Positions 1 to 64,000 of a stretch of DNA of 64,000 nt are shown here, piece by piece. The first letter of the stretch is position 1; every line of letters begins with the position of its first letter. The DNA is taken from contig WTXG01000163.1 in NCBI GenBank assembly GCA_022496185.1, positions 1 through 64,000 of the forward strand, read 5' to 3'. Below the pieces are notes generated by a model. That model did no database searches and had not been told where the DNA came from. It saw only the letters and a list, made by a program, of their open reading frames with translations. This DNA comes from Multifurca ochricompacta (lineage: Eukaryota > Basidiomycota > Agaricomycetes > Russulales > Russulaceae). A program made the translations under genes and the position numbers.

Positions 1-396
1 AGTGGTAGCAGCCTGAAGGCGTGACCGTGTTTCCTGTAGCATAGTTAATACACGGTTACGGACATTTGGGTCTAGGCTTTGATTTACAGTGGCCGTTATA
101 GCAATAGCATTGGTGAGAGTTTGGACAGGATCATCGGACATTGTGAAGGAAAAGTGCGAGGGAGGGGTTGGTGAAGTTGGTGTGGTTGGGAGTGTAGGGG
201 CATCTTGTGGCAATTTGAGTGCACCTAGGTTTGCTGCATCAGCGGCAGCAGCAGCAAATTGGTCTCTGAAATTGGGGTCTGGGGTGGAAGGTGAAGGCTG
301 AACATTGGTGGGTCGGCGTGTGGTAGACATTCTGGGTCCTGGTTTAACACCTTTGCGTGGAGAAAAGAGGCGGGTAAGACGTTTAGTGCGAGCCAT
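1..396 (-). CDS. Partial ORF, unrecognised, open at left window edge
   Basis: An ATG at 396-394 opens a frame of 132 codons without a stop down to base 1, so only the N-terminal part is visible. It begins with a basic stretch (MARTKRLTRLFSPRKG), followed by an Ala-rich segment (FAAAAADAANLGAL) and a Pro/Thr-rich low-complexity segment. Such a composition suits a disordered N-terminus. It lies 59 bases downstream of the gypsy pol stop on the same strand. It could be the start of gag from another LTR element or a fragment of a host gene. I do not recognise a domain. The frame is real as an open frame; the function is unknown. Confidence 0.4.
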   Translation of the reverse strand, partial: MARTKRLTRLFSPRKGVKPGPRMSTTRRPTNVQPSPSTPDPNFRDQFAAAAADAANLGALKLPQDAPTLPTTPTSPTPPSHFSFTMSDDPVQTLTNAIAITATVNQSLDPNVRNRVLTMLQETRSRLQAATT

Positions 397-455
397 GATA
401 AGAGAAAGAGGTATGTGGGGGAAAAGAGATGGGAAATAATGTGGTCACCCCCTAC

Positions 456-2312
456 TTAAGGGTGGCGTTGTCCCTGACGCCTGGGAAGAGAAGCATAGTA
501 TTGCTTGATCAACACAGGGGCATGACAGTCGGCACTATCCACCCAAGAGTTCTCACTGGCAGGATATCCGACCCAGCTGACCAGATATTGGCGCCATAAG
601 CGGAGTGCAACCATGACCGCGAATAATTCGCGGTCATATATATCCCAATTACGTTGTGTTTCATCTAATGTTTTCGAGAGATATGCCACAGGATGCAAAC
701 GTCCGTCGTCGTCCTTTTGGCTTAAGGTGGCACCGACGGCGTACCCGGAGGCATCCGTGTCGACAATGAAGGGTTTTTCAAAATCCGGTTGCGCGAGTAC
801 TGGCTGTGAGGTCACGCGTTGTTTAAGCGTGTCGAAGGCGTTCTGTTCGACACTCGTCCATTTCCATATATTCTTTGCACTGGTGAGGGCATTCAGGGGT
901 GCAGCTAATTTACTAAATCCTTGAATAAAGCGGCGATAAAACTGACAGAATCCTAAGAACGACCGAACTTCTTTGACGGTGGTAGGGGTCTTCCATGTGG
1001 CGACTCCTTCGACTTTTACAGGATCCATATGTACTTGATTTGCCTCGAGTATAAGTCCCAGGTATTCTATTCGGTTTTGTTCGAAAGCGCACTTTTCCGG
1101 TTTGAGATAAAGGTCCAGTTGATTTAGCTTATCGAGAACGCGATGCACTTTAGCCCTGTGACTTGCGAGATCGTGATCGGTGTGAATTAAAATATCATCC
1201 ATATAAACCGTAAACCAGGCTTTTCCGTTAGCGTCGTGATCATTGAGTTCTTCCTTGAATTCAGCGTTCATCATAGTTTGGAACGTTGCGGGGGAATTGG
1301 TTAGGCCAAAAAACATAACATTGGGTTCGTAGAGGCCACGATTGGTTTTGAACGCGGCTTTCCATCGGTCCTCCGGAACAATTCGGATATTGTTGTAACC
1401 CCAGCGGACGTCCATTTTAGTGAATAATGTACTACCACGAACGCGATCAATTAGCTCCGGAATGAGTGGGAGCGGATATGTATTGCGGATTGTCCAGCTA
1501 TTGAGCTTACGATAGTCCTGAACCGGCCGGAGTTTGCTGTCCTTCTTTTTGATGAAGAAAAACGGGGACGCATATGGCGATTTCGAGGCCGAGATGTAGC
1601 CTTTCTGTAAATGTTCTTCCAGGAACTTGTTCAGGGCATCTTGTTCTCCCGGTCCAAGTGGATAAATTTTACAATCTAATGTTGCAGGGGCGTCTGGTTT
1701 CAATTCGATTTTGTGATCCCAGGGTCGTTCAGCCGGGAAACGTTGAGCCTCTTGGTCACTGAATACCTTTTCGTGTCGATGATATTCCGATGGAACAATC
1801 TGATCCCAGGATCGTTCGATCTTGTCTTTTGCCTTGATTGCTAATTCTTGTGCGATATTAAGTCGTTTAATCTGTTCTATTGGCAATTCAAATTTAAGTT
1901 CGTCCGTAAGGCGTCCTTCCATCCAGTTGATTCGGGGATTAGTTGCTGCGAACCACGGGTATCCTAAGATTACTTCATCGGCTCCGATTGACGCCACATA
2001 AAATCGATGACGTTGTTCTCTACCATTTGTGACGACGCGTAGGTCAACACACTGTGTAATGTGCCGAGTCGCGTTGGGAGATCCATCAGCGTTTTGCAGT
2101 CGTTTGGGGATAGTTAATTGCTTTGTCGGGAGTCGATATCTGATTACGGTTTTGAAATTAATAAAATTTTCTGTTGCTCCACTGTCTATGAGCGCATTTA
2201 TGTTGGCCATTGGTTTCACGCCATGTAATGGGACAGATATTGTCATTGCTCTAATAGGTGATCTAAATACATGGTGTGAGATTAATGCTCGAATGAAGGC
2301 TGCGTCATTCAA
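456..2312 (-). pseudogene. Ty3/gypsy chromovirus pol with integrase deleted
   Basis: The 618-codon frame shows an aspartic protease motif (LIDSGATENF, Asp43), a reverse transcriptase with YMDD at residues 370-373, and the start of RNase H (DTDASGYAVG). At about residue 574 the RNase H sequence (ALRLW) runs straight into a chromodomain (RQYLVSWVGYP...ENSWV). The rest of RNase H, the integrase HHCC/DDE core and the linker are missing, while the frame stays open. A normal chromovirus pol is well over 1000 residues. The first codon is TTG and the frame is -1 relative to gag, overlapping the gag stop, so it was probably expressed as a Gag-Pol frameshift product. Without integrase it cannot insert on its own. 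Gag lies immediately upstream. Confidence 0.9.
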
Positions 2313-3469
2313 GCGATATAAAAATCCTCGTCTCCTTTAAATTTGTTCTGTAGGGCGAGGCGTTGTTCATCATTCATGGACCGAAGGGCTTTTGCAAGTG
2401 CGTCGACGTCTATCTCGGAGGTCTCCACGATCCTCTGTTCCGGGGCTTTAGTGGGTACCGTCGCGGTCGTCGGGGGAACTTCTGTGATCGTGGCAGTCCG
2501 AGCCGGACTACTGGTGCTGGGATTGACGCGTGGTCTCTTATTTGGGCAGTCTTTGACAAGATGTCCTCGGCGCCCACACTCAAAGCATCGGCCATCTTTT
2601 CTATATTGTTCCTTTTCCTCAGTTGTCATTGCCTTTTTAATGACGTCGACTTGTGGGTGTGGGTCTGACTCGCGTTTCTTATAAAATGTGAATTTGTTGC
2701 CTCGGGGTGGTGTATTAGTCATTGATCGCGTGCCGAGGGCATCTTTGCTATACAACCAGTTTGCGTGGTGTTTTCTGGCCGAGGCCGCTGCTTCGTCAAA
2801 TGTCTTAGGTTGGTCAAATAGAAGCATCGTCTGGACTAGTCGTGTGGGGAGTCCTCGGTGAAAGAATTGCCGAGCGGCTGGGTCATCAATATGGAGTTCG
2901 GCCCTCGTGGCCAGCGTGCGAAACTCGGCGATGTATTCGTCGATATTAGAATCCTTCATTTGTAAGCGATCTAGCGCTCGCAGCGCTTTCTGTCCAGCCG
3001 CCACGTCGGCCCATGCTTCTCGGAATATTTGTCGAAATTTGTCCCAAATGTACAGGACTCGGATGTTTCCCTCTTTGATATCGGTCAACCACTTGATTTG
3101 GTCTATCACCCAGCGGTCCACTCGGGGCCCTCGTAACAACCCTAATGTAAACGCGACTCTTGTCCTTTCGTTTTGAACCATGGCCACTGTTTCATTCAGG
3201 CTGAAGAATAATTCAAGTTTGGCGAACCAGTCCATAGCAATATCTCGGTCTCCGTCGAAAAAGGGTGGTGGTACACCCATCATGGGCCCTCCTGAGTATG
3301 TTGCCCCTACTCCTGGGGCGGGGGGTCCTTGTGGCGGTTCGTCAGGGTTCCTTCCTGACGTTCTGGATGGTCTATCTTCGGGGCTCCGCTCGGGTCGACC
3401 GGTCTGTGATTCAATGATGTCTTCCTCCGCGGCCCTCCTTGCTTGTCTGGTATTCGGCCTGGTCGTCAT
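2309..3469 (-). CDS. Ty3/gypsy gag polyprotein
   Basis: The frame carries a retrotransposon capsid-like helical region (FFDGDRDIAMDWFAKLELFF...) and a C-terminal CCHC zinc knuckle (CFECGRRGHLVKDC, spacing CX2CX4HX4C). It ends one base into the pol frame. The start is uncertain. The first ATG is at 3469 (MTTRPNTRQARRA), but the same frame stays open without an ATG up to a TGA near 3739 and reads like protein there (for example LRYLTDELEPQLHGNLP). The true start may therefore have been lost, or translation may begin elsewhere. Gag would form the virus-like particle and bind element RNA. No internal stop is seen. Confidence 0.8.
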   Translation of the reverse strand: MTTRPNTRQARRAAEEDIIESQTGRPERSPEDRPSRTSGRNPDEPPQGPPAPGVGATYSGGPMMGVPPPFFDGDRDIAMDWFAKLELFFSLNETVAMVQNERTRVAFTLGLLRGPRVDRWVIDQIKWLTDIKEGNIRVLYIWDKFRQIFREAWADVAAGQKALRALDRLQMKDSNIDEYIAEFRTLATRAELHIDDPAARQFFHRGLPTRLVQTMLLFDQPKTFDEAAASARKHHANWLYSKDALGTRSMTNTPPRGNKFTFYKKRESDPHPQVDVIKKAMTTEEKEQYRKDGRCFECGRRGHLVKDCPNKRPRVNPSTSSPARTATITEVPPTTATVPTKAPEQRIVETSEIDVDALAKALRSMNDEQRLALQNKFKGDEDFYIA

Positions 3470-3696
3470 CGTGTGTGGGGTAGGTACTACTGTGCCTTCG
3501 TCGTTCGTGGTGGGGCTGTCTGCTGCAGCAAGAAGAGCAAAGCGATTATGGAATTCGAGTGGTAAGTTGCCGTGCAACTGTGGTTCTAATTCGTCTGTTA
3601 GGTATCGGAGTGGGGAGTGGTCTTCAAGAGACGCTTCCTCGGAGGTTGGGGATCGGGGATCGCGCGCTGAGTAAGACGTCGCGCTGTCGGGATACG

Positions 3697-3930
3697 GGCA
3701 AGGGACGCGGTGTCGTCTCCTTGCGGTTCAGGTGAGAGTGTTTCTAATGTCTGGTCACAGAAGAGTGCTGATGTCAAACAGCTTCGGCGATCGATAGTAG
3801 GTCTAAGGTCGGGGTTCGGGTTCGGGTGTCAGGGCAAGGGACGCGTCGTCGTCGCCTTGCGTGTTCGGTGAGTTCTAAAGTTCTTTCTGATAGGACGAAG
3901 TCTGTTCTAATGTCACAGTTAGGTGCGACA
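3697..3930. repeat. Imperfect direct duplication in gypsy leader
   Basis: Two copies of about 95 bases lie at roughly 3697-3790 and 3833-3928. Each starts with a GGGCAAGGGACGCG block and continues through CCTTGCG, a CTAATGTC(A/T) motif and a CACAG. They lie between the gag frame and the LTR of the minus-strand gypsy element, in its 5' leader. Confidence 0.6.
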
Positions 3931-4740
3931 CTGTGTCGAACGTCGGTCAGGAGCTGGTCTCCAAGTCAAGATATGTTCAAGTCAAGTCAAGACTCCAAGG
4001 CAATAACAGAGTCAAGCCAGTTCAAGCCCCCAACAAGGTCGATAGGGCACGCGCGAGAGTCGAAGTCGACGGCGGAGACACTCAGTCCCGCAACAAGTTC
4101 AAGAGGTTCGAAGGCTCTCCAAGTCGCGTCTTGGAGAGTTCAAGTGGAGTCTTTTCACAGAGAGAGAGAGAATTCAGAGAAGTCCAATGCACCTTGAATT
4201 GAACACAAGAGAACAGACTTAGTCTGTCTCTTCTACTTTACTGTGCTTTAAATACAGGTAGACCTAGCTATGTCATAGTAGATGGAAGATTCTAGTACTA
4301 TGATGTATTATCTAGTGGTTGCGCAATAGAACTAGCTAGAACTAAGGAGAATATGGAGGGGTTGAGCCCTCAGTAAGCAAAACAGTAAGTAGCGTTTCAG
4401 AACAACAAGTCCGTTAATGTCATCAGTCAGCCACGTCACCTTTGTCAGATCAAATTCCGTCACATGGGCCCAAAGATACGAAAGCGGACGGCGTAAAGCC
4501 TGGCTTCTGATAGGGAATTAAGTAAATGTCCGGTCGTAAAGATAAGAAGATAACAGATAAGAAGGCAAACATAACCAAGCAGTAAGCAAACATGTCCAAG
4601 CAACAGTCACGGGGATGGGAGTAGCGCATGTGAGGGGTCCCAGGAGGGAGACGTAATGAGGAAGTGAAGGGTTGGTGGACGAGTGGGGTCTCGGTTGGGA
4701 AGCGTGAAGAAAATAGGGCTGCTAGGCCCTGTTCGTAACA
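3740..4740 (-). mobile_element. Ty3/gypsy 5' LTR plus leader
   Basis: On the minus strand the LTR starts at 4740 with TGTTACGAACAGG. It shares a long block (4497-4560, around GGCTTCTGATAGGGAATTAAG) with the solo LTR at 17214-17803. A TATA-like TGTATTTAAAG lies at 4257-4247, followed by a palindrome around 4208-4231. The inner end of the LTR cannot be fixed because no second LTR is in the window. The 3' part of this interval is untranslated leader. The outer end abuts the giant inverted repeat exactly at 4740/4741. Confidence 0.7.
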
Positions 4741-4908
4741 ACAGACTGGAAAACATTATGTTGCTACAAAAGCAATTCCTTGACTTGTGGTATGCCTGAA
4801 CAGAGTCTTACAAATGCTCAATATGCCTCTGAAGGAGTGGCTAACCATCTGAATTCCCCCAATCCCAATACCCAACATATCACCCCATCCTTCTCAGCTA
4901 CCCATCAC

Positions 4909-6360
4909 TAGTGATTGGCAGGGGTAACCCTGGGGTATCCTTGTTGGTACCCGTACCCATACCCGTACCCGTCACTATGGGTATGGGTAACCTGTGGGTT
5001 ACCCATGGGTCACCTGTGAAAACATGTGCAAGTTCTTTACTTGCATCGCACATTTCGGATAACCAGCCTGGGCCTTCCCGGACCAAGAAGATACACAATG
5101 CATTCATTTGTGGCTGCTTAAGATCCCTCAATGACTCTTGTTTTATGTTCAGAAGATTAAGATAATTCATTATTCCATTTTTGTTTTATTATTCTGCTTT
5201 CAATTTTATACAAGCACAACTAAAATCCAGTATACAGAGATGATTAGATAGGATGTTATAGAACATTGATGAAAAGCCTGTCAGATAAACACACAGAATG
5301 CAAAAAAATTTGATGAACACATAGCAATTGGCAGGGGTAACCCCTGGATAATTGTTTTGATACCTGGGTTACCCATAAAATGAAATGCATGCAAGTTCTT
5401 TACTTGCATCGCGCATTTCGGACATCTGGCCTGGGATATCCCAGTCAAGGAGATATGCACTTGGACACAGCACATTCATTTATGGCTACTCAAGATCCCT
5501 CAAAGATTCCTATTTTATGTTCATAAGATTAAGATAATTTATTATTCTATTTTTATTTTATTATTCTGGTTTCAATTTTATATGAGTGCAACTGTTCTTT
5601 GCATTTCTGCACATTTCAGATAAGTGTCCCAGGCCATCCCGGTCAAGGAGATAAGCACTTGGACACAACGCGTTCATTTATGGCTACTCAGGATCCTTCA
5701 AAAATTGTTGGTTTATGTTCAGAAGATTAAAAGGATCCTTTATTTACATTATCATTTTATTATTCTGGTTTCATTTCATACAAGTGTGACTGTCCTGGTC
5801 CCTGGATGCACATTTCTGCGCGTTTAAGTCAACCTTCCTTAATAGGAAGGAGGTCAGACCACCATGCAATGCAATGTAGTCACTGCCCCATGCAGCTTGT
5901 AGATACACGCGGACCTTGTTTCAATAAAGTAATTTGATAATTAGATTATAGAATAGTCTATATTAGTCTAGAGTGTATTTTAGATAGTGCCAGACTGGCA
6001 GAAATGATTGCGCATTAATAAAACAAATGCATCATGGTTTTCAAGAAAGTGGATCACTGATAACACTTTTATTTTACATTGCACTGTTGATCTGCTTTGA
6101 TATTTTGTAGGATAACACTAGAACATATTTCAATTCACCCTGTAGCATACATCAGATGAGATCTTATATTTTTGTGGCTGCAGATGTGTTTTATCTTGGA
6201 AATTCTACTGATCTTGTCAATGCATAATCGGCACCTATACCCACCAAACCTGCCACACAGGTATGGGTTTCCATGGGTTGGGAGCCATATACCCATACCC
6301 ATACCTGGCAAAACCTGCCACGCTTACCTGCGCAGGTATGAAACCCCTTGACAATCACTA
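4909..6360. mobile_element. hAT-like non-autonomous element, copy A (left arm)
   Basis: The ends are inverted repeats, TAGTGATTGGCAGGGG at left and the complement of TAGTGATTGTCAAGGGG at right. Flanking 8-bp duplications are CCCATCAC and CCCACCAC (7 of 8). Eight-bp target duplications and TAGTG-type termini fit the hAT superfamily. No transposase is encoded. Subterminal parts are rich in GGGTA/TACCC repeats. Removing it rejoins the MULE sequence around the acidic TDSDPSPSSNEG segment. A perfect mirror copy lies at 13609-15060. Confidence 0.8.
5040..5795 (+). repeat. Three imperfect ~180-bp tandem repeats inside hAT-like copy A
   Basis: Units at about 5040-5222, 5404-5590 and 5596-5795 each run from a GC(A/G)CATTTC(A/G)GA block through ATTCATTT(A/G)TGGCT, TTTTATGTTCA(G/T)AAGATTAA and TTTTATTATTCTG to a C-A-A-C-T or equivalent. 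The second is separated from the first by an extra GGGTAACC-rich segment. The mirror set is at 14174-14929. Confidence 0.75.
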
Positions 6361-7296
6361 CCCACCACTGACTCTGATCCATCTCCATCAAGTAATGAGG
6401 GGGTTGAGGTGGATCTTGACAGGTTGTCAGATGAGGAGGGTGAGCTGATAGACAAGCTCAATGAACAGCTTGGTTCTGATTCAGATCCAGGCTCCAAGTT
6501 GGGTGGTGCAGATGAAGATGATCCAGAATGGGATTTGGAAGAGGGTGAGACACAAGTGAAGGATCTTGCATATGTATTTTGCCCAGCATGCCACAGAAAG
6601 CAGATCCTTCATATCTTCATAAAACACTTCTGTCAGCATCCAGCTTTTTCTGAACAGAATGAGGGACCATGCAGTGCAATGGAAATTTGCAAGTGCACTG
6701 TCACAGAAATGTATCAGTTCTGTCACCAATGGGGACTTTGGGAAGTGTGGGGATACCTTTGGACTGCATGGTATGTGCTACCCAAGTGGAAACTCTGGGC
6801 ATGCTCAACATCTCCATACATATCTTGGTGGCAAACAATGATGGGAACTGAAAACTTCTGGAGGCAGTTAAAGCACAATCACCTGCATCACATGCTTTGA
6901 CCTTGCCTTGATCTGCTTGTCTGGATTATCATAACTAAAGTCACACCTGAGTACATTGCACATGCAGAAGCCCTTGAAGACACATATCATTTGGGCCACT
7001 CAAAGCCACTTTCAACCTATCCAAGGTACTTCAAATTGTCTTGGAAACAGCTTGCAGAAGCATCCATCAGCAGGACTAGTTATATTACAGATGTTACTAC
7101 ATGGACATGCAATTGCAGACAGCAAAAGTATCACAGCCAGCACCTATGTAAACACCTTGTCCAATCAGTACAACCTCCACCCATGCACTTCTGGTGTCAA
7201 GTTGTCTGTCACCACATCTTGCCACTTTACTGCCACCCTGCTCTTGTATCCAATATCAATGGGATGGAGATTGAGCATGTTGACACAGTCAGGTGT

Positions 7297-7894
7297 TGTG
7301 ACACTTTCTTGCTAGTATTTCGCATTTTCTCTCTTTTTTGTCTTCTATGCCCCTTTCTTTCACTGTATACCTTATCAGATCCACTTATCTGATGGCCATA
7401 GTCTGGACAAGGGATTCAACTCCCATGTCATCTGATTGATGATCTCATAGTTGATGTCATAGACCTTGTGACCTTAGTATGACCTCATAGATGATATCAT
7501 GACCATTGTGACCTACTATGATATCATTTGTACAAGACTCTAGACTATGACTTCATAGTAGCCACATTGTATTTAAGGACTACAATAAATCCAAGGACAG
7601 ACTAAGTCTGTTCTCCTTGTACCAATCAAAGGTCCTTAGGAAGTCCCTTCAGCCCTCTTCCAAGATGTGACTTGAGAGGGTTTGGCTCACCAGTAACTCC
7701 AGCAAAGGCTCTTGCCTTGCTATCTGAAAACCCTGACTTCACATGCAATGTCCAGACTCATTGCCTTGATCCATACCAGCTGCGCATTGTGACATCTTGA
7801 CCTGACTTGACACTTACATCTCTTGACTGCCTTGATTGACTCTGACTCTGACCTGAACCTGAACCAATGCACGCCGAAGGACCTGTGTGTGACA
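7297..7894 (+). mobile_element. Solo LTR, TGTGACACTTTC family (left arm)
   Basis: A 598-bp sequence from TGTGACACTTTC to GTGTGTGACA is flanked by perfect GGTGT duplications (7292-7296, 7895-7899). It contains a TATA-like GTATTTAAGG at 7569 and a palindrome at 7593-7617. The 222-bp element copy at 39 kb has the same site with a single GGTGT and no LTR, which proves insertion. No internal retroelement domain remains. Confidence 0.92.
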
Positions 7895-7957
7895 GGTGTT
7901 ACATGATGCAACTCTGCATGACCTCATATAGGAGGTTGTGTACCACTATGAACCTGA

Positions 7958-8033
7958 GGCCATGTAGCTCAGTGGTTTAGAGCACTGGACCTGGCTTGTC
8001 CAGAGGTCTTGGGTTCAATCCCCAATGTGGCCA
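7958..8033 (+). tRNA. tRNA-like sequence in 222-bp element (left arm)
   Basis: The 76-nt sequence folds as a cloverleaf: acceptor GGCCATG/TGTGGCC, D stem GCTC/GAGC, T stem TTGGG/CCCAA with loop TTCAATC. The A box (TAGCTCAGTGG) and B box (GGTTCAATCC) match RNA polymerase III consensus. A TTTT run lies shortly downstream. The anticodon stem is best drawn with 6 bp (CTGGAC/GTCCAG) and loop CTGGCTT, nominal anticodon GGC. This is abnormal, so a working tRNA-Ala is doubtful. It sits inside a mobile element. Confidence 0.65.
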
Positions 8034-9458
8034 TTTCTTTTCTAGTGTGTGAGCCAGGGTCCTGTGTAAGGTCCCTTGATTGGGGTGCATGTTTAGCCAA
8101 CAGAGCACCCTGATCTAGATGAAGGCAGTATTACTGATGGAGATGATCACGTTTGGATGGGAAATCCAGATATGCTGGTGGAAGGCTGATGGCAAGAGTT
8201 TGATCTTGAGGGGGTGCTAGGCAGGTGGCTGTGGAGTGTGATGTCAATGAGTACTGAAGAATTGTCATCATTGGCCATACATGACATGGAGGAGGTACAA
8301 GGACTGCTCAATGATGGAGATGAGAGTGATCTTGAGGAAGAAGTACATCAATGACTCAAACAATCATCAGAACAGTTACTAATTCTCATCAAAGCTACAA
8401 ATCAAAATTAATGCACTTTCATCATGGGCAGACAAACTTGTTGATGCAGCCAAGATTATCTGATTGCAACTCCCACACAAAAATTGAATCTGGATCAACA
8501 GCATGGTGTCGCAGGACATCAGAGCCAATGTTAGTTGTCTGGTAAATGATGTTCAACATCTAGAGAAGACAGGAACACGACAACCATGCACCTGGGCCTG
8601 CGCTGGTGATTGTGAGGCTGCATGGACCTCATGGAACACCATGGGATATCAAATCTGAGGTAGGATCTTAGATTTACAATGATTTACTTCTACATTCCAT
8701 GTAATGCATAATACAGCTTGCATATTTTATTCTATGTACTAAAAAAATGGTTTCCTGCTGTCAAACACCCAAAACTGATAAACACGACTCCAATGCAATA
8801 AAATTGCCCTTTGTTGTTGAATTTGTGGAACAGGCATAGCACAACTTGTACTAGATACTACATTACTACTAGCTATTTCACCTTGTTTAGACTTAGAGGC
8901 TTAGATGCAGTCAATAATGCAATAGCAATTGCTTTATCTATAGCAGATTCAATGTACTATATCAGCTACTAAATTAAATGAATGCATTAAATGCATTATC
9001 TTGTTATCTCGTTTGATAATGTGATTTGATCACATGTCAGATCTTAGATGTACATCCTAAGTATCTAATTAATTGCAAACATGTTTTTGACTTATGTAAT
9101 CACATCGAACCGCTATCCCAGAATATTTGCTTTTGATTACTTTACATCATGTGATTCGGCACAACGTGCTGGGTGAATAGCATCCAGTATGGTTACATGG
9201 CTTGTCCTCACAAAAGATCATCGAGGATGTGGACATGAACATGAAGCCCTGTGGTCACCCCAGCACCACATTGTGACGCATCACGTGATGTACATACATA
9301 GACAAACAATATGTAACATGCCTCATAGCTATCTGCATTGGAACATGTATTTCAGTTTCAGGTGTTCAACAACAGGAAACCATTTTTTTAGTATGTAGAA
9401 TGAAATATGCAAGCTGTAATATGTATTGGAGTAGCAGCCACAGCATGGATAGATACCA

Positions 9459-10581
9459 TTGAAGCTCAAATATCACCATCTGGACACCCAAGAAGAAGGC
9501 TCTGCGTCTATCACTGACCTATCTGCAGACACGGTTTATGCTTATCAGGCAGAATATGACGACATGACTGCAGAAGTTATTGAAGATGCCGAAGGTAATC
9601 CAAAATCACTCATTGAAGCTCAAACATGCAAAGACTGGCCTTTTTGGAAGGAGGCCATGGACCACAAAGTCCTTACACTGGAAAATGTGAAAACATGGAT
9701 TACAGTACCACACCCAGAAAACAAGAATATAGTCAGATCAAAATGGGTTTTTTGTGACAGTTTGTTTTTCCTTGCTTTTCTTTTCTTCATTGGCTGTTTG
9801 AATAACTGTCTGGGTTGTATCAGTTAACCTATCTAACTAGGTTAACTGACCAAATACTATAGAGGGCATAACCCCTCTATTGTTTACTGTTTACTTATGT
9901 ACTGGTCTAGCCCATCTCCTGTACTTATATGACATGGTATGACATAGCTATGAGGTCGCTGTGACACAGCATGATATCATCCTACTATACCTATTTTACT
10001 TTACTTCATTGGCTAGACTCTTATCTTTGATAGTGATCCAACTGTATTTAAACCTGCTACATTCTAGAGAACAGACTTTAAGTCTGTTCTCCTGTGCTCA
10101 ATACAGGTGTATCAGAGACTCACAGAATCCCCCTCTTGAGCCTTCTAAATCATGTCTTAGGAGGTCTTCAAACCCCAGTAGCTTGTGGCAGGACTTAGTG
10201 TCACTGCTCGATCCCATACCTTGCGTGCGCCCCTCTAGCTTGTGTGGGCTTGACTCATCTTGATTAAAGACTCGATCTTGATCTAGTTGCCTTGAACTCG
10301 AACAATTCCCCAACCTTGACACAGCACGCACCTGGCTGTGACATTTTTCAAGTCAAACACAAGGCCAATGGTACTGTGGACAAGTACATAGCAAGACTTG
10401 TCACATGCGGTTTCACTCAAGTATACAGAGTCAATTATTTCGACACATTCTCTCTCGATCGCCAAGTTCTTCTAATGCATGATTCAAACTTGAAGATAGA
10501 AAACCTTACGACACTGCAATGCCACCAGGAGTATACTCCTGCAACGACTCACCACGAACACAGACTGATGCCAAAAAGATG
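9459..10581 (+). pseudogene. Ty1/copia reverse transcriptase fragment (spacer)
   Basis: The first part (9459-9752) encodes the region preceding copia RT (LIEAQTCKDWPFWKEAM...KTWITVP...SKWVF). After a solo LTR it resumes at 10349 with VKHKANGTVDKYIARLV and VNYFDTFSLDRQ, matching the KARLVAKGFTQ...FDETFSPVAR region of copia RT. The palm motifs and everything downstream are missing. A sister fragment without the LTR is at 50620-51180. It is a dead remnant not closely matching the copia family at 19 kb and 30 kb. Confidence 0.8.
9753..10343 (+). mobile_element. Solo LTR in copia fragment (591 bp)
   Basis: The sequence runs TGTGACAGTTTG...CTGGCTGTGACA and is flanked by TTTTT on both sides (9748-9752, 10344-10348). 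The sister copia fragment at 50.9 kb lacks it. A TATA-like TGTATTTAAAC lies at 10043, followed by a near-perfect 25-nt palindrome at 10067-10091. It is related to but distinct from the LTR at 7297. Confidence 0.9.
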
Positions 10582-11935
10582 AATACCAAGAGGTAATCGG
10601 AAGCCTCTCAGATATTGTTTGTCTCTGTATGTACATCATGTGATGTGTCACAATGTGCTGAGTGAATTGCAGTCAGTGACTGTGTGAGTTTGAAGCAGAG
10701 AGAGGTTCCAGGAGAGAGAAAAGGAGAGAGAAGGGACTCGACATCAATGAGAACGCTGAGACAGACAAGTAGCCTCGCAGACTGGATGCTATTCACCCAG
10801 CATGTTGTGCCAAATCACATGATGTAAAGTAATCAAAAGCAAATATTCTGGGATAGCGGTTCGATGTGATTACATAAGTCAAAAACATGTTTGCAATTAA
10901 TTAGATACTTAGGATGTACATCTAAGATCTGACATGTGATCAAATCACATTATCAAACGAGATAACAAGATAATGCATTTAATGCATTCATTTAATTTAG
11001 TAGCTGATATAGTACATTGAATCTGCTATAGATAAAGCAATTGCTATTGCATTATTGACTGCATCTAAGCCTCTAAGTCTAAACAAGGTGAAATAGCTAG
11101 TAGTAATGTAGTATCTAGTACAAGTTGTGCTATGCCTGTTCCACAAATTCAACAACAAAGGGCAATTTTATTGCATTGGAGTCGTGTTTATCAGTTTTGG
11201 GTGTTTGACAGCAGGAAACCATTTTTTTAGTACATAGAATAAAATATGCAAGCTGTATTATGCATTACATGGAATGTAGAAGTAAATCATTGTAAATCTA
11301 AGATCCTACCTCAGATTTGATATCCCATGGTGTTCCATGAGGTCCATGCAGCCTCACAATCACCAGCGCAGGCCCAGGTGCATGGTTGTCGTGTTCCTGT
11401 CTTCTCTAGATGTTGAACATCATTTACCAGACAACTAACATTGGCTCTGATGTCCTGCGACACCATGCTGTTGATCCAGATTCAATTTTTGTGTGGGAGT
11501 TGCAATCAGATAATCTTGGCTGCATCAACAAGTTTGTCTGCCCATGATGAAAGTGCATTAATTTTGATTTGTAGCTTTGATGAGAATTAGTAACTGTTCT
11601 GATGATTGTTTGAGTCATTGATGTACTTCTTCCTCAAGATCACTCTCATCTCCATCATTGAGCAGTCCTTGTACCTCCTCCATGTCATGTATGGCCAATG
11701 ATGACAATTCTTCAGTACTCATTGACATCACACTCCACAGCCACCTGCCTAGCACCCCCTCAAGATCAAACTCTTGCCATCAGCCTTCCACCAGCATATC
11801 TGGATTTCCCATCCAAACGTGATCATCTCCATCAGTAATACTGCCTTCATCTAGATCAGGGTGCTCTGTTGGCTAAACATGCACCCCAATCAAGGGACCT
11901 TACACAGGACCCTGGCTCACACACTAGAAAAGAAA

Positions 11936-12011
11936 TGGCCACATTGGGGATTGAACCCAAGACCTCTGGACAAGCCAGGTCCAGTGCTCTAAACCACTGA
12001 GCTACATGGCC
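11936..12011 (-). tRNA. tRNA-like sequence (right arm)
   Basis: Exact mirror of 7958-8033, with the same acceptor, D, T and 6-bp anticodon stems and the same A and B boxes. Function as a tRNA is doubtful for the same reason. Confidence 0.65.
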
Positions 12012-12074
12012 TCAGGTTCATAGTGGTACACAACCTCCTATATGAGGTCATGCAGAGTTGCATCATGTAACACC

Positions 12075-12672
12075 TGTCACACACAGGTCCTTCGGCGTGC
12101 ATTGGTTCAGGTTCAGGTCAGAGTCAGAGTCAATCAAGGCAGTCAAGAGATGTAAGTGTCAAGTCAGGTCAAGATGTCACAATGCGCAGCTGGTATGGAT
12201 CAAGGCAATGAGTCTGGACATTGCATGTGAAGTCAGGGTTTTCAGATAGCAAGGCAAGAGCCTTTGCTGGAGTTACTGGTGAGCCAAACCCTCTCAAGTC
12301 ACATCTTGGAAGAGGGCTGAAGGGACTTCCTAAGGACCTTTGATTGGTACAAGGAGAACAGACTTAGTCTGTCCTTGGATTTATTGTAGTCCTTAAATAC
12401 AATGTGGCTACTATGAAGTCATAGTCTAGAGTCTTGTACAAATGATATCATAGTAGGTCACAATGGTCATGATATCATCTATGAGGTCATACTAAGGTCA
12501 CAAGGTCTATGACATCAACTATGAGATCATCAATCAGATGACATGGGAGTTGAATCCCTTGTCCAGACTATGGCCATCAGATAAGTGGATCTGATAAGGT
12601 ATACAGTGAAAGAAAGGGGCATAGAAGACAAAAAAGAGAGAAAATGCGAAATACTAGCAAGAAAGTGTCACA
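12075..12672 (-). mobile_element. Solo LTR, TGTGACACTTTC family (right arm)
   Basis: Mirror of 7297-7894 with the same GGTGT target duplication. The insertion therefore predates the inverted duplication. Confidence 0.9.
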
Positions 12673-13608
12673 ACACCTGACTGTGTCAACATGCTCAATC
12701 TCCATCCCATTGATATTGGATACAAGAGCAGGGTGGCAGTAAAGTGGCAAGATGTGGTGACAGACAACTTGACACCAGAAGTGCATGGGTGGAGGTTGTA
12801 CTGATTGGACAAGGTGTTTACATAGGTGCTGGCTGTGATACTTTTGCTGTCTGCAATTGCATGTCCATGTAGTAACATCTGTAATATAACTAGTCCTGCT
12901 GATGGATGCTTCTGCAAGCTGTTTCCAAGACAATTTGAAGTACCTTGGATAGGTTGAAAGTGGCTTTGAGTGGCCCAAATGATATGTGTCTTCAAGGGCT
13001 TCTGCATGTGCAATGTACTCAGGTGTGACTTTAGTTATGATAATCCAGACAAGCAGATCAAGGCAAGGTCAAAGCATGTGATGCAGGTGATTGTGCTTTA
13101 ACTGCCTCCAGAAGTTTTCAGTTCCCATCATTGTTTGCCACCAAGATATGTATGGAGATGTTGAGCATGCCCAGAGTTTCCACTTGGGTAGCACATACCA
13201 TGCAGTCCAAAGGTATCCCCACACTTCCCAAAGTCCCCATTGGTGACAGAACTGATACATTTCTGTGACAGTGCACTTGCAAATTTCCATTGCACTGCAT
13301 GGTCCCTCATTCTGTTCAGAAAAAGCTGGATGCTGACAGAAGTGTTTTATGAAGATATGAAGGATCTGCTTTCTGTGGCATGCTGGGCAAAATACATATG
13401 CAAGATCCTTCACTTGTGTCTCACCCTCTTCCAAATCCCATTCTGGATCATCTTCATCTGCACCACCCAACTTGGAGCCTGGATCTGAATCAGAACCAAG
13501 CTGTTCATTGAGCTTGTCTATCAGCTCACCCTCCTCATCTGACAACCTGTCAAGATCCACCTCAACCCCCTCATTACTTGATGGAGATGGATCAGAGTCA
13601 GTGGTGGG

Positions 13609-15060
13609 TAGTGATTGTCAAGGGGTTTCATACCTGCGCAGGTAAGCGTGGCAGGTTTTGCCAGGTATGGGTATGGGTATATGGCTCCCAACCCATGGAA
13701 ACCCATACCTGTGTGGCAGGTTTGGTGGGTATAGGTGCCGATTATGCATTGACAAGATCAGTAGAATTTCCAAGATAAAACACATCTGCAGCCACAAAAA
13801 TATAAGATCTCATCTGATGTATGCTACAGGGTGAATTGAAATATGTTCTAGTGTTATCCTACAAAATATCAAAGCAGATCAACAGTGCAATGTAAAATAA
13901 AAGTGTTATCAGTGATCCACTTTCTTGAAAACCATGATGCATTTGTTTTATTAATGCGCAATCATTTCTGCCAGTCTGGCACTATCTAAAATACACTCTA
14001 GACTAATATAGACTATTCTATAATCTAATTATCAAATTACTTTATTGAAACAAGGTCCGCGTGTATCTACAAGCTGCATGGGGCAGTGACTACATTGCAT
14101 TGCATGGTGGTCTGACCTCCTTCCTATTAAGGAAGGTTGACTTAAACGCGCAGAAATGTGCATCCAGGGACCAGGACAGTCACACTTGTATGAAATGAAA
14201 CCAGAATAATAAAATGATAATGTAAATAAAGGATCCTTTTAATCTTCTGAACATAAACCAACAATTTTTGAAGGATCCTGAGTAGCCATAAATGAACGCG
14301 TTGTGTCCAAGTGCTTATCTCCTTGACCGGGATGGCCTGGGACACTTATCTGAAATGTGCAGAAATGCAAAGAACAGTTGCACTCATATAAAATTGAAAC
14401 CAGAATAATAAAATAAAAATAGAATAATAAATTATCTTAATCTTATGAACATAAAATAGGAATCTTTGAGGGATCTTGAGTAGCCATAAATGAATGTGCT
14501 GTGTCCAAGTGCATATCTCCTTGACTGGGATATCCCAGGCCAGATGTCCGAAATGCGCGATGCAAGTAAAGAACTTGCATGCATTTCATTTTATGGGTAA
14601 CCCAGGTATCAAAACAATTATCCAGGGGTTACCCCTGCCAATTGCTATGTGTTCATCAAATTTTTTTGCATTCTGTGTGTTTATCTGACAGGCTTTTCAT
14701 CAATGTTCTATAACATCCTATCTAATCATCTCTGTATACTGGATTTTAGTTGTGCTTGTATAAAATTGAAAGCAGAATAATAAAACAAAAATGGAATAAT
14801 GAATTATCTTAATCTTCTGAACATAAAACAAGAGTCATTGAGGGATCTTAAGCAGCCACAAATGAATGCATTGTGTATCTTCTTGGTCCGGGAAGGCCCA
14901 GGCTGGTTATCCGAAATGTGCGATGCAAGTAAAGAACTTGCACATGTTTTCACAGGTGACCCATGGGTAACCCACAGGTTACCCATACCCATAGTGACGG
15001 GTACGGGTATGGGTACGGGTACCAACAAGGATACCCCAGGGTTACCCCTGCCAATCACTA
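13609..15060. mobile_element. hAT-like non-autonomous element, copy A (right arm)
   Basis: Mirror of 4909-6360, with the same terminal inverted repeats, imperfect 8-bp duplications and three internal repeats. It splits the MULE between the catalytic core and the C-terminal part. Confidence 0.8.
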
Positions 15061-15623
15061 GTGATGGGTAGCTGAGAAGGATGGGGTGATATGTTGGGTA
15101 TTGGGATTGGGGGAATTCAGATGGTTAGCCACTCCTTCAGAGGCATATTGAGCATTTGTAAGACTCTGTTCAGGCATACCACAAGTCAAGGAATTGCTTT
15201 TGTAGCAACATAATGTTTTCCAGTCTGTCAATTTTTGTTATAATAAATGTTAAACAGTGGGTGTGCAGGTGTGGACCATATCACTAGATTGATGAACCAG
15301 GATGAATGATTTGTCAATCCAGCTGAACTCAGCTTTTGCAACTTTGACATTATAGGGTGCTGGGGCATGTTGTAGGATTGACAAGTGCATCTTGATTGCT
15401 TGGATGGCATGCCAATAGCAGATCTGATGCTTTGCACCTGGTATGATAGCAAGAAATGCATTTATTTCCAACCAATCCTTGTCTGTAAGTGTAAAAATAA
15501 TCTGCAAATGCCAATTATTGTTGATGTATGAAATGAAACAGCTGAGAAATAGTTCTTTGGCACCCAGTTCACCAATGTTTGACTGGATCAGGAGATATCC
15601 AAGAGGTAACCCTGACCTGTAGA

Positions 15624-16491
15624 TAGTGATGTGCCTGGTAAAGAACGCAGCCTGAGGTTAGATAATCCAAACTACCTAGAATGGTAGTTATAATTCAGTT
15701 ATGTTGGTCAGAACTGATGATATTAGTCTTTACCTAGAATGGTAGTTATAACTAGTACGCGTTAGCTACATAGGTAAAGATAAGATAACAAAATACTCAC
15801 TTCAGTTATGTTGGTCAGAACTGAAGTGAACTGTACAGTAAAAGCGTCCTTTAAATACTGTAAACGAGTGTGCTTATAGTAACCAAGATAAAGAAGGATT
15901 GTGTCTAATCAAGTAAGGTATCAAACTATTCACAGGAAGGTGAAACGCAGTCCGCGTGCTACTGCACAACACACAACTCGCTTGTTAGTACCACACACTT
16001 AGCGATTGATCCGACCTGGCCATATTGATCCATTTCCGACACCTGGCCCAGCTCAAAGCCAGAAGCCAGGCCAAGCCAGGCTGTTGTGATGGCCCAGCTC
16101 AGAGAAACTAAAAGCCAAAGCCACCAGCTCAGGCCACAGCTTTCAACAGCACATACAATTGCAATAGCAATCGTCAAAATCAGTAGAAATCTGATCACAA
16201 AGTGGTTGATTTGGGTCATGTGATCATGTTTATTGTGGCATTTCAAACTTTTTCTTCAATATAGCTTTGCAATACATAACACACCAAGTCAGATTTGGAT
16301 TAGCTGAACTATAACTACTAGTTATATGTCATAAAATTTTCTCTGCCAAAAGCTGCAGCTTGGGCCAAGCCAGGCCAGGGCCAAGCCATCTGTGGCAGCT
16401 TTGGCTTGGCCCAGACTTCAGGAAAGCCGGAGCCGCCCCAGGCCAAGCCAAAGCTGTGGCTTTTGGGCCAAGCTGGGCTGGAACATCACTA
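15624..16491. mobile_element. hAT-like element with GGCC/AAGC-rich body
   Basis: The ends TAGTGATGTGCC and GGAACATCACTA form terminal inverted repeats. Flanks CCTGTAGA and CCCATAGA are an imperfect 8-bp duplication. Deleting it rejoins the MULE frame as KVFMLLGEIYG + SGLPLGYL, good evidence of insertion. The interior is full of GGCCAAGCC / AGCT variants at 16050-16150 and 16350-16480. No transposase is present. Confidence 0.75.
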
Positions 16492-17213
16492 CCCATAGAT
16501 TTCACCAAGAAGCATGAAAACTTTGTGCTCCATTTGTGTTCCCTGGCCATTGTCAGGTCAGCTTCAAGTTGTTATTCATAAATGGAAGACTCACATGCAG
16601 AATCTAACTGTAGTTCATGGAGGCACCCTCCCCATTGGTGAAGAATTTCAGGTAGCACAAACACAATAACTGTGATGCCCTCACCCTCTTCAATTGGTAT
16701 TGGTTCCACAGTGTACAGGCGATCTGGTGATGACATTTGAAACTCTTCAAGAAGCAGCTGTGCTGACTGGACTTCATCCTCATCCCTTTTCCAGGTACAA
16801 CTGGACAATTGTGACCATAAGTGATAGATGGATTTGCCTGTGAAGGACAGCTTTGGATGTTTCTTCAGAATCTCAGTCCAGAGCTTATTGTAAGATGTGA
16901 ATATTTTGTAGACAAGACCTGATGATGTTTACTTACCTGTGTTGGGGTTAATTTGAGGTTAATTTGGACGTATTGCACAACTTCTTCTGGGATATCAATA
17001 GGACAATATGGGACATGATCTTCACAGTGTGTTGATTTAATGAAGACAACATTAGAATGGTCGGATAAGGTTATATGTATCCAACCAGAGCAGTCAAAGG
17101 TTTCCATTGATTCTTTATCATGATTTTTGACACCTTCTTGGTGGCTCTTTGATGGGGCATGCTGCCAATCAGTATTTTGGGCACAATTGTATATGTAACA
17201 TGTTGATGTGCCT

Positions 17214-17803
17214 TGTTACGTCCAGTGCAGGATGTTCCACACAACTTGTGTGACAGCGTTGTTCAATGATTCAGATAAGAAGTCAAAAGGACTTCTTGGA
17301 GTTTAATGTGACAAGTCAAAGTCAAAGGGGCTGTTCCCTAAGACAATGGTGAACGGAGAAGTGCTGAAAGCACTGAGATGAATGAGTCAAAGATTCAAAG
17401 GAGGATGTCCAGAAGACAGGCACCGATGTATTCAATAAGTCAAGTCTAAGGTCTACACTGTAGCTACAACAGACTTATATATGTAAACAGGCAGGCATCT
17501 AAAGATAAGGGGTACAGAGTCAAGTGGGTCTGAATATATGAAAGCAGAGGGTGTAAAGCCTGGCTTCTGATAGGGAATTAAGTAAGTGTCTGGTCTTAGA
17601 GATAAGGGGATAGAAGATAAGAAGAGGCATAAACAAGCGTAATCAATGAGTCAATGTGTACAAAGGCGGTCACAGGGAAGGGAGTAAGGCATGTGATGGA
17701 TCCCAGGACTGGGACATGATCAAGAAATGAAGGGTAGGCAGAAGAGAGGGATTCTCGTTGGGGAGAGTGAAGAAAAGCGGGTCACTCAGTCCTAGTCGTA
17801 ACA
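17214..17803 (-). mobile_element. Solo LTR, TGTTACG gypsy family
   Basis: A 590-bp sequence begins TGTTACG and ends CGTAACA in either reading, flanked by TGCCT and TCCCT (4 of 5). It shares the block around GGCTTCTGATAGGGAATTAAG with the gypsy LTR at 4740, which indicates minus-strand orientation. A TATA-like ATATATAAG lies near 17478. It interrupts the MULE. Confidence 0.88.
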
Positions 17804-18094
17804 TCCCTGCAGATCATTTGTGGTCATATTTACTCTGGTAACTGATATGAAGAGATTCATAATTTTGTAATGAAAAGAAGGAAGTGTTATGCACAGGAAC
17901 CAATAACTCATCACTTCCCACATCAGATTGACAATGGCATCTGTGTGCTCCCTCCTAACAGTGTAACCCACTAAATCCTTGATATTCACATTTGCTTCAA
18001 CCTTGATCATGTCTTTCTGCCTTCCCAGGAAAGTTAAAAATTCATTTAGTGGCAAAACAGATAAGGTTTCATCTGACACATCCTGAACACCATC

Positions 18095-18688
18095 TGTGAC
18101 ACTTTCTTACTAGTATTTCGCGTTTTCTCTCTTTTTTTTGTCTTCTATGCCCCTTTCTTTCACTGTACACCTTATCAGATCCACTTATCTGATGGCCATA
18201 GTCTGGACAAGGGATTCAACTCCCATGTCATCTGATTGATGATCTCATAGTTGATGTCATAGACCTTGTGACCTTAGTATGACCTCATAGATGATATCAT
18301 GACCATTGTGACCTACTATGATATCATTTGTACAAGACTCTAGACTATGACTTCATAGTAGCTACATTGTATTTAAGGACTACAATAAATCCAAGGACAG
18401 ACCAAGTCTGTTCTCCTTGTACCAATCAAAGGTCCTTAGGAAGTCCCTTCAGCCCTCTTCCAAGATGTGACTTGAGAGGGTTTGGCTCACCAGTAGCTCC
18501 AGCAAAGGCTCTTGCCTTGCTATCTGAACACCCTGACTTCACATGCGACATTCAGACTCATTGCCTTGATCCACACTGGCCGTGCGCTGTGACGTCTTGA
18601 CTTGACTTGACACCTGCATCTCTTGACTGACTTGATTGACCTTGACCCAAACCTGAACTGATGCACACTGAAGGACCTGTGTGCGACA
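18095..18688 (+). mobile_element. Solo LTR, TGTGACACTTTC family, third copy
   Basis: A 594-bp sequence from TGTGACACTTTC to GTGTGCGACA has perfect CCATC duplications (18090-18094 and 18689-18693). It is very similar to the LTR in the arms and splits the MULE after the ETDGV codons. Confidence 0.92.
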
Positions 18689-18864
18689 CCATCAGTTTCA
18701 GAGTTCTGAACCTTCTTCAGGTTCTTCTTGGCCTGTCTATTGTGTTTTGTTTTTATTGTGCAGAGAGAACATGTTGCAGTATGTGTTGAAGTATTTGCCT
18801 TCAGTGGAATTTTTTCAAGACCTAGGGACTTCTTGCATTTTGAGCACTTCTTTGACTCTGCCAT

Positions 18865-19151
18865 CTCCAGATAGCTACAAGGTGGGCACAGGAGAAGTGA
18901 GGTGCATTAGGATGGGCATTGATAGCTGGGACCAATTGATCTAACCAAGTACTATCAGAACCAGTCTGCCAACACAATCAACAATGTATTATTTGTTTTT
19001 GTATGTACATCACATGTGGAACAGGCTTGTACTAGATACTACATTACTACTAGTTATCTCATTTAATGATATGATCTGATCACATGTCAGATCTTAGATG
19101 AACACGTTTTTGGATTGTGTTATCTATGCATGATCATAATCATGTCAAACC
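18865..19151. other. MULE 5' terminal region
   Basis: No gene is seen. From about 19010 the sequence (CTTGTACTAGATACTAC..., GATCACATGTCAGATC) matches, with internal deletions, the sequence beyond the MULE stop in the arms (8840-9130). Read on the MULE strand, the two ends are inverted relative to each other, as expected for long terminal inverted repeats. It continues after the copia insertion at 26802-26820. Confidence 0.55.
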
Positions 19152-20302
19152 TGTTGACATGGCATGTGTCTTGAGGTGCTTCAGGCATCTAGGTTAGGGT
19201 CTAAGCTGTGCAAGATTAGATTAGATATTGATTCGGAGTGTAAGGATGGCTTGGGCGTTGGACGCGAAACCTCCGGTTATCACCACTTCTGGCAGGACCC
19301 GTTTGCTCTCATTCTTCCATACTATACTGTCAATAAATTTTCTAACATTTGCCTGACTTTAGTTTCGGACAGACTCTGACACTGGTGCAAAGCATGATTG
19401 ATCTATGGTACAAGTAATTTTACTTAGCATATTACAGGGATTGTGCACGTTCCGGGCCGCCTGCCTATTCTTTTCCGTACACCCGGCTACCCAGTTTCTC
19501 CCTTACTCCCTTTTACTTATTCCACTTTCGTTCACCCCACATGGCTTCACCTCTGTTAATTTCTAAAAACATTCCTTCAGCTAGGTCTCTCCACAAGTAT
19601 ATAAAGGTACATACAATGCTCGTAGTAGACCAGCGAGCAACTAGCAATCTAGCTTCTCTCTCTCTCTATCTCTCTCTCTCTTTGTGTGCAAAAGAACAGT
19701 TATTGAACAAGGCGCAAGGTCAATCGGAACCATCAGCACCGTCATCAGTAAACATTCAGCATGATCCAACGCTCATCGACTTCATTACGTCGCGCGGGCT
19801 CTTCTCTCTCCTCTTCTCAACTTACTGCTCACCTTACTCCTCAGGGAACAGGCTTTGCTTTGCACTCACTGCAGATAGGCTCTGCACAGGAGTTTCGGAC
19901 TTTTACCATATCATTATTACTTTCTTTCTTGCGATGCGCAGCAGCTGACTGATGTACCTTAGTAATCCTGTATAGCATGTGATATCTCACTGGCCAATGG
20001 CCTTTGTCCCTCAGTAGTACATTCTAGCGCATTCCATTGCGCACAGACCATCTATTGATAAGTATATAAGGGTGTCTGTTTCGTCCTCTACACTTCAGAG
20101 TTTCCTTCACCTCTGAAGTGTAAGTCCTATCTCTCCTACTTACTACTGTACCTTTGACTAACCATCTCCTGTAGATAACTTGTCTTTCTAGGTGTGTAGT
20201 ATAGTATAATAGAGTTTCCTTCACCTCTGAAGTATAACTTGTCTTTCTAGCCTTACACGCTAACCACAGTCAGTATCACTGCGCGCACATGCCTGTTCTT
20301 CA
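19152..20302 (+). repeat. Copia I 5' LTR (interrupted)
   Basis: Without the 650-bp insertion and its 4-bp duplication the LTR is about 497 bp, matching the 498-bp 3' LTR. A TATA box (AGTATATAAGG) lies at 20061. An 11-bp stem (ACACTTCAGAG / CTCTGAAGTGT, 20090-20121) lies just downstream. Confidence 0.88.
19239..19888 (+). mobile_element. Solo LTR, TGTAAGGATGG family, in copia I LTR
   Basis: The sequence TGTAAGGATGG...CTCTGCACA is flanked by GGAG on both sides (19235-19238, 19889-19892). The 3' LTR at 26390 shows the uninterrupted site. It contains a TATA-like AAGTATATAAAGG at 19597. Relatives are at 49501 and upstream of each CHAT gene. Confidence 0.85.
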
Positions 20303-20543
20303 GGTTATGGGCCCTGCCGCTCTTTACTGATCTGGCACTCCTTTTTGATCACAGTCCAAAAAATCTTTCAAGCTCAACAAAGCTTCAAAAGTTCATTCCC
20401 AATAACTTTTCCTTGTGAGCTTCTCTTTCAATTATTTGCCCTTAACTGTCCACAAGGTGGTGCGCTTTATGTGCCCACCTTGATCTGTTTGGCTAGCCCT
20501 TTCTTAAGGGTTCTTGCAAAAGGTGACGAGGGACCCTTAGTGG

Positions 20544-21055
20544 TGTCAAACAATCATGCTGCTGGTTATACTGACTGTGGTTAGTAGCGGGTTAGGCTAA
20601 AAGACAAGTTAAACTTCAGAGGAAGAAGAACTCTATAATACTATACTACTGACCTAAAAGACAAGTTAACTACAGAGAGAATGTTAGTCAAAGGAAAAGT
20701 AGAAAGTAAAGTAAGACGACTTACACTTCAGAGGAAGAAGAACTCTGAAGTGTAAAGGACAAAACAGACACCCTTATATACCCATGGGGGCCAGGGGAAA
20801 TGGTCTGTGCGCACTGGGAATAAGTCCACAAGTGCCGGACAATAAACAGAGAGGGATAAAGGCCATTGGCCAAAGAGATATCACATGCTTACTGCACATT
20901 ACTAAGTCCATCACTAATCAGCTGAGTAAGGTGAGAAAGAAATGTAATAAAGATAACATAAAAAGTCCGATACTCCGGAATCTAATCTAATCTAATCTAC
21001 AGCTAAAGCGATCCTCAGATGCCTGAAGCATCTCCAGACACATCCCGTGTCAACA
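20544..21055 (-). mobile_element. Solo LTR of copia II family in copia I leader
   Basis: A 512-bp sequence TGTCAAACAATC...GTGTCAACA is nearly identical to the LTRs of copia II. Perfect AGTGG duplications flank it (20539-20543, 21056-21060). The copia II leader near 36380 shows the uninterrupted counterpart of the site. Confidence 0.92.
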
Positions 21056-21753
21056 AGTGGGTGAAACACCTTAAGCTCCTCATGTGTGCCCTAAGTAAAT
21101 AGTGTTCATAGTTGTAGCTGGGTTTTCGTCCCATAGATAGCTTTAGTAGGCCACTTGCCCAGAAGGCTTGAGGCTTTAGGTCTGGTCAATGCTTGGCTCG
21201 ATCCGTAAGCCGGGTTTAGCCACCCACTGGTAGAGTTTAGGGTCTAGAACAAGGCATGGGTAGTCACTCCCATGACGCTTGGGCTCAATACAAGTAGGCC
21301 ACACTACTATAGTATTTACACAGTAGCTAGAGGGTTTTGTCTCTGGGCAGAAGTATTCACTGCCATGTTGTGGGGGTTCGCCCCACCAGAGGAAACCCAA
21401 TAGCCTACTACAGTCATGGCCCCAACCATCTAGGGCTTAATCATGGACTCCACCACCAGCACTAGAGGAAGGGCTCTATACCCTTTGTCTCTAGTGGAAC
21501 TTGCGGTTGGCTCCTCCATGACATGACTCCCCTTCTATTTACACAGTATCCGCCTGATGTGGCTCTGGGATCTGTTGTAGAATGGGGTTAGACAGCTTCA
21601 CTATACTACTTAGAAGTCACACATCAAAGGCAGGACTTTCTTAAGTTCTGAAGCATAGCACCACAGAATGGATGGGCCCTCTTAAATGAGACCTGGACAA
21701 CTGGTTCTAACTGCTCCTTGGAACCAGGATCAAAAAACTTCAAATCATCTCAA

Positions 21754-24021
21754 ATGGCTAACATCGTTTTCCCTTCCACCTTCAAATTCGACAAGCTTGA
21801 TGGCTCCAACTGGCCACAGTGGTCAGTATCTTTTACCGCCCTGTTGAGGATCAATGGCATGAGAAGGCACATCACACATGATGGGCCTGAATATGCCAAT
21901 CCTCCAGTACAGAAGGATGATGAAAAGGAAGCGGACTACCAGGCAAGGTTTGCTGCCTGGTCTGAACCCATAATCCAGGAGTGGAGTAGGGTTGAAGAAG
22001 TCTTGATGGGTTTACTGGTGCTGGTCGTCACCAGTGAAGTTTATTCTCAGGTTGCCTCTGATAGGAAGTATCCGTCAGTCTGCTCAAAGTATGAGCAGCT
22101 GGAGTCCTTGTATGGCACTGTGGGTAGCATGGCCACCTACAATTTGTGGTGCTCAGTTTCGTCCTTCTGTTTAGAGGAAGGCAAACAATTCAGGCCCCAA
22201 TTGCAGCATGTGCTAGATGCAAGGAATACCCTGAAGGAGAATGGGATGGAGGTCTCTGACCTCCAGATGAGCTTTATTTTGCTCCAGTCCCTTCCCCCAT
22301 CATACAGTGCCATTGCTGGCTCAATCCTGGCTTCAGGTCCTCCTGAACGCCTTTCCCCTCAGGACCTCATTCAGAGGTTCCTAAATGAGGAAAGCCGACT
22401 TGCTGGCCCCACAGGAAGTGGTGTTGGGGCTGCCCTTAACAAGGCAGCCCATGTCAACAAAAATAAAAACAAAAAAGTACAATTTATCATGCCACAACCT
22501 GCAGGTGCATCATCGTCCAATGATGTCACCTGCTTCTACTGCCAGAAGCTGGGCCACAAGGCAAATGAATGTCGGCAGAGGAAACAGGATCAGCAGAATG
22601 CCGCAGCTGGAAAAAAGGGCAATCAGAAGAAGGCGCAAGGCACCAGTGTACCATCATCTTCCCACCAAGTAGCTACAATAGTTAATGGTAGTGGAAGAAT
22701 ACAGGAGGTGCATGAGACACCTCACATTAAACTTTATACCTTGAATACGACTGAAGAGATCTTCCAAGATGACGGATTTGCCTGGATGATGGATAGCGGT
22801 GCCACCACCCACTTCACACCCTTTGAGTCAGACTTCTATGAATATCTGCCTCATTCAGGACACACTGTTACAGTGGCGGATGGAACCGTGGTTCCAATAG
22901 AAGGAGTAGGAAGCGTCCACATAAGGACCAATAAAAATTATATATTGGAACTTAACAATGTCTTCTACATGCCATCAGCAGGAAATTGCATCTTATCTAC
23001 AAGTCATATCACCAACAGAGGTGGTATGGTCTTATTTGATCAATATAATGTCGCAATAGAGTATAAAGGACAAAGAATAGCGGAAGGAATCAAGGCTGGG
23101 GATCTATACTGGATCCAAGGGACAATAGTGGATAAATCAACCGCTGCCCTGAATACTGCATCAACCAGCCTTGATACCTGGCATCTTAGAATGGGTCATA
23201 TGTCTAAACAAGCCCTGAAAAGATATGCTTCTGAGGCCATAAAAGGTCTCAGTTTAAAAAATAGCCAAGAGGAAGTAAAGCCTTGTCATGGCTGCAAAAT
23301 GGGAAAATCTCATTGCCTTCCTTTCCCTCCCTCTCATAAGCGGGCTTCAGCACCCTTGGAGGTCATCCATAGTGACCTAGTTGGTCCACTTCAATGTACC
23401 TCAATACAAGGGCATTTATATTTCGCCACTTTCATAGATGACTTTAGCCGCAGTGCTATAGTTGTTCCAATGAAGGCAAAACATTACTTCAAATCGGTCT
23501 TTGCAAATGTTAAGGCATTCCTAGAAAATAAAACAAATAATAAAATAAAGACCTTACATACAGACCGTGGTGGCGAATACATTAATAATGAGCTGAAGTC
23601 CTTACTAAGTGAGGCTGGCATAGAGCATAAACTTACAATGCCATATTCCCCACAACAGAATGGAAGAGCTGAAAGGTTCAATAGAACCATAATGGAAAAA
23701 GCCACTAGCATGCTTCATCATGCTGGGCTTTCTCTTGGCTTTTGGGAGTGTGCTGTTTCTACAGCATGTCACATATATAACAGAACTCCCATCCGTTCTA
23801 ACAAGTGGAGGACACTGCTAGAGCTTCTGGTTGGGGACATACCAGATGTCTCTTATTTTAAAGTCTTCGGATGTGAAGCATACTATCATGTTCTGGAAAA
23901 CAAGTGGCAAAAATTGGATCCTAAAGCCAAAAAGGCTGTCTTTGTTGGGTATGAGCCAAATAGCAAAGGCTACATTCTATGGGATAGACATACCCAGTCC
24001 TTTGTTTGTCCAGAGATGTGA
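21754..24021 (+). CDS. Copia I Gag-protease-integrase frame
   Basis: The first ATG in the frame is at 21754 (MANIVFPSTFKFDKLDG); an upstream TTG at 21718 is unlikely. A Gag helical region (NLWCSVSSFCLEEG...ARNTLKENGMEV) precedes a CCHC knuckle (CFYCQKLGHKANEC). The protease motif is WMMDSGATTHF. Integrase has its zinc site (HLRMGH...CHGCKMGKSH) and the DDE residues in HSDLVGPL, HTDRGGEY and PQQNGRAERFN. In intact copia elements one frame continues into RT. Here the frame ends at 24019-24021, just where copia II reads on through RDVTF, so a small indel near 24000 shifts it. Confidence 0.88.
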   Translation: MANIVFPSTFKFDKLDGSNWPQWSVSFTALLRINGMRRHITHDGPEYANPPVQKDDEKEADYQARFAAWSEPIIQEWSRVEEVLMGLLVLVVTSEVYSQVASDRKYPSVCSKYEQLESLYGTVGSMATYNLWCSVSSFCLEEGKQFRPQLQHVLDARNTLKENGMEVSDLQMSFILLQSLPPSYSAIAGSILASGPPERLSPQDLIQRFLNEESRLAGPTGSGVGAALNKAAHVNKNKNKKVQFIMPQPAGASSSNDVTCFYCQKLGHKANECRQRKQDQQNAAAGKKGNQKKAQGTSVPSSSHQVATIVNGSGRIQEVHETPHIKLYTLNTTEEIFQDDGFAWMMDSGATTHFTPFESDFYEYLPHSGHTVTVADGTVVPIEGVGSVHIRTNKNYILELNNVFYMPSAGNCILSTSHITNRGGMVLFDQYNVAIEYKGQRIAEGIKAGDLYWIQGTIVDKSTAALNTASTSLDTWHLRMGHMSKQALKRYASEAIKGLSLKNSQEEVKPCHGCKMGKSHCLPFPPSHKRASAPLEVIHSDLVGPLQCTSIQGHLYFATFIDDFSRSAIVVPMKAKHYFKSVFANVKAFLENKTNNKIKTLHTDRGGEYINNELKSLLSEAGIEHKLTMPYSPQQNGRAERFNRTIMEKATSMLHHAGLSLGFWECAVSTACHIYNRTPIRSNKWRTLLELLVGDIPDVSYFKVFGCEAYYHVLENKWQKLDPKAKKAVFVGYEPNSKGYILWDRHTQSFVCPEM

Positions 24022-26102
24022 CGTTTAATGAAGAGTCCTTCCCATCCCACTCTGTAGTGGACAACAGAGATAAAGGAAAGGAACAAGCTGTTCCTGTAGA
24101 AGGAGGGTCTGTCCAACCCTCACCAGCAATAGCCACAGTTCCTCAGGATCCTGTGTATAAGGATACCGAGGTTGAGGAACAGGAGGTAGTGGAGCCTCCT
24201 CAAATAAATCCTGAGCCTACCACACCCAATAATGAAGTAGACACACACACAGACACCATATATCAGACACCACCGTCCCAAATAATGGAACCCTCCCAAC
24301 TCCCCACCAGAACTCGTGCCGTTAGAAAGTCAACAAAAAAGGCTAGAGGCAAACTTTCCCAACCAGTTTTTACTAGGGAAAGTCCATGCTCTGAACAACG
24401 GTCTGTGGCTATACAAGAAGATTTAGATCTTGATATTGTTATGCCAAGACATTCACATCGTCTGAATCCTCGCTTTTACAATGAGGATAATGCAGAGTTC
24501 GTGCAAGGTTCATCCAGACTTGGGACCATGGAGCTGCTAAATGCCGCCGGTGTCTCTTATAGAGACCCCCTGACCTTTCAGGAGGCGATGCAGTCTGATA
24601 ATGCTGCTGAGTGGCTTGAGGCATGCCAATATGAAATAGATGCCTTAAAGAAGTTAAATGTGTGGCACCTTGAGGATCTTCCTGAAGGAAGAAAGGCTGT
24701 CAAATCTAAATGGGTTTTTAAATTGAAACCAGATGGACAGTTTCATGCTAGGCTCATGGCAAAGGGTTTCACTCAAATAGAAGGAGTGGACTTTGATGAA
24801 ACATTCTCCCCAGTCGCCAGATTTGAATCACTTCGTTTATTACTAGCGTTAGCTGTGCTAGAAGATTGGGAAATCCACCAGATGGATGTCAAATCGGCAT
24901 TCCTTCATGGCGATCTGGATGAGGAGATTTATATGGAGCAACCTGTTGGTTTCATCATTGCTGGACAAGAGTCCAAAGTTTGTAGGCTACAGAAAGCTTT
25001 ATATGGCCTCAAACAAGCCTCCCAAGCATGGAATCTTCAATTTCATGCAGTTCTAAATGAACTGGGCTTCACTCGGATGTACTCTGATGCAGGAGTATAT
25101 GTGTATCATCACCATGGGGGGGATGATTCACTTTTCGTCATTCTATATGTTGATGACATCACTATACTTGGATCTTCAAAAGATAAGATAACATGGCTGA
25201 AGGAATCTCTATCTAGCCGATATGAGATGACTGACCTGGGAGAAATCCAGTCATATCTTGGTGTTAACATCACCAGAGATCGTCCTAACAAGATGCTGGA
25301 AATTGATCAGGCAGCTTATGTCTTGTCTATTCTTGAGAAGTTTGGAATGAGGGATTCCAATCCAGTATACACTCCCCTACCAGCCAGCGTGGATGCACAT
25401 CTGGTCAAGTTTGAAGGCCAGGCATCTACTTCAGAAATAAAGAAGTATCAACAGCTAATGGGGTCACTGCTATGGGTGCAGATTGGAAGCAGACCCAACA
25501 TTAGCTTTGCTGTTGCGCACCTTAGTCAATACGCTTCCAATCCTTCACAACATCATCTGCGCCTAGCAAAGTATGTTCTAAAGTACCTCAATGCTACTAT
25601 GAACTACAGGGTGTGATATTCTGGAGGGAATGAAGAGAGTGGCCTTCATGGCTTTGCAGATTCCTCATGGGGAGATCAAGAGGACTGCCACTCCACTTCA
25701 GGCTACGTCTATATGCTTGCAAATGGAGCCATATCCTGGTGCTCTAGAAAGCAAAAGACTGTAGCACAGTCCACCACAGAAGCTGAATACATGAGCCTAG
25801 CTGAGGCTTCCAATCAGGCTGCATGGTATAGGACGTTTATGGAGGAATTGGGATATGAAATTACTTCACCCATACAACTCCATTGTGACAATAAGGGTGC
25901 TGTGGACTTGGCACTGAACCCTGTCACAGGAAGGCGGTCAAAACACATACCAATAAAGTACCATGCAATCAGGGAGTATGTTGAATTGCATCTAATAGAT
26001 TTAGTGTGAACTCCCACTGGTGAAATGCTGGCAGATGGCTTTACAAAGTCTCTACCAAGAGCATCACATGAAAACATGGTTACTAGACTTGGGCTTATAT
26101 GA
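24006..26102 (+). pseudogene. Copia I reverse transcriptase and RNase H frame
   Basis: This frame resumes after the shift with RDVTFNEESFP and carries RT blocks KSKWVFKLKPDG, FDETFSPVARFESLR, HQMDVKSAFLHGD and YGLKQAS, then the catalytic LYVDDITIL. RNase H follows with GYVYMLANGAISWCSRKQ, TEAEYMSL and HCDNKGA. Two in-frame TGA codons interrupt it at 25614-25616 and 26007-26009. At both, copia II has an Arg codon starting CG, so CpG transition is the simple explanation. It would make element cDNA if intact; it is dead now. Confidence 0.88.
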
Positions 26103-26303
26103 GTATATTGTCGACCTCGAGAGTGACGCAAGAAGTGTGTGCACGTTCTCGACCTCGAATGTGATGTGTGCAACTGAACGCGTTTCAGTTTGCATAATAC
26201 ACTTCAGATCACTCCTCTCCTCTCGTCGACTCACTCTCACACCTCTTAATTGGCGATGTGCTCATTTAACTCATTTTGACCTGATGCCTTAATCATGGAG
26301 GGA

Positions 26304-26801
26304 TGTTGACATGGCATGTGTCTTGAGGTGCTTCAGGCATCTAGGTTAGGGTCTAAGCTGTGCAAGATTAGATTAGATATTGATTCAGAGTTTCGGACTT
26401 TTTACCATATCATTATTACTTTCTTTCTCGCGATGCGCAGCAGCTGACTGATGTACCTTAGTAATCCTGTATAGCATGTGATATCTCACTGGCCAATGGC
26501 CTTTGTCCCTCAGTAGTAGATTCTAGCGCATTCCATTGTGCACAGACCATCCCTTGATAAGTATATAAGGGTGTCTGTTTCATCCTCTACACTTCAGAGT
26601 TTCCTTCACCTCTGAAGTGTAAGTCCTATCTCTCCTACTTACTACTTTACCTTTGACTAACCGTCTCCTGTAGATAACTTGTCTTTCTAGGTGTGTAGTA
26701 TAGTATAATAGAGTTTCCTTCACCTCTGAAGTATAACTTGTCTTTCTAGCCTTACACGCTAACCACAGTCAGTATCACTGCGCACACATGCCTGTTCTTC
26801 A
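26304..26801 (+). repeat. Copia I 3' LTR
   Basis: The 498-bp LTR repeats the 5' LTR without the solo LTR insertion. It is preceded by ATGGAGGGA (26295-26303) and contains the same TATA box and stem-loop (near 26570-26620). Confidence 0.92.
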
Positions 26802-27002
26802 AAACCACTATCCTGGAACCTCTGTACATGACTCCAATGCAATAAAATTGCCCTTTGTTGTTGGATTTGTGGAACAGGCATAGCACAACTTGTACTAGAT
26901 ACTACATTACTACTAGCTATTTCACCTTGTTTAGACTTAGAGGCTTAGATGCAGTCAATAATGCAATAGCAATTGCTTTATCTATAGCAGATTCAATGTA
27001 CT
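26802..27002 (+). other. MULE end sequence, left part (interrupted by hAT-like copy B)
   Basis: After the copia duplication, bases 26829-27002 match the arm sequence after the MULE stop (from GACTCCAATGCAATAAAATT to GATTCAATGTACT). The match resumes at 40089 with AATGTACTATATCAGC. No gene is seen. Confidence 0.8.
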
Positions 27003-28145
27003 TAGTGATTGTCAAGGGGTTTCATACCTGCGCGGGTAAGCACCGCAGGTTTTGCCGGGTACGGGTACGGGTATATGGCTCCCAACCCATGGAAACCTGT
27101 ACCCATGTGGCAGGTTTGGTGGGTATAGGCGCTGATTATCCATTGACAAGATCAGTAGAATTTCCAAGATAAAACACATCTGCAGCCACAGAAATACAAG
27201 ATCATGTCTGATGTATGCTACAGGGTGGCGTTAAATATGTTCTAGTATTATCCTACAAAATATCAAAGCAGATTAACAGTGCAATGTAAAATAAAATCCT
27301 TATCAGTGATCCACTTTCTTGAAAACCATGATACATCTGTTTTATTAACACGCGACCAATTCTGCCGGTCTGGCACTATCTAAAATACACTCTAGACTAA
27401 TATAGACTATTCTATAATCTAATTATCAAATTACTTTATTGAAACAAGGCCCGCGTGTGTCTACAAGCTGCATGGGGCAGCGACTACATTGGATCACACG
27501 GTGGTCTGACCTCCTTCCTATTAAGGAAGGTTGACTTAAACACGCAGAAATGTGCATCCAGGGACTAGGACAGTTGTGCTTGTATGAAATGAAACCAGAA
27601 TAATAAAATAATAATGTAAATAAAGGATCCTTTTAATCTTCTGAACATAAACCAACAATTTTTGAGGAATCTTGAGTAGCCATAAATGAATGCATTGTGT
27701 CCAAGTGCTTATCTCCTCGACCAGGATGGCCCAGGCCATTTACCCGAAATGCGCAGAAATGCAAAGAACAGTCGCGCTCGTATAAAATTGAAACCAGAAT
27801 AATAAAATAAAAATGGAATAATAAATTATCTTAATCTTATGAACATAAAATAGGAATCTTTGAGGGATCTTGTGTAGCCATAAATGAACACATTGTTTTT
27901 TTTTTGTTTTTTTTTGAACTCGAGTTTATTGACGCACTTGCGGGACTCAGCCCAATCATGCGGCTACATCAGGGTACAATGTAACTACTGTGGGTGTACA
28001 TGGAGATGCCATATCTACTGGGACAGGCTAGATGGAAAACTCTAAGAGAAAAACCAGGGAGAATGTATGTGGAGTGGCCGTCTGAGAAAGAGACCATTCA
28101 GAGTAAGAAAACTTACAAAGTCCAAAATCCAACAACAATAAACCC

Positions 28146-29066
28146 TCACAGGGGTTCGTGTGGATGCCGGGCAGAGATGGGCTTGAAGAAGGCCCTCAAC
28201 TGCTGGATAAACTCCAGGAGTTGGGTGGCGCAGGTGCGGTGGTTGAAGATCTGCACCCAGGTGAGCTCGTCGAAGAGAGAGCCAGGGTCCATGTCACATT
28301 CTGTCCGAGCTTGGGCATGTAATGGACAATCCAGGGCGATGTGGTTGAATGTCGCAGGGGTAATGCTGTCACAGTGGCAGAGGTGGTCTGCTTCTGGGCA
28401 GGAGGAGAAGAAATGTTCATGGTACTCAGCTATAAAGGCATGGCCAGTGGCCAGCTGAAAGGCTGTCAATACCGTATGGTGTGTGAAGGGATTCTCCTTG
28501 CGTTTAGCCATGGCAGCAGTCCAGAGAGGATGGTTGCCGCCTGTGGGAGGACCCTGGATGGAGATGGAGTAGGCCTTGTGTCCGGCCTGGGATTCACCAT
28601 CGAGAGCTCGGGATTGCAGCCACTCGTTGCGCCAGTTGTCGTAGGCGCATAAGCGGGACAGGGCTTGCCACTGGAGGGGGGAGGGAGGGTCATTGACGTC
28701 CCGAAGCGGGTGAACGCGGTGTGCACAGTCTGCGGCCTTGGGAGCGGTGGCTGAGGCGCAGTAGCAGGGTGAGGGGGGACACCACATGAAGGAGATGTCC
28801 GTAAGGGGGTGATCTGCAAGCAATTGAGCAAGGGCACGATGGCATGAGATAAAGTCACTGGTAAATCGATGCAGGTCCCGTGAGCATAAACCTGCCAGAG
28901 CCAAGCTGGACGAGCAGGTGATGATGAGGTGGGGGGCCAAGGGGCAGCCATGGAAGAATGACTGAAGCCATTGGATGGTGCGACTGAGTGAGAACAAGTC
29001 TAGTTCAGACTTGACCCCACCCGTGCCCCAGACCCAATGGTTCGTCGTTTCACCGGAGTCGTCCAT
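28146..29066 (-). pseudogene. LINE RNase H and C-terminal region
   Basis: The frame begins DDSGETTNHWVWGTGGVKSE and LFSLSRTIQWLQSFF, matching the RNase H region of fungal LINEs. The expected catalytic Asp block in the next strand reads ITCSSSLAL, so that acidic residue seems lost. The C-terminal part has a Cys/His cluster (CPEADHLCHCD...HIALDCPLH), typical of the LINE tail. It is separated from RT by frameshifts and ends near the poly(A) end. An ORF exists on the opposite strand, but it lacks family motifs. Confidence 0.8.
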
Positions 29067-29114
29067 GAGAACAGCGGCGGCAGCACCTATGAGACAGTTG
29101 TCGACACGTTTGGC

Positions 29115-30596
29115 TCAGGAGAGTGAGGACGAGGCATGGCACAAGACAACGTCAGCTCTGGGCAGCGCAATCAAGGAGACGACTTCATCGAGACGTACGT
29201 TGGGGGGGCAGGTTCCCACAAAGTGTAGGAATGTGCCCCAGGAAGGTAACTCCCATGGTGCAAAGGCCAAGACATCTGGGGAATCTGCCAAGGGCGGAAC
29301 CCGTGCTGCGAGTGCTTGCAGGGGGGAAAGGCGATGAGGCACAGGAGGGGGTATCGGGGCCGCGGTGTGATGGTGGCGTGGGTGGAGGAGGTGGTTGTCC
29401 AGGGGGCCGCAAAGGTGCTGGATGGGCTGGGAGAGAGCAGGGAGGGAGGTGTACCTAAGAGCTGTGGTGTCTGCCAACTTCTCGACAAAATGCTTCATAG
29501 GGAGTACATGAATGAGTTCATGTAAGGGCCCGCGTGGGGCCATATGAAAGGAGCCAGTGATCTTGTGGACCACTGCATTCGAGACGAGTTGGAGCCTCTT
29601 GACAAGTGCCGGAGCCTGGCGAGTATGGACCCAGAGCTGGGAGCCATAAGTCAGGACCAGGAGGCAGATGGCATTGAGGATGAGTCTCCAGTTCTTGGTG
29701 GAGAGGCCTCATTCGGAGTTGCCCAGCAGTTGGAGAGTGCGGATGGAAGCGTGAGCGCGGCGGCACATGATGTCTACATGAGGTCACCAGGACAGAGAAG
29801 GAGTGAAGAAAAAACCCAAGTATTGCACCTGGGCCCCCGCCTTGACAACAAAGTCAGGCATGTCGTGGCAGGGGAGGGAGATTGTGCATGGTGGAAGGTT
29901 CCGCATGCGCGTGCAGGAGAAAAAGAGGGCCTCAGTCTTTGCTGGATCAGTGGACATACCAGCATGGAGCAGCCATTCCATGACAAGGGAATAATGGTGT
30001 CATAGTGAAGAGACAACTTCATCCCAGGTGGGCGCCCAAGCGAAAAGGAGGCCGTCGTCGACATACATCGACAGTCGGCAACCAGTCCAGGTGGAGGCTA
30101 GGTGGAGGAGTGGGGCTGCGTAGAGTGTGGCAAGTACTGGGGAGATCGGGGAACCCTGCGGAGTGCCAATTGTCATAGCGTGGGGAGGGCCCGTTTGGCT
30201 GTTGAAGGACAAGCAGGCCGAGCGCCCAGTAAGAAAGCTGTGGACCCAGCCCATGACTTGGGGTGGGTAGCCTAAGTGAGTGAGAACAGCGGAACACCTG
30301 GAGGGGTGGATGTGATCAAAGAAGCCTGACACATCAAACAGGACCATGCTGCAGACCATGCCTGAGGCCTGGATGCAGGTGACATCATGGATGAGTGAGA
30401 GTGCGGAGTCGAGGCAACATGAGTTCGATTGTGTGCCAAACTGTGTGGACAGCAAGGTGCCGTAGCGATCGATGTCGGATGTGAGGCGTTTGGCTAGGGC
30501 CTTGTCCAGGAGTTTGCCCATAGTCTCAAGCAAGGAGATAGGGCAGTGGGCCTTTGCTAGGCTGTAGTCAGGGTGAGCCGGCTTGGGTAGAACCAC
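29115..30596 (-). pseudogene. LINE reverse transcriptase, frame-shifted
   Basis: The piece 30596-30000 shows RT blocks CPISLLETMGKLLDKALAKRL, MVLFDVSGFFDHI, GTPQGSPISPVLATLYAAP and the catalytic YVDDGLLF. The reading frame then shifts several times through 29115, where thumb-like sequence is detectable (for example FHMAPRGPLHELIHVLPM). The upstream end at 30597 is where the copia II element is inserted; the same coding sequence resumes at 37122. The enzyme would copy LINE RNA at a nicked target. Frameshifts make it non-functional. Confidence 0.85.
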
Positions 30597-30597
30597 T

Positions 30598-31108
30598 TGT
30601 CAAACAATCATGCTGCTGGTTATACTGACTGTGGTTAGTAGCGGGTTAGGCTAAAAGACAAGTTAAACTTCAGAGGAAGAAGAACTCTTTAATACTATAC
30701 TACTGACCTAAAAGACAAGTTAACTACAGAGAGAATGTTAGTCAAAGGAAAGTAGAAAGTAAAGTAAGACGACTTACACTTCAGAGGAAGAAGAACTCTG
30801 AAGTGTAGAGGACAAAACAGACACCCTTATATACCCATAGGGGCCAGGGGAAATGGTCTGTGCGCACTGGGAATAAGTCCACAGGTGCCGGTCAAGAAAC
30901 AGAGAGGGATAAAGGCCATTGGCCAAGGAGATATCACATGCTTACTGCGCATTACTAAGTCCATCACTAATCAGCTGAGTAAGAAGGGAAAGAAGTGTAA
31001 TAAAGATAACATAAAAAGTCCGATACTCCGGAATCTAATCTAATCTAATCTACAGCTGAAGCGAACCTTAGATGCCTGAAGCATCTCCAGACACATCCTG
31101 TGTCAACA
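30598..31108 (-). repeat. Copia II 3' LTR
   Basis: 511 bp, TGTCAAACAATC...GTGTCAACA in plus orientation. It has a TATA box (read on minus, GTATATAAGG) near 30830 and a stem-loop at about 30775-30807. Confidence 0.93.
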
Positions 31109-31374
31109 TCCCTCCATGGTGAAGGCATCGATCATTAAGATGGAATGAGTTAAATGAGCACACTGTTGTTCACAATTGAACGAACATATCGCCAGAGATC
31201 CAACTTCTCTAACTCTCAAGTATAGTGAGAGAGGACCATGGTGTTCAGAGGCATATTGAGTTAGATTCTCTTATGCAAACTGAGACCACACCTCTTGCGT
31301 CACTCTCGAAGTTGAGAACTTTGCTCATGGTGGGAAAGTGAAACTGGTATACAAAGTTCCAGATTCCAGCTCTC

Positions 31375-34300
31375 TCATTCCAGCACTAGTCCAAATCCAG
31401 TTACCATGTGATCAAAAGATGATCTAGGCAGAGACTTTGTAAGGCCATCTGCTAGCATCTCTCCAGTGGGAGTTCGCACCAAGTCTATCTGGTGTGATTC
31501 TACATACTCCCTAATGGCATGGTACTTTATTGGTATGTGCTTTGATCGCCTTCCTGTGACAGGGTTTAATGCAAGATCTACTGCACCCTTGTTGTCACAA
31601 TGCAGTTGTATGGGTGAACTAACTTCATACCCCAACTCCTGCATGAACGTCCTGTACCACGCAGCCTGATTTGAAGCCTCTGCTAGGCTCATGTACTCGG
31701 CTTCTGTGGTGGACTGTGCTACTGTCTTTTGTTTCCTGGAGCACCAACTGATAGCTCCATTAGCAAGGAAAAAGACATAGCCCGAGGTGGAGTGGCGGTC
31801 CTCTTGATCTCCCCATGAGGAATCCACAAAGCCATGAAGGCCAACTTCACCATTCCCTCCAGAATAGCGCAACTTGTAGTCTTTTGTAGCATTTAAATAG
31901 GCTAAGACATACTTTGCTAGTCGCATGTGCTGCTGGGAAGGGTTGGAAGCAAATTGGCTAAGGCGTGCAACAGCGAAACTAATGTCAGGTCTGCTTCCAA
32001 TCTGCACCCAAAGCAGAGACCCCATTAACTGCTGATACCTCTTAATATCAGAGGTAGATGCCTGGTCTTCAAACTTGACCAGATGAACATCCACGCCGGA
32101 GGGTAGAGGAGTATATACTGGGTTGGAATCCCCCATTCCAAACCTCTCAACTATTGAGGATACATAGGCTGTCTGGTCGATATCCAGTGTCTTGTTAGGA
32201 CGATCCCTGGTGATGTTAACTCCAAGGTAGGACTGGATTTCGCCAAGATCGGTCATCTCATATCGGCTAGATAGAGAGTCCTTCAGCCATTGAATCTTCT
32301 TAGTGGAGGACCCAAGTATAGTGATGTCATCAACATATAAAATGACAAAAGTGAACCATCCCCCTCTTGGTGATGATACACATATACTCCTGCATCAGAG
32401 TACGTCCGAGTAAAGCTCAGTTCATTGAGAACTGCATGGAATTGCAAGTTCCATGCCCGGGAAGCTTGTTTGAGGCCATACAGAGCTTTCTGTAGCCTAC
32501 AAACTTTGGACTCTTGTCCAGCAACGACGAAACCAACAGGTTGCTCCATGTAGATCTCCTCATCCAGATCGCCATGTAAGAATGCCGATTTGACATCCAT
32601 CTGATGGATTTCCCAATCCTCAAGCGTGGCCAACGCTAATAATAGTCTAAGAGACTCAAATCTGGCGACTGGGGAGAAGGTTTCATCGAAGTCCACCCCC
32701 TCTATTTGGGTGAACCCTTTTGCTACAAGCCTAGCACGAAAGCGTCCATCTGCTTTCAATTTAAAGACCCACTTGGACTTTACAGCCTTTCTACCTTCAG
32801 GAAGGTCTTCAAGGCGCCACACTTTAAGTTTTTCTAAGGCATCAATTTCATATTGACATGCCTCAAGCCAATCACTGGCATTATCAGACTCCATTGCTTC
32901 TTTAAAAGTGAGAGGATCCCTATAAGGCGATCCTGCAGCATTGAGTAGATCCATCTGACCAAGTCTGGAAGAACCCTGCACAAACTCTGCATTATCCTCA
33001 TTGTAGAAGCGAGGATTCAGACGACGATTCCGATTGGGACGTGCAGTATCCAAGTCTAAATCTTCTTGGATTGCCCTATCTCGTCGTTCAGAGCGTGGAC
33101 TTGTCCTCTCAAAATTAGGTTGAGGGATTTTGTCTGCAATTCTTTTGATTTTCTGATTGCACGGGTTCTTTTGGGAGGGGAGGAAGGTTCCATGACTTGT
33201 GATGGAGGAGTCTGATATATAGTCTGAGGTTGTGTGGTGTCTACATTACGTGTGGGTGTGGTAGGCTGTGGTGCTAATTGAGGAGGTATGATGTCCTCCT
33301 GTTCCTCTTCTAGGTCTTCCTCATCTTGAGGAGCCTCAGGAACTTGCGTAGCAGTTGCTGGTGGTGGCTGGACTGGGCCACCAGGTAAAGTAAAGGAGCC
33401 ACCTTCAGTAGGTTGCTCTATGATTTGTCTGCTCTGTTGTCCTTATCAGAGCGGGATGGGAAGGATCTCTCATCAAATGTAACATCTCGTGAAAAGATGA
33501 GAGACCGGGTACGACTATCCCAAAGTGTATAGCCCTTAGAAGTAGGCTCATACCCGACAAAGACGGCTTCCCTGGCTTTGGGATCTAGTTTACGCCGCTT
33601 GCCCTCTGGAACATGATAATAGGCTTTGCAACCAAAGACCTTAAATATGAGACATCTGGTTTGTTCCCAACCAGAAGCTCAAGCGGAGTTTTCCACTTAT
33701 TAGAACGGATGGGAGTTCTATTATATATATGACATGCTGTCTCAACAGCACACTCCCAAAAACCAAGAGATAGGCCAGCATCGTGCAGCATGCTAGTGCC
33801 TTTTTCCATAATGGTTCTATTAAATCTCTCGGCCCTTCCGTTCTGTTGTGGGCTATACGGCATCGTAAGTTTATGCTCTATGCCATAATCTTCAAGCGTT
33901 GCCTTCAGCGCCTTGTTCACATACTCGCCACCACGATCTGTATGAAGACACTTGATTTTATGATTGAATTTATTTTCAAGTAGTGTCTTCAGTTTATTAA
34001 AAACTGGTGTAAACAGATCTTTAGACTTCATTGGAACGATTAAAGCATATCTGCTAAAGTCGTCCAAGAAGGTGGCAAAGTATAGATTCCCTTGTATTGA
34101 ACTGCACTGCAAGGGACCTACGAGATCACTATGAAGGATCTCAAGGGGGGCTGATGCGCGCTTTGAAGATGGGGGAAATGGAAGACGATGGGACTTGCCC
34201 ATTTCACAGCCATAACATGGCTTGTCTTCCACTTGGCTATTATTTATTTTGAGGCCTTTTACCGCCTCAGGAGCATATCTTTTCAGGGCTTCTTTAGACA

Positions 34301-35640
34301 TATGGCCCATTCTTTGATGCCAGATTTCTAGTGAGGCAGATGCAGATGTATGGATACTACTTAGGACTTGTTTGCCTAGTACCCAATACAATTTGCCAAA
34401 CTTCCATGCTTCCGCTATAATGTTATCGCCAATTTTATTGTTGCCTTCTTATTATCAAAGAACACAGTTGCCCCTTTTTCTACTAGGGCACTGGTGGAGA
34501 GTATTTTATGTCCTCCAGGCATGTGGAGCACATTGCTCAATTCCAAGTCAAACCTTGATCAGTCCTGATGATCACAGTGCCAATCCACTTGTTTTGACTA
34601 TGGAGTTGTCACCTAGTGATACTTCATGGGTGTGATCGACTTTATATGTATCGAAGTCTTCAAGGTTGGGACTGAAATGAGCCGTTGCTCCACTATCCAA
34701 CATCCATAATCTGAATTGATATCCAGATTATAGGTGTGCACATAAAGGCGAATGCGAGGTGCTTCATGCACCTCCTCTATTTTGCCACTACCATTAACTA
34801 CGGTGGCTATAGTATTTACATGTTGGGCCTCAGCCCTCTTCTTGTTCCCTGCCTTGCCCTTTTTGGCATTCTCCAGGTCCTTCTTCTTCTTTGCGCAAGC
34901 ATTGGACTTGTGTCCAGGCTTTTGGCAATAGAAGCAGACCACCCCTTGTGAACCAGGGGCAGCAGCGGGAAGTGGTGATAAATTTTTTGGTTTGTTTGAT
35001 TTGACAGGTGCTGCCTTAGATAGGACAGCACTACCACTTCCCGAGGGACCTGCCAGGCGACTCTCCTCATTCAGGAACCTCTGCACAAGGTCCTGAGGAG
35101 AAAGACGCTCTGGATCGCCAGAGGCCAGTATGGAGCCGGCAATGGCACTGTAGGAGTCAGGGAGAGCTTTCAATAAAATGAAGCTCATCTGGAGGTCATT
35201 GACCTCCATCCCGTTCTCCCTAAGGGTACTCCTGGCATCCAGAACCTTTTGTAATTGGGTTCTGAATGTCTGTCCTTCATCAAGACGGAAGGACACCAGG
35301 GCAAGCCACAAATTATATGTGGCCATGCTACCTACAGAGCCATAAGCCGTTCCAACTTATTATACTTCTCAAAAGAGAAGGATAATCGGCATCGGAGGTT
35401 ACTTGGAGTAAACCTCCTGGGTTACATTGAGTACAAAGACCAATCAGCATTTCCTCTTCTCCCATCCATTCCCTAAGGATGGGGTCAATACCTCCTTCTG
35501 CATTTTCTCCTTTTCTCTTTGTCCTCTGGGAGGAGGGGCATGTCAGGGTAGGCGTAATATGTGCCTCCTGAGCCCATTCATCCTCAAAAGGGCGTTGAAA
35601 TTGGCAGACCAAACCTGCCAGTTGGAGCCATCAAGGCGCT
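31375..35640 (-). pseudogene. Copia II polyprotein, broken by indels
   Basis: Reading minus: a gag piece (WMGEEEMLIGL..., to 35328), then 35326-34613 with Gag helices and CFYCQKPGHKSNAC. The frame shifts inside the protease, so the D-S-G motif lies one base off near 34700. 34391-33585 is integrase (HQRMGH...CYGCEMGKSH, HSDLVGPL, HTDRGGEY, PQQNGRAERFN). 33053-32283 is RT up to YHQEGDGSL, where a one-base shift falls just before the catalytic YVDD. 32256-31375 continues through ISYLGVN-like RT thumb and RNase H (TEAEYMSL, HCDNKGA). At least four frameshifts make it non-autonomous despite near-identical LTRs. Confidence 0.88.
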
Positions 35641-36610
35641 CCATCTTGGAGGAGGGAGGGAAGACATTGAGGACGGCATTTTGAGATGTTATAAAGTTCC
35701 TGGTTCCAAGGAGCAGTTAGAACCAGTGCCCAGGTCTCGCTTAAGAGTGCCACCCCACACTGTGGCGCTATGCTTCAGAACCTAAGAAGGTCCTGCCTTT
35801 GTTGTGCGACTTTCTAGGTATAGTAAAGCTGTCTAGCGCAATCCTGTAACTAGACATAAGCTCTGGTAGACTAGCCAGAGTGTCTAGTGTAAACAAGACT
35901 GGGAGTCATGTCATGGAGGAGCCAACCGCAAGTTCCATTAGAGACAAAGGGTTATAGCCCTTCCTCTAATGCTGGTGGTGGAGTCCATGATTAAGCCCTA
36001 GATGATTGGGGCCATGACTAAGTAGATGTCTAGTCTGTCTCTGGTAGGGCGTGGTTACCCTACAAAGGCAACGGATACTTATGCCCAGAGATGAAGACTA
36101 TATCTACTATGTATAGACTATAGTAGTGCAGCCTACTTGTATCGAGCCCAAGCGTCATGGGAGTGACTACCCATGCCTTGTTCTAGACCCTAAACTCCAC
36201 ATGCGGGTCGCTAAACCCGGCTTACAGACAGAGCCAAGCATTGACTGGACTTAAAGCCACAAGCTTCTGGCTATAGGCCTACTAAGACTATCTATGGGAC
36301 GAAAACCCAGCTACAACTATGAAATTACTAATACCTAGTGCGCACTCAAGGAGCTCAAGATGTTTCACCCGCTTAGGGTCCCTCATCATCTTTTGCAAGA
36401 ACCCCGAAGGGCTAGCCAAACAGTTCAGGATGAGCAGTAAACTGCTCATCCTGTGGGGTGTTAAGGTGCACAGACAGTAAATAGGAAAGCTCACAGGAAG
36501 AAGCTGGTGGGAAAGACTTTGAAGCTTTTGTGAGCTTGAGTGCAAAAGCGAGTTGGGCTGTTATGAACAAAGGGAATTAACAGTCAGTATGAGCGGCAGG
36601 GCCCATAACC
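35641..36610 (-). other. Copia II leader, no gene seen
   Basis: This segment corresponds to the leader of copia I (20303-21753), including the GGAGGAGCCAACCGCAAG and CCAAGCGTCATGGGAGTG blocks. It begins after the 5' LTR with GGTTATGGGCCC on the minus strand. No coding sequence is supported. Confidence 0.7.
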
Positions 36611-37121
36611 TGTCAAACAATCATGCTGCTGGTTATACTGACTGTGGTTAGTAGCGGGTTAGGCTAAAAGACAAGTTAACTTCAGAGGAAGAAGAACTCT
36701 TTAATACTATACTACTGACCTAAAAGACAAGTTAACTACAGAGAGAATGTTAGTCAAAGGAAAAGTAGAAAGTAAAGTAAGACGACTTACACTTCAGAGG
36801 AAGAAGAACTCTGAAGTGTAGAGGACGAAACAGACACCCTTATATACCCATAGGGGCCAGGGGAAATGGTCTGTGCACACTGGGAATAAGTCCACAGGTG
36901 CCGGTCAAGAAACAGAGAGGGATAAAGGCCATTGGCCAAGGAGATATCACATGCTTACTGCGCATTACTAAGTCCATCACTAATCAGCTGAGTAAGAAGG
37001 GAAAGAAGTGTAATAAAGATAACATAAAAAGTCCGATACTCCGGAATCTAATCTAATCTAATCTACAGCTGAAGCGAACCTTAGATGCCTGAAGCATCTC
37101 CAGACACGTCCTGTGTCAACA
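36611..37121 (-). repeat. Copia II 5' LTR
   Basis: 511 bp, about 99% identical by eye to the LTR at 30598-31108. Confidence 0.93.
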
Positions 37122-37126
37122 CCACT

Positions 37127-38185
37127 GTGAGCGCATGCTTCCAGGTGGGAGGGACATGGCCGAGAGCCACGGAGCCGTTGAACAAGGCCGTGACGTGATC
37201 ATGGATCACAGGCCACGCCCACTTGAGGAGATGCCAGTTGAGCTTCGAGAACCCAGGGGCAGACTTGGATGAGGTGCGGCAGAGTAAGGCGGCAATCTCA
37301 TCAGAGGTAAAAGGAACCCAGTCCCTTGTAGGGAACTGGGGTGGGTTGTCGTTGAAGGTAGTCAGGACGGGGGTGGACTCAGAGCCGAAGAATTGGGCGA
37401 CAAAGACTTCCTCAATGGCTGGTCAGTCCCACAGTAGTGTGCCCCCAGGTCGGCAAATGGCAGGGATGATGGAGATGCGCCTCCTGTGGCACCAGGCAGC
37501 GACATCCCAAACATCTTGGGTAGCGATGGTGTCATTGGTCCAGGCAAACTTGGCAGCTCGGATTTCACGACATAAGGAGGACGCCGCAGCAGCTTTAGTG
37601 GCAGGGTCACGTCTAGAGCAATGTAAGGCAGTGACAGCCTGAGAGCAGGCAGGGTTCCACCACCTAGCGCGCTTGGCACGAGGGGAGGAAGTGACAGCCA
37701 AGTGGATGTTGGAGATCGTAAGGATGACATCCTGCAGCTGAGTGGCAAACAGATCCACAGTGTCAGCCGAGTCCAGAACAGGGACGGCAGGGAGAGAGAG
37801 CTCAAGATGGTCTCGCCAAGTAGTGATCGTGTCATCAGAAGCTTTGGTGACATACGATTTGATCGCGGGAGCCGGGGCTAGCGAGAGGAGAGAGTGCTGC
37901 CAGGAAAACTGGAGGCCAGCATGGTCAGAACCCAGGCCAGCCAACCAATCGATCAAGACAGGAGAGAGAGAGCCCCCTAGGCGAAGGGTCTGGGAAGCCC
38001 AAATGAGATCTAGCACGTTGCCAGCATGGTTAGTGGCGTGGCAAGTCACAAGGCCTGGTGTGGAGACCAGGTCGAGTCCCTGATCAGAAGCCCAGTCCAG
38101 AAAGGCAGAGGCTTGAGAGGAGGTGGGGGTAGAGGAGCCAGGCAGGGCCCAGTCTGGGTGGTGGAGATTGAAGTCTCCAGCTAGG
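37127..38185 (-). pseudogene. LINE endonuclease C-terminus and RT N-terminal linker
   Basis: The frame 38049-37423 reads TCHATNHAGNVLDLIWAS and LGSDHAGLQFSW, the SDH-type end of an apurinic-like endonuclease. A linker rich in basic residues follows (RAKRARWWNPACSQAV). A second frame (around 37430-37127) leads to HVPPTWKHALT, the start of RT, which continues after the copia insertion at 30597. The upstream part lies beyond the solo LTR at 38186-38788. At least one frameshift separates the two frames. Confidence 0.8.
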
Positions 38186-38788
38186 TGTTACGCTCAGAGG
38201 GGCGTATGCGGTCGAGTGTGGGCGGCTAGGTCACAGAGACAAGGTCGGGACGATCTTGGGTCGATGCGGAAGACAATAAGTCCGATGCAGGGTCTACCAG
38301 AGTCACAGGCTCAGTGTACAAGTCACAGAGGACAAGTACCAAAGGGACGAGTTTGGGTGGTGAGACACAAGGAAGGAAGTTAAAGGTCCACAAGGCTACT
38401 GATTGTCACAGGAGCTCAAGATGGGGAACATCTGAGCGAGACTAGCTAGGGTATATATACATGCTGGTACTAGCTTAGTCATCCGTTCTTATCAGGCTTA
38501 TCTAGATGCTTGTGGTTCTGGATGTGTGACTATGGAACCTTCCACCAGAACCAGTGCCACCATCTTCTCACATCAACTAAGGTTCAGGGTCCTTCTGTAC
38601 ACAAGGCGTCAAACCTTACTGTCACGTGATCTGCTTCTGTACCTCATGCCGTATCTGTCTTCTGGACTTTGGCATGGGACATCATGACTAAGCTGGCGAT
38701 GTCCTTGCAGACTCTATGCGGCTACTGTCACTGCTTGTGTGTCCCCCACATCTTGCCGTCTGTCAGGTACACTGGGTAGGTCGTAACA
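38186..38788 (-). mobile_element. Solo LTR, TGTTACG type, in LINE endonuclease
   Basis: A 603-bp sequence TGTTACG...CGTAACA is flanked by perfect CTAGG (38181-38185, 38789-38793). A TATA-like GTATATATAC lies near 38455. Removal rejoins the LINE endonuclease at its GDFNLHHPDW motif. Confidence 0.93.
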
Positions 38789-39248
38789 CTAGGACAGTCG
38801 GCATGTCATCCAGTGTCAGCGCAAGGAGCATGTGGAGTGCAGATGGGTTGCAGACGTCGTTGTAGAATGAGACGATGCGGAGGGTCTGAGCACTGATCTG
38901 CAGGTCGCCAACGAGAATGCACAGGTGTGCACAGATGTCGTGCCGAGTTTCAAACTGGGCAGGAAAGAGAGTGTCAGGGTGAGATGGAAGGAAACGTCTC
39001 ACATAGATTAGAGTCTTCGCGTGGGTCTGGGCCAGCAGCGACGGGTAAAAGAACGTCCAGCCAGGGTGGGCTGGTGCACCGAAGGTATCAGAACCGTCAG
39101 GGAGAGTGTTGGACTGCGAGACCCCGATTTGGCCAAACCAGGGTTCGTGGACCAAAAGAATGTGATCCTGTTTATTAGTATTCAACACAGCGTGCAGGTT
39201 CACGTTACTGTGTTGTATGTTGAGGCTCAGGATGGAGCACTCAGACAT
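38789..39248 (-). pseudogene. LINE endonuclease N-terminal part
   Basis: The frame starts MSECSILSLNIQHSN, shows the catalytic-Glu region (LLVHEPWFG), and continues to LDDMPTVL, where the solo LTR begins. It belongs to the AP-endonuclease family that nicks the target for LINE insertion. About 40 bases of 5' sequence separate it from the end of the LINE at 39289, so the element is nearly full length or slightly 5' truncated; no separate ORF1 is visible. Confidence 0.8.
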
Positions 39249-39487
39249 TCAGGGCAAAGGGGTCGAGGGAGGGCGATGGTGCCGTGCCCAATGAACGCGT
39301 TGTGTCCAAGTGCATATCTCCTTGACCGGGATCTCCTGGGCCAGATGTCCGAAATGCACGATGCAAGTAAAGAACTTGCACGCATTTCATTTTATGGGTA
39401 ACCCAGGTATCAAAACAACTATCCAGGGGTTACCCCTACCAATTTCTATGTGTTCGTCAATTTTTTTTGCATTCTGTGTGGTTATCT

Positions 39488-39709
39488 TGTTGACACAGTC
39501 AGGTGTCGCATGATGCAACTCTGCATGACCTCATATAGGAGGTTGTGTACCACTATGAACCTGAGGCCGTGTAGCTCAGTGGTTTAGAGCACCGGACCCG
39601 GCTTGTCCAGAGGTCTTGGGTTCAATCCCCAACGTGGCCATTTCTTTTCTGGTGTGTGAGCCAGGGTCCTGTTTAAGGTCCCTTGATCGGGGTGCGTGTT
39701 TAGCCAACA
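39488..39709 (+). mobile_element. 222-bp TG...CA LTR-like element with tRNA-like core, intact copy
   Basis: Starts TGTTGACACAG, ends TTTAGCCAACA, with perfect TATCT duplications (39483-39487, 39710-39714). The arm copies of the hAT-like element show the empty site. It lacks the LTR found in the arm copies of this element. Internal features are the cloverleaf at 39565-39640 and a TTTCTTTTC run after it. Confidence 0.9.
39565..39640 (+). tRNA. tRNA-like sequence in intact 222-bp element
   Basis: The 76-nt cloverleaf has acceptor GGCCGTG/CGTGGCC, D stem GCTC/GAGC and T stem TTGGG/CCCAA. Relative to the arm copy, acceptor pairs change G-T to A-T and G-C to G-T, so pairing is kept. The anticodon stem CCGGAC/GTCCAG has one mismatch and loop CCGGCTT, nominal anticodon GGC. 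Isotype and activity are uncertain. Confidence 0.65.
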
Positions 39710-40088
39710 TATCTGACAGGCTTTTCATCAATGTTCTATAACATCCTATCTAATCATCACTGTATACTGGATTTTAGTTGTGCTTGTATAAAATTGAAAG
39801 CAGAATAATAAAACAAAAATGGAATAATTAATTATCTTAATCTTCTGAACATAAAACAAGAGTCATTGAGGGATCTTAAGCAGCCACAAATGAACATGTT
39901 GTGTATCTTCTTGGTCCAGGAAGGCCCAGGCTGGTTATCCAAAATGCGCGATGCAAGTAAAGAACTTGCACACGTTTTCACAGGTGACCTGCAGGTAACC
40001 CACAGGTTACCCGTACCCATAGTGATGGGTACGGGTATGGGTACAGGTACCAATGAGGATACCCCAGGGTTACCCCTGCCAATCACTA

Positions 40089-40310
40089 AATGTACTATAT
40101 CAGCTACTAAATCAAATGAACACATTAAACACATTATCTTGTTATCTCATTTAATAATGTGATTTGATCACATGTCAGATCCTAATTAATTGCAAACATG
40201 TTTTTGACTTATGTAATCACATTGAACCACTATCCCGGAATATTTGCTATTGTTTACTTTACATCATGTGATTCGGCACAACGTGCTGGGTGAATTGCAT
40301 TCACTGCCTC
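40089..40310 (+). other. MULE end sequence, right part
   Basis: Continuation of 26829-27002 after hAT-like copy B, matching 8955-9180 of the left arm (GATTTGATCACATGTCAGATC, TTCGGCACAACGTGCTGGG). It runs into the CHAT1 unit. No gene is seen. Confidence 0.8.
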
Positions 40311-40538
40311 GCAGGTCTGGTAGGCCGTTTGCTACACTTGAAGGCTGGAAAATACAGATATGAGAATTGGTCTGTGTCAATATCTTGAAATCTCTTGAAA
40401 CTGGCTAGACTGTTTGCTACCTTCAAAGGTTGTGGCATGCAATGACATGAAGAGGTGAGACAAAGCTGGTATTCCATGGATAACATACTCATCTTAAAAT
40501 ACATGAGGTCAGTATGAAACAAGCCAATTCCAGGTTTA

Positions 40539-41358
40539 TTATCCAAAGATGTAAGTGGTATAAGGAAGGACCCGCTTCATGGGTGTGAAGATGAAAGGGA
40601 GATGAAAAGTCAACAAGAGTTGGTTCATGACGCACGACAGCCCCCTTCCTTCAATACTACCATGAGTGGTATCACGATTGACGATACAAGGGTCACTGTG
40701 GAGATGAGGATGACTGGTTGAACGAGCGAGACAAGTGAAAAGGCAAGACGGGCCAGAACGGGCGGAGGGAGACTTAAGGAGAATGTGGCCCCTAGTGTTA
40801 CAAATACCTGCTCGATAACCCATTATGATAACCCATTCTTGTACGATGACATTCCCTTTCCACTTCTTTTCTTTCCAAGCCATTCCAGCCCTTTCTTCCC
40901 TGTTCTCGACTATGAAAGGCAGCGTCTTCAACGCTCTTTCCCCTGTTCTACTCTGTTTCCTTTTTATGTCGTCGTTCACTTCCTAGACTTATCAATTCAG
41001 GAACTCAGGAATCCAATCGTCTCGTTCTTTGCTTTGCCTTGCGTGCTTAGCAACAGTCTCATCATTTTACTTGGTCAATATACTTTAACTTCAAATTCCT
41101 TGCAGAACGGTCAGCCACCGTTAAACCAGGTGTGAGCGATAAAACATGGCCTTTTCTCACCCTCCTTTCCTAGATGTCAATTTACTAGTGGGGTCGCTAC
41201 CTCGTTTTCCAATTTCCAGGGCCATTGGATCACTAGAACGCCTTGAACCTTGCACACAAATATGTTCTATTTTCGAGTATTGTGCACATAAACGAAACTG
41301 TGATAGCTACAGTACGGACTATCTTTTGGCCATTACCTTGGCCCTTACCTTGATTTGA
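40539..41358. other. Conserved upstream block of unit 1, unrecognised ORFs
   Basis: A minus-strand 146-codon frame (40539-40979) and plus-strand 116- and 70-codon frames (40785-41135, 41146-41358) occur here and translate identically in unit 2. Unit 3 has diverged counterparts: the minus frame is shortened, while the 116- and 70-codon frames persist. The frames overlap on opposite strands and match no family I know. They may be non-coding upstream DNA of a recent duplication. Confidence 0.35.
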
Positions 41359-41403
41359 CACGCATCATTGTGCACCACCCCTGCTGCCTGCTACCTCTCC
41401 CAC

Positions 41404-41812
41404 TGTAAGGATGGCTCGGGCGTTGAGCATGAAACCTTCGCCTGGTTGAACTTTTCTATGGATTGTGCCGCCTGCCCAATCATTACCTCTCTGTCGTCAC
41501 TTCTTCGTCTCTATTGCCTCTTCATCTCACTTGTCTTTTTTATCTCTACGGCTTGCTTCTTACACTACCACTCTGGAATCTCAACAAAAATGTAAAGGTA
41601 TCTACAATGCTTGAAGTAGAGCCAGTGAACCAGCAATCTAGGTTTTTTCTCTTTATCGTTGTGTGCTAAATCACTTCACAACGACAACAAGCGCACAGTC
41701 AAATGGAACTAGCAAGCAGCGTATTCGAAAGTACAAGCACGGCACACCCTGCCTCTCTCCCTTTGGGGACACACTTTGCCTCGCACTCACCGCAGATTGG
41801 ATCTGTTCTGCG
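41404..41812 (+). repeat. LTR remnant upstream of CHAT1 (TGTAAGGATGG family)
   Basis: The start TGTAAGGATGGCTCGGGCG and the end CACTCACCGCAGATTGGATC match the LTRs at 49501 and 19239. It has an internal deletion and no visible target duplication. The same remnant lies at the same place in units 2 and 3, so it predates the duplications. Confidence 0.75.
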
Positions 41813-41908
41813 AAGCTCAAAGTCAAGCAAACGGTACCGGGTTGACGGGCCGGGGAACAGCTGCCCTGCATTGCCTCGTTGCCTCGTTTTGACCTCATGC
41901 TCATGCTC

Positions 41909-41915
41909 TATAAAA
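41909..41915 (+). promoter_or_regulatory. TATA box of CHAT1
   Basis: TATAAAA lies 119 bases upstream of the ATG at 42028 and is conserved in unit 2 (52910) and as TATAAATA in unit 3 (59528). Confidence 0.55.
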
Positions 41916-42027
41916 CATGTATTATAGGCGTGGCCTTTGCCGTTCTCCAGCACCCGCAACCATTTACTCTCTCAATTCATCGCCAGAGGACCCGCGGTTA
42001 CCGTCATTCTTGTGCATTGAATAAAGC

Positions 42028-45000
42028 ATGGCCCAAGAACGTAAGTGCACAACCTAGTCACCTCTTTCCCGAGCATATGCCCTTCTATCATCAGTAATTC
42101 ATTTTTTCATATTCGCAGTCTCCATTATGGAACTCGACCTAGTCATCGCTTATCATCAGCGTGCTCTCTCAAGGATCCCTCGATCTCATCCCTCTTACAC
42201 TGCTTGCATCCACCTTCTGGCTAAATCACGATTCATACGCTATGAGCTATCAGAACAGAAGGAGGATCTTGACAAATCTATTGTTCATTCCACCGAAGCA
42301 ATCTTTCTTCCACCTTCCTGGGATTATACCTAAATGTGGTTCAAATCTTCTTTCAACTCGCACTTTCCCTTTTTCGTCGTTCCAAGAAGTTCAAGCAAAC
42401 TGAAGATGCGAAGTGTGCGGTTGAATACCTTCGTCATCTCAGAGGACTACCCCTTGATATCGTTGAGGTCCCGCACAAAGTCATTACAACATCGCTTGTT
42501 CAGGCGTTGGATATTCAAGTTGAGCTGGAAGTGGATGGGACGGGGGATATTGAGGAGATGGTGATGCTCTGCCAAGAACTTCTCACCTGTCACAGCTCAG
42601 AAAATTATCCAACTCACGCCATTGACGGCTTGGTCCATGCCATTTTATGCAAATTTTGTCAAGGGAAGCAAGTAGAGCCGTTAGATGGAGTCATTCAATG
42701 CCTTCGGGACGCGCTGAACATCTCCCCGCCAGGCTCTCGTGTAGTTCTTCACGGACTGGCTGCTTCCCTCATAATTCGATACATAACAAATTATTCAAAG
42801 GACAATTACGAGGAGGCAATGACCCTCCTAGAAAGTGTCATTGCCTCAAGTCCTCTTCCGGATGATCAGATTCAGGCTTCGGTATTTGCCGCGATTCTTG
42901 CGCGCGTTCGGGCTAGCTTCTATCCAAACCCAGAATATTTAGAGGAGGCGACTTCCCGTTTTCGTACCTTACTCGGCTCTTCTTCCCTTGGCAACAACCT
43001 TCGGCATAGTTTTACACGCGTGATGGCATCCCTCGCTAAGAAGCGCTTCAAGAACTTCGGTCTCACAGAGGCTCTTCAAGAATCACATTCATATACGTCC
43101 GAAATGGTCAGCCTTGCCTCATCGTCCTCAGCTCACATCACATCTCAAGAAGAAATTGACAAAGTTGATGCTGTTCGGGCGGCGTATCCGATGAAGGTGG
43201 TAGAGGAGAAAATTCAAAGTCTTCGAAAACTGATCTCCAAGACTCCGCCAATGTCCTCCGAGCGCAACGCGTACCTCCAACGTCTTGTGGATTGGTATAC
43301 AACCAAGTTCTCTCGTACCAACGATATCACGGACCTTGAAGAGGTGATCAAATGCCGCCGGGTACTAGTTGCGTCAGCTGACACGAGTCATCCATTTGGA
43401 TTCCAACCGGCACTCTTCTTGGGCGTTGACCTCTACATGGCGTTTAAGTGTTCGAATAAAATGGAGTACCTTGACGAGTCTATCACCGTGCATCGTGGTG
43501 TTCTCGAAATGCAAAGTGCCCGGCGATACCACTTCACTTTAATCAACCAACTTTTTAACTCTTTATCCGAACGCTTGTTGTTGCTTCGTCGAAGACAGGA
43601 TTTGGATGAAATCATTGAGCTATTTCCTTTGGCTGTCAATGACAAATTCGCGAAGGTACCTGACCGATTTGCTTATTCATGCATCTGGGCATCCCTTGCT
43701 CGAAAAGCCAGACACCCATCTGTCTCTGCTGCATACCAAATGGCCATGTCATTAATACAGACCTCATTTATCTCCGCGCCGACCTTAGAAATACAGCATG
43801 CTCGACTCGTCGCAATGCGAGGGCTCTGCGACAAGATGCCGCTGGACTACGCGTCTTACCAGATCGAAATGGGTCAATTCACTCAGGCTATTGAGACTCT
43901 AGAACAAGGGAGGGCCTTACTATGGTCTGAAATGCGTGGTCTTCGCAATTCCATGGATCAACGTTTTGAATTCAATTCACCTTTAGTGACGAAACTTGCA
44001 GCAATTAATCAGGATCTCGAGTCACTCACCATGTCTGTCACGCCGAGTGGGACTATAGAGATCAGTGATGGTGGATCACAGATTGGTGATGGGATGGACC
44101 CATTCGGTCGTCTGGTGGTCAAGCAACAGAAGCTTCTGGAGGAGCGAGATGTGCTCCTGTCGCAGATCCAAGAATTACCAGGATTTGGTGAGTTTCTGAA
44201 GACGCCATCATTCGAAAATATTCGTGTTGCTGCTTCACATGGGCCAATCGTCATTATCAACCATAGCGAGTGGCGTTCCGATATCCTCATTCTCCTTCGC
44301 GACTCTTCCCCTTCCCTTATCCTTACAACTAACGATTTCTATGACCGTGCAAATAAACTAAGAGATCGCCTAGTGGTCGCACGAAAGGAGGGTCTCGACT
44401 CAGACAAATACAAGCGCGCTTTACGTTCTGTACTCGACGGACTTTACAAACTCGTCGGCAGACCAGTCATCGACAGGCTACGTGGTTTGGGCGTACCAGA
44501 ACAATCACGAATCTGGTGGTGTCCGACCTCCGTTTTCTGCTCACTTCCACTTCATGCGATGGGCCCAATCCCATCAGATGACGGTGTCAAGCGATACTTT
44601 TCAGATTTATATATCCCCTCATATACACCCACACTCTCTGCACTCATCGAGTCTCGCAAACCCAGTCCAAAAACGTCGATCCAACCTTCATTACTCCTTG
44701 TGGCTAATCCAGATGAATCCTTACCAGGTGCTTTTGGAGAGATGGAAATCATACAGTCTCTCAATTCGCGGCTGCCGGTGGCCACCCTCTGTGGGAAGAA
44801 CGCAACACCGGCTGGTGTGGTGGAAGGACTGCGACATCACGGATTTGCACATTTCGTGTGTCATGGAAAACTCGAGACTGGGAAACCATTCGATGCATCA
44901 TTCAAGCTGTTTGGTGATGAGCGCCTTACTCTACTTGACATCGTACGCTCTCGACTGCCTGCTGCTGAATTTGCGTTCCTTGCTGCATGTCACACTGCGG

Positions 45001-45281
45001 AATTGACAGATGACAGTATCGCTGACGAGGGACTTCATCTAACTGCGGCAGTGCAATACTGTGGGTTTCGAAGTGTGGTCGGGACGATGTGGGAGATGGC
45101 AGATATAGATGGAAGTGAAATCGCAGAGAATTTCTACAAGTCGATGTTCTCAAGGAATGGAGAAGGGGTACCTTATCACTCGAGGTCTGCGAGGGCGCTT
45201 CGCGATGCGACGCGGAAGATGAGGAGAAAGAAAGGGATGACTCTGGAGCGGTGGGTGAACTTTGTTCATTATGGTGCGTGA
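42028..45281 (+). pseudogene. TPR-CHAT protein 1, single frameshift
   Basis: Exon 1 is 42028-42040 (ATG GCC CAA GAA C), the intron 42041-42118 (GTAAGT...TTCGCAG), and exon 2 begins at 42119. The frame stops at 42331-42333 after LPPSWDYT because one G is missing in CCTGGGATT (CHAT2 has CCTGGGGATT). The rest, 42336-45281, is fully open and encodes TPR-like helices and a CHAT domain with catalytic His (FVCHG, codon at 44862) and Cys (LAACHTA, codon at 44988). The next in-frame ATG is at 42558. The one-base loss in a G run could be a sequencing error. Compared with CHAT2, the C-terminal third is almost identical and the TPR part much less so. Confidence 0.85.
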
Positions 45282-45660
45282 TGGAGGAAAGCTTTCGCTA
45301 GTGGTTAGTATCTTAATAACGTTTGGGTAAGAGCCTTCGGCTTCACCTACTTACATCGTATGTCAAGGAATTTGTATAGATACTTTTTTGTTCGATAGTA
45401 TATCAGTTCGTGTGGAGGTATATGATTAGATATAGTATTTATTTTTTGGCATCACCCGTGGGATTTGTTTAAAAAATAACTAGTTTGAGTATCGCTTAAG
45501 GACGGTTGTGCATCTTTCTTCTCGAAATCACCACCATCTGCTTGAGCTTGTCCCTCGGATCGCTCGCACTGCTGGCTTTTAGAGTAATTAGATACGCACC
45601 ATAAACTGTCCACAATCATTGTTTTTTATCCCCCACTGAACAAACCACCCCCATTCAACA
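45282..45660 (+). other. 3' flank of CHAT1
   Basis: No gene is seen. The sequence matches the flanks of CHAT2 (to about 56480) and CHAT3 (62922-63300), so it is part of the duplicated unit. Confidence 0.6.
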
Positions 45661-46367
45661 TCAGAGGTGGATGGCTGCCCTAGCTACCGCCACAAAACAT
45701 AGAGATGGGGCCTCAGACCCCACCTCCATCTCACCCCTCACATTCTCCCAGCTACAAACTACGACAACTGAGCTCAATACTGCCCTACAGGTAGCAGACC
45801 TACTCCAACGAACCCCAGGTTTGCCACGACTGGGCTTTTGCCAGGCCATCACAGACCCAGGACATCGCAGCCATGAAACTAACCCCCCTCTCTGAGACAC
45901 TGTTGGTGACAATGCCTTCAACAATACTCAAAGACTTATGTCACCAACCTTTTAGCTGACCTATCTGATAACGTCGCAGGCTACAGCTTGTATTACCTGG
46001 GCCAATCACTCACCCCCTTAACAAGGACTCTGAACTTGGCATCTCTACTGCCCAAGCCACCATCACAGTGACCACAGTGGCATCTATGTATAGTGACATA
46101 GGGAAGCATGAAGACCCTGCTCTCCAATCGTGGGCCTCACGCCATCCTCATGGACACGTCTTGCAGGCTTGTTCCTCTCAGTGCTCATCAGAGGCACCCT
46201 CAGGTCCCCAGATCTGAAACAACTGACAGGACTGGAATTCCTTCCTTGCACAGATACCACCTCGTTTCACAACATGACGCCCTGGCCACACACGGAGGTT
46301 GATCATATCCACATGATGCTCGATCAAGTGGCCGGCATCTTCAACACTCGAAGTGATGTCCTCCACG
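45661..46367 (+). pseudogene. Unrecognised broken gene in unit tail
   Basis: The segment aligns with 63300-64000 downstream of CHAT3. Fragments of protein-like sequence occur in several frames (ALATATKHRDGASDP..., GFCQAITDPGHRSHETNP, and later TFRLPLSAHQR-like text). The unit 3 copy keeps a longer frame (63509-63928). No known domain is visible. A hAT-like element interrupts it at 46368; sequence continues at 46963 (CCATGAATCAGG). Confidence 0.4.
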
Positions 46368-46954
46368 TAGTGTTCGCCACGGGTAACCCGCGGGTAAAAA
46401 CACATGGACCCGTACCCATACCCGTATGTACCCGGACCCTTACACCAAGGGTACGGGTTTGCCATACTACGGGTACGGGTACACCACGGGTCGTATACCT
46501 GTGGGTAAGGGTAGATATTTACATTTTAAGTCTGATGGCCTAGAATAACATTGTACTACTTAAGCTATAATCCATTCATCATCTGGCCATTCTTCATTGT
46601 TTTTGGTATCAGGTTGAGATGCTGCATACTTTAAATCAGCAGTCTCTACATAACTGGCCTTCATCCAAGCTCCCAAACATAGAAGAGCCTGAGTTGTATG
46701 CAATGGACCACTGGGTCTGTATACAGTATCTACAATACATGTACTGTATAGTTTTTCTGTGGCTGGTGCAATGCCACATGCATTGCCGCCCTCATTGCCG
46801 CCCTTCCAATTTCAGCTTACCCGCTCTGGCGGGTAAGGGTTGGGTGTCTGCGGGTAGGGGTCACATGAGGGGTATGAAGATGTGACCCCGACCCGTACCC
46901 GCATGTACCCTGACCACATACCCGGCGGGTTGCGCCTACCCGTAGCGAACACTA
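46368..46954. mobile_element. hAT-like MITE copy C
   Basis: Ends TAGTGTTCGCCACGGGTA and the complement of TAGTGTTCGCTACGGGTA are terminal inverted repeats with one mismatch. Perfect 8-bp duplications CCTCCACG flank it (46360-46367, 46955-46962). The unit 3 tail at 63980 shows the empty site (CCTCCATGCCATGAA). Subterminal GGGTA/TACCC repeats are dense. It is 587 bp with no coding. Confidence 0.92.
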
Positions 46955-46962
46955 CCTCCACG

Positions 46963-47557
46963 CCATGAATCAGGTCCTTCCTTATACTACTTACATCAAT
47001 GCATACTAAACTTGGACTTGGCTCATGTATATAAAGACGAGTATCTTATCCATGAAATACTCGCTTTGTCTCTTCTCTTCATCTCATCGTGTGCCACGGC
47101 CTTCGAAGGTAGCGAACGGACTATCAACTTTCAACAGTTTTTGACGTACTGATATTCAGCCTCATCAACGCCTTCGGCATTATCGACGTTACCAATGTTT
47201 GACACAGACCAGTTCTCAGTCATTTACATTTGTGTGTTCAAGCCTTCAAGTGTAGCAAACATCCTACCAGACTTGCAAGGCCACTCGTCTGTCTCAGCGT
47301 TCTCATCGACGTCAAATACCTCCTCTTCCTTTTTCTCACTCTCGTGGAACCTCTCTCCGCTTCGAACTCATAGGGAGAGACGACCGATATCGAGTCTGGG
47401 TCAATGGACCTGTGTCTTTGTCTTTGGCTGGCTGCCGCAGGGTGTCCCTATTTTCTTGTCACAGTCCCAGGAAAGGCGTCCTCAAATTCACCGATGGCCA
47501 GCAATGGACAACAATTCAGAACACAATTGGGTGAAGACTTTCGGTGAGTAAAAAGAG
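46963..47557 (+). promoter_or_regulatory. Leader and TATA region of zinc-finger-like gene
   Basis: A TATA box (GTATATAAAG) is near 47027. Bases 47090-47380 (GTGCCACGGCCTTCGAAGG...CTCCGCTTCGAACTC) are the reverse complement of segments found at the head of each CHAT unit. A possible intron, GTGAGT...TTGCAG, spans 47544-47596. Confidence 0.5.
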
Positions 47558-48830
47558 TTGTTCAGTACGAGAGAGCCCGCTCATCACCCGTTGCAGGTTC
47601 CCAAGCAAGGAATCAATGGCTTCGCACAGCAGGAGGGCACAGGCCCCACCGCGCGAATAGGTAGTCACAAATGGACCCATGGACCGCCACCCCTAGTCCT
47701 AACCCTCGCATACAGCGCATCATATTCATCGAGCTCCTCGTCAGGTTCGTCGCCACCAGAAACACCTGTGGGCTTCGAATTTAGTGGTCGCGGCAACGAA
47801 CCTCTCACCCTACCCAATCTAGACCTGCAGGTCGATAGCAACTCGTTGTTTCTCTCGGATCTCACCTCGATGGATAACCACCCTATGGAGTTCTCGGACC
47901 CACTTTCAGGAGAGTCACAGACCCTAACGACCTTAGCAAGAGTACCATCCCGAGTCAGCCGGAGTTGTCGTGTTGCGCCCTATGCCAAGTTGACTCCAAG
48001 TCAGCGCGTGAAAGCGAAGAGACACGAGAAATCCCCCAAAGTTGTACATCCCCTGGATCGGCTACCTATAGAGGGGTTGACGCCTGCTGTGACATCAGTA
48101 TCCCTCGACACCTTTGGTAATTCAAACCTATCGGCCGAATGCAGAGAACTCGGAGGACTTGCAAACAGGCTGCTATGGCGACTTAGGATACCTTCGCATG
48201 GTCCCCATGATGCCAGTGCGCTATTCGTTACCTGCTCCAACATTCCACCAGAAAGATCCGTTGGCGCTAGTCCAAACTTGAGAGTGCGTGAAGAAGTAGC
48301 ATGTCAAGAGCGACAGCGCGCCTCGGAGTCGATACCAGGGCGTGGGTCATTTCCATCGACTTTGATTTCCAGGCTCCCGACGTTGCAGTCAACAGCGTGG
48401 CCCAGCGCCGCCCCCAATGTCCATTCGTTATTCACAGCGCCAAAGCGCTTGAATACATGTCGGTGCCAGACAATTTAACCCAGGTAGGCTCGGGGACAAT
48501 CCTGGCACCGGTAACCATACAGGCCGTCCAAGTTCCATCGGCAGAGCCTTCCACACCAGTGCGTAAAACGCTAGTTGACAGAGAATGGGCAGAATATATC
48601 TGCGAGGAGTGCACGAAACTGCAAGGCCGTGTGGTGAGTTTCGACTGCAGAAAGGACCTGAATCGGCATAGGTCGACGACCAAGGTTCACAAGGCGCCGG
48701 CGGTTGCGATTTCCAGTTGTGGAAGGACCATTATGCGAAAGGTGGCATCAAAATCCACCTCCAGCACTGCAAAGGGCAGGGGATACGGGATAGTTTGGCA
48801 GTAGGATAACAGTAAGAAGAAGCGTAAGAG
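47504..48830 (+). pseudogene. Zinc-finger-like protein gene, degenerate
   Basis: A Ser/Pro-rich frame (47558-48478) is followed, in another frame, by 48301-48804 with YICEECTKLQ...SFDCRKDLNRHRSTTKVHKAP, a Cys/His cluster like fungal C2H2 zinc fingers. A second finger (ISSCGRTIMRK then IKIHLQHCKG) is split by a one-base loss near 48742. At least two frameshifts are needed to read one protein. An ATG at 47504 with an intron at 47544-47596 may be the start, although the phase does not fit perfectly. It would be a DNA-binding protein of unknown target. Confidence 0.5.
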
Positions 48831-49249
48831 AAGAAGCGAGGAAGGAGAATGATACAAGGCTTAATGACCTTGGCGGACTCTGGGATGGGATGGACTTCGG
48901 CGACACTCACGGACGCCCCTTTTATATAGCTGTGCCCCCCCCCCCCCTCATTGATTTACCAGCCTGATTCCCTTTTCAACAACAATTTTCCCGAGAAAAG
49001 CATTTTCTTCGATAGCTTGTTTTCAGTTTTCAACAGCTATTTGGATCATTAAGACGTCTTCGGCTTGTTACGGATAGTTATATTGTATTCAATTATTACT
49101 GCCAGTGTAGCTGCAAAAGGCGTACATTGTCGTTAACAAGCTCTTGAAGTGCAATGGACACCAAAAGAGGAAAGTTGAAGGTGTAAATAGAACAATGTTG
49201 AACTTGGTTGTCAGGGTCGTGAGTCTCAGTCTGAGGTCAGCTTCCGAGT
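48831..49249. other. Intergenic, nothing recognised
   Basis: Contains a run of 13 C at 48935-48947 and no supported gene. Confidence 0.6.
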
Positions 49250-49383
49250 TGGTTGTGATCGTGGCTTGTCCTCACAAAAGATCATCGAGAATGTGGACGT
49301 GAGAACGTGAAGCATTGTGACCCATCACGTGATGTACATACATAGACAAACAATATGTAACGCGCCTCATAGCTATCTGCATT

Positions 49384-50501
49384 TTTTTTTTTTTTAAATT
49401 GAATTTATTCGCGCTTCAGGGTGTGTCCCAAATCGCACGGCTACTACGGTACAGAGCAGCTATTAGGATGGGCAGTGGTAACTACTTGTGAGTAAAGTAG
49501 TGTAAGGATGGCTCGGGCGTTGAGCATGAAACCTCCATCTATCGCCTCTCCCCTCTTTCATTACCCTGAATTAGAGCACTTATGATCTAGTTCCGTATAT
49601 TATCTTTTATCAGTACATTTGCATTCCGGGCCGCATGCCCGTCCATTCCTTACACAGTTTCACTACCTCCCCGTCTTAATTGCCAGGTTTCTACCTCCCC
49701 GTCTACATCATCTCCGCCTTTATTGCCTGGCATCATCTCACCTTATCTTCTTTCAACCCTAATTCACCCTCTTTCTGCTTCATAACTCGGTCTCTCTGCA
49801 AGTATATAAAGGTACATACAATGCTTGTAATAGACCAGCCCATGAGCCAACAGAAGCAGAAATCAATCGGCATTTCTCCCCTTTCTTTATCTTTCTTTTG
49901 TGTGCTAAAGAACTTCTTGACGACATCGAGCACAAGGTCAAACGGAACCAGCAAAGCAGTAGATTCGCATCAGTTCAAATCACGACGCACCCTCCTTCGA
50001 AGTCTAGTTATCCTTGGGACTCTTTCTGCGCGCTCTCCCTCTCTTCTTTACCTCTCTCACCATTCAGGGAAAACTAACCTTGCCTCGCACTCACTGCGGA
50101 TTGGATCCGTACAGTAGCGAAAGGGAAAACCTCACTTGGAGGAAAAAGCTTAACTAAAGAATGGATATAAAAGAATCGAATATGGGTTTGGTAAGGGAAA
50201 GGCGCACTCAGAGAATGTAGAGTATCAAAGGGTGCGGAGTGGATAGGTAAAGACCGAATGCGAAATTGCAGACAAAGAGTTACCCGATGTCACCCGCTCA
50301 ACTCATCCAGGCTCGCGAGGTCGTAGGGAGGAAGGCGCGGGAGTGCTCAATGAAGTTCAGCAGGTCCTCAGAGAGGAACCTGTTGTTGAAGATGGCGGTC
50401 CAGTCCGGGGTCGGACCGGGGGAGTAAGGTGATGCGGTAACAATGTTCCGCGCGGGGGAGGTCGTGTAGGGGGCAGTCCAGCAACACGTGCTGGAGGGAG
50501 T
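49384..50501 (-). mobile_element. 5'-truncated LINE with nested solo LTR
   Basis: A T run at 49384-49395 marks the poly(A) end on the minus strand. The 16-bp target duplication CATAGCTATCTGCATT is perfect (49368-49383, 50502-50517). Coding remnants on the minus strand (SLQHVLLDCPLHDLPRAEH, LNFIEHSRAFLP) correspond to the C-terminal Cys/His tail of the LINE at 28 kb (CDSITPATFNHIALDCPLH). Everything upstream of the tail is missing. Confidence 0.88.
49501..50113 (+). mobile_element. Solo LTR, TGTAAGGATGG family, in truncated LINE
   Basis: 613 bp from TGTAAGGATGG to GGATCCGTACA, flanked by GTAG (49497-49500, 50114-50117). A TATA-like AGTATATAAAGG lies near 49801. Confidence 0.87.
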
Positions 50502-50619
50502 CATAGCTATCTGCATTGGAATCGTGTATTTCACAGGAAACCATTTTTTTAGAATGTAGAATGAAATATGCAAGCTGTAATATGTATTGGAATAGCCGCC
50601 ACAGCATGGATAGATACCA

Positions 50620-51180
50620 TTGAAGCTCAAATATCACCATCCGGACACCCAAGAAGAAGGCTCTGCGTCTATCACTGACCTATCTGCAGACACAGTTTAT
50701 GCTTATCAGGCAGAATATGACGATATGATTGCAGAAGTTATTGAAGATGCAGAAGGTGATCCAAAATCACTCATTGAAGCTCAAACATGCAAAGACTGGC
50801 CTTTTTGGAAGGACGCCATGGACCACAAAATCCTTACAGTGGAAAAGGTGAAAACATGGATTACAGTACCACTCCCAGAAAAAAAGAATATAGTTGGATC
50901 AAAATGGGTTTCTCATGTCAAACGCAAGGCCGACAGTACCGTGGACAAGTACATAGCAAGACTTGTCGCATACAGTTTCACTCAAATATAAGGAGTCGAT
51001 TATTTCGACACATTCTCTCTCGATCGCCAAGTTCTTCTAATGCATGATTCAAACTTGAAGATAAAAAACCTTACGACACTGCGATGCCACCAGGAGTATA
51101 CTCCCGCAATGACTCACCGCGAACACCGACCGACGCCGAAAAGATGAAGAAAACGCAATACCGAGAGGCAATTGGAAGCC
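50620..51180 (+). pseudogene. Ty1/copia reverse transcriptase fragment, second copy
   Basis: Reads LIEAQTCKDWPFWKDAM, KTWITVPLPEKKNIVGSKW and TVDKYIARLVAYSFTQI, then a stop, then VDYFDTFSLDRQ. It is the sister of the spacer fragment without the LTR insertion. Palm motifs are missing; it is dead. Confidence 0.8.
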
Positions 51181-52406
51181 TCATGTACACTTCACATCAT
51201 GTGATGTGTCACAATATGCTGGGTGAGTTCAAAGCAGAAAGAGGTTCTGGGACAGAAAAGGAGAGAGAAGGGATTCGATGTCGATGAGAACGCTGAGACA
51301 GACAAGTAGCCTTGCAAGTCTGGTAGGCTGTTTGCTACACTTGAAGGCTGGAAAATACAAATCTGAGAATTGGTCTGTGTCAATATCTTGAAATCTCTTG
51401 AAACTGGCTAGACCGTTCGCTACCTTCAAAGGTTGTGGCACGCAACGACATGAAGAGGTGAGACAAAGCTGGTATTCCATGGATAACATACTCATCTTAA
51501 AATACATGAGGTCAGTATGAAACAAGCCAATTCCAGGTTTATTATCCAAAGATGTAAGTGGTATAAGGAAGGACCCGCTTCATGGGTGTGAAGATGAAAG
51601 GGAGATGAAAAGTCAACAAGAGTTGGTTCATGACGCACGACAGCCCCCTTCCTTCAATACTACCATGAGTGGTATCACGATTGACGATACAAGGGTCACT
51701 GTGGAGATGAGGATGACTGGTTGAACGAGCGAGACAAGTGAAAAGGCAAGACGGGCCAGAACGGGCGGAGGGAGACTTAAGGAGAATGTGGCCCCTAGTG
51801 TTACAAATACCTGCTCGATAACCCATTATGATAACCCATTCTTGTACGATGACATTCCCTTTCCACTTCTTTTCTTTCCAAGCCATTCCAGCCCTTTCTT
51901 CCCTGTTCTCGACTATGAAAGGCAGCGTCTTCAACGCTCTTTCCCCTGTTCTACTCTGTTTCCTTTTTATGTCGTCGTTCACTTCCTAGACTTATCAATT
52001 CAGGAACTCAGGAATCCAATCGTCTCGTTCTTTGCTTTGCCTTGCGTGCTTAGCAACAGTCTCATCATTTTACTTGGTCAATATACTTTAACTTCAAATT
52101 CCTTGCAGAACGGTCAGCCACCGTTAAACCAGGTGTGAGCGATAAAACATGGCCTTTTCTCACCCTCCTTTCCTAGATGTCAATTTACTAGTGGGGTCGC
52201 TACCTCGTTTTCCAATTTCCAGGGCCATTGGATCACTAGAACGCCTTGAACCTTGCACACAAATATGTTCTATTTTCGAGTATTGTGCACATAAACGAAA
52301 CTGTGATAGCTACAGTACGGACTATCTTTTGGCCATTACCTTGGCCCTTACCTTGATTTGACACGCATCATTGTGCACCACCCCTGCTGCCTGCTACCTC
52401 TCCCAC

Positions 52407-52815
52407 TGTAAGGATGGCTCGGGCGTTGAGCATGAAACCTTCGCCTGGTTGAACTTTTCTATGGATTGTGCCGCCTGCCCAATCATTACCTCTCTGTCGT
52501 CACTTCTTCGTCTCTATTGCCTCTTCATCTCACTTGTCTTTTTTATCTCTACGGCTTGCTTCTTACACTACCACTCTGGAATCTCAACAAAAATATAAAG
52601 GTATCTACATTGCTTGTAGTAGAGCCAGTGAACCAGCAATCTAGGTTTTTTCTCTTTATCGTTGTGTGCTAAATCACTTCACAACGACGACAAGTGCAAG
52701 GTCAAATGGAACTAGCAAGCAGCGTATTCGCAAGTACAAGCACGGCACACCCTGCCTCTCTCCCTTTGGGGACACACTTTGCCTCGCACTCACCGCGGAT
52801 TGGATCCTTTCTGCG
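52407..52815 (+). repeat. LTR remnant upstream of CHAT2
   Basis: Same remnant as 41404-41812, same position relative to the gene, with a few substitutions. It carries AAAATATAAAGG. Confidence 0.75.
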
Positions 52816-52909
52816 AAGCTCAAAGTCAAGCAAACGGTATCGGGTTGACGGGCCGGGGAACAGCCGCCCTGCATTGCCTCCTCGCCTCGTTTTGTCCTCA
52901 TTCATGCTG

Positions 52910-52916
52910 TATAAAA
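52910..52916 (+). promoter_or_regulatory. TATA box of CHAT2
   Basis: TATAAAA lies 128 bases before the ATG at 53038 and is conserved in the paralogues. Confidence 0.55.
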
Positions 52917-53037
52917 CATGTATTATAGGCATGGTCTTCGCCGTTCTCCAGAACCCGCAACCATTTTCGCCATTTACTCTCTCAATTCATTGCCAGAGGA
53001 CCCACAGTTACCGTGATTCTTGTGCATTGAATAAAGC

Positions 53038-56000
53038 ATGGCCCAAGAACGTAAGTACACAACTTAGTCACCTCTTTCCCGAGCATATGCCTTTCGATCA
53101 TCGGTAATTGATTTTTTCATATTCGCAGCCTCCATTATAGAACTCGACCAAATGATCACTTCTCATCAGCGTGCTCTCTCATGGATCCCTCGATCTCATC
53201 CCACTTATACTGCCTACATCCACCTTCTGGCTAAATCACGATTCGAACGCTATAAGCTATCAGAACAGAAGGAAGATCTTGACAAATCTATTGTTCATTA
53301 CACCGAAGCGATCTTTCTTCCACCTTCCTGGGGATTATACCTAAATGTGGTTCAAATCTTCTCTCTACTTGTACTTTCCCTTTTTCGTCGTTCCAAGGAA
53401 TTCAAGCAACCTGAAGATGCCAAATGTGCGGTTGAATACCTTCGTTATCTCCGAGGACTACCTCTTGATACCTTTGAGGTCTCGCACAAAATCGTCACAA
53501 CATCGCTTGTTAAGGCGTTGGCTATTCAAGTTGAGCTGGAAACGGGTGGGACGGGTGATATTGAGGAGATGGTGATGCTCTGCCAAGAACTTCTCACCTG
53601 TCACAGCTCAGCAAACTATACAACTGACGCCATTTCCGCCTTGGCCATTACCATTTTACGCAAAGGGAAGCAAGTGCAGCCGTTAGATGGAGTTATTCAA
53701 TGCCTTCGGGACGCACTGAAGATCTGCCCGCCAGACTTGGACCAGATCCCTCTCGGACTGGCTATTTCCCTCTTAATTCGATACGAAACAAATTATTCAA
53801 ACGGCGATTACGATGAGGCAATGACCCTCCTAGAAAGTGTCATTGGCTCAAGTCCTCTTGGGGATGACCCCAGTCAAATTCAGATTCAGGCTTCGGTATT
53901 TGCCGCGAGTCTTGCGTGCATGAGGGTTGGCTTCTATCCAAACCCAGAATATTTAGAGGAGGCGATTTCCCGTTGTCGTACCTTACTCGGCTCTTCTTCC
54001 CTTGACAACAACCTTCGGCATGGAGTTACCAATAGCATGGCACTCCTCGCTGAGAAGCGCTTCGATAACTTCGGTCTCACAGAAGCCCTTCAAGAAGCGC
54101 GTTATTATACTTCTGAAATGGCCAACCTTGCCTCATCGTCCTCAGCTCACGGCACATTTCAAGATAAAATTGGAGCTGTCCGGGCGGCGTATCCAATGGC
54201 GGTGGTAGAGGAGAAAATCCGAAATCTTCGCGAACTAATCTCCAAGACTCCCCCGGGCAACTCCAATCACAACACACACATCCAGGGTCTTTTGAATTGG
54301 CACGAAACCAGGTTCTCTCGTACCAATGATATCACGGACCTTGAAGAGGTGATCAAGTGCCGCCGGGTACTAGTTGCGTCAGCTGACACGAGTCATCCAC
54401 TTGGATTCGGACCGGCACTCTCTTTGGGCTTTGACCTCTACAAGGCTTTTGAGTGTTCGAATAAAACGGAGTACCTTGACGAGTCTATCACCGTCCATCG
54501 TGGTGTTCTCGAAATGCAAAGTGCCCGGCCATTCCACTTCAATCTAATCCAACAACTTTTTGAGTCTTTATTCGAACGCTTCAGGTTGCTTGGTCGAAGA
54601 CAGGATTTGGATGAAATCATTGAGCTATTTCCTTTGGCTGTCAATGACAAATTCGCGAGGGTACCTCACCGATTTGCTTTTTCATGCAGCTGGGCACTCG
54701 TTACTCGAGTGGCCAGACACCCATCTGTCTCTGTTGCATATGAAAAGGCCATGTCATTAATCCAGAGCTCATTGGTCTCTGTGCCGACCTTACAAATACA
54801 GCATGCTCGACTCGTCGCAATCCGAGGGGTCAGTGACGAGATGCCGCTGGACTACGCGTCTTACCAGATCGAAATGGGTCAATTCACTCAGGCTATTGAG
54901 ACTCTAGAACGAGGGAGAGCCTTACTATGGTCTGAAATGCGTGGTCTTCGCAATTCCATGGATCAACTTTCTCGATTCAATTCTCCTTTAGCGACGAAAC
55001 TTGCAGCAATTAATCAGGATCTCGAGTCACTCACCATGTCTGTCACGCCGAGTGGGACTATAGAGATCAGCGATGGTGGATCACAGATCGGTGATGGGAT
55101 GGACCCATTCGGTCGTCTGGTGGTCAAGCAACAGAAGCTTCTGGAGGAGCGGGATCTGCTTGTGTCGCAGATCCAAGAATTACCAGGGTTTGGTGACTTT
55201 CTGAAGACCCCGTCGTTCCAAACTATTCGTTCTGCCGCTTCACATGGGCCAGTCATTATTATCAACCATAACGAGTGGCGTTCCGATATCCTCATACTCT
55301 TTCAAGACTCTCCCCCTTCCCTTATCCCTACAAGTAACGATTTCTACGACCGTGGAAATAAACTAAGAGATCGCCTAGTGGTCGCACGAAACGAGGGTCT
55401 CGATTCAGGCGAATACAACCGCGCTTTACGTTCTGTACTCGAGGGCCTTTATAACCTCGTCGGCGAACCAGTCGTCGACAGGCTACGCGCTTTGGGTGTA
55501 CCAGAACAATCACGAATTTGGTGGTGTCCGACCTCCGTTTTCTGCTCTCTTCCACTTCATGCGATGGGCCCAATCCCATCAGATGATGGTGCCAAGCAAT
55601 ACCTTTCAGATCTATATATCCCTTCATATACACCGACACTCTCTGCACTCATCGAGTCTCGCAAACCCAGTCCAAAAACGTCGATCCAACCTTCATTACT
55701 CCTTGTGGCTAATCCAGATGAATCCTTACCAGGTGCTTTTGGAGAGATGGAAATCATACAGTCTCTCAATTCGCGGCTGCCGGTGGCCACCCTCTGTGGG
55801 AAGAACGCAACACCGGCTGGTGTGGTGGAAGGACTGCGACATCACGGATTTGCACATTTCGTGTGTCATGGAAAACTCGAGACTGGGAAACCATTCGATG
55901 CATCATTCAAGCTGTTTGGTGATGAGCGCCTTACTCTACTCGACATCGTACGCTCTCAACTGCCTGCTGCTGAATTTGCATTCCTTGCTGCGTGTCACAC

Positions 56001-56286
56001 TGCGGAATTGACAGATGACAGTATTGCTGACGAGGCACTTCATCTAACTGCGGCAGTGCAATACTGTGGGTTTCGAAGTGTGGTCGGGACGATGTGGGAG
56101 ATGGCGGATATAGATGGAAGTGAAATTGCAGAGAATTTCTATAAGTCGATGTTCTCAAGGAATGGAGAAGGGGTACCTTATCACTTGAGGTCTGCGAGGG
56201 CGCTTCGCGATGCGACGCGGAAGATGAGGAGAAAGAAGGGGATGACTCTGGAGCGGTGGGTGAACTTTGTTCATTATGGTGCTTGA
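53038..56286 (+). CDS. TPR-CHAT protein 2, intact
   Basis: Exon 1 is 53038-53050, the intron 53051-53128 (GTAAGT...TTCGCAG) and exon 2 53129-56286, giving 1056 residues. The tiny first exon (MAQE) is conserved in all three copies, which supports the start. Residues 1 to about 620 are helical TPR-like repeats (for example DYASYQIEMGQFTQAIETLE at about 579). A linker with coiled-coil character follows (KQQKLLEERDLLVSQIQEL). The CHAT domain spans about 705-1056 with dyad His918 (HFVCHG) and Cys960 (FLAACHTA). CHAT domains are caspase-like cysteine peptidases. In bacteria and fungi, caspase-like proteases can act in immunity or regulated cell death, sometimes by cleaving gasdermins. No substrate is visible here. 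No signal peptide or membrane segment is seen. Confidence 0.93.
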
Positions 56287-57784
56287 TGGAGGAAAGCTTT
56301 CGCTAGTGGTTAGTATCTTAATAACGTTTGGGTAAGAGCGTTCGGCCTCACCTATTCACATCGTATGTCAAGAAATCTGTATAGATGCTCTTTTGTTCGA
56401 TAGTATATCACTTCGTGGTATTATTTATTTTTTTGGCATCACCCGTGGGATTTGTTTGAAAAATATCTAGTTTGGGTATTGTCCTGGATGCACATCTGTC
56501 CTGGATGCACATTTTTGGCATCCCGGACCGCTTGAAAGCCACCCAGAGGGTTATATAACGCGTGCGTCTTGTAAAGTCGACCTTCTTAAACTTAGATAAG
56601 ACAAGAGGGAGTCCGGACCGTTCTGACCCAGTCCACGCGATGCCAAGTAGTCGCTGCCCTACGCAGCAATGGACACTGATAGACACACGCGGCCATTGTT
56701 TGAGTGATACAATTTGATGATTTGATTATAGAGTGATCCAAAGTAGTCTAGTATGTATTTTAGATAATGCCAGACAGGCGGAAAGGATCGCGCGTTGGTA
56801 AATAAGATATGTCAGGGTACTTAGAAGAGTGGGCCACTGATAACTAATTAGATTTACATCGCACGCTCGATCGGCTTTGGTATTTCATAGGATAGTACTA
56901 AGACATATTTAAAGACACCCTGTAGCACGCTGCAGACCCCATCTTGTCCTCTTGGGGCTGTAGGTGCACTTTATCACTTTATCTTTGAATTTACTTAGGC
57001 CCAACTGATCTTGTCCTCTTGGGGCTGTAGGCTCTTAACAAAGTTCAATATAGGTCTATTCTTGCTGCATAAGCAAGGCAGAGTCCTCTGACTGCTTCAA
57101 GCCTTACGCATGCATTAATCTCCGCGTTCTGGGCAGCTTCCGACTAGGATTTTATCACCTCTGAGTTTACTATGACTTTTACATCTTATCTAATCTAACA
57201 CTCCAAGCGTGGGATAGAAGCACCCGTTACACCTGGGTCCATGGCTAGTGAACACAAGAGCTCAAGACTGGAGTCTTTTGAGCTGAGCCCTTATTGAATT
57301 TAAGCATTCTGAAGCAATGTCATAGAGAGGAATGTTGTAGAATAAAAAGAGGAAATGTTGACGACATTGTCCGGTTGAGAATCAAGAAGGGGCTCGAATA
57401 CGAGCGAAGGAAAAGAAGCAAATAAATAATGTTATCATACACAAAATGATCATTATAAGGGTTATCAGCCAGCTATTCGTAACAACAAGGATGATAGTTG
57501 GTTGGATGAGCCGAATCTTGAGACGTTCCATTCTGAACATTTTCTCGAGGTCTCACCAACCATTGATCTGTCATCTTGGTGTCTTGCAGCAGCTCTTTCT
57601 GATGAACCATCAAGTGACACTTCTGTAGCTGCTCCTAACCCTCCAGAAGGGAGAGCCCCTAGACAACGACTTCTCGATGGAATTATAAAATTTTCATTGA
57701 AAACATCACATGAAAGTATCACGTGGAACTTCTTACTGGTAAATTACCAGTAAATTATTGGCCTCAAATATTTTCCGCAACCCT
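56287..57784. other. CHAT2 3' flank and mixed remnants
   Basis: Bases 56287-56480 are the unit 3' flank. Bases 56485-56990 are a diverged copy of the internal part of the hAT-like element (compare 5805-6190: CCAGAC(A/T)GGC, CACTGATAAC, ACCCTGTAGCA). A direct repeat ATCTTGTCCTCTTGGGGCTG occurs at 56941 and 57008. A short frame at 57502-57753 (DEPNLETFHSEHFLEVSP...) is unrecognised. No other gene is supported. Confidence 0.55.
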
Positions 57785-59039
57785 AGTGCTGGGTGAATTG
57801 CATTCAGTGACCGTGTGAGTTCGAAGCGGAGAGAGGTTCCGGAAGAGAGAAAAGGAGAGAGAAGAAGGGATTCGATGTCGATGAGAACGCTGAGACAGAC
57901 GAGTGGCCTCGCAGGTCTGGTAGGCCGTTTGCTACACTTGAAGGCTGGAAAATACAAATATGAGAATTGGTCTGTGTCAATATCTTGAAATCTCTTGAAA
58001 CTGGCTAGACTGTTCGCAACCTTCAAAGGTTGTGGCACGCAACGAGACGAAGAGGTGAGACAAAGCTGGTAATACCAGCCTGGTATTTCATAGCTTACAT
58101 ACTCGTCTTAAAATACATGAGGTCAGTATGAAACAAGCCAATTCCAGGTTTATTATCCAAAGATGCAAGTGGTATAAGGAAAGACGCGCTTCATGGGTGT
58201 GAAGATGAAAGGGAGATGAAAAGTCAACAAGAGTTGGTTCATGACGCACGACAGCCCTCTTCCTTCAATACTACCCTGAGTGGTATCACGATTGACAATA
58301 CAAGGGTCACTGTTGAGACGAGGATGACTGGCTGAACGAGCGAGACAAGTGAAAAGGCAAGACGGGCCAGAACGGGCGGAGGGAGACTTAAGGAGAATGT
58401 GGCCCCACGTATTACGAATACCTGCTCGATAACCCATTATGATAACCTATTCTTGTACTATAACATTTCCTTTCCACTTCTTTTCTTTCCAAGCCATTCC
58501 AGCCCTTTCTTCCCTGTTCTCGACTATGAATGGCAGCGCCCTCAACGCTCTTTCCCCTGTTCTACTCTGTCTCCTTTTTATGTCGTCGTTCACTTCCTAG
58601 GCTTATCAACTCAGGAACTCAGGAATCCAATCGTCTCGTTCTTTGCTTTGCTTTGCGTGCTTAGCAACAGTCTCATCATTTTAATTGGTCAATATACTTT
58701 GACATCAAACTCCTTGCAGAACGGTCAGCCACCGTTACACCAGGTGTGAGCGATAAAGCATGGCCATTTCTCACCCTCCTTTCCTAGTTGTCAATTTACT
58801 AGTGGGGTCGCTACGTCGTTTTCCAATTTCCAGGGCCATTGGATCACCAGAACACCTTGAACCTTATACACAAATATGTTTTATTTTCGAGTATTGTGCA
58901 CATAAACGAAACTGTGATAGCTATAGTACGGACTATCTTTTGGCCATTATTTTGGCCCTTACCTTGACTTGACACGCATCATTGTGCATCACTACCCCTT
59001 CTTTTGTCAACATGTCCTGCTCCCTGCTACTTCTCCCAC

Positions 59040-59432
59040 TGTAAGGATGGCTTGGGTGTTGAGCATTAAACCTTTGCCTGGTTGAACTTCTCTATCAATA
59101 ACATTTGGATTGTGTGCTTTCCGGACTGCCTGCCCATCCATTACCTCTCTGTCGTCACTTCTCCGTCTTTAGTGCCTCTTCATCTCACTTGTCTTTTTTT
59201 ATCACTCTCTACGGCTTGCTTCTTACTATACCACTCTGGACTCTCAACAAAAATATAAAGGTATCTACAATGCTTGTAGTAGGTGCTAAGTAACTTCACA
59301 ACGATGACAAGCGCAAGGTCAAATGGAACCAGCAAGCAGCGTATTCGCAAGTACAAGCACGGCACCACCGCCTCTCTCTTTTTGGGGACACACTTTACCT
59401 CGCACTCACCGCGGATTGGATCCGTTCCGCGA
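59040..59432 (+). repeat. LTR remnant upstream of CHAT3
   Basis: TGTAAGGATGGCTTGGG...ACCGCGGATTGGATCCG, collinear with the remnants of units 1 and 2 but more diverged. Confidence 0.72.
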
Positions 59433-59527
59433 GTACACCAACAATCACAAGATTCACCAAAGGTCAAAGTCAAGCAAACGGTACCGGGTTGACGGGCCGG
59501 GAAACAGCCACCCTGCATTGCCTCGTC

Positions 59528-59535
59528 TATAAATA
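59528..59535 (+). promoter_or_regulatory. TATA-like box of CHAT3
   Basis: TATAAATA lies 131 bases upstream of the ATG at 59659, at the position of TATAAAA in units 1 and 2. Confidence 0.45.
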
Positions 59536-59658
59536 AACATGTATTATAGGCATGGTCTTCGCCGTTCTCCAGCACCCACAACCATTTTCGCCATTTACTC
59601 TCTCAATTTATCGCCAGAGGACCCGCAGTTACCATAATTTTTGTGCATTGAATAAAGC

Positions 59659-62600
59659 ATGGCCCAGGAATGTAAGTGCACAACTTTGTCACCTCTTTCC
59701 CGAGCACATGCCCTTCTATCATCAGTAATTTTTTATCGTACTCGCAGCCTCCATTATGGAACTCGACCAAATGATCACTTCTCATCAGCGTGCTCTCTCA
59801 TGGATCCCTCGATCTCATCCCACTTACACCGCCTACATCCACCTTCTGGCTACATCACGATTCGAACGCTATGAGCTATCAGAACAGAAGGAAGATCTCG
59901 ACAAATCTATTGTTCATTACACCGAAGCGATCTTTCTTCCACCTTCCTGGGGATTCTACCTAAACATGGTTCAAGTCTTCTTTCAACTTGTAATTTCCCT
60001 TCTTCGTCGTTCCAAGGAGTTCAAGCAACCTGAAGATGCGAAGTGTGCGGTTGAATACCTTCGTTATCTCCGAGGACTATCCCTTAATACCTTGAGGTCC
60101 CGCACGAAGTCATCACAGCATCGCTTGTTCAGGCGTTGGCTATTCAAGTTGAGCTGGAAGTGGATGGGACGGGTGATATTGAGGAGATGGTGATGCTCTG
60201 CCAAGAACTTCTCACCTGTCACAGCTCAGAAAGCGATCCAACTGACGCCTTTACCGCCTTTTTCTCCGCCATTTTATGCAAATTTGATCAAAGGAAGCAA
60301 GTAGAGCCGTTAGATGGAGTCATTCAATGCTTTCGGGATGCGCTGAAGATCTTCCCGCCAGGCTCTCATGACGTTCTTCACGGACTGGCTTTTTCCCTCT
60401 CAATTCGATTCTTTAAAAATTATTCAAACAGCGATTACGATGAGGCAATGACCCTCCTAGAGAGTCTCATTGCCTCAAGTCCTCTTCGGGATGACGACCG
60501 TCAATTTCAGATTCAATTTTTGGCAATTGCCGCGGATCTTGCGTCCATTCGGGCTATCATCTATCCAACCCAGAATATTTAGAGGAGGCGATTTCCCGTT
60601 GTCGTACCTTACTCGGTTCTTCTTCCCTTGACAACGAGCTTCGGCATAGAGTTACCGATAACATGGCATCCCTCGCCAGGAAGCGCTTCGATAACTTTGG
60701 TCTCACAGAAGCGCTTCAAGAAGCACGTTCATATACGTCCGAAATCGTCAGCCTTGCCTCATCGTCCTCAACTCACGGCACATCTGAAGAACAATTTGAC
60801 AGTGTGGATGCTGTCCGGGCGGCGTATCCGATGAAGGTGGTAGAGGAGAAAATTCAAAATATTCGAAAACTGATCTCCAAGACTCCGCCAAGGTCCTCCG
60901 AGCGCAACGTGTACCTCCAACGTCTTGCGGATTGGTATACAACCAAGTTTTATCGTACCGACGATATCACGGACCTTGAAGAGGTGATCAAGTGCCGCCG
61001 GGTACTACTTGCGTCAACTGACAAGAGTTACCCATCTGGGTTCCAATCAGCACTCGATCTGGGCAACGACCTCTACGCTGCATTTGAGTGTTCAAATATG
61101 ATGGAATACCTTGACGAGTCAATTACTGTCCATCGTGGCGTTCTTAAGATGCAAAGCGCCCAGCCAGTCTACCTCTCTGTAATCCAACAACTTGTTCAGT
61201 CTTTACACAAACGCTTTAAGTTGCTTGATTGCGAACAGGATTTGGATGACATGATTGAGCTAATTTCTTTGGGTGTCAATGACAAATTCGCGAAGGTATC
61301 TCACCGATTTGCTTTGTCATGCGCCTGGGCATCCCTTGCTCGAATTACCAGTCAGCCATCTGTCTCTGTTGCATATGAGAAGGCCATGTCATTAATCCAG
61401 AGCTCATTGGTTTCCGCGCCGACCTTACAAATACAGCATGCTCGACTCGTCGCAATCCGAGGGCTCTGCGACAATATGCCGCTGGACTACGCGTCTTACC
61501 AGATCGGAATGGGTCAATTCACTCAGGCTATTGAGACTCTAGAACGAGGGAGGGCCTTACTATGGTCTGAAATGCGTGGTCTTCGCAATTCCATGGATCA
61601 TCTTTCTCGATTCAATTCACCTTTAGCGACAAAACTTGCAGCAATTAATCAGGATCTCGAGTCACTCACCATGTCTGTCACGCCGAGTGGGACTATAGGG
61701 ATCAGCGATGCTGGATCACAGGTTGATGATGGGATGGACCCATTCGGTCGTCTGGTGATTAAGCAACGGAAGCTTCTGGAGGAGCGGGATATGCTCGTGT
61801 CACAGATCCAAGAATTACCAGGATTTGGTGACTTTCTGAAGGCGCCGTCGTTCCAAACTATTCGTTCTGCCGCTTCACATGGGCCAGTCGTCATTATCAA
61901 CCATAGCGAGTGGCGTTCCGATATCCTCATACTCTTTCAAGACACTCCCCCTTCCATTATCCTTACAACTAACGATTTCTACCAGCGTGCAAATAAACTA
62001 AGAGATCGCCTAGTGGTCGCACGAAAGGAGGGTCTCAACTCAGAGAGATACGGACGCGCTTTACGTTCCGTACTCGACGGCCTTTACAAACTCGTCGGCA
62101 GACCAGTCATCGACAGGCTACGCGCTTTGGGCGTACCAGAACAATCACGAATCTGGTGGTGTCCGACCTCTGTTTTCTGCTCTCTTCCACTTCATGCGAT
62201 GGGCCCGATTCCATCAAATGACGGTGTCAAACGATACTTTTCAGATCTATATATCCCTTCATAGACACCGACACTCTCTGCACTGATTGAATCCCGCAAA
62301 CCCAATCCAAAAATGTCGTACCAACCTTCATTACTCCTTGTGGCTAATCCAGATGAATCCTTACCAGGCGCTTTTGGAGAGATGGCAGTCATACAGTCTC
62401 TCAATATGCGGCTACCGGTGGCCACCCTTAGTGAGAAGAATGCGACACCGGCTGGTGTGGTGGAAGGACTGCGACATCACGGATTTGCACATTTTGTGTG
62501 TCATGGAACACTCGAGACTGGGAAACCATTCGATGCATCATTCAAGCTGTTCGATGATGAGCGCCTTACTCTACTCGACATCGTACGCTCTCAACTGCCT

Positions 62601-62921
62601 GCTGCTGAATTTGCATTCCTTGCTGCATGTCACACTGCGGAATTGACAGATGACAGTATTGCTGACGAGGCACTTCATCTTACCGCGGCAGTGCAATACT
62701 GTGGATTTCGAAGTGTGGTGGGGACGATGTGGGAGATGGCAGATATAGATGGAAGTGAAATTGCAGAGAATTTCTACAAGTCGATGTTCTCTAGGAATGT
62801 ACAAGGGATACCTTATCACTTGAGGTCTGCGAGGGCACTTCGTGATACGACGCGGAAGATGAGGAGAAAGAAGGGGATGACTCTGGAGCGGTGGGTGAAC
62901 TTTGTCCATTATGGTGCTTGA
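59659..62921 (+). pseudogene. TPR-CHAT protein 3, two frameshifts and a stop
   Basis: Exon 1 is 59659-59671, the intron 59672-59747, and exon 2 starts at 59748. One base is missing near 60093 (TACCTTGAGG against TACCTTTGAGG in CHAT2) and another near 60568 (TCCAACCC against TCCAAACCC). The codon TAT of CHAT2 is TAG here at 62262-62264, after DLYIPS. The remaining frames are open: 60136-60582, 60663-62264 and, in phase with the last, 62265-62921 with the CHAT dyad His (62502) and Cys (62628). The C-terminal CHAT part stays close to CHAT2, while the TPR part is divergent. This copy looks dead. Confidence 0.88.
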
Positions 62922-63299
62922 TGGAGGAAAGCTTTCACTCGTGGTTAGTATCTTAATAACGTTTGGGTAAGAGCCTTTGGCTTCACCTATTCACATCGTA
63001 TGTCAAGAGATTTGTATAGATGCATTTTTGTTCGATAGTATATCAGTTCGTGTGGAGGTATATGATTAGAAACAGTATTTATTTTTTGGCATCACGTGGG
63101 ATTTGTTTAAAAAATATCTAGTTTATATACTGGATTTGGGGTATCGCTTAAGGACGGTTGTACATCTTTCTTCTCCGATCACCACCATCTGCTTGAGCTT
63201 GTTCCTCAGATCGCTCGGATTGCTGGCTTTTAGAGTAACTAGATACGCACTATAAACTGTCCACAATCATAGTTTTTTATCCCCCATCCAACACCAGAG
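62922..63299 (+). other. 3' flank of CHAT3
   Basis: Matches the flank of CHAT1 (45282-45660), no gene seen. Confidence 0.6.
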
Positions 63300-64000
63300 G
63301 TGGATGGCTCGCTGCCCTAGCTACCGCCTCAAGCATCGAGATGGGGCCTCAGACCTCACCTCCATCCCACTCCTCACACTCTCCCAGCTACAAACTACGA
63401 CAACTGGGGTCAATGCTGCCCCACAGGTAGCAGACCCACTCCAACGAATCCCAGGTTTGCCACGACTGGGCTTCTGCCAGGCCATCACAGACCCTGGACA
63501 TCGCAGCCATGAAACTAACCCCCCTCTCTGAGACACTGTTGGTGACAATGCCTTCAACAATACTCAAAGACTGTGTCACCAACGTTTTGGCTGACTTATC
63601 TGATAATGCCGCAAGATACGACTTGTATTACCTGGGCCAATCACTCACTTTTAACAAGGACTCTGAACTTGGTATCTCTACTGCCCAAGCCACCACCGCA
63701 GCAGCTCCAGTGGAATCTATGCTTTCCTGTGGTATAGGGAAGCATGACGACCCTTCTCAACCAATCGTGGGCCTCACGCCCTCCGCCCTCCTCATGGGCA
63801 CGTCTTGCAGGCTTGTTCCTCTCAGTGCTCATCAGAGGCGCCCTCAGGTCCCCATATCTGAAACGACTGACAGGATTGGAATTCCTTCCATGCACAGATT
63901 CCACCTCGTTTCAACACACAGAGGTTGATCATATCTACATGATGCTCGATCAAGCGGCCGGCATCTTCAACACTCGAAGTGATGTCCTCCATGCCATGAA
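63300..64000 (+). pseudogene. Unrecognised tail gene of unit 3, partial
   Basis: Homologous to 45661-46367. The longest frame, 63509-63928, reads MKLTPLSETLLVTMPSTILK and then LADLSDNAARYDLYYLGQSL, and stays open for 139 codons. An upstream frame (63304-63531) overlaps it in another phase. No domain is recognised. It runs to the window edge without the hAT-like insertion of the unit 1 copy. Confidence 0.4.

Follow-up and report, generated by a model that had tools for sequence, protein, structure and literature searches.

Putative Helenus-type TRIM retroelements in Multifurca ochricompacta and the apparent fusion of a sister family with a Copia element

Helenus elements, as described in the main text of PMC10886601, are TRIMs, mostly under 1 kb, whose long terminal repeats (LTRs) contain A and B boxes within tRNA-derived sequence and which carry a primer-binding site (PBS) and a polypurine tract; they were found there in rust fungi, Agaricus, Coprinopsis and Amylostereum. 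In fungi they make 5-bp target-site duplications (TSDs), form several families per genome and leave solo LTRs, some fungal families use the 3' end of initiator tRNA-Met as primer, and Kojima (2024) proposes Copia as the fungal helper because the PBSs are alike and one internal region is shared (PMC10886601). Cassandra is likewise a miniature LTR element with a polymerase III (pol III) promoter in its LTR, but it is a plant element that uses 5S rRNA rather than tRNA sequence; its PBS, TGGTATCAGAGC, starts like that of the elements described below, and its autonomous partner is called unknown (PMC7215508). Among Agaricomycetes, TRIMs were reported earlier from three of five Boletales genomes, in passages that make no mention of tRNA content (PMC5689174).

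Here we describe a 222-bp unit in a 64,000-nucleotide stretch of Multifurca ochricompacta DNA (the window) that appears to share the structural traits of fungal Helenus, from the boxes, PBS and purine tract to the 5-bp TSDs, the several families, the solo LTRs and the initiator tRNA-Met primer. Its host, of the family Russulaceae in the Agaricomycetes, belongs like Amylostereum areolatum to the Russulales. A sequence-only reading of the locus had suggested a fungal, tRNA-based analogue of Cassandra; the analogy holds, but elements of this kind, fungal ones included, had already been described as Helenus (PMC10886601). As far as the main text of that study goes, Helenus is a known kind for which Multifurca is a new host genus, and our literature search, its scope ending short of Kojima's supplementary family table, returned neither Helenus in Multifurca nor a fusion of Copia to a pol III TRIM. 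In the same main text 'chimer' and 'template switch' are absent, and 'terminator' occurs once, about Cassandra (PMC10886601). Set against Helenus as described there, and found in neither the search nor that text, the Multifurca elements add fused insertions that indicate a helper, the use of different segments of one tRNA by helper and TRIM, and a single run of four Ts (T4) behind the tRNA-like module common to three families.

The 222-bp unit and its copies

The unit at 39488-39709 begins TGTTGACA, ends AGCCAACA and has TATCT on either side (Table 1). A second copy (7278-8102), flanked by the different perfect duplication GAGCA, confirms the two separate insertions first read from the sequence; it is split by a nested 598-bp TG...CA insert, probably the solo LTR of a different family. 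The third copy is no independent insertion, because it belongs to an inverted duplication whose two arms, 4741-9191 and 10778-15228 (4,451 bp each, spacer 1,586 bp), are 100% identical; this repeat is either a duplication of very recent date or an artefact of the assembly.

Table 1. Features of the TRIM LTR copies and of Copia relatives in the window
Feature	Position	Strand	Remarks
Solo LTR, family 1, TG...CA, 222 bp	39488..39709	+	one of at least 45 full-length genome matches
TSD TATCT	left 39483..39487; right 39710..39714		
tRNA-like module, 76 nt, anticodon-like GGC	39565..39640	+	ARAGORN; Rfam RF00005, 49.8 bits
A box TAGCTCAGTGG	39572..39582	+	LTR positions 85-95
B box GGTTCAATCCC	39619..39629	+	LTR positions 132-142
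T4 run CTTTTC	39645..39648	+	presumed weak pol III terminator and presumed end of R
Second copy, first LTR1 piece	7278..7296	+	
Second copy, second LTR1 piece	7895..8102	+	contains tRNA-like module 7958-8033
TSD GAGCA of second copy	left 7273..7277; right 8103-8107		
TG...CA insert, 598 bp, nested in second copy	7297..7894	+	TSD GGTGT at 7292-7296 and 7895-7899
Third LTR1 copy	11867..12691	-	tRNA-like part 11936-12011
Helper Copia relative	19886..26801	+	84% identical to fused copies over leader and gag part, lower in LTRs
PBS of the 19886-26801 Copia	20303-20317		
Coding parts of the same Copia	21652-24021; 23988-25616		gag, integrase, RVT_2
3' LTR of the same Copia	26304-26801		
Further inverted LTR inside the same Copia	20568-21055		
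5' LTR, second helper Copia relative	36611..37121	-	starts TGTTGACACAGG; then PBS GGTTATGGGCCCTGC

A genome search with the window LTR (LTR1), in which scoring covered 40 of the 246 first-look candidates, so that the count is a lower bound, returned at least 47 matches, at least 45 of which, the window copy included, span all 222 positions at 95-100% identity; chance origin of the unit is thereby excluded. The matches are mostly solo LTRs, together with 535-bp elements in which two 222-bp LTRs enclose an internal region of 91 bp. At least seven such family-1 internal regions were found, each of the seven lying between two LTR1 copies (one LTR being broken), and their use as query turned up a sister family 2 at 83-86% identity, with a full element of 534 bp (LTR 222 bp, internal region 90 bp) and at least 11 internal regions. 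Family 3 has a full element of 543 bp, LTRs of about 222 bp and at least two internal regions of 97 bp, and it has little in common with family 1 outside the tRNA-like module. The internal region starts, immediately at the LTR end, with the PBS TGGTAGCAGCAC, and a short purine tract precedes the 3' LTR (TAGGGGCG, TGGGGGCG and AGGGGGCA in families 1 to 3, respectively).

Internal regions are present at no fewer than 20 loci (7, 11 and 2 by family). Fifteen of the 20 have the order LTR-internal-LTR with a perfect outer 5-bp TSD, which is all 15 of the testable ordinary elements, and one of these has a Copia LTR nested within its 5' LTR; at two further loci the 3' LTR is broken by another element and the TSD lies beyond the sequence examined. 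The last three, all with perfect TSDs, comprise two Copia-TRIM fusions and one inverted fold-back (L062, C122:35007-35602), in which two family-2 LTRs stand in opposite orientation, U5 ends outward, within one perfect TSD (CACAT) and which is apparently an integrated fold-back cDNA. LTR pairs differ at 0, 0, 0, 1, 2 and 11 of 222 positions in family 1, at 1, 3, 5, 6 and 7 positions in the five pairs of family 2 and at none in the single pair of family 3, so that some insertions must be recent; the 60 differences in the C511 pair proved to be an indel register shift and no true divergence.

Our sample of solo LTRs, which leaves aside 12 full-length family-2 LTRs and several family-3 copies, holds 42 complete copies (32, 5 and 5 by family) with 38 distinct flanks, the remainder sharing flanks as duplicates. 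Perfect TSDs, always of exactly 5 bp, surround 34 of these 38 (27 of 30 in family 1, 3 of 4 in family 2 and 4 of 4 in family 3), and the imperfect flanks show one mismatch in two cases and 4 or 5 in the other two. A tRNA-type head with internal A and B boxes is equally what a tRNA-derived SINE would have, mobilised by a LINE and with only fortuitous TG...CA ends; yet all 34 perfect solo TSDs have the same length, the copies share their ends and are without a 3' tail, and copies paired in direct orientation carry PBS and purine tract within single outer TSDs. Given the pairing and the constant TSD length, the SINE reading, which the sequence-only reading had also disfavoured, was dropped as wholly improbable. 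By its sequence organization the unit is instead the LTR of a non-autonomous Helenus-type TRIM, and the direct pairs 90-97 bp apart, with PBS, purine tract and single 5-bp TSDs, uphold the view of 39488-39709 as the solo LTR of a TRIM-like family.

The PBS is, in turn, the perfect complement of the 3' end of a tRNA gene (L125, C24:473870-473954), which ends in ...GTGCTGCTA, once CCA is added. ARAGORN labels this gene as His with an intron; the intron is short and follows the anticodon, which reads CAT, and this triplet together with the GATCGAAAC T-loop leads us to take the gene to be that of initiator tRNA-Met. It is the one such gene found by pattern: a first initiator pattern matched nothing in the genome, a second matched two places, neither a tRNA by ARAGORN, and a third matched four, one of which, L125, is a tRNA. 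The PBS match to its 3' end is perfect over 12 nt in families 1 and 2 and over 9 nt in family 3, and the next-best matches in the compared list reach 7 nt at most, those shown at 7 being TRIM modules.

Several other repeats and genes of the window may be recorded. At about 39301-39480 and in the flanks of L095 and L116, LTR copies lie in or next to what is apparently one dispersed repeat containing GATGCAAGTAAAGAACTTGCACGC; this repeat, seen at family-1 and family-3 copies, may be a further small mobile element. The minus strand at 456-3727 holds gag and pol open frames of Ty3/gypsy type, with a partial match to a chromodomain. Three consecutive open frames of 1,002, 1,072 and 589 aa (42273-62264) belong to one CHAT-domain family, which looks like an expanded one in this species, as 37 of the 85 matches listed for the first frame come from Multifurca ochricompacta (62-100% identity, the window's own included).

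The tRNA-like module and its T4 run

ARAGORN and Rfam RF00005 agree on a 76-nt cloverleaf in the first two window copies (57 bits by Rfam in the second, 7958-8033) and detect it in the third as well (11936-12011, minus strand), with TAGCTCAGTGG and GGTTCAATCCC inside it as A and B boxes, just as had been proposed from the letters alone. In sequence, this module is conserved between the families far better than the other parts of the LTR: families 1 and 2 agree at 73 of 76 module positions as against 58 of 80 in U3 and 46 of 60 in U5, and families 1 and 3 at 64 of 76 as against 35 of 97 and 29 of 60. The module body is closest to tRNA-Ile(AAT) among 32 sampled tRNA genes, which represent part of the genome's set (63 of 1851 candidates scored), although the anticodon-like triplets are those of Ala or Ser, a mismatch that would make it unlikely that the module acts as a tRNA. 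Nor is its fold unusual, the stability being ordinary in four sequences (z -0.5 to -1.1) and the minimum-free-energy structures no clean cloverleaves, and the idea of a special RNA stability was dropped on these values. A promoter role appears to be the better reading, and program-made tRNA counts for the Multifurca ochricompacta genome will take in TRIM copies.

The T4 run directly behind the module is the only run of four or more Ts in each LTR of the one full element inspected per family, in all of them as CTTTTC. In all 82 LTRs scored (86 LTR matches less three that end before position 200 and one lacking a B box), the 40 nt behind the module hold exactly one run of four Ts and none longer; as most of this identity comes from common descent, the three families are what counts as independent observations. 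Runs of five or more Ts follow 29 of the 32 tRNA genes sampled, L125 counted in. The other 31, identified by ARAGORN and representing 21 distinct cores, include 28 whose longest run has six or more Ts and one in which it has five; the two with T4 at most (L105 and L106) look mitochondrial. The initiator tRNA-Met gene itself has no run above four in 40 nt, with three T4 runs of which the first is also CTTTTC, which shows that T4 also occurs behind genuine tRNA genes in this genome. The absence of T4 from the rest of the transcribed span carries little weight by itself, with 22%, 33% and 75% of shuffles likewise free of one.

According to PMC9278858, five Ts are the minimum functional terminator in budding yeast in vitro and termination becomes relatively efficient only with six, a T4 terminator being helped by a nearby hairpin yet still weak. 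An element that bears a pol III unit at either end would be served by a single weak terminator, since read-through at the 5' LTR would yield the full RNA.

The LTR could alternatively be a pol II LTR that holds a captured, inert tRNA gene, with the TRIM transcribed by pol II, an account that would fit the TATA-like stretches that lie some 22-33 bp before the tRNA-like part (CATATAGG in family 1, GTATATAAGG in family 2), the unremarkable fold of the isolated module and the T4 runs of L125, which make the contrast with tRNA genes less than absolute. An upstream TATA is, however, compatible with pol III genes too, family 3 has no TATA-like stretch of equal clarity, and between families 1 and 3 it is the module that was retained and not U3, with T4 behind it in all three families. 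We regard pol II transcription as unlikely and retain the putative pol III promoter.

Copia-TRIM fusions and the candidate helper

Two family-2 loci join Copia to TRIM sequence. L057 (C85:57961-60628, minus strand) runs from a Copia 5' LTR through leader and gag into the family-2 internal region at the PBS and on to the TRIM LTR, with TGGGT on both flanks, whereas L058 (C12:52915-55699) runs from a Copia 5' LTR into gag, crosses into the TRIM 5' LTR at a point three bases short of the 3' end of its tRNA-like module and continues through the internal region to the 3' LTR, with CTGTA on both flanks. The Copia parts belong to one family (91.6% identical from LTR to gag), the gag being Copia-type by Pfam (Retrotran_gag_2 in L058). 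A 5-base flank match would arise by chance at about 1 in 1,000 per fusion. The single perfect TSD around each fusion indicates that fusion preceded integration, and since the outer ends are one Copia and one TRIM, both were used in one integration event.

In the template-switch complexes of Triticeae, matching 5-bp TSDs likewise mark a single integration, for which Sabot and Schulman (2007) proposed template switching between co-packaged RNAs; those complexes, however, have three LTRs with highly similar outer ones, whereas the outer LTRs of the Multifurca fusions are one Copia and one TRIM (PMC1950507). An intermolecular second strand transfer would account for two different outer LTRs. At the L057 junction, moreover, the gag of a Copia copy (L119) and the TRIM PBS have 11 bases in common (TGGTAGCAGCA), as would be expected if cDNA at the end of the TRIM template had re-annealed to Copia RNA. 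The fusions come from the assembly of one genome, in which an error is possible.

Nested insertions do occur between the two kinds of element, with a TRIM inside a Copia copy (C290, TSD GGATA) and a Copia LTR inside a TRIM (C598:91169), and the fusions could in principle be post-integration products of this sort, a TRIM having entered a Copia that then underwent deletion or conversion, which would leave them uninformative about the helper. A deletion within a nested pair would place Copia sequence beside a TRIM LTR with no outer TSD, whereas the flanks outside the Copia 5' LTR and the TRIM 3' LTR pair as one TSD in both cases (TGGGT, CTGTA); we consider an origin after integration very improbable and take the fusions as pre-integration products. 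C598:91169-92218 was rejected as a further fusion, being a nested Copia solo LTR with its own TSD; C66:66412 and C598:41419, whose far ends lie beyond the sequence examined, also resemble nested insertions.

The fusions thus name a likely helper Copia for family 2. For families 1 and 3 we infer the same helper; family 1 has LTR termini similar to those of the helper and the PBS of family 2, and the LTR of the Copia relative at 36611-37121 has its first 11 bases in common with the family-1 LTR. The earlier proposal of mobilisation in trans accordingly gains backing in family 2, through two Copia fusions that point to the helper, and would extend to family 1 by analogy with its sister.

Over 14 nt, or 15 nt in the Copia relatives of the window, the helper's own PBS (GGTTATGGGCCCTG) perfectly matches the anticodon arm of initiator tRNA-Met after splicing. 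Helper and TRIM therefore match different segments of one tRNA, and with the two PBSs so different, PBS likeness gives no tie between them. Nor was a shared packaging signal retained, as six comparisons of TRIM internal regions with Copia leaders gave no convincing common sequence: local alignment returned p of at least 0.5 in all six, and the longest-match test p of at least 0.24 in five, the remaining 11-nt match (family 3, c85; p 0.007) being unconvincing given six tests.

With a Copia PBS unlike that of the TRIM, the true helper might be a different LTR element primed at the 3' end of initiator tRNA-Met, of the kind reported for a rust Copia by Kojima (PMC10886601), and the fusions might reflect merely the abundance of Copia RNA; the fused Copia is indeed abundant, with at least 40 scored gag matches (the query's own place included) and 544 first-look candidates. 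The PBS TGGTAGCAGCAC, however, occurs exactly at 24 places in the genome, of which 16 are TRIM internal regions and eight are others, all inspected and none directly behind a CA end, a search by exact match that would pass over a partner with a shorter or altered PBS. Furthermore, a Copia relative and the TRIM agree in their LTR termini (TGTTGACACAGG and TGTTGACACAGT, respectively). We judge a different helper unlikely and keep the fused Copia as the candidate.

Drosophila copia is primed on the anticodon arm of initiator tRNA-Met, by a 5' half-tRNA. As a tentative and rather doubtful extension, the TRIM might exploit the helper's primer tRNA in a complementary manner, the Copia being primed on the anticodon arm and the TRIM on the 3' CCA end, with template switching in the shared particle leading to the fusions. 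Either the whole tRNA or the 3' half left over in the same particle might then serve the TRIM, with no competition for the helper's primer site.

A proposed life cycle and what it means

Taken together, the sequence data make it very probable that these are Helenus-type TRIMs, with a putative pol III transcript, reverse transcriptase and integrase presumably supplied in trans by Copia, and solo LTRs presumably arising by recombination. Transcription by pol III would begin in the 5' LTR, at its tRNA-like part, pass the weak T4 there and end at or beyond the T4 of the 3' LTR, and the product, about 400 nt long, would carry terminal repeats. This RNA would be packaged together with that of a Copia family; with the 3' end of initiator tRNA-Met as primer, Copia reverse transcriptase would copy it, Copia integrase would insert the product, and recombination between the LTRs would leave solo LTRs such as 39488-39709.

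The single weak T4 would explain, simply and testably, how full-length RNA can still be made when each end of the element carries a pol III unit. In the sources cited above, the helper of TRIMs with pol III promoters has so far been deduced from PBS and internal region, for fungal Helenus, or called unknown, for Cassandra; PBS likeness alone would have missed the candidate helper here. Fusions within a single TSD would be physical traces of shared particles, and they can be searched for wherever Helenus, Ajax or Cassandra occur.
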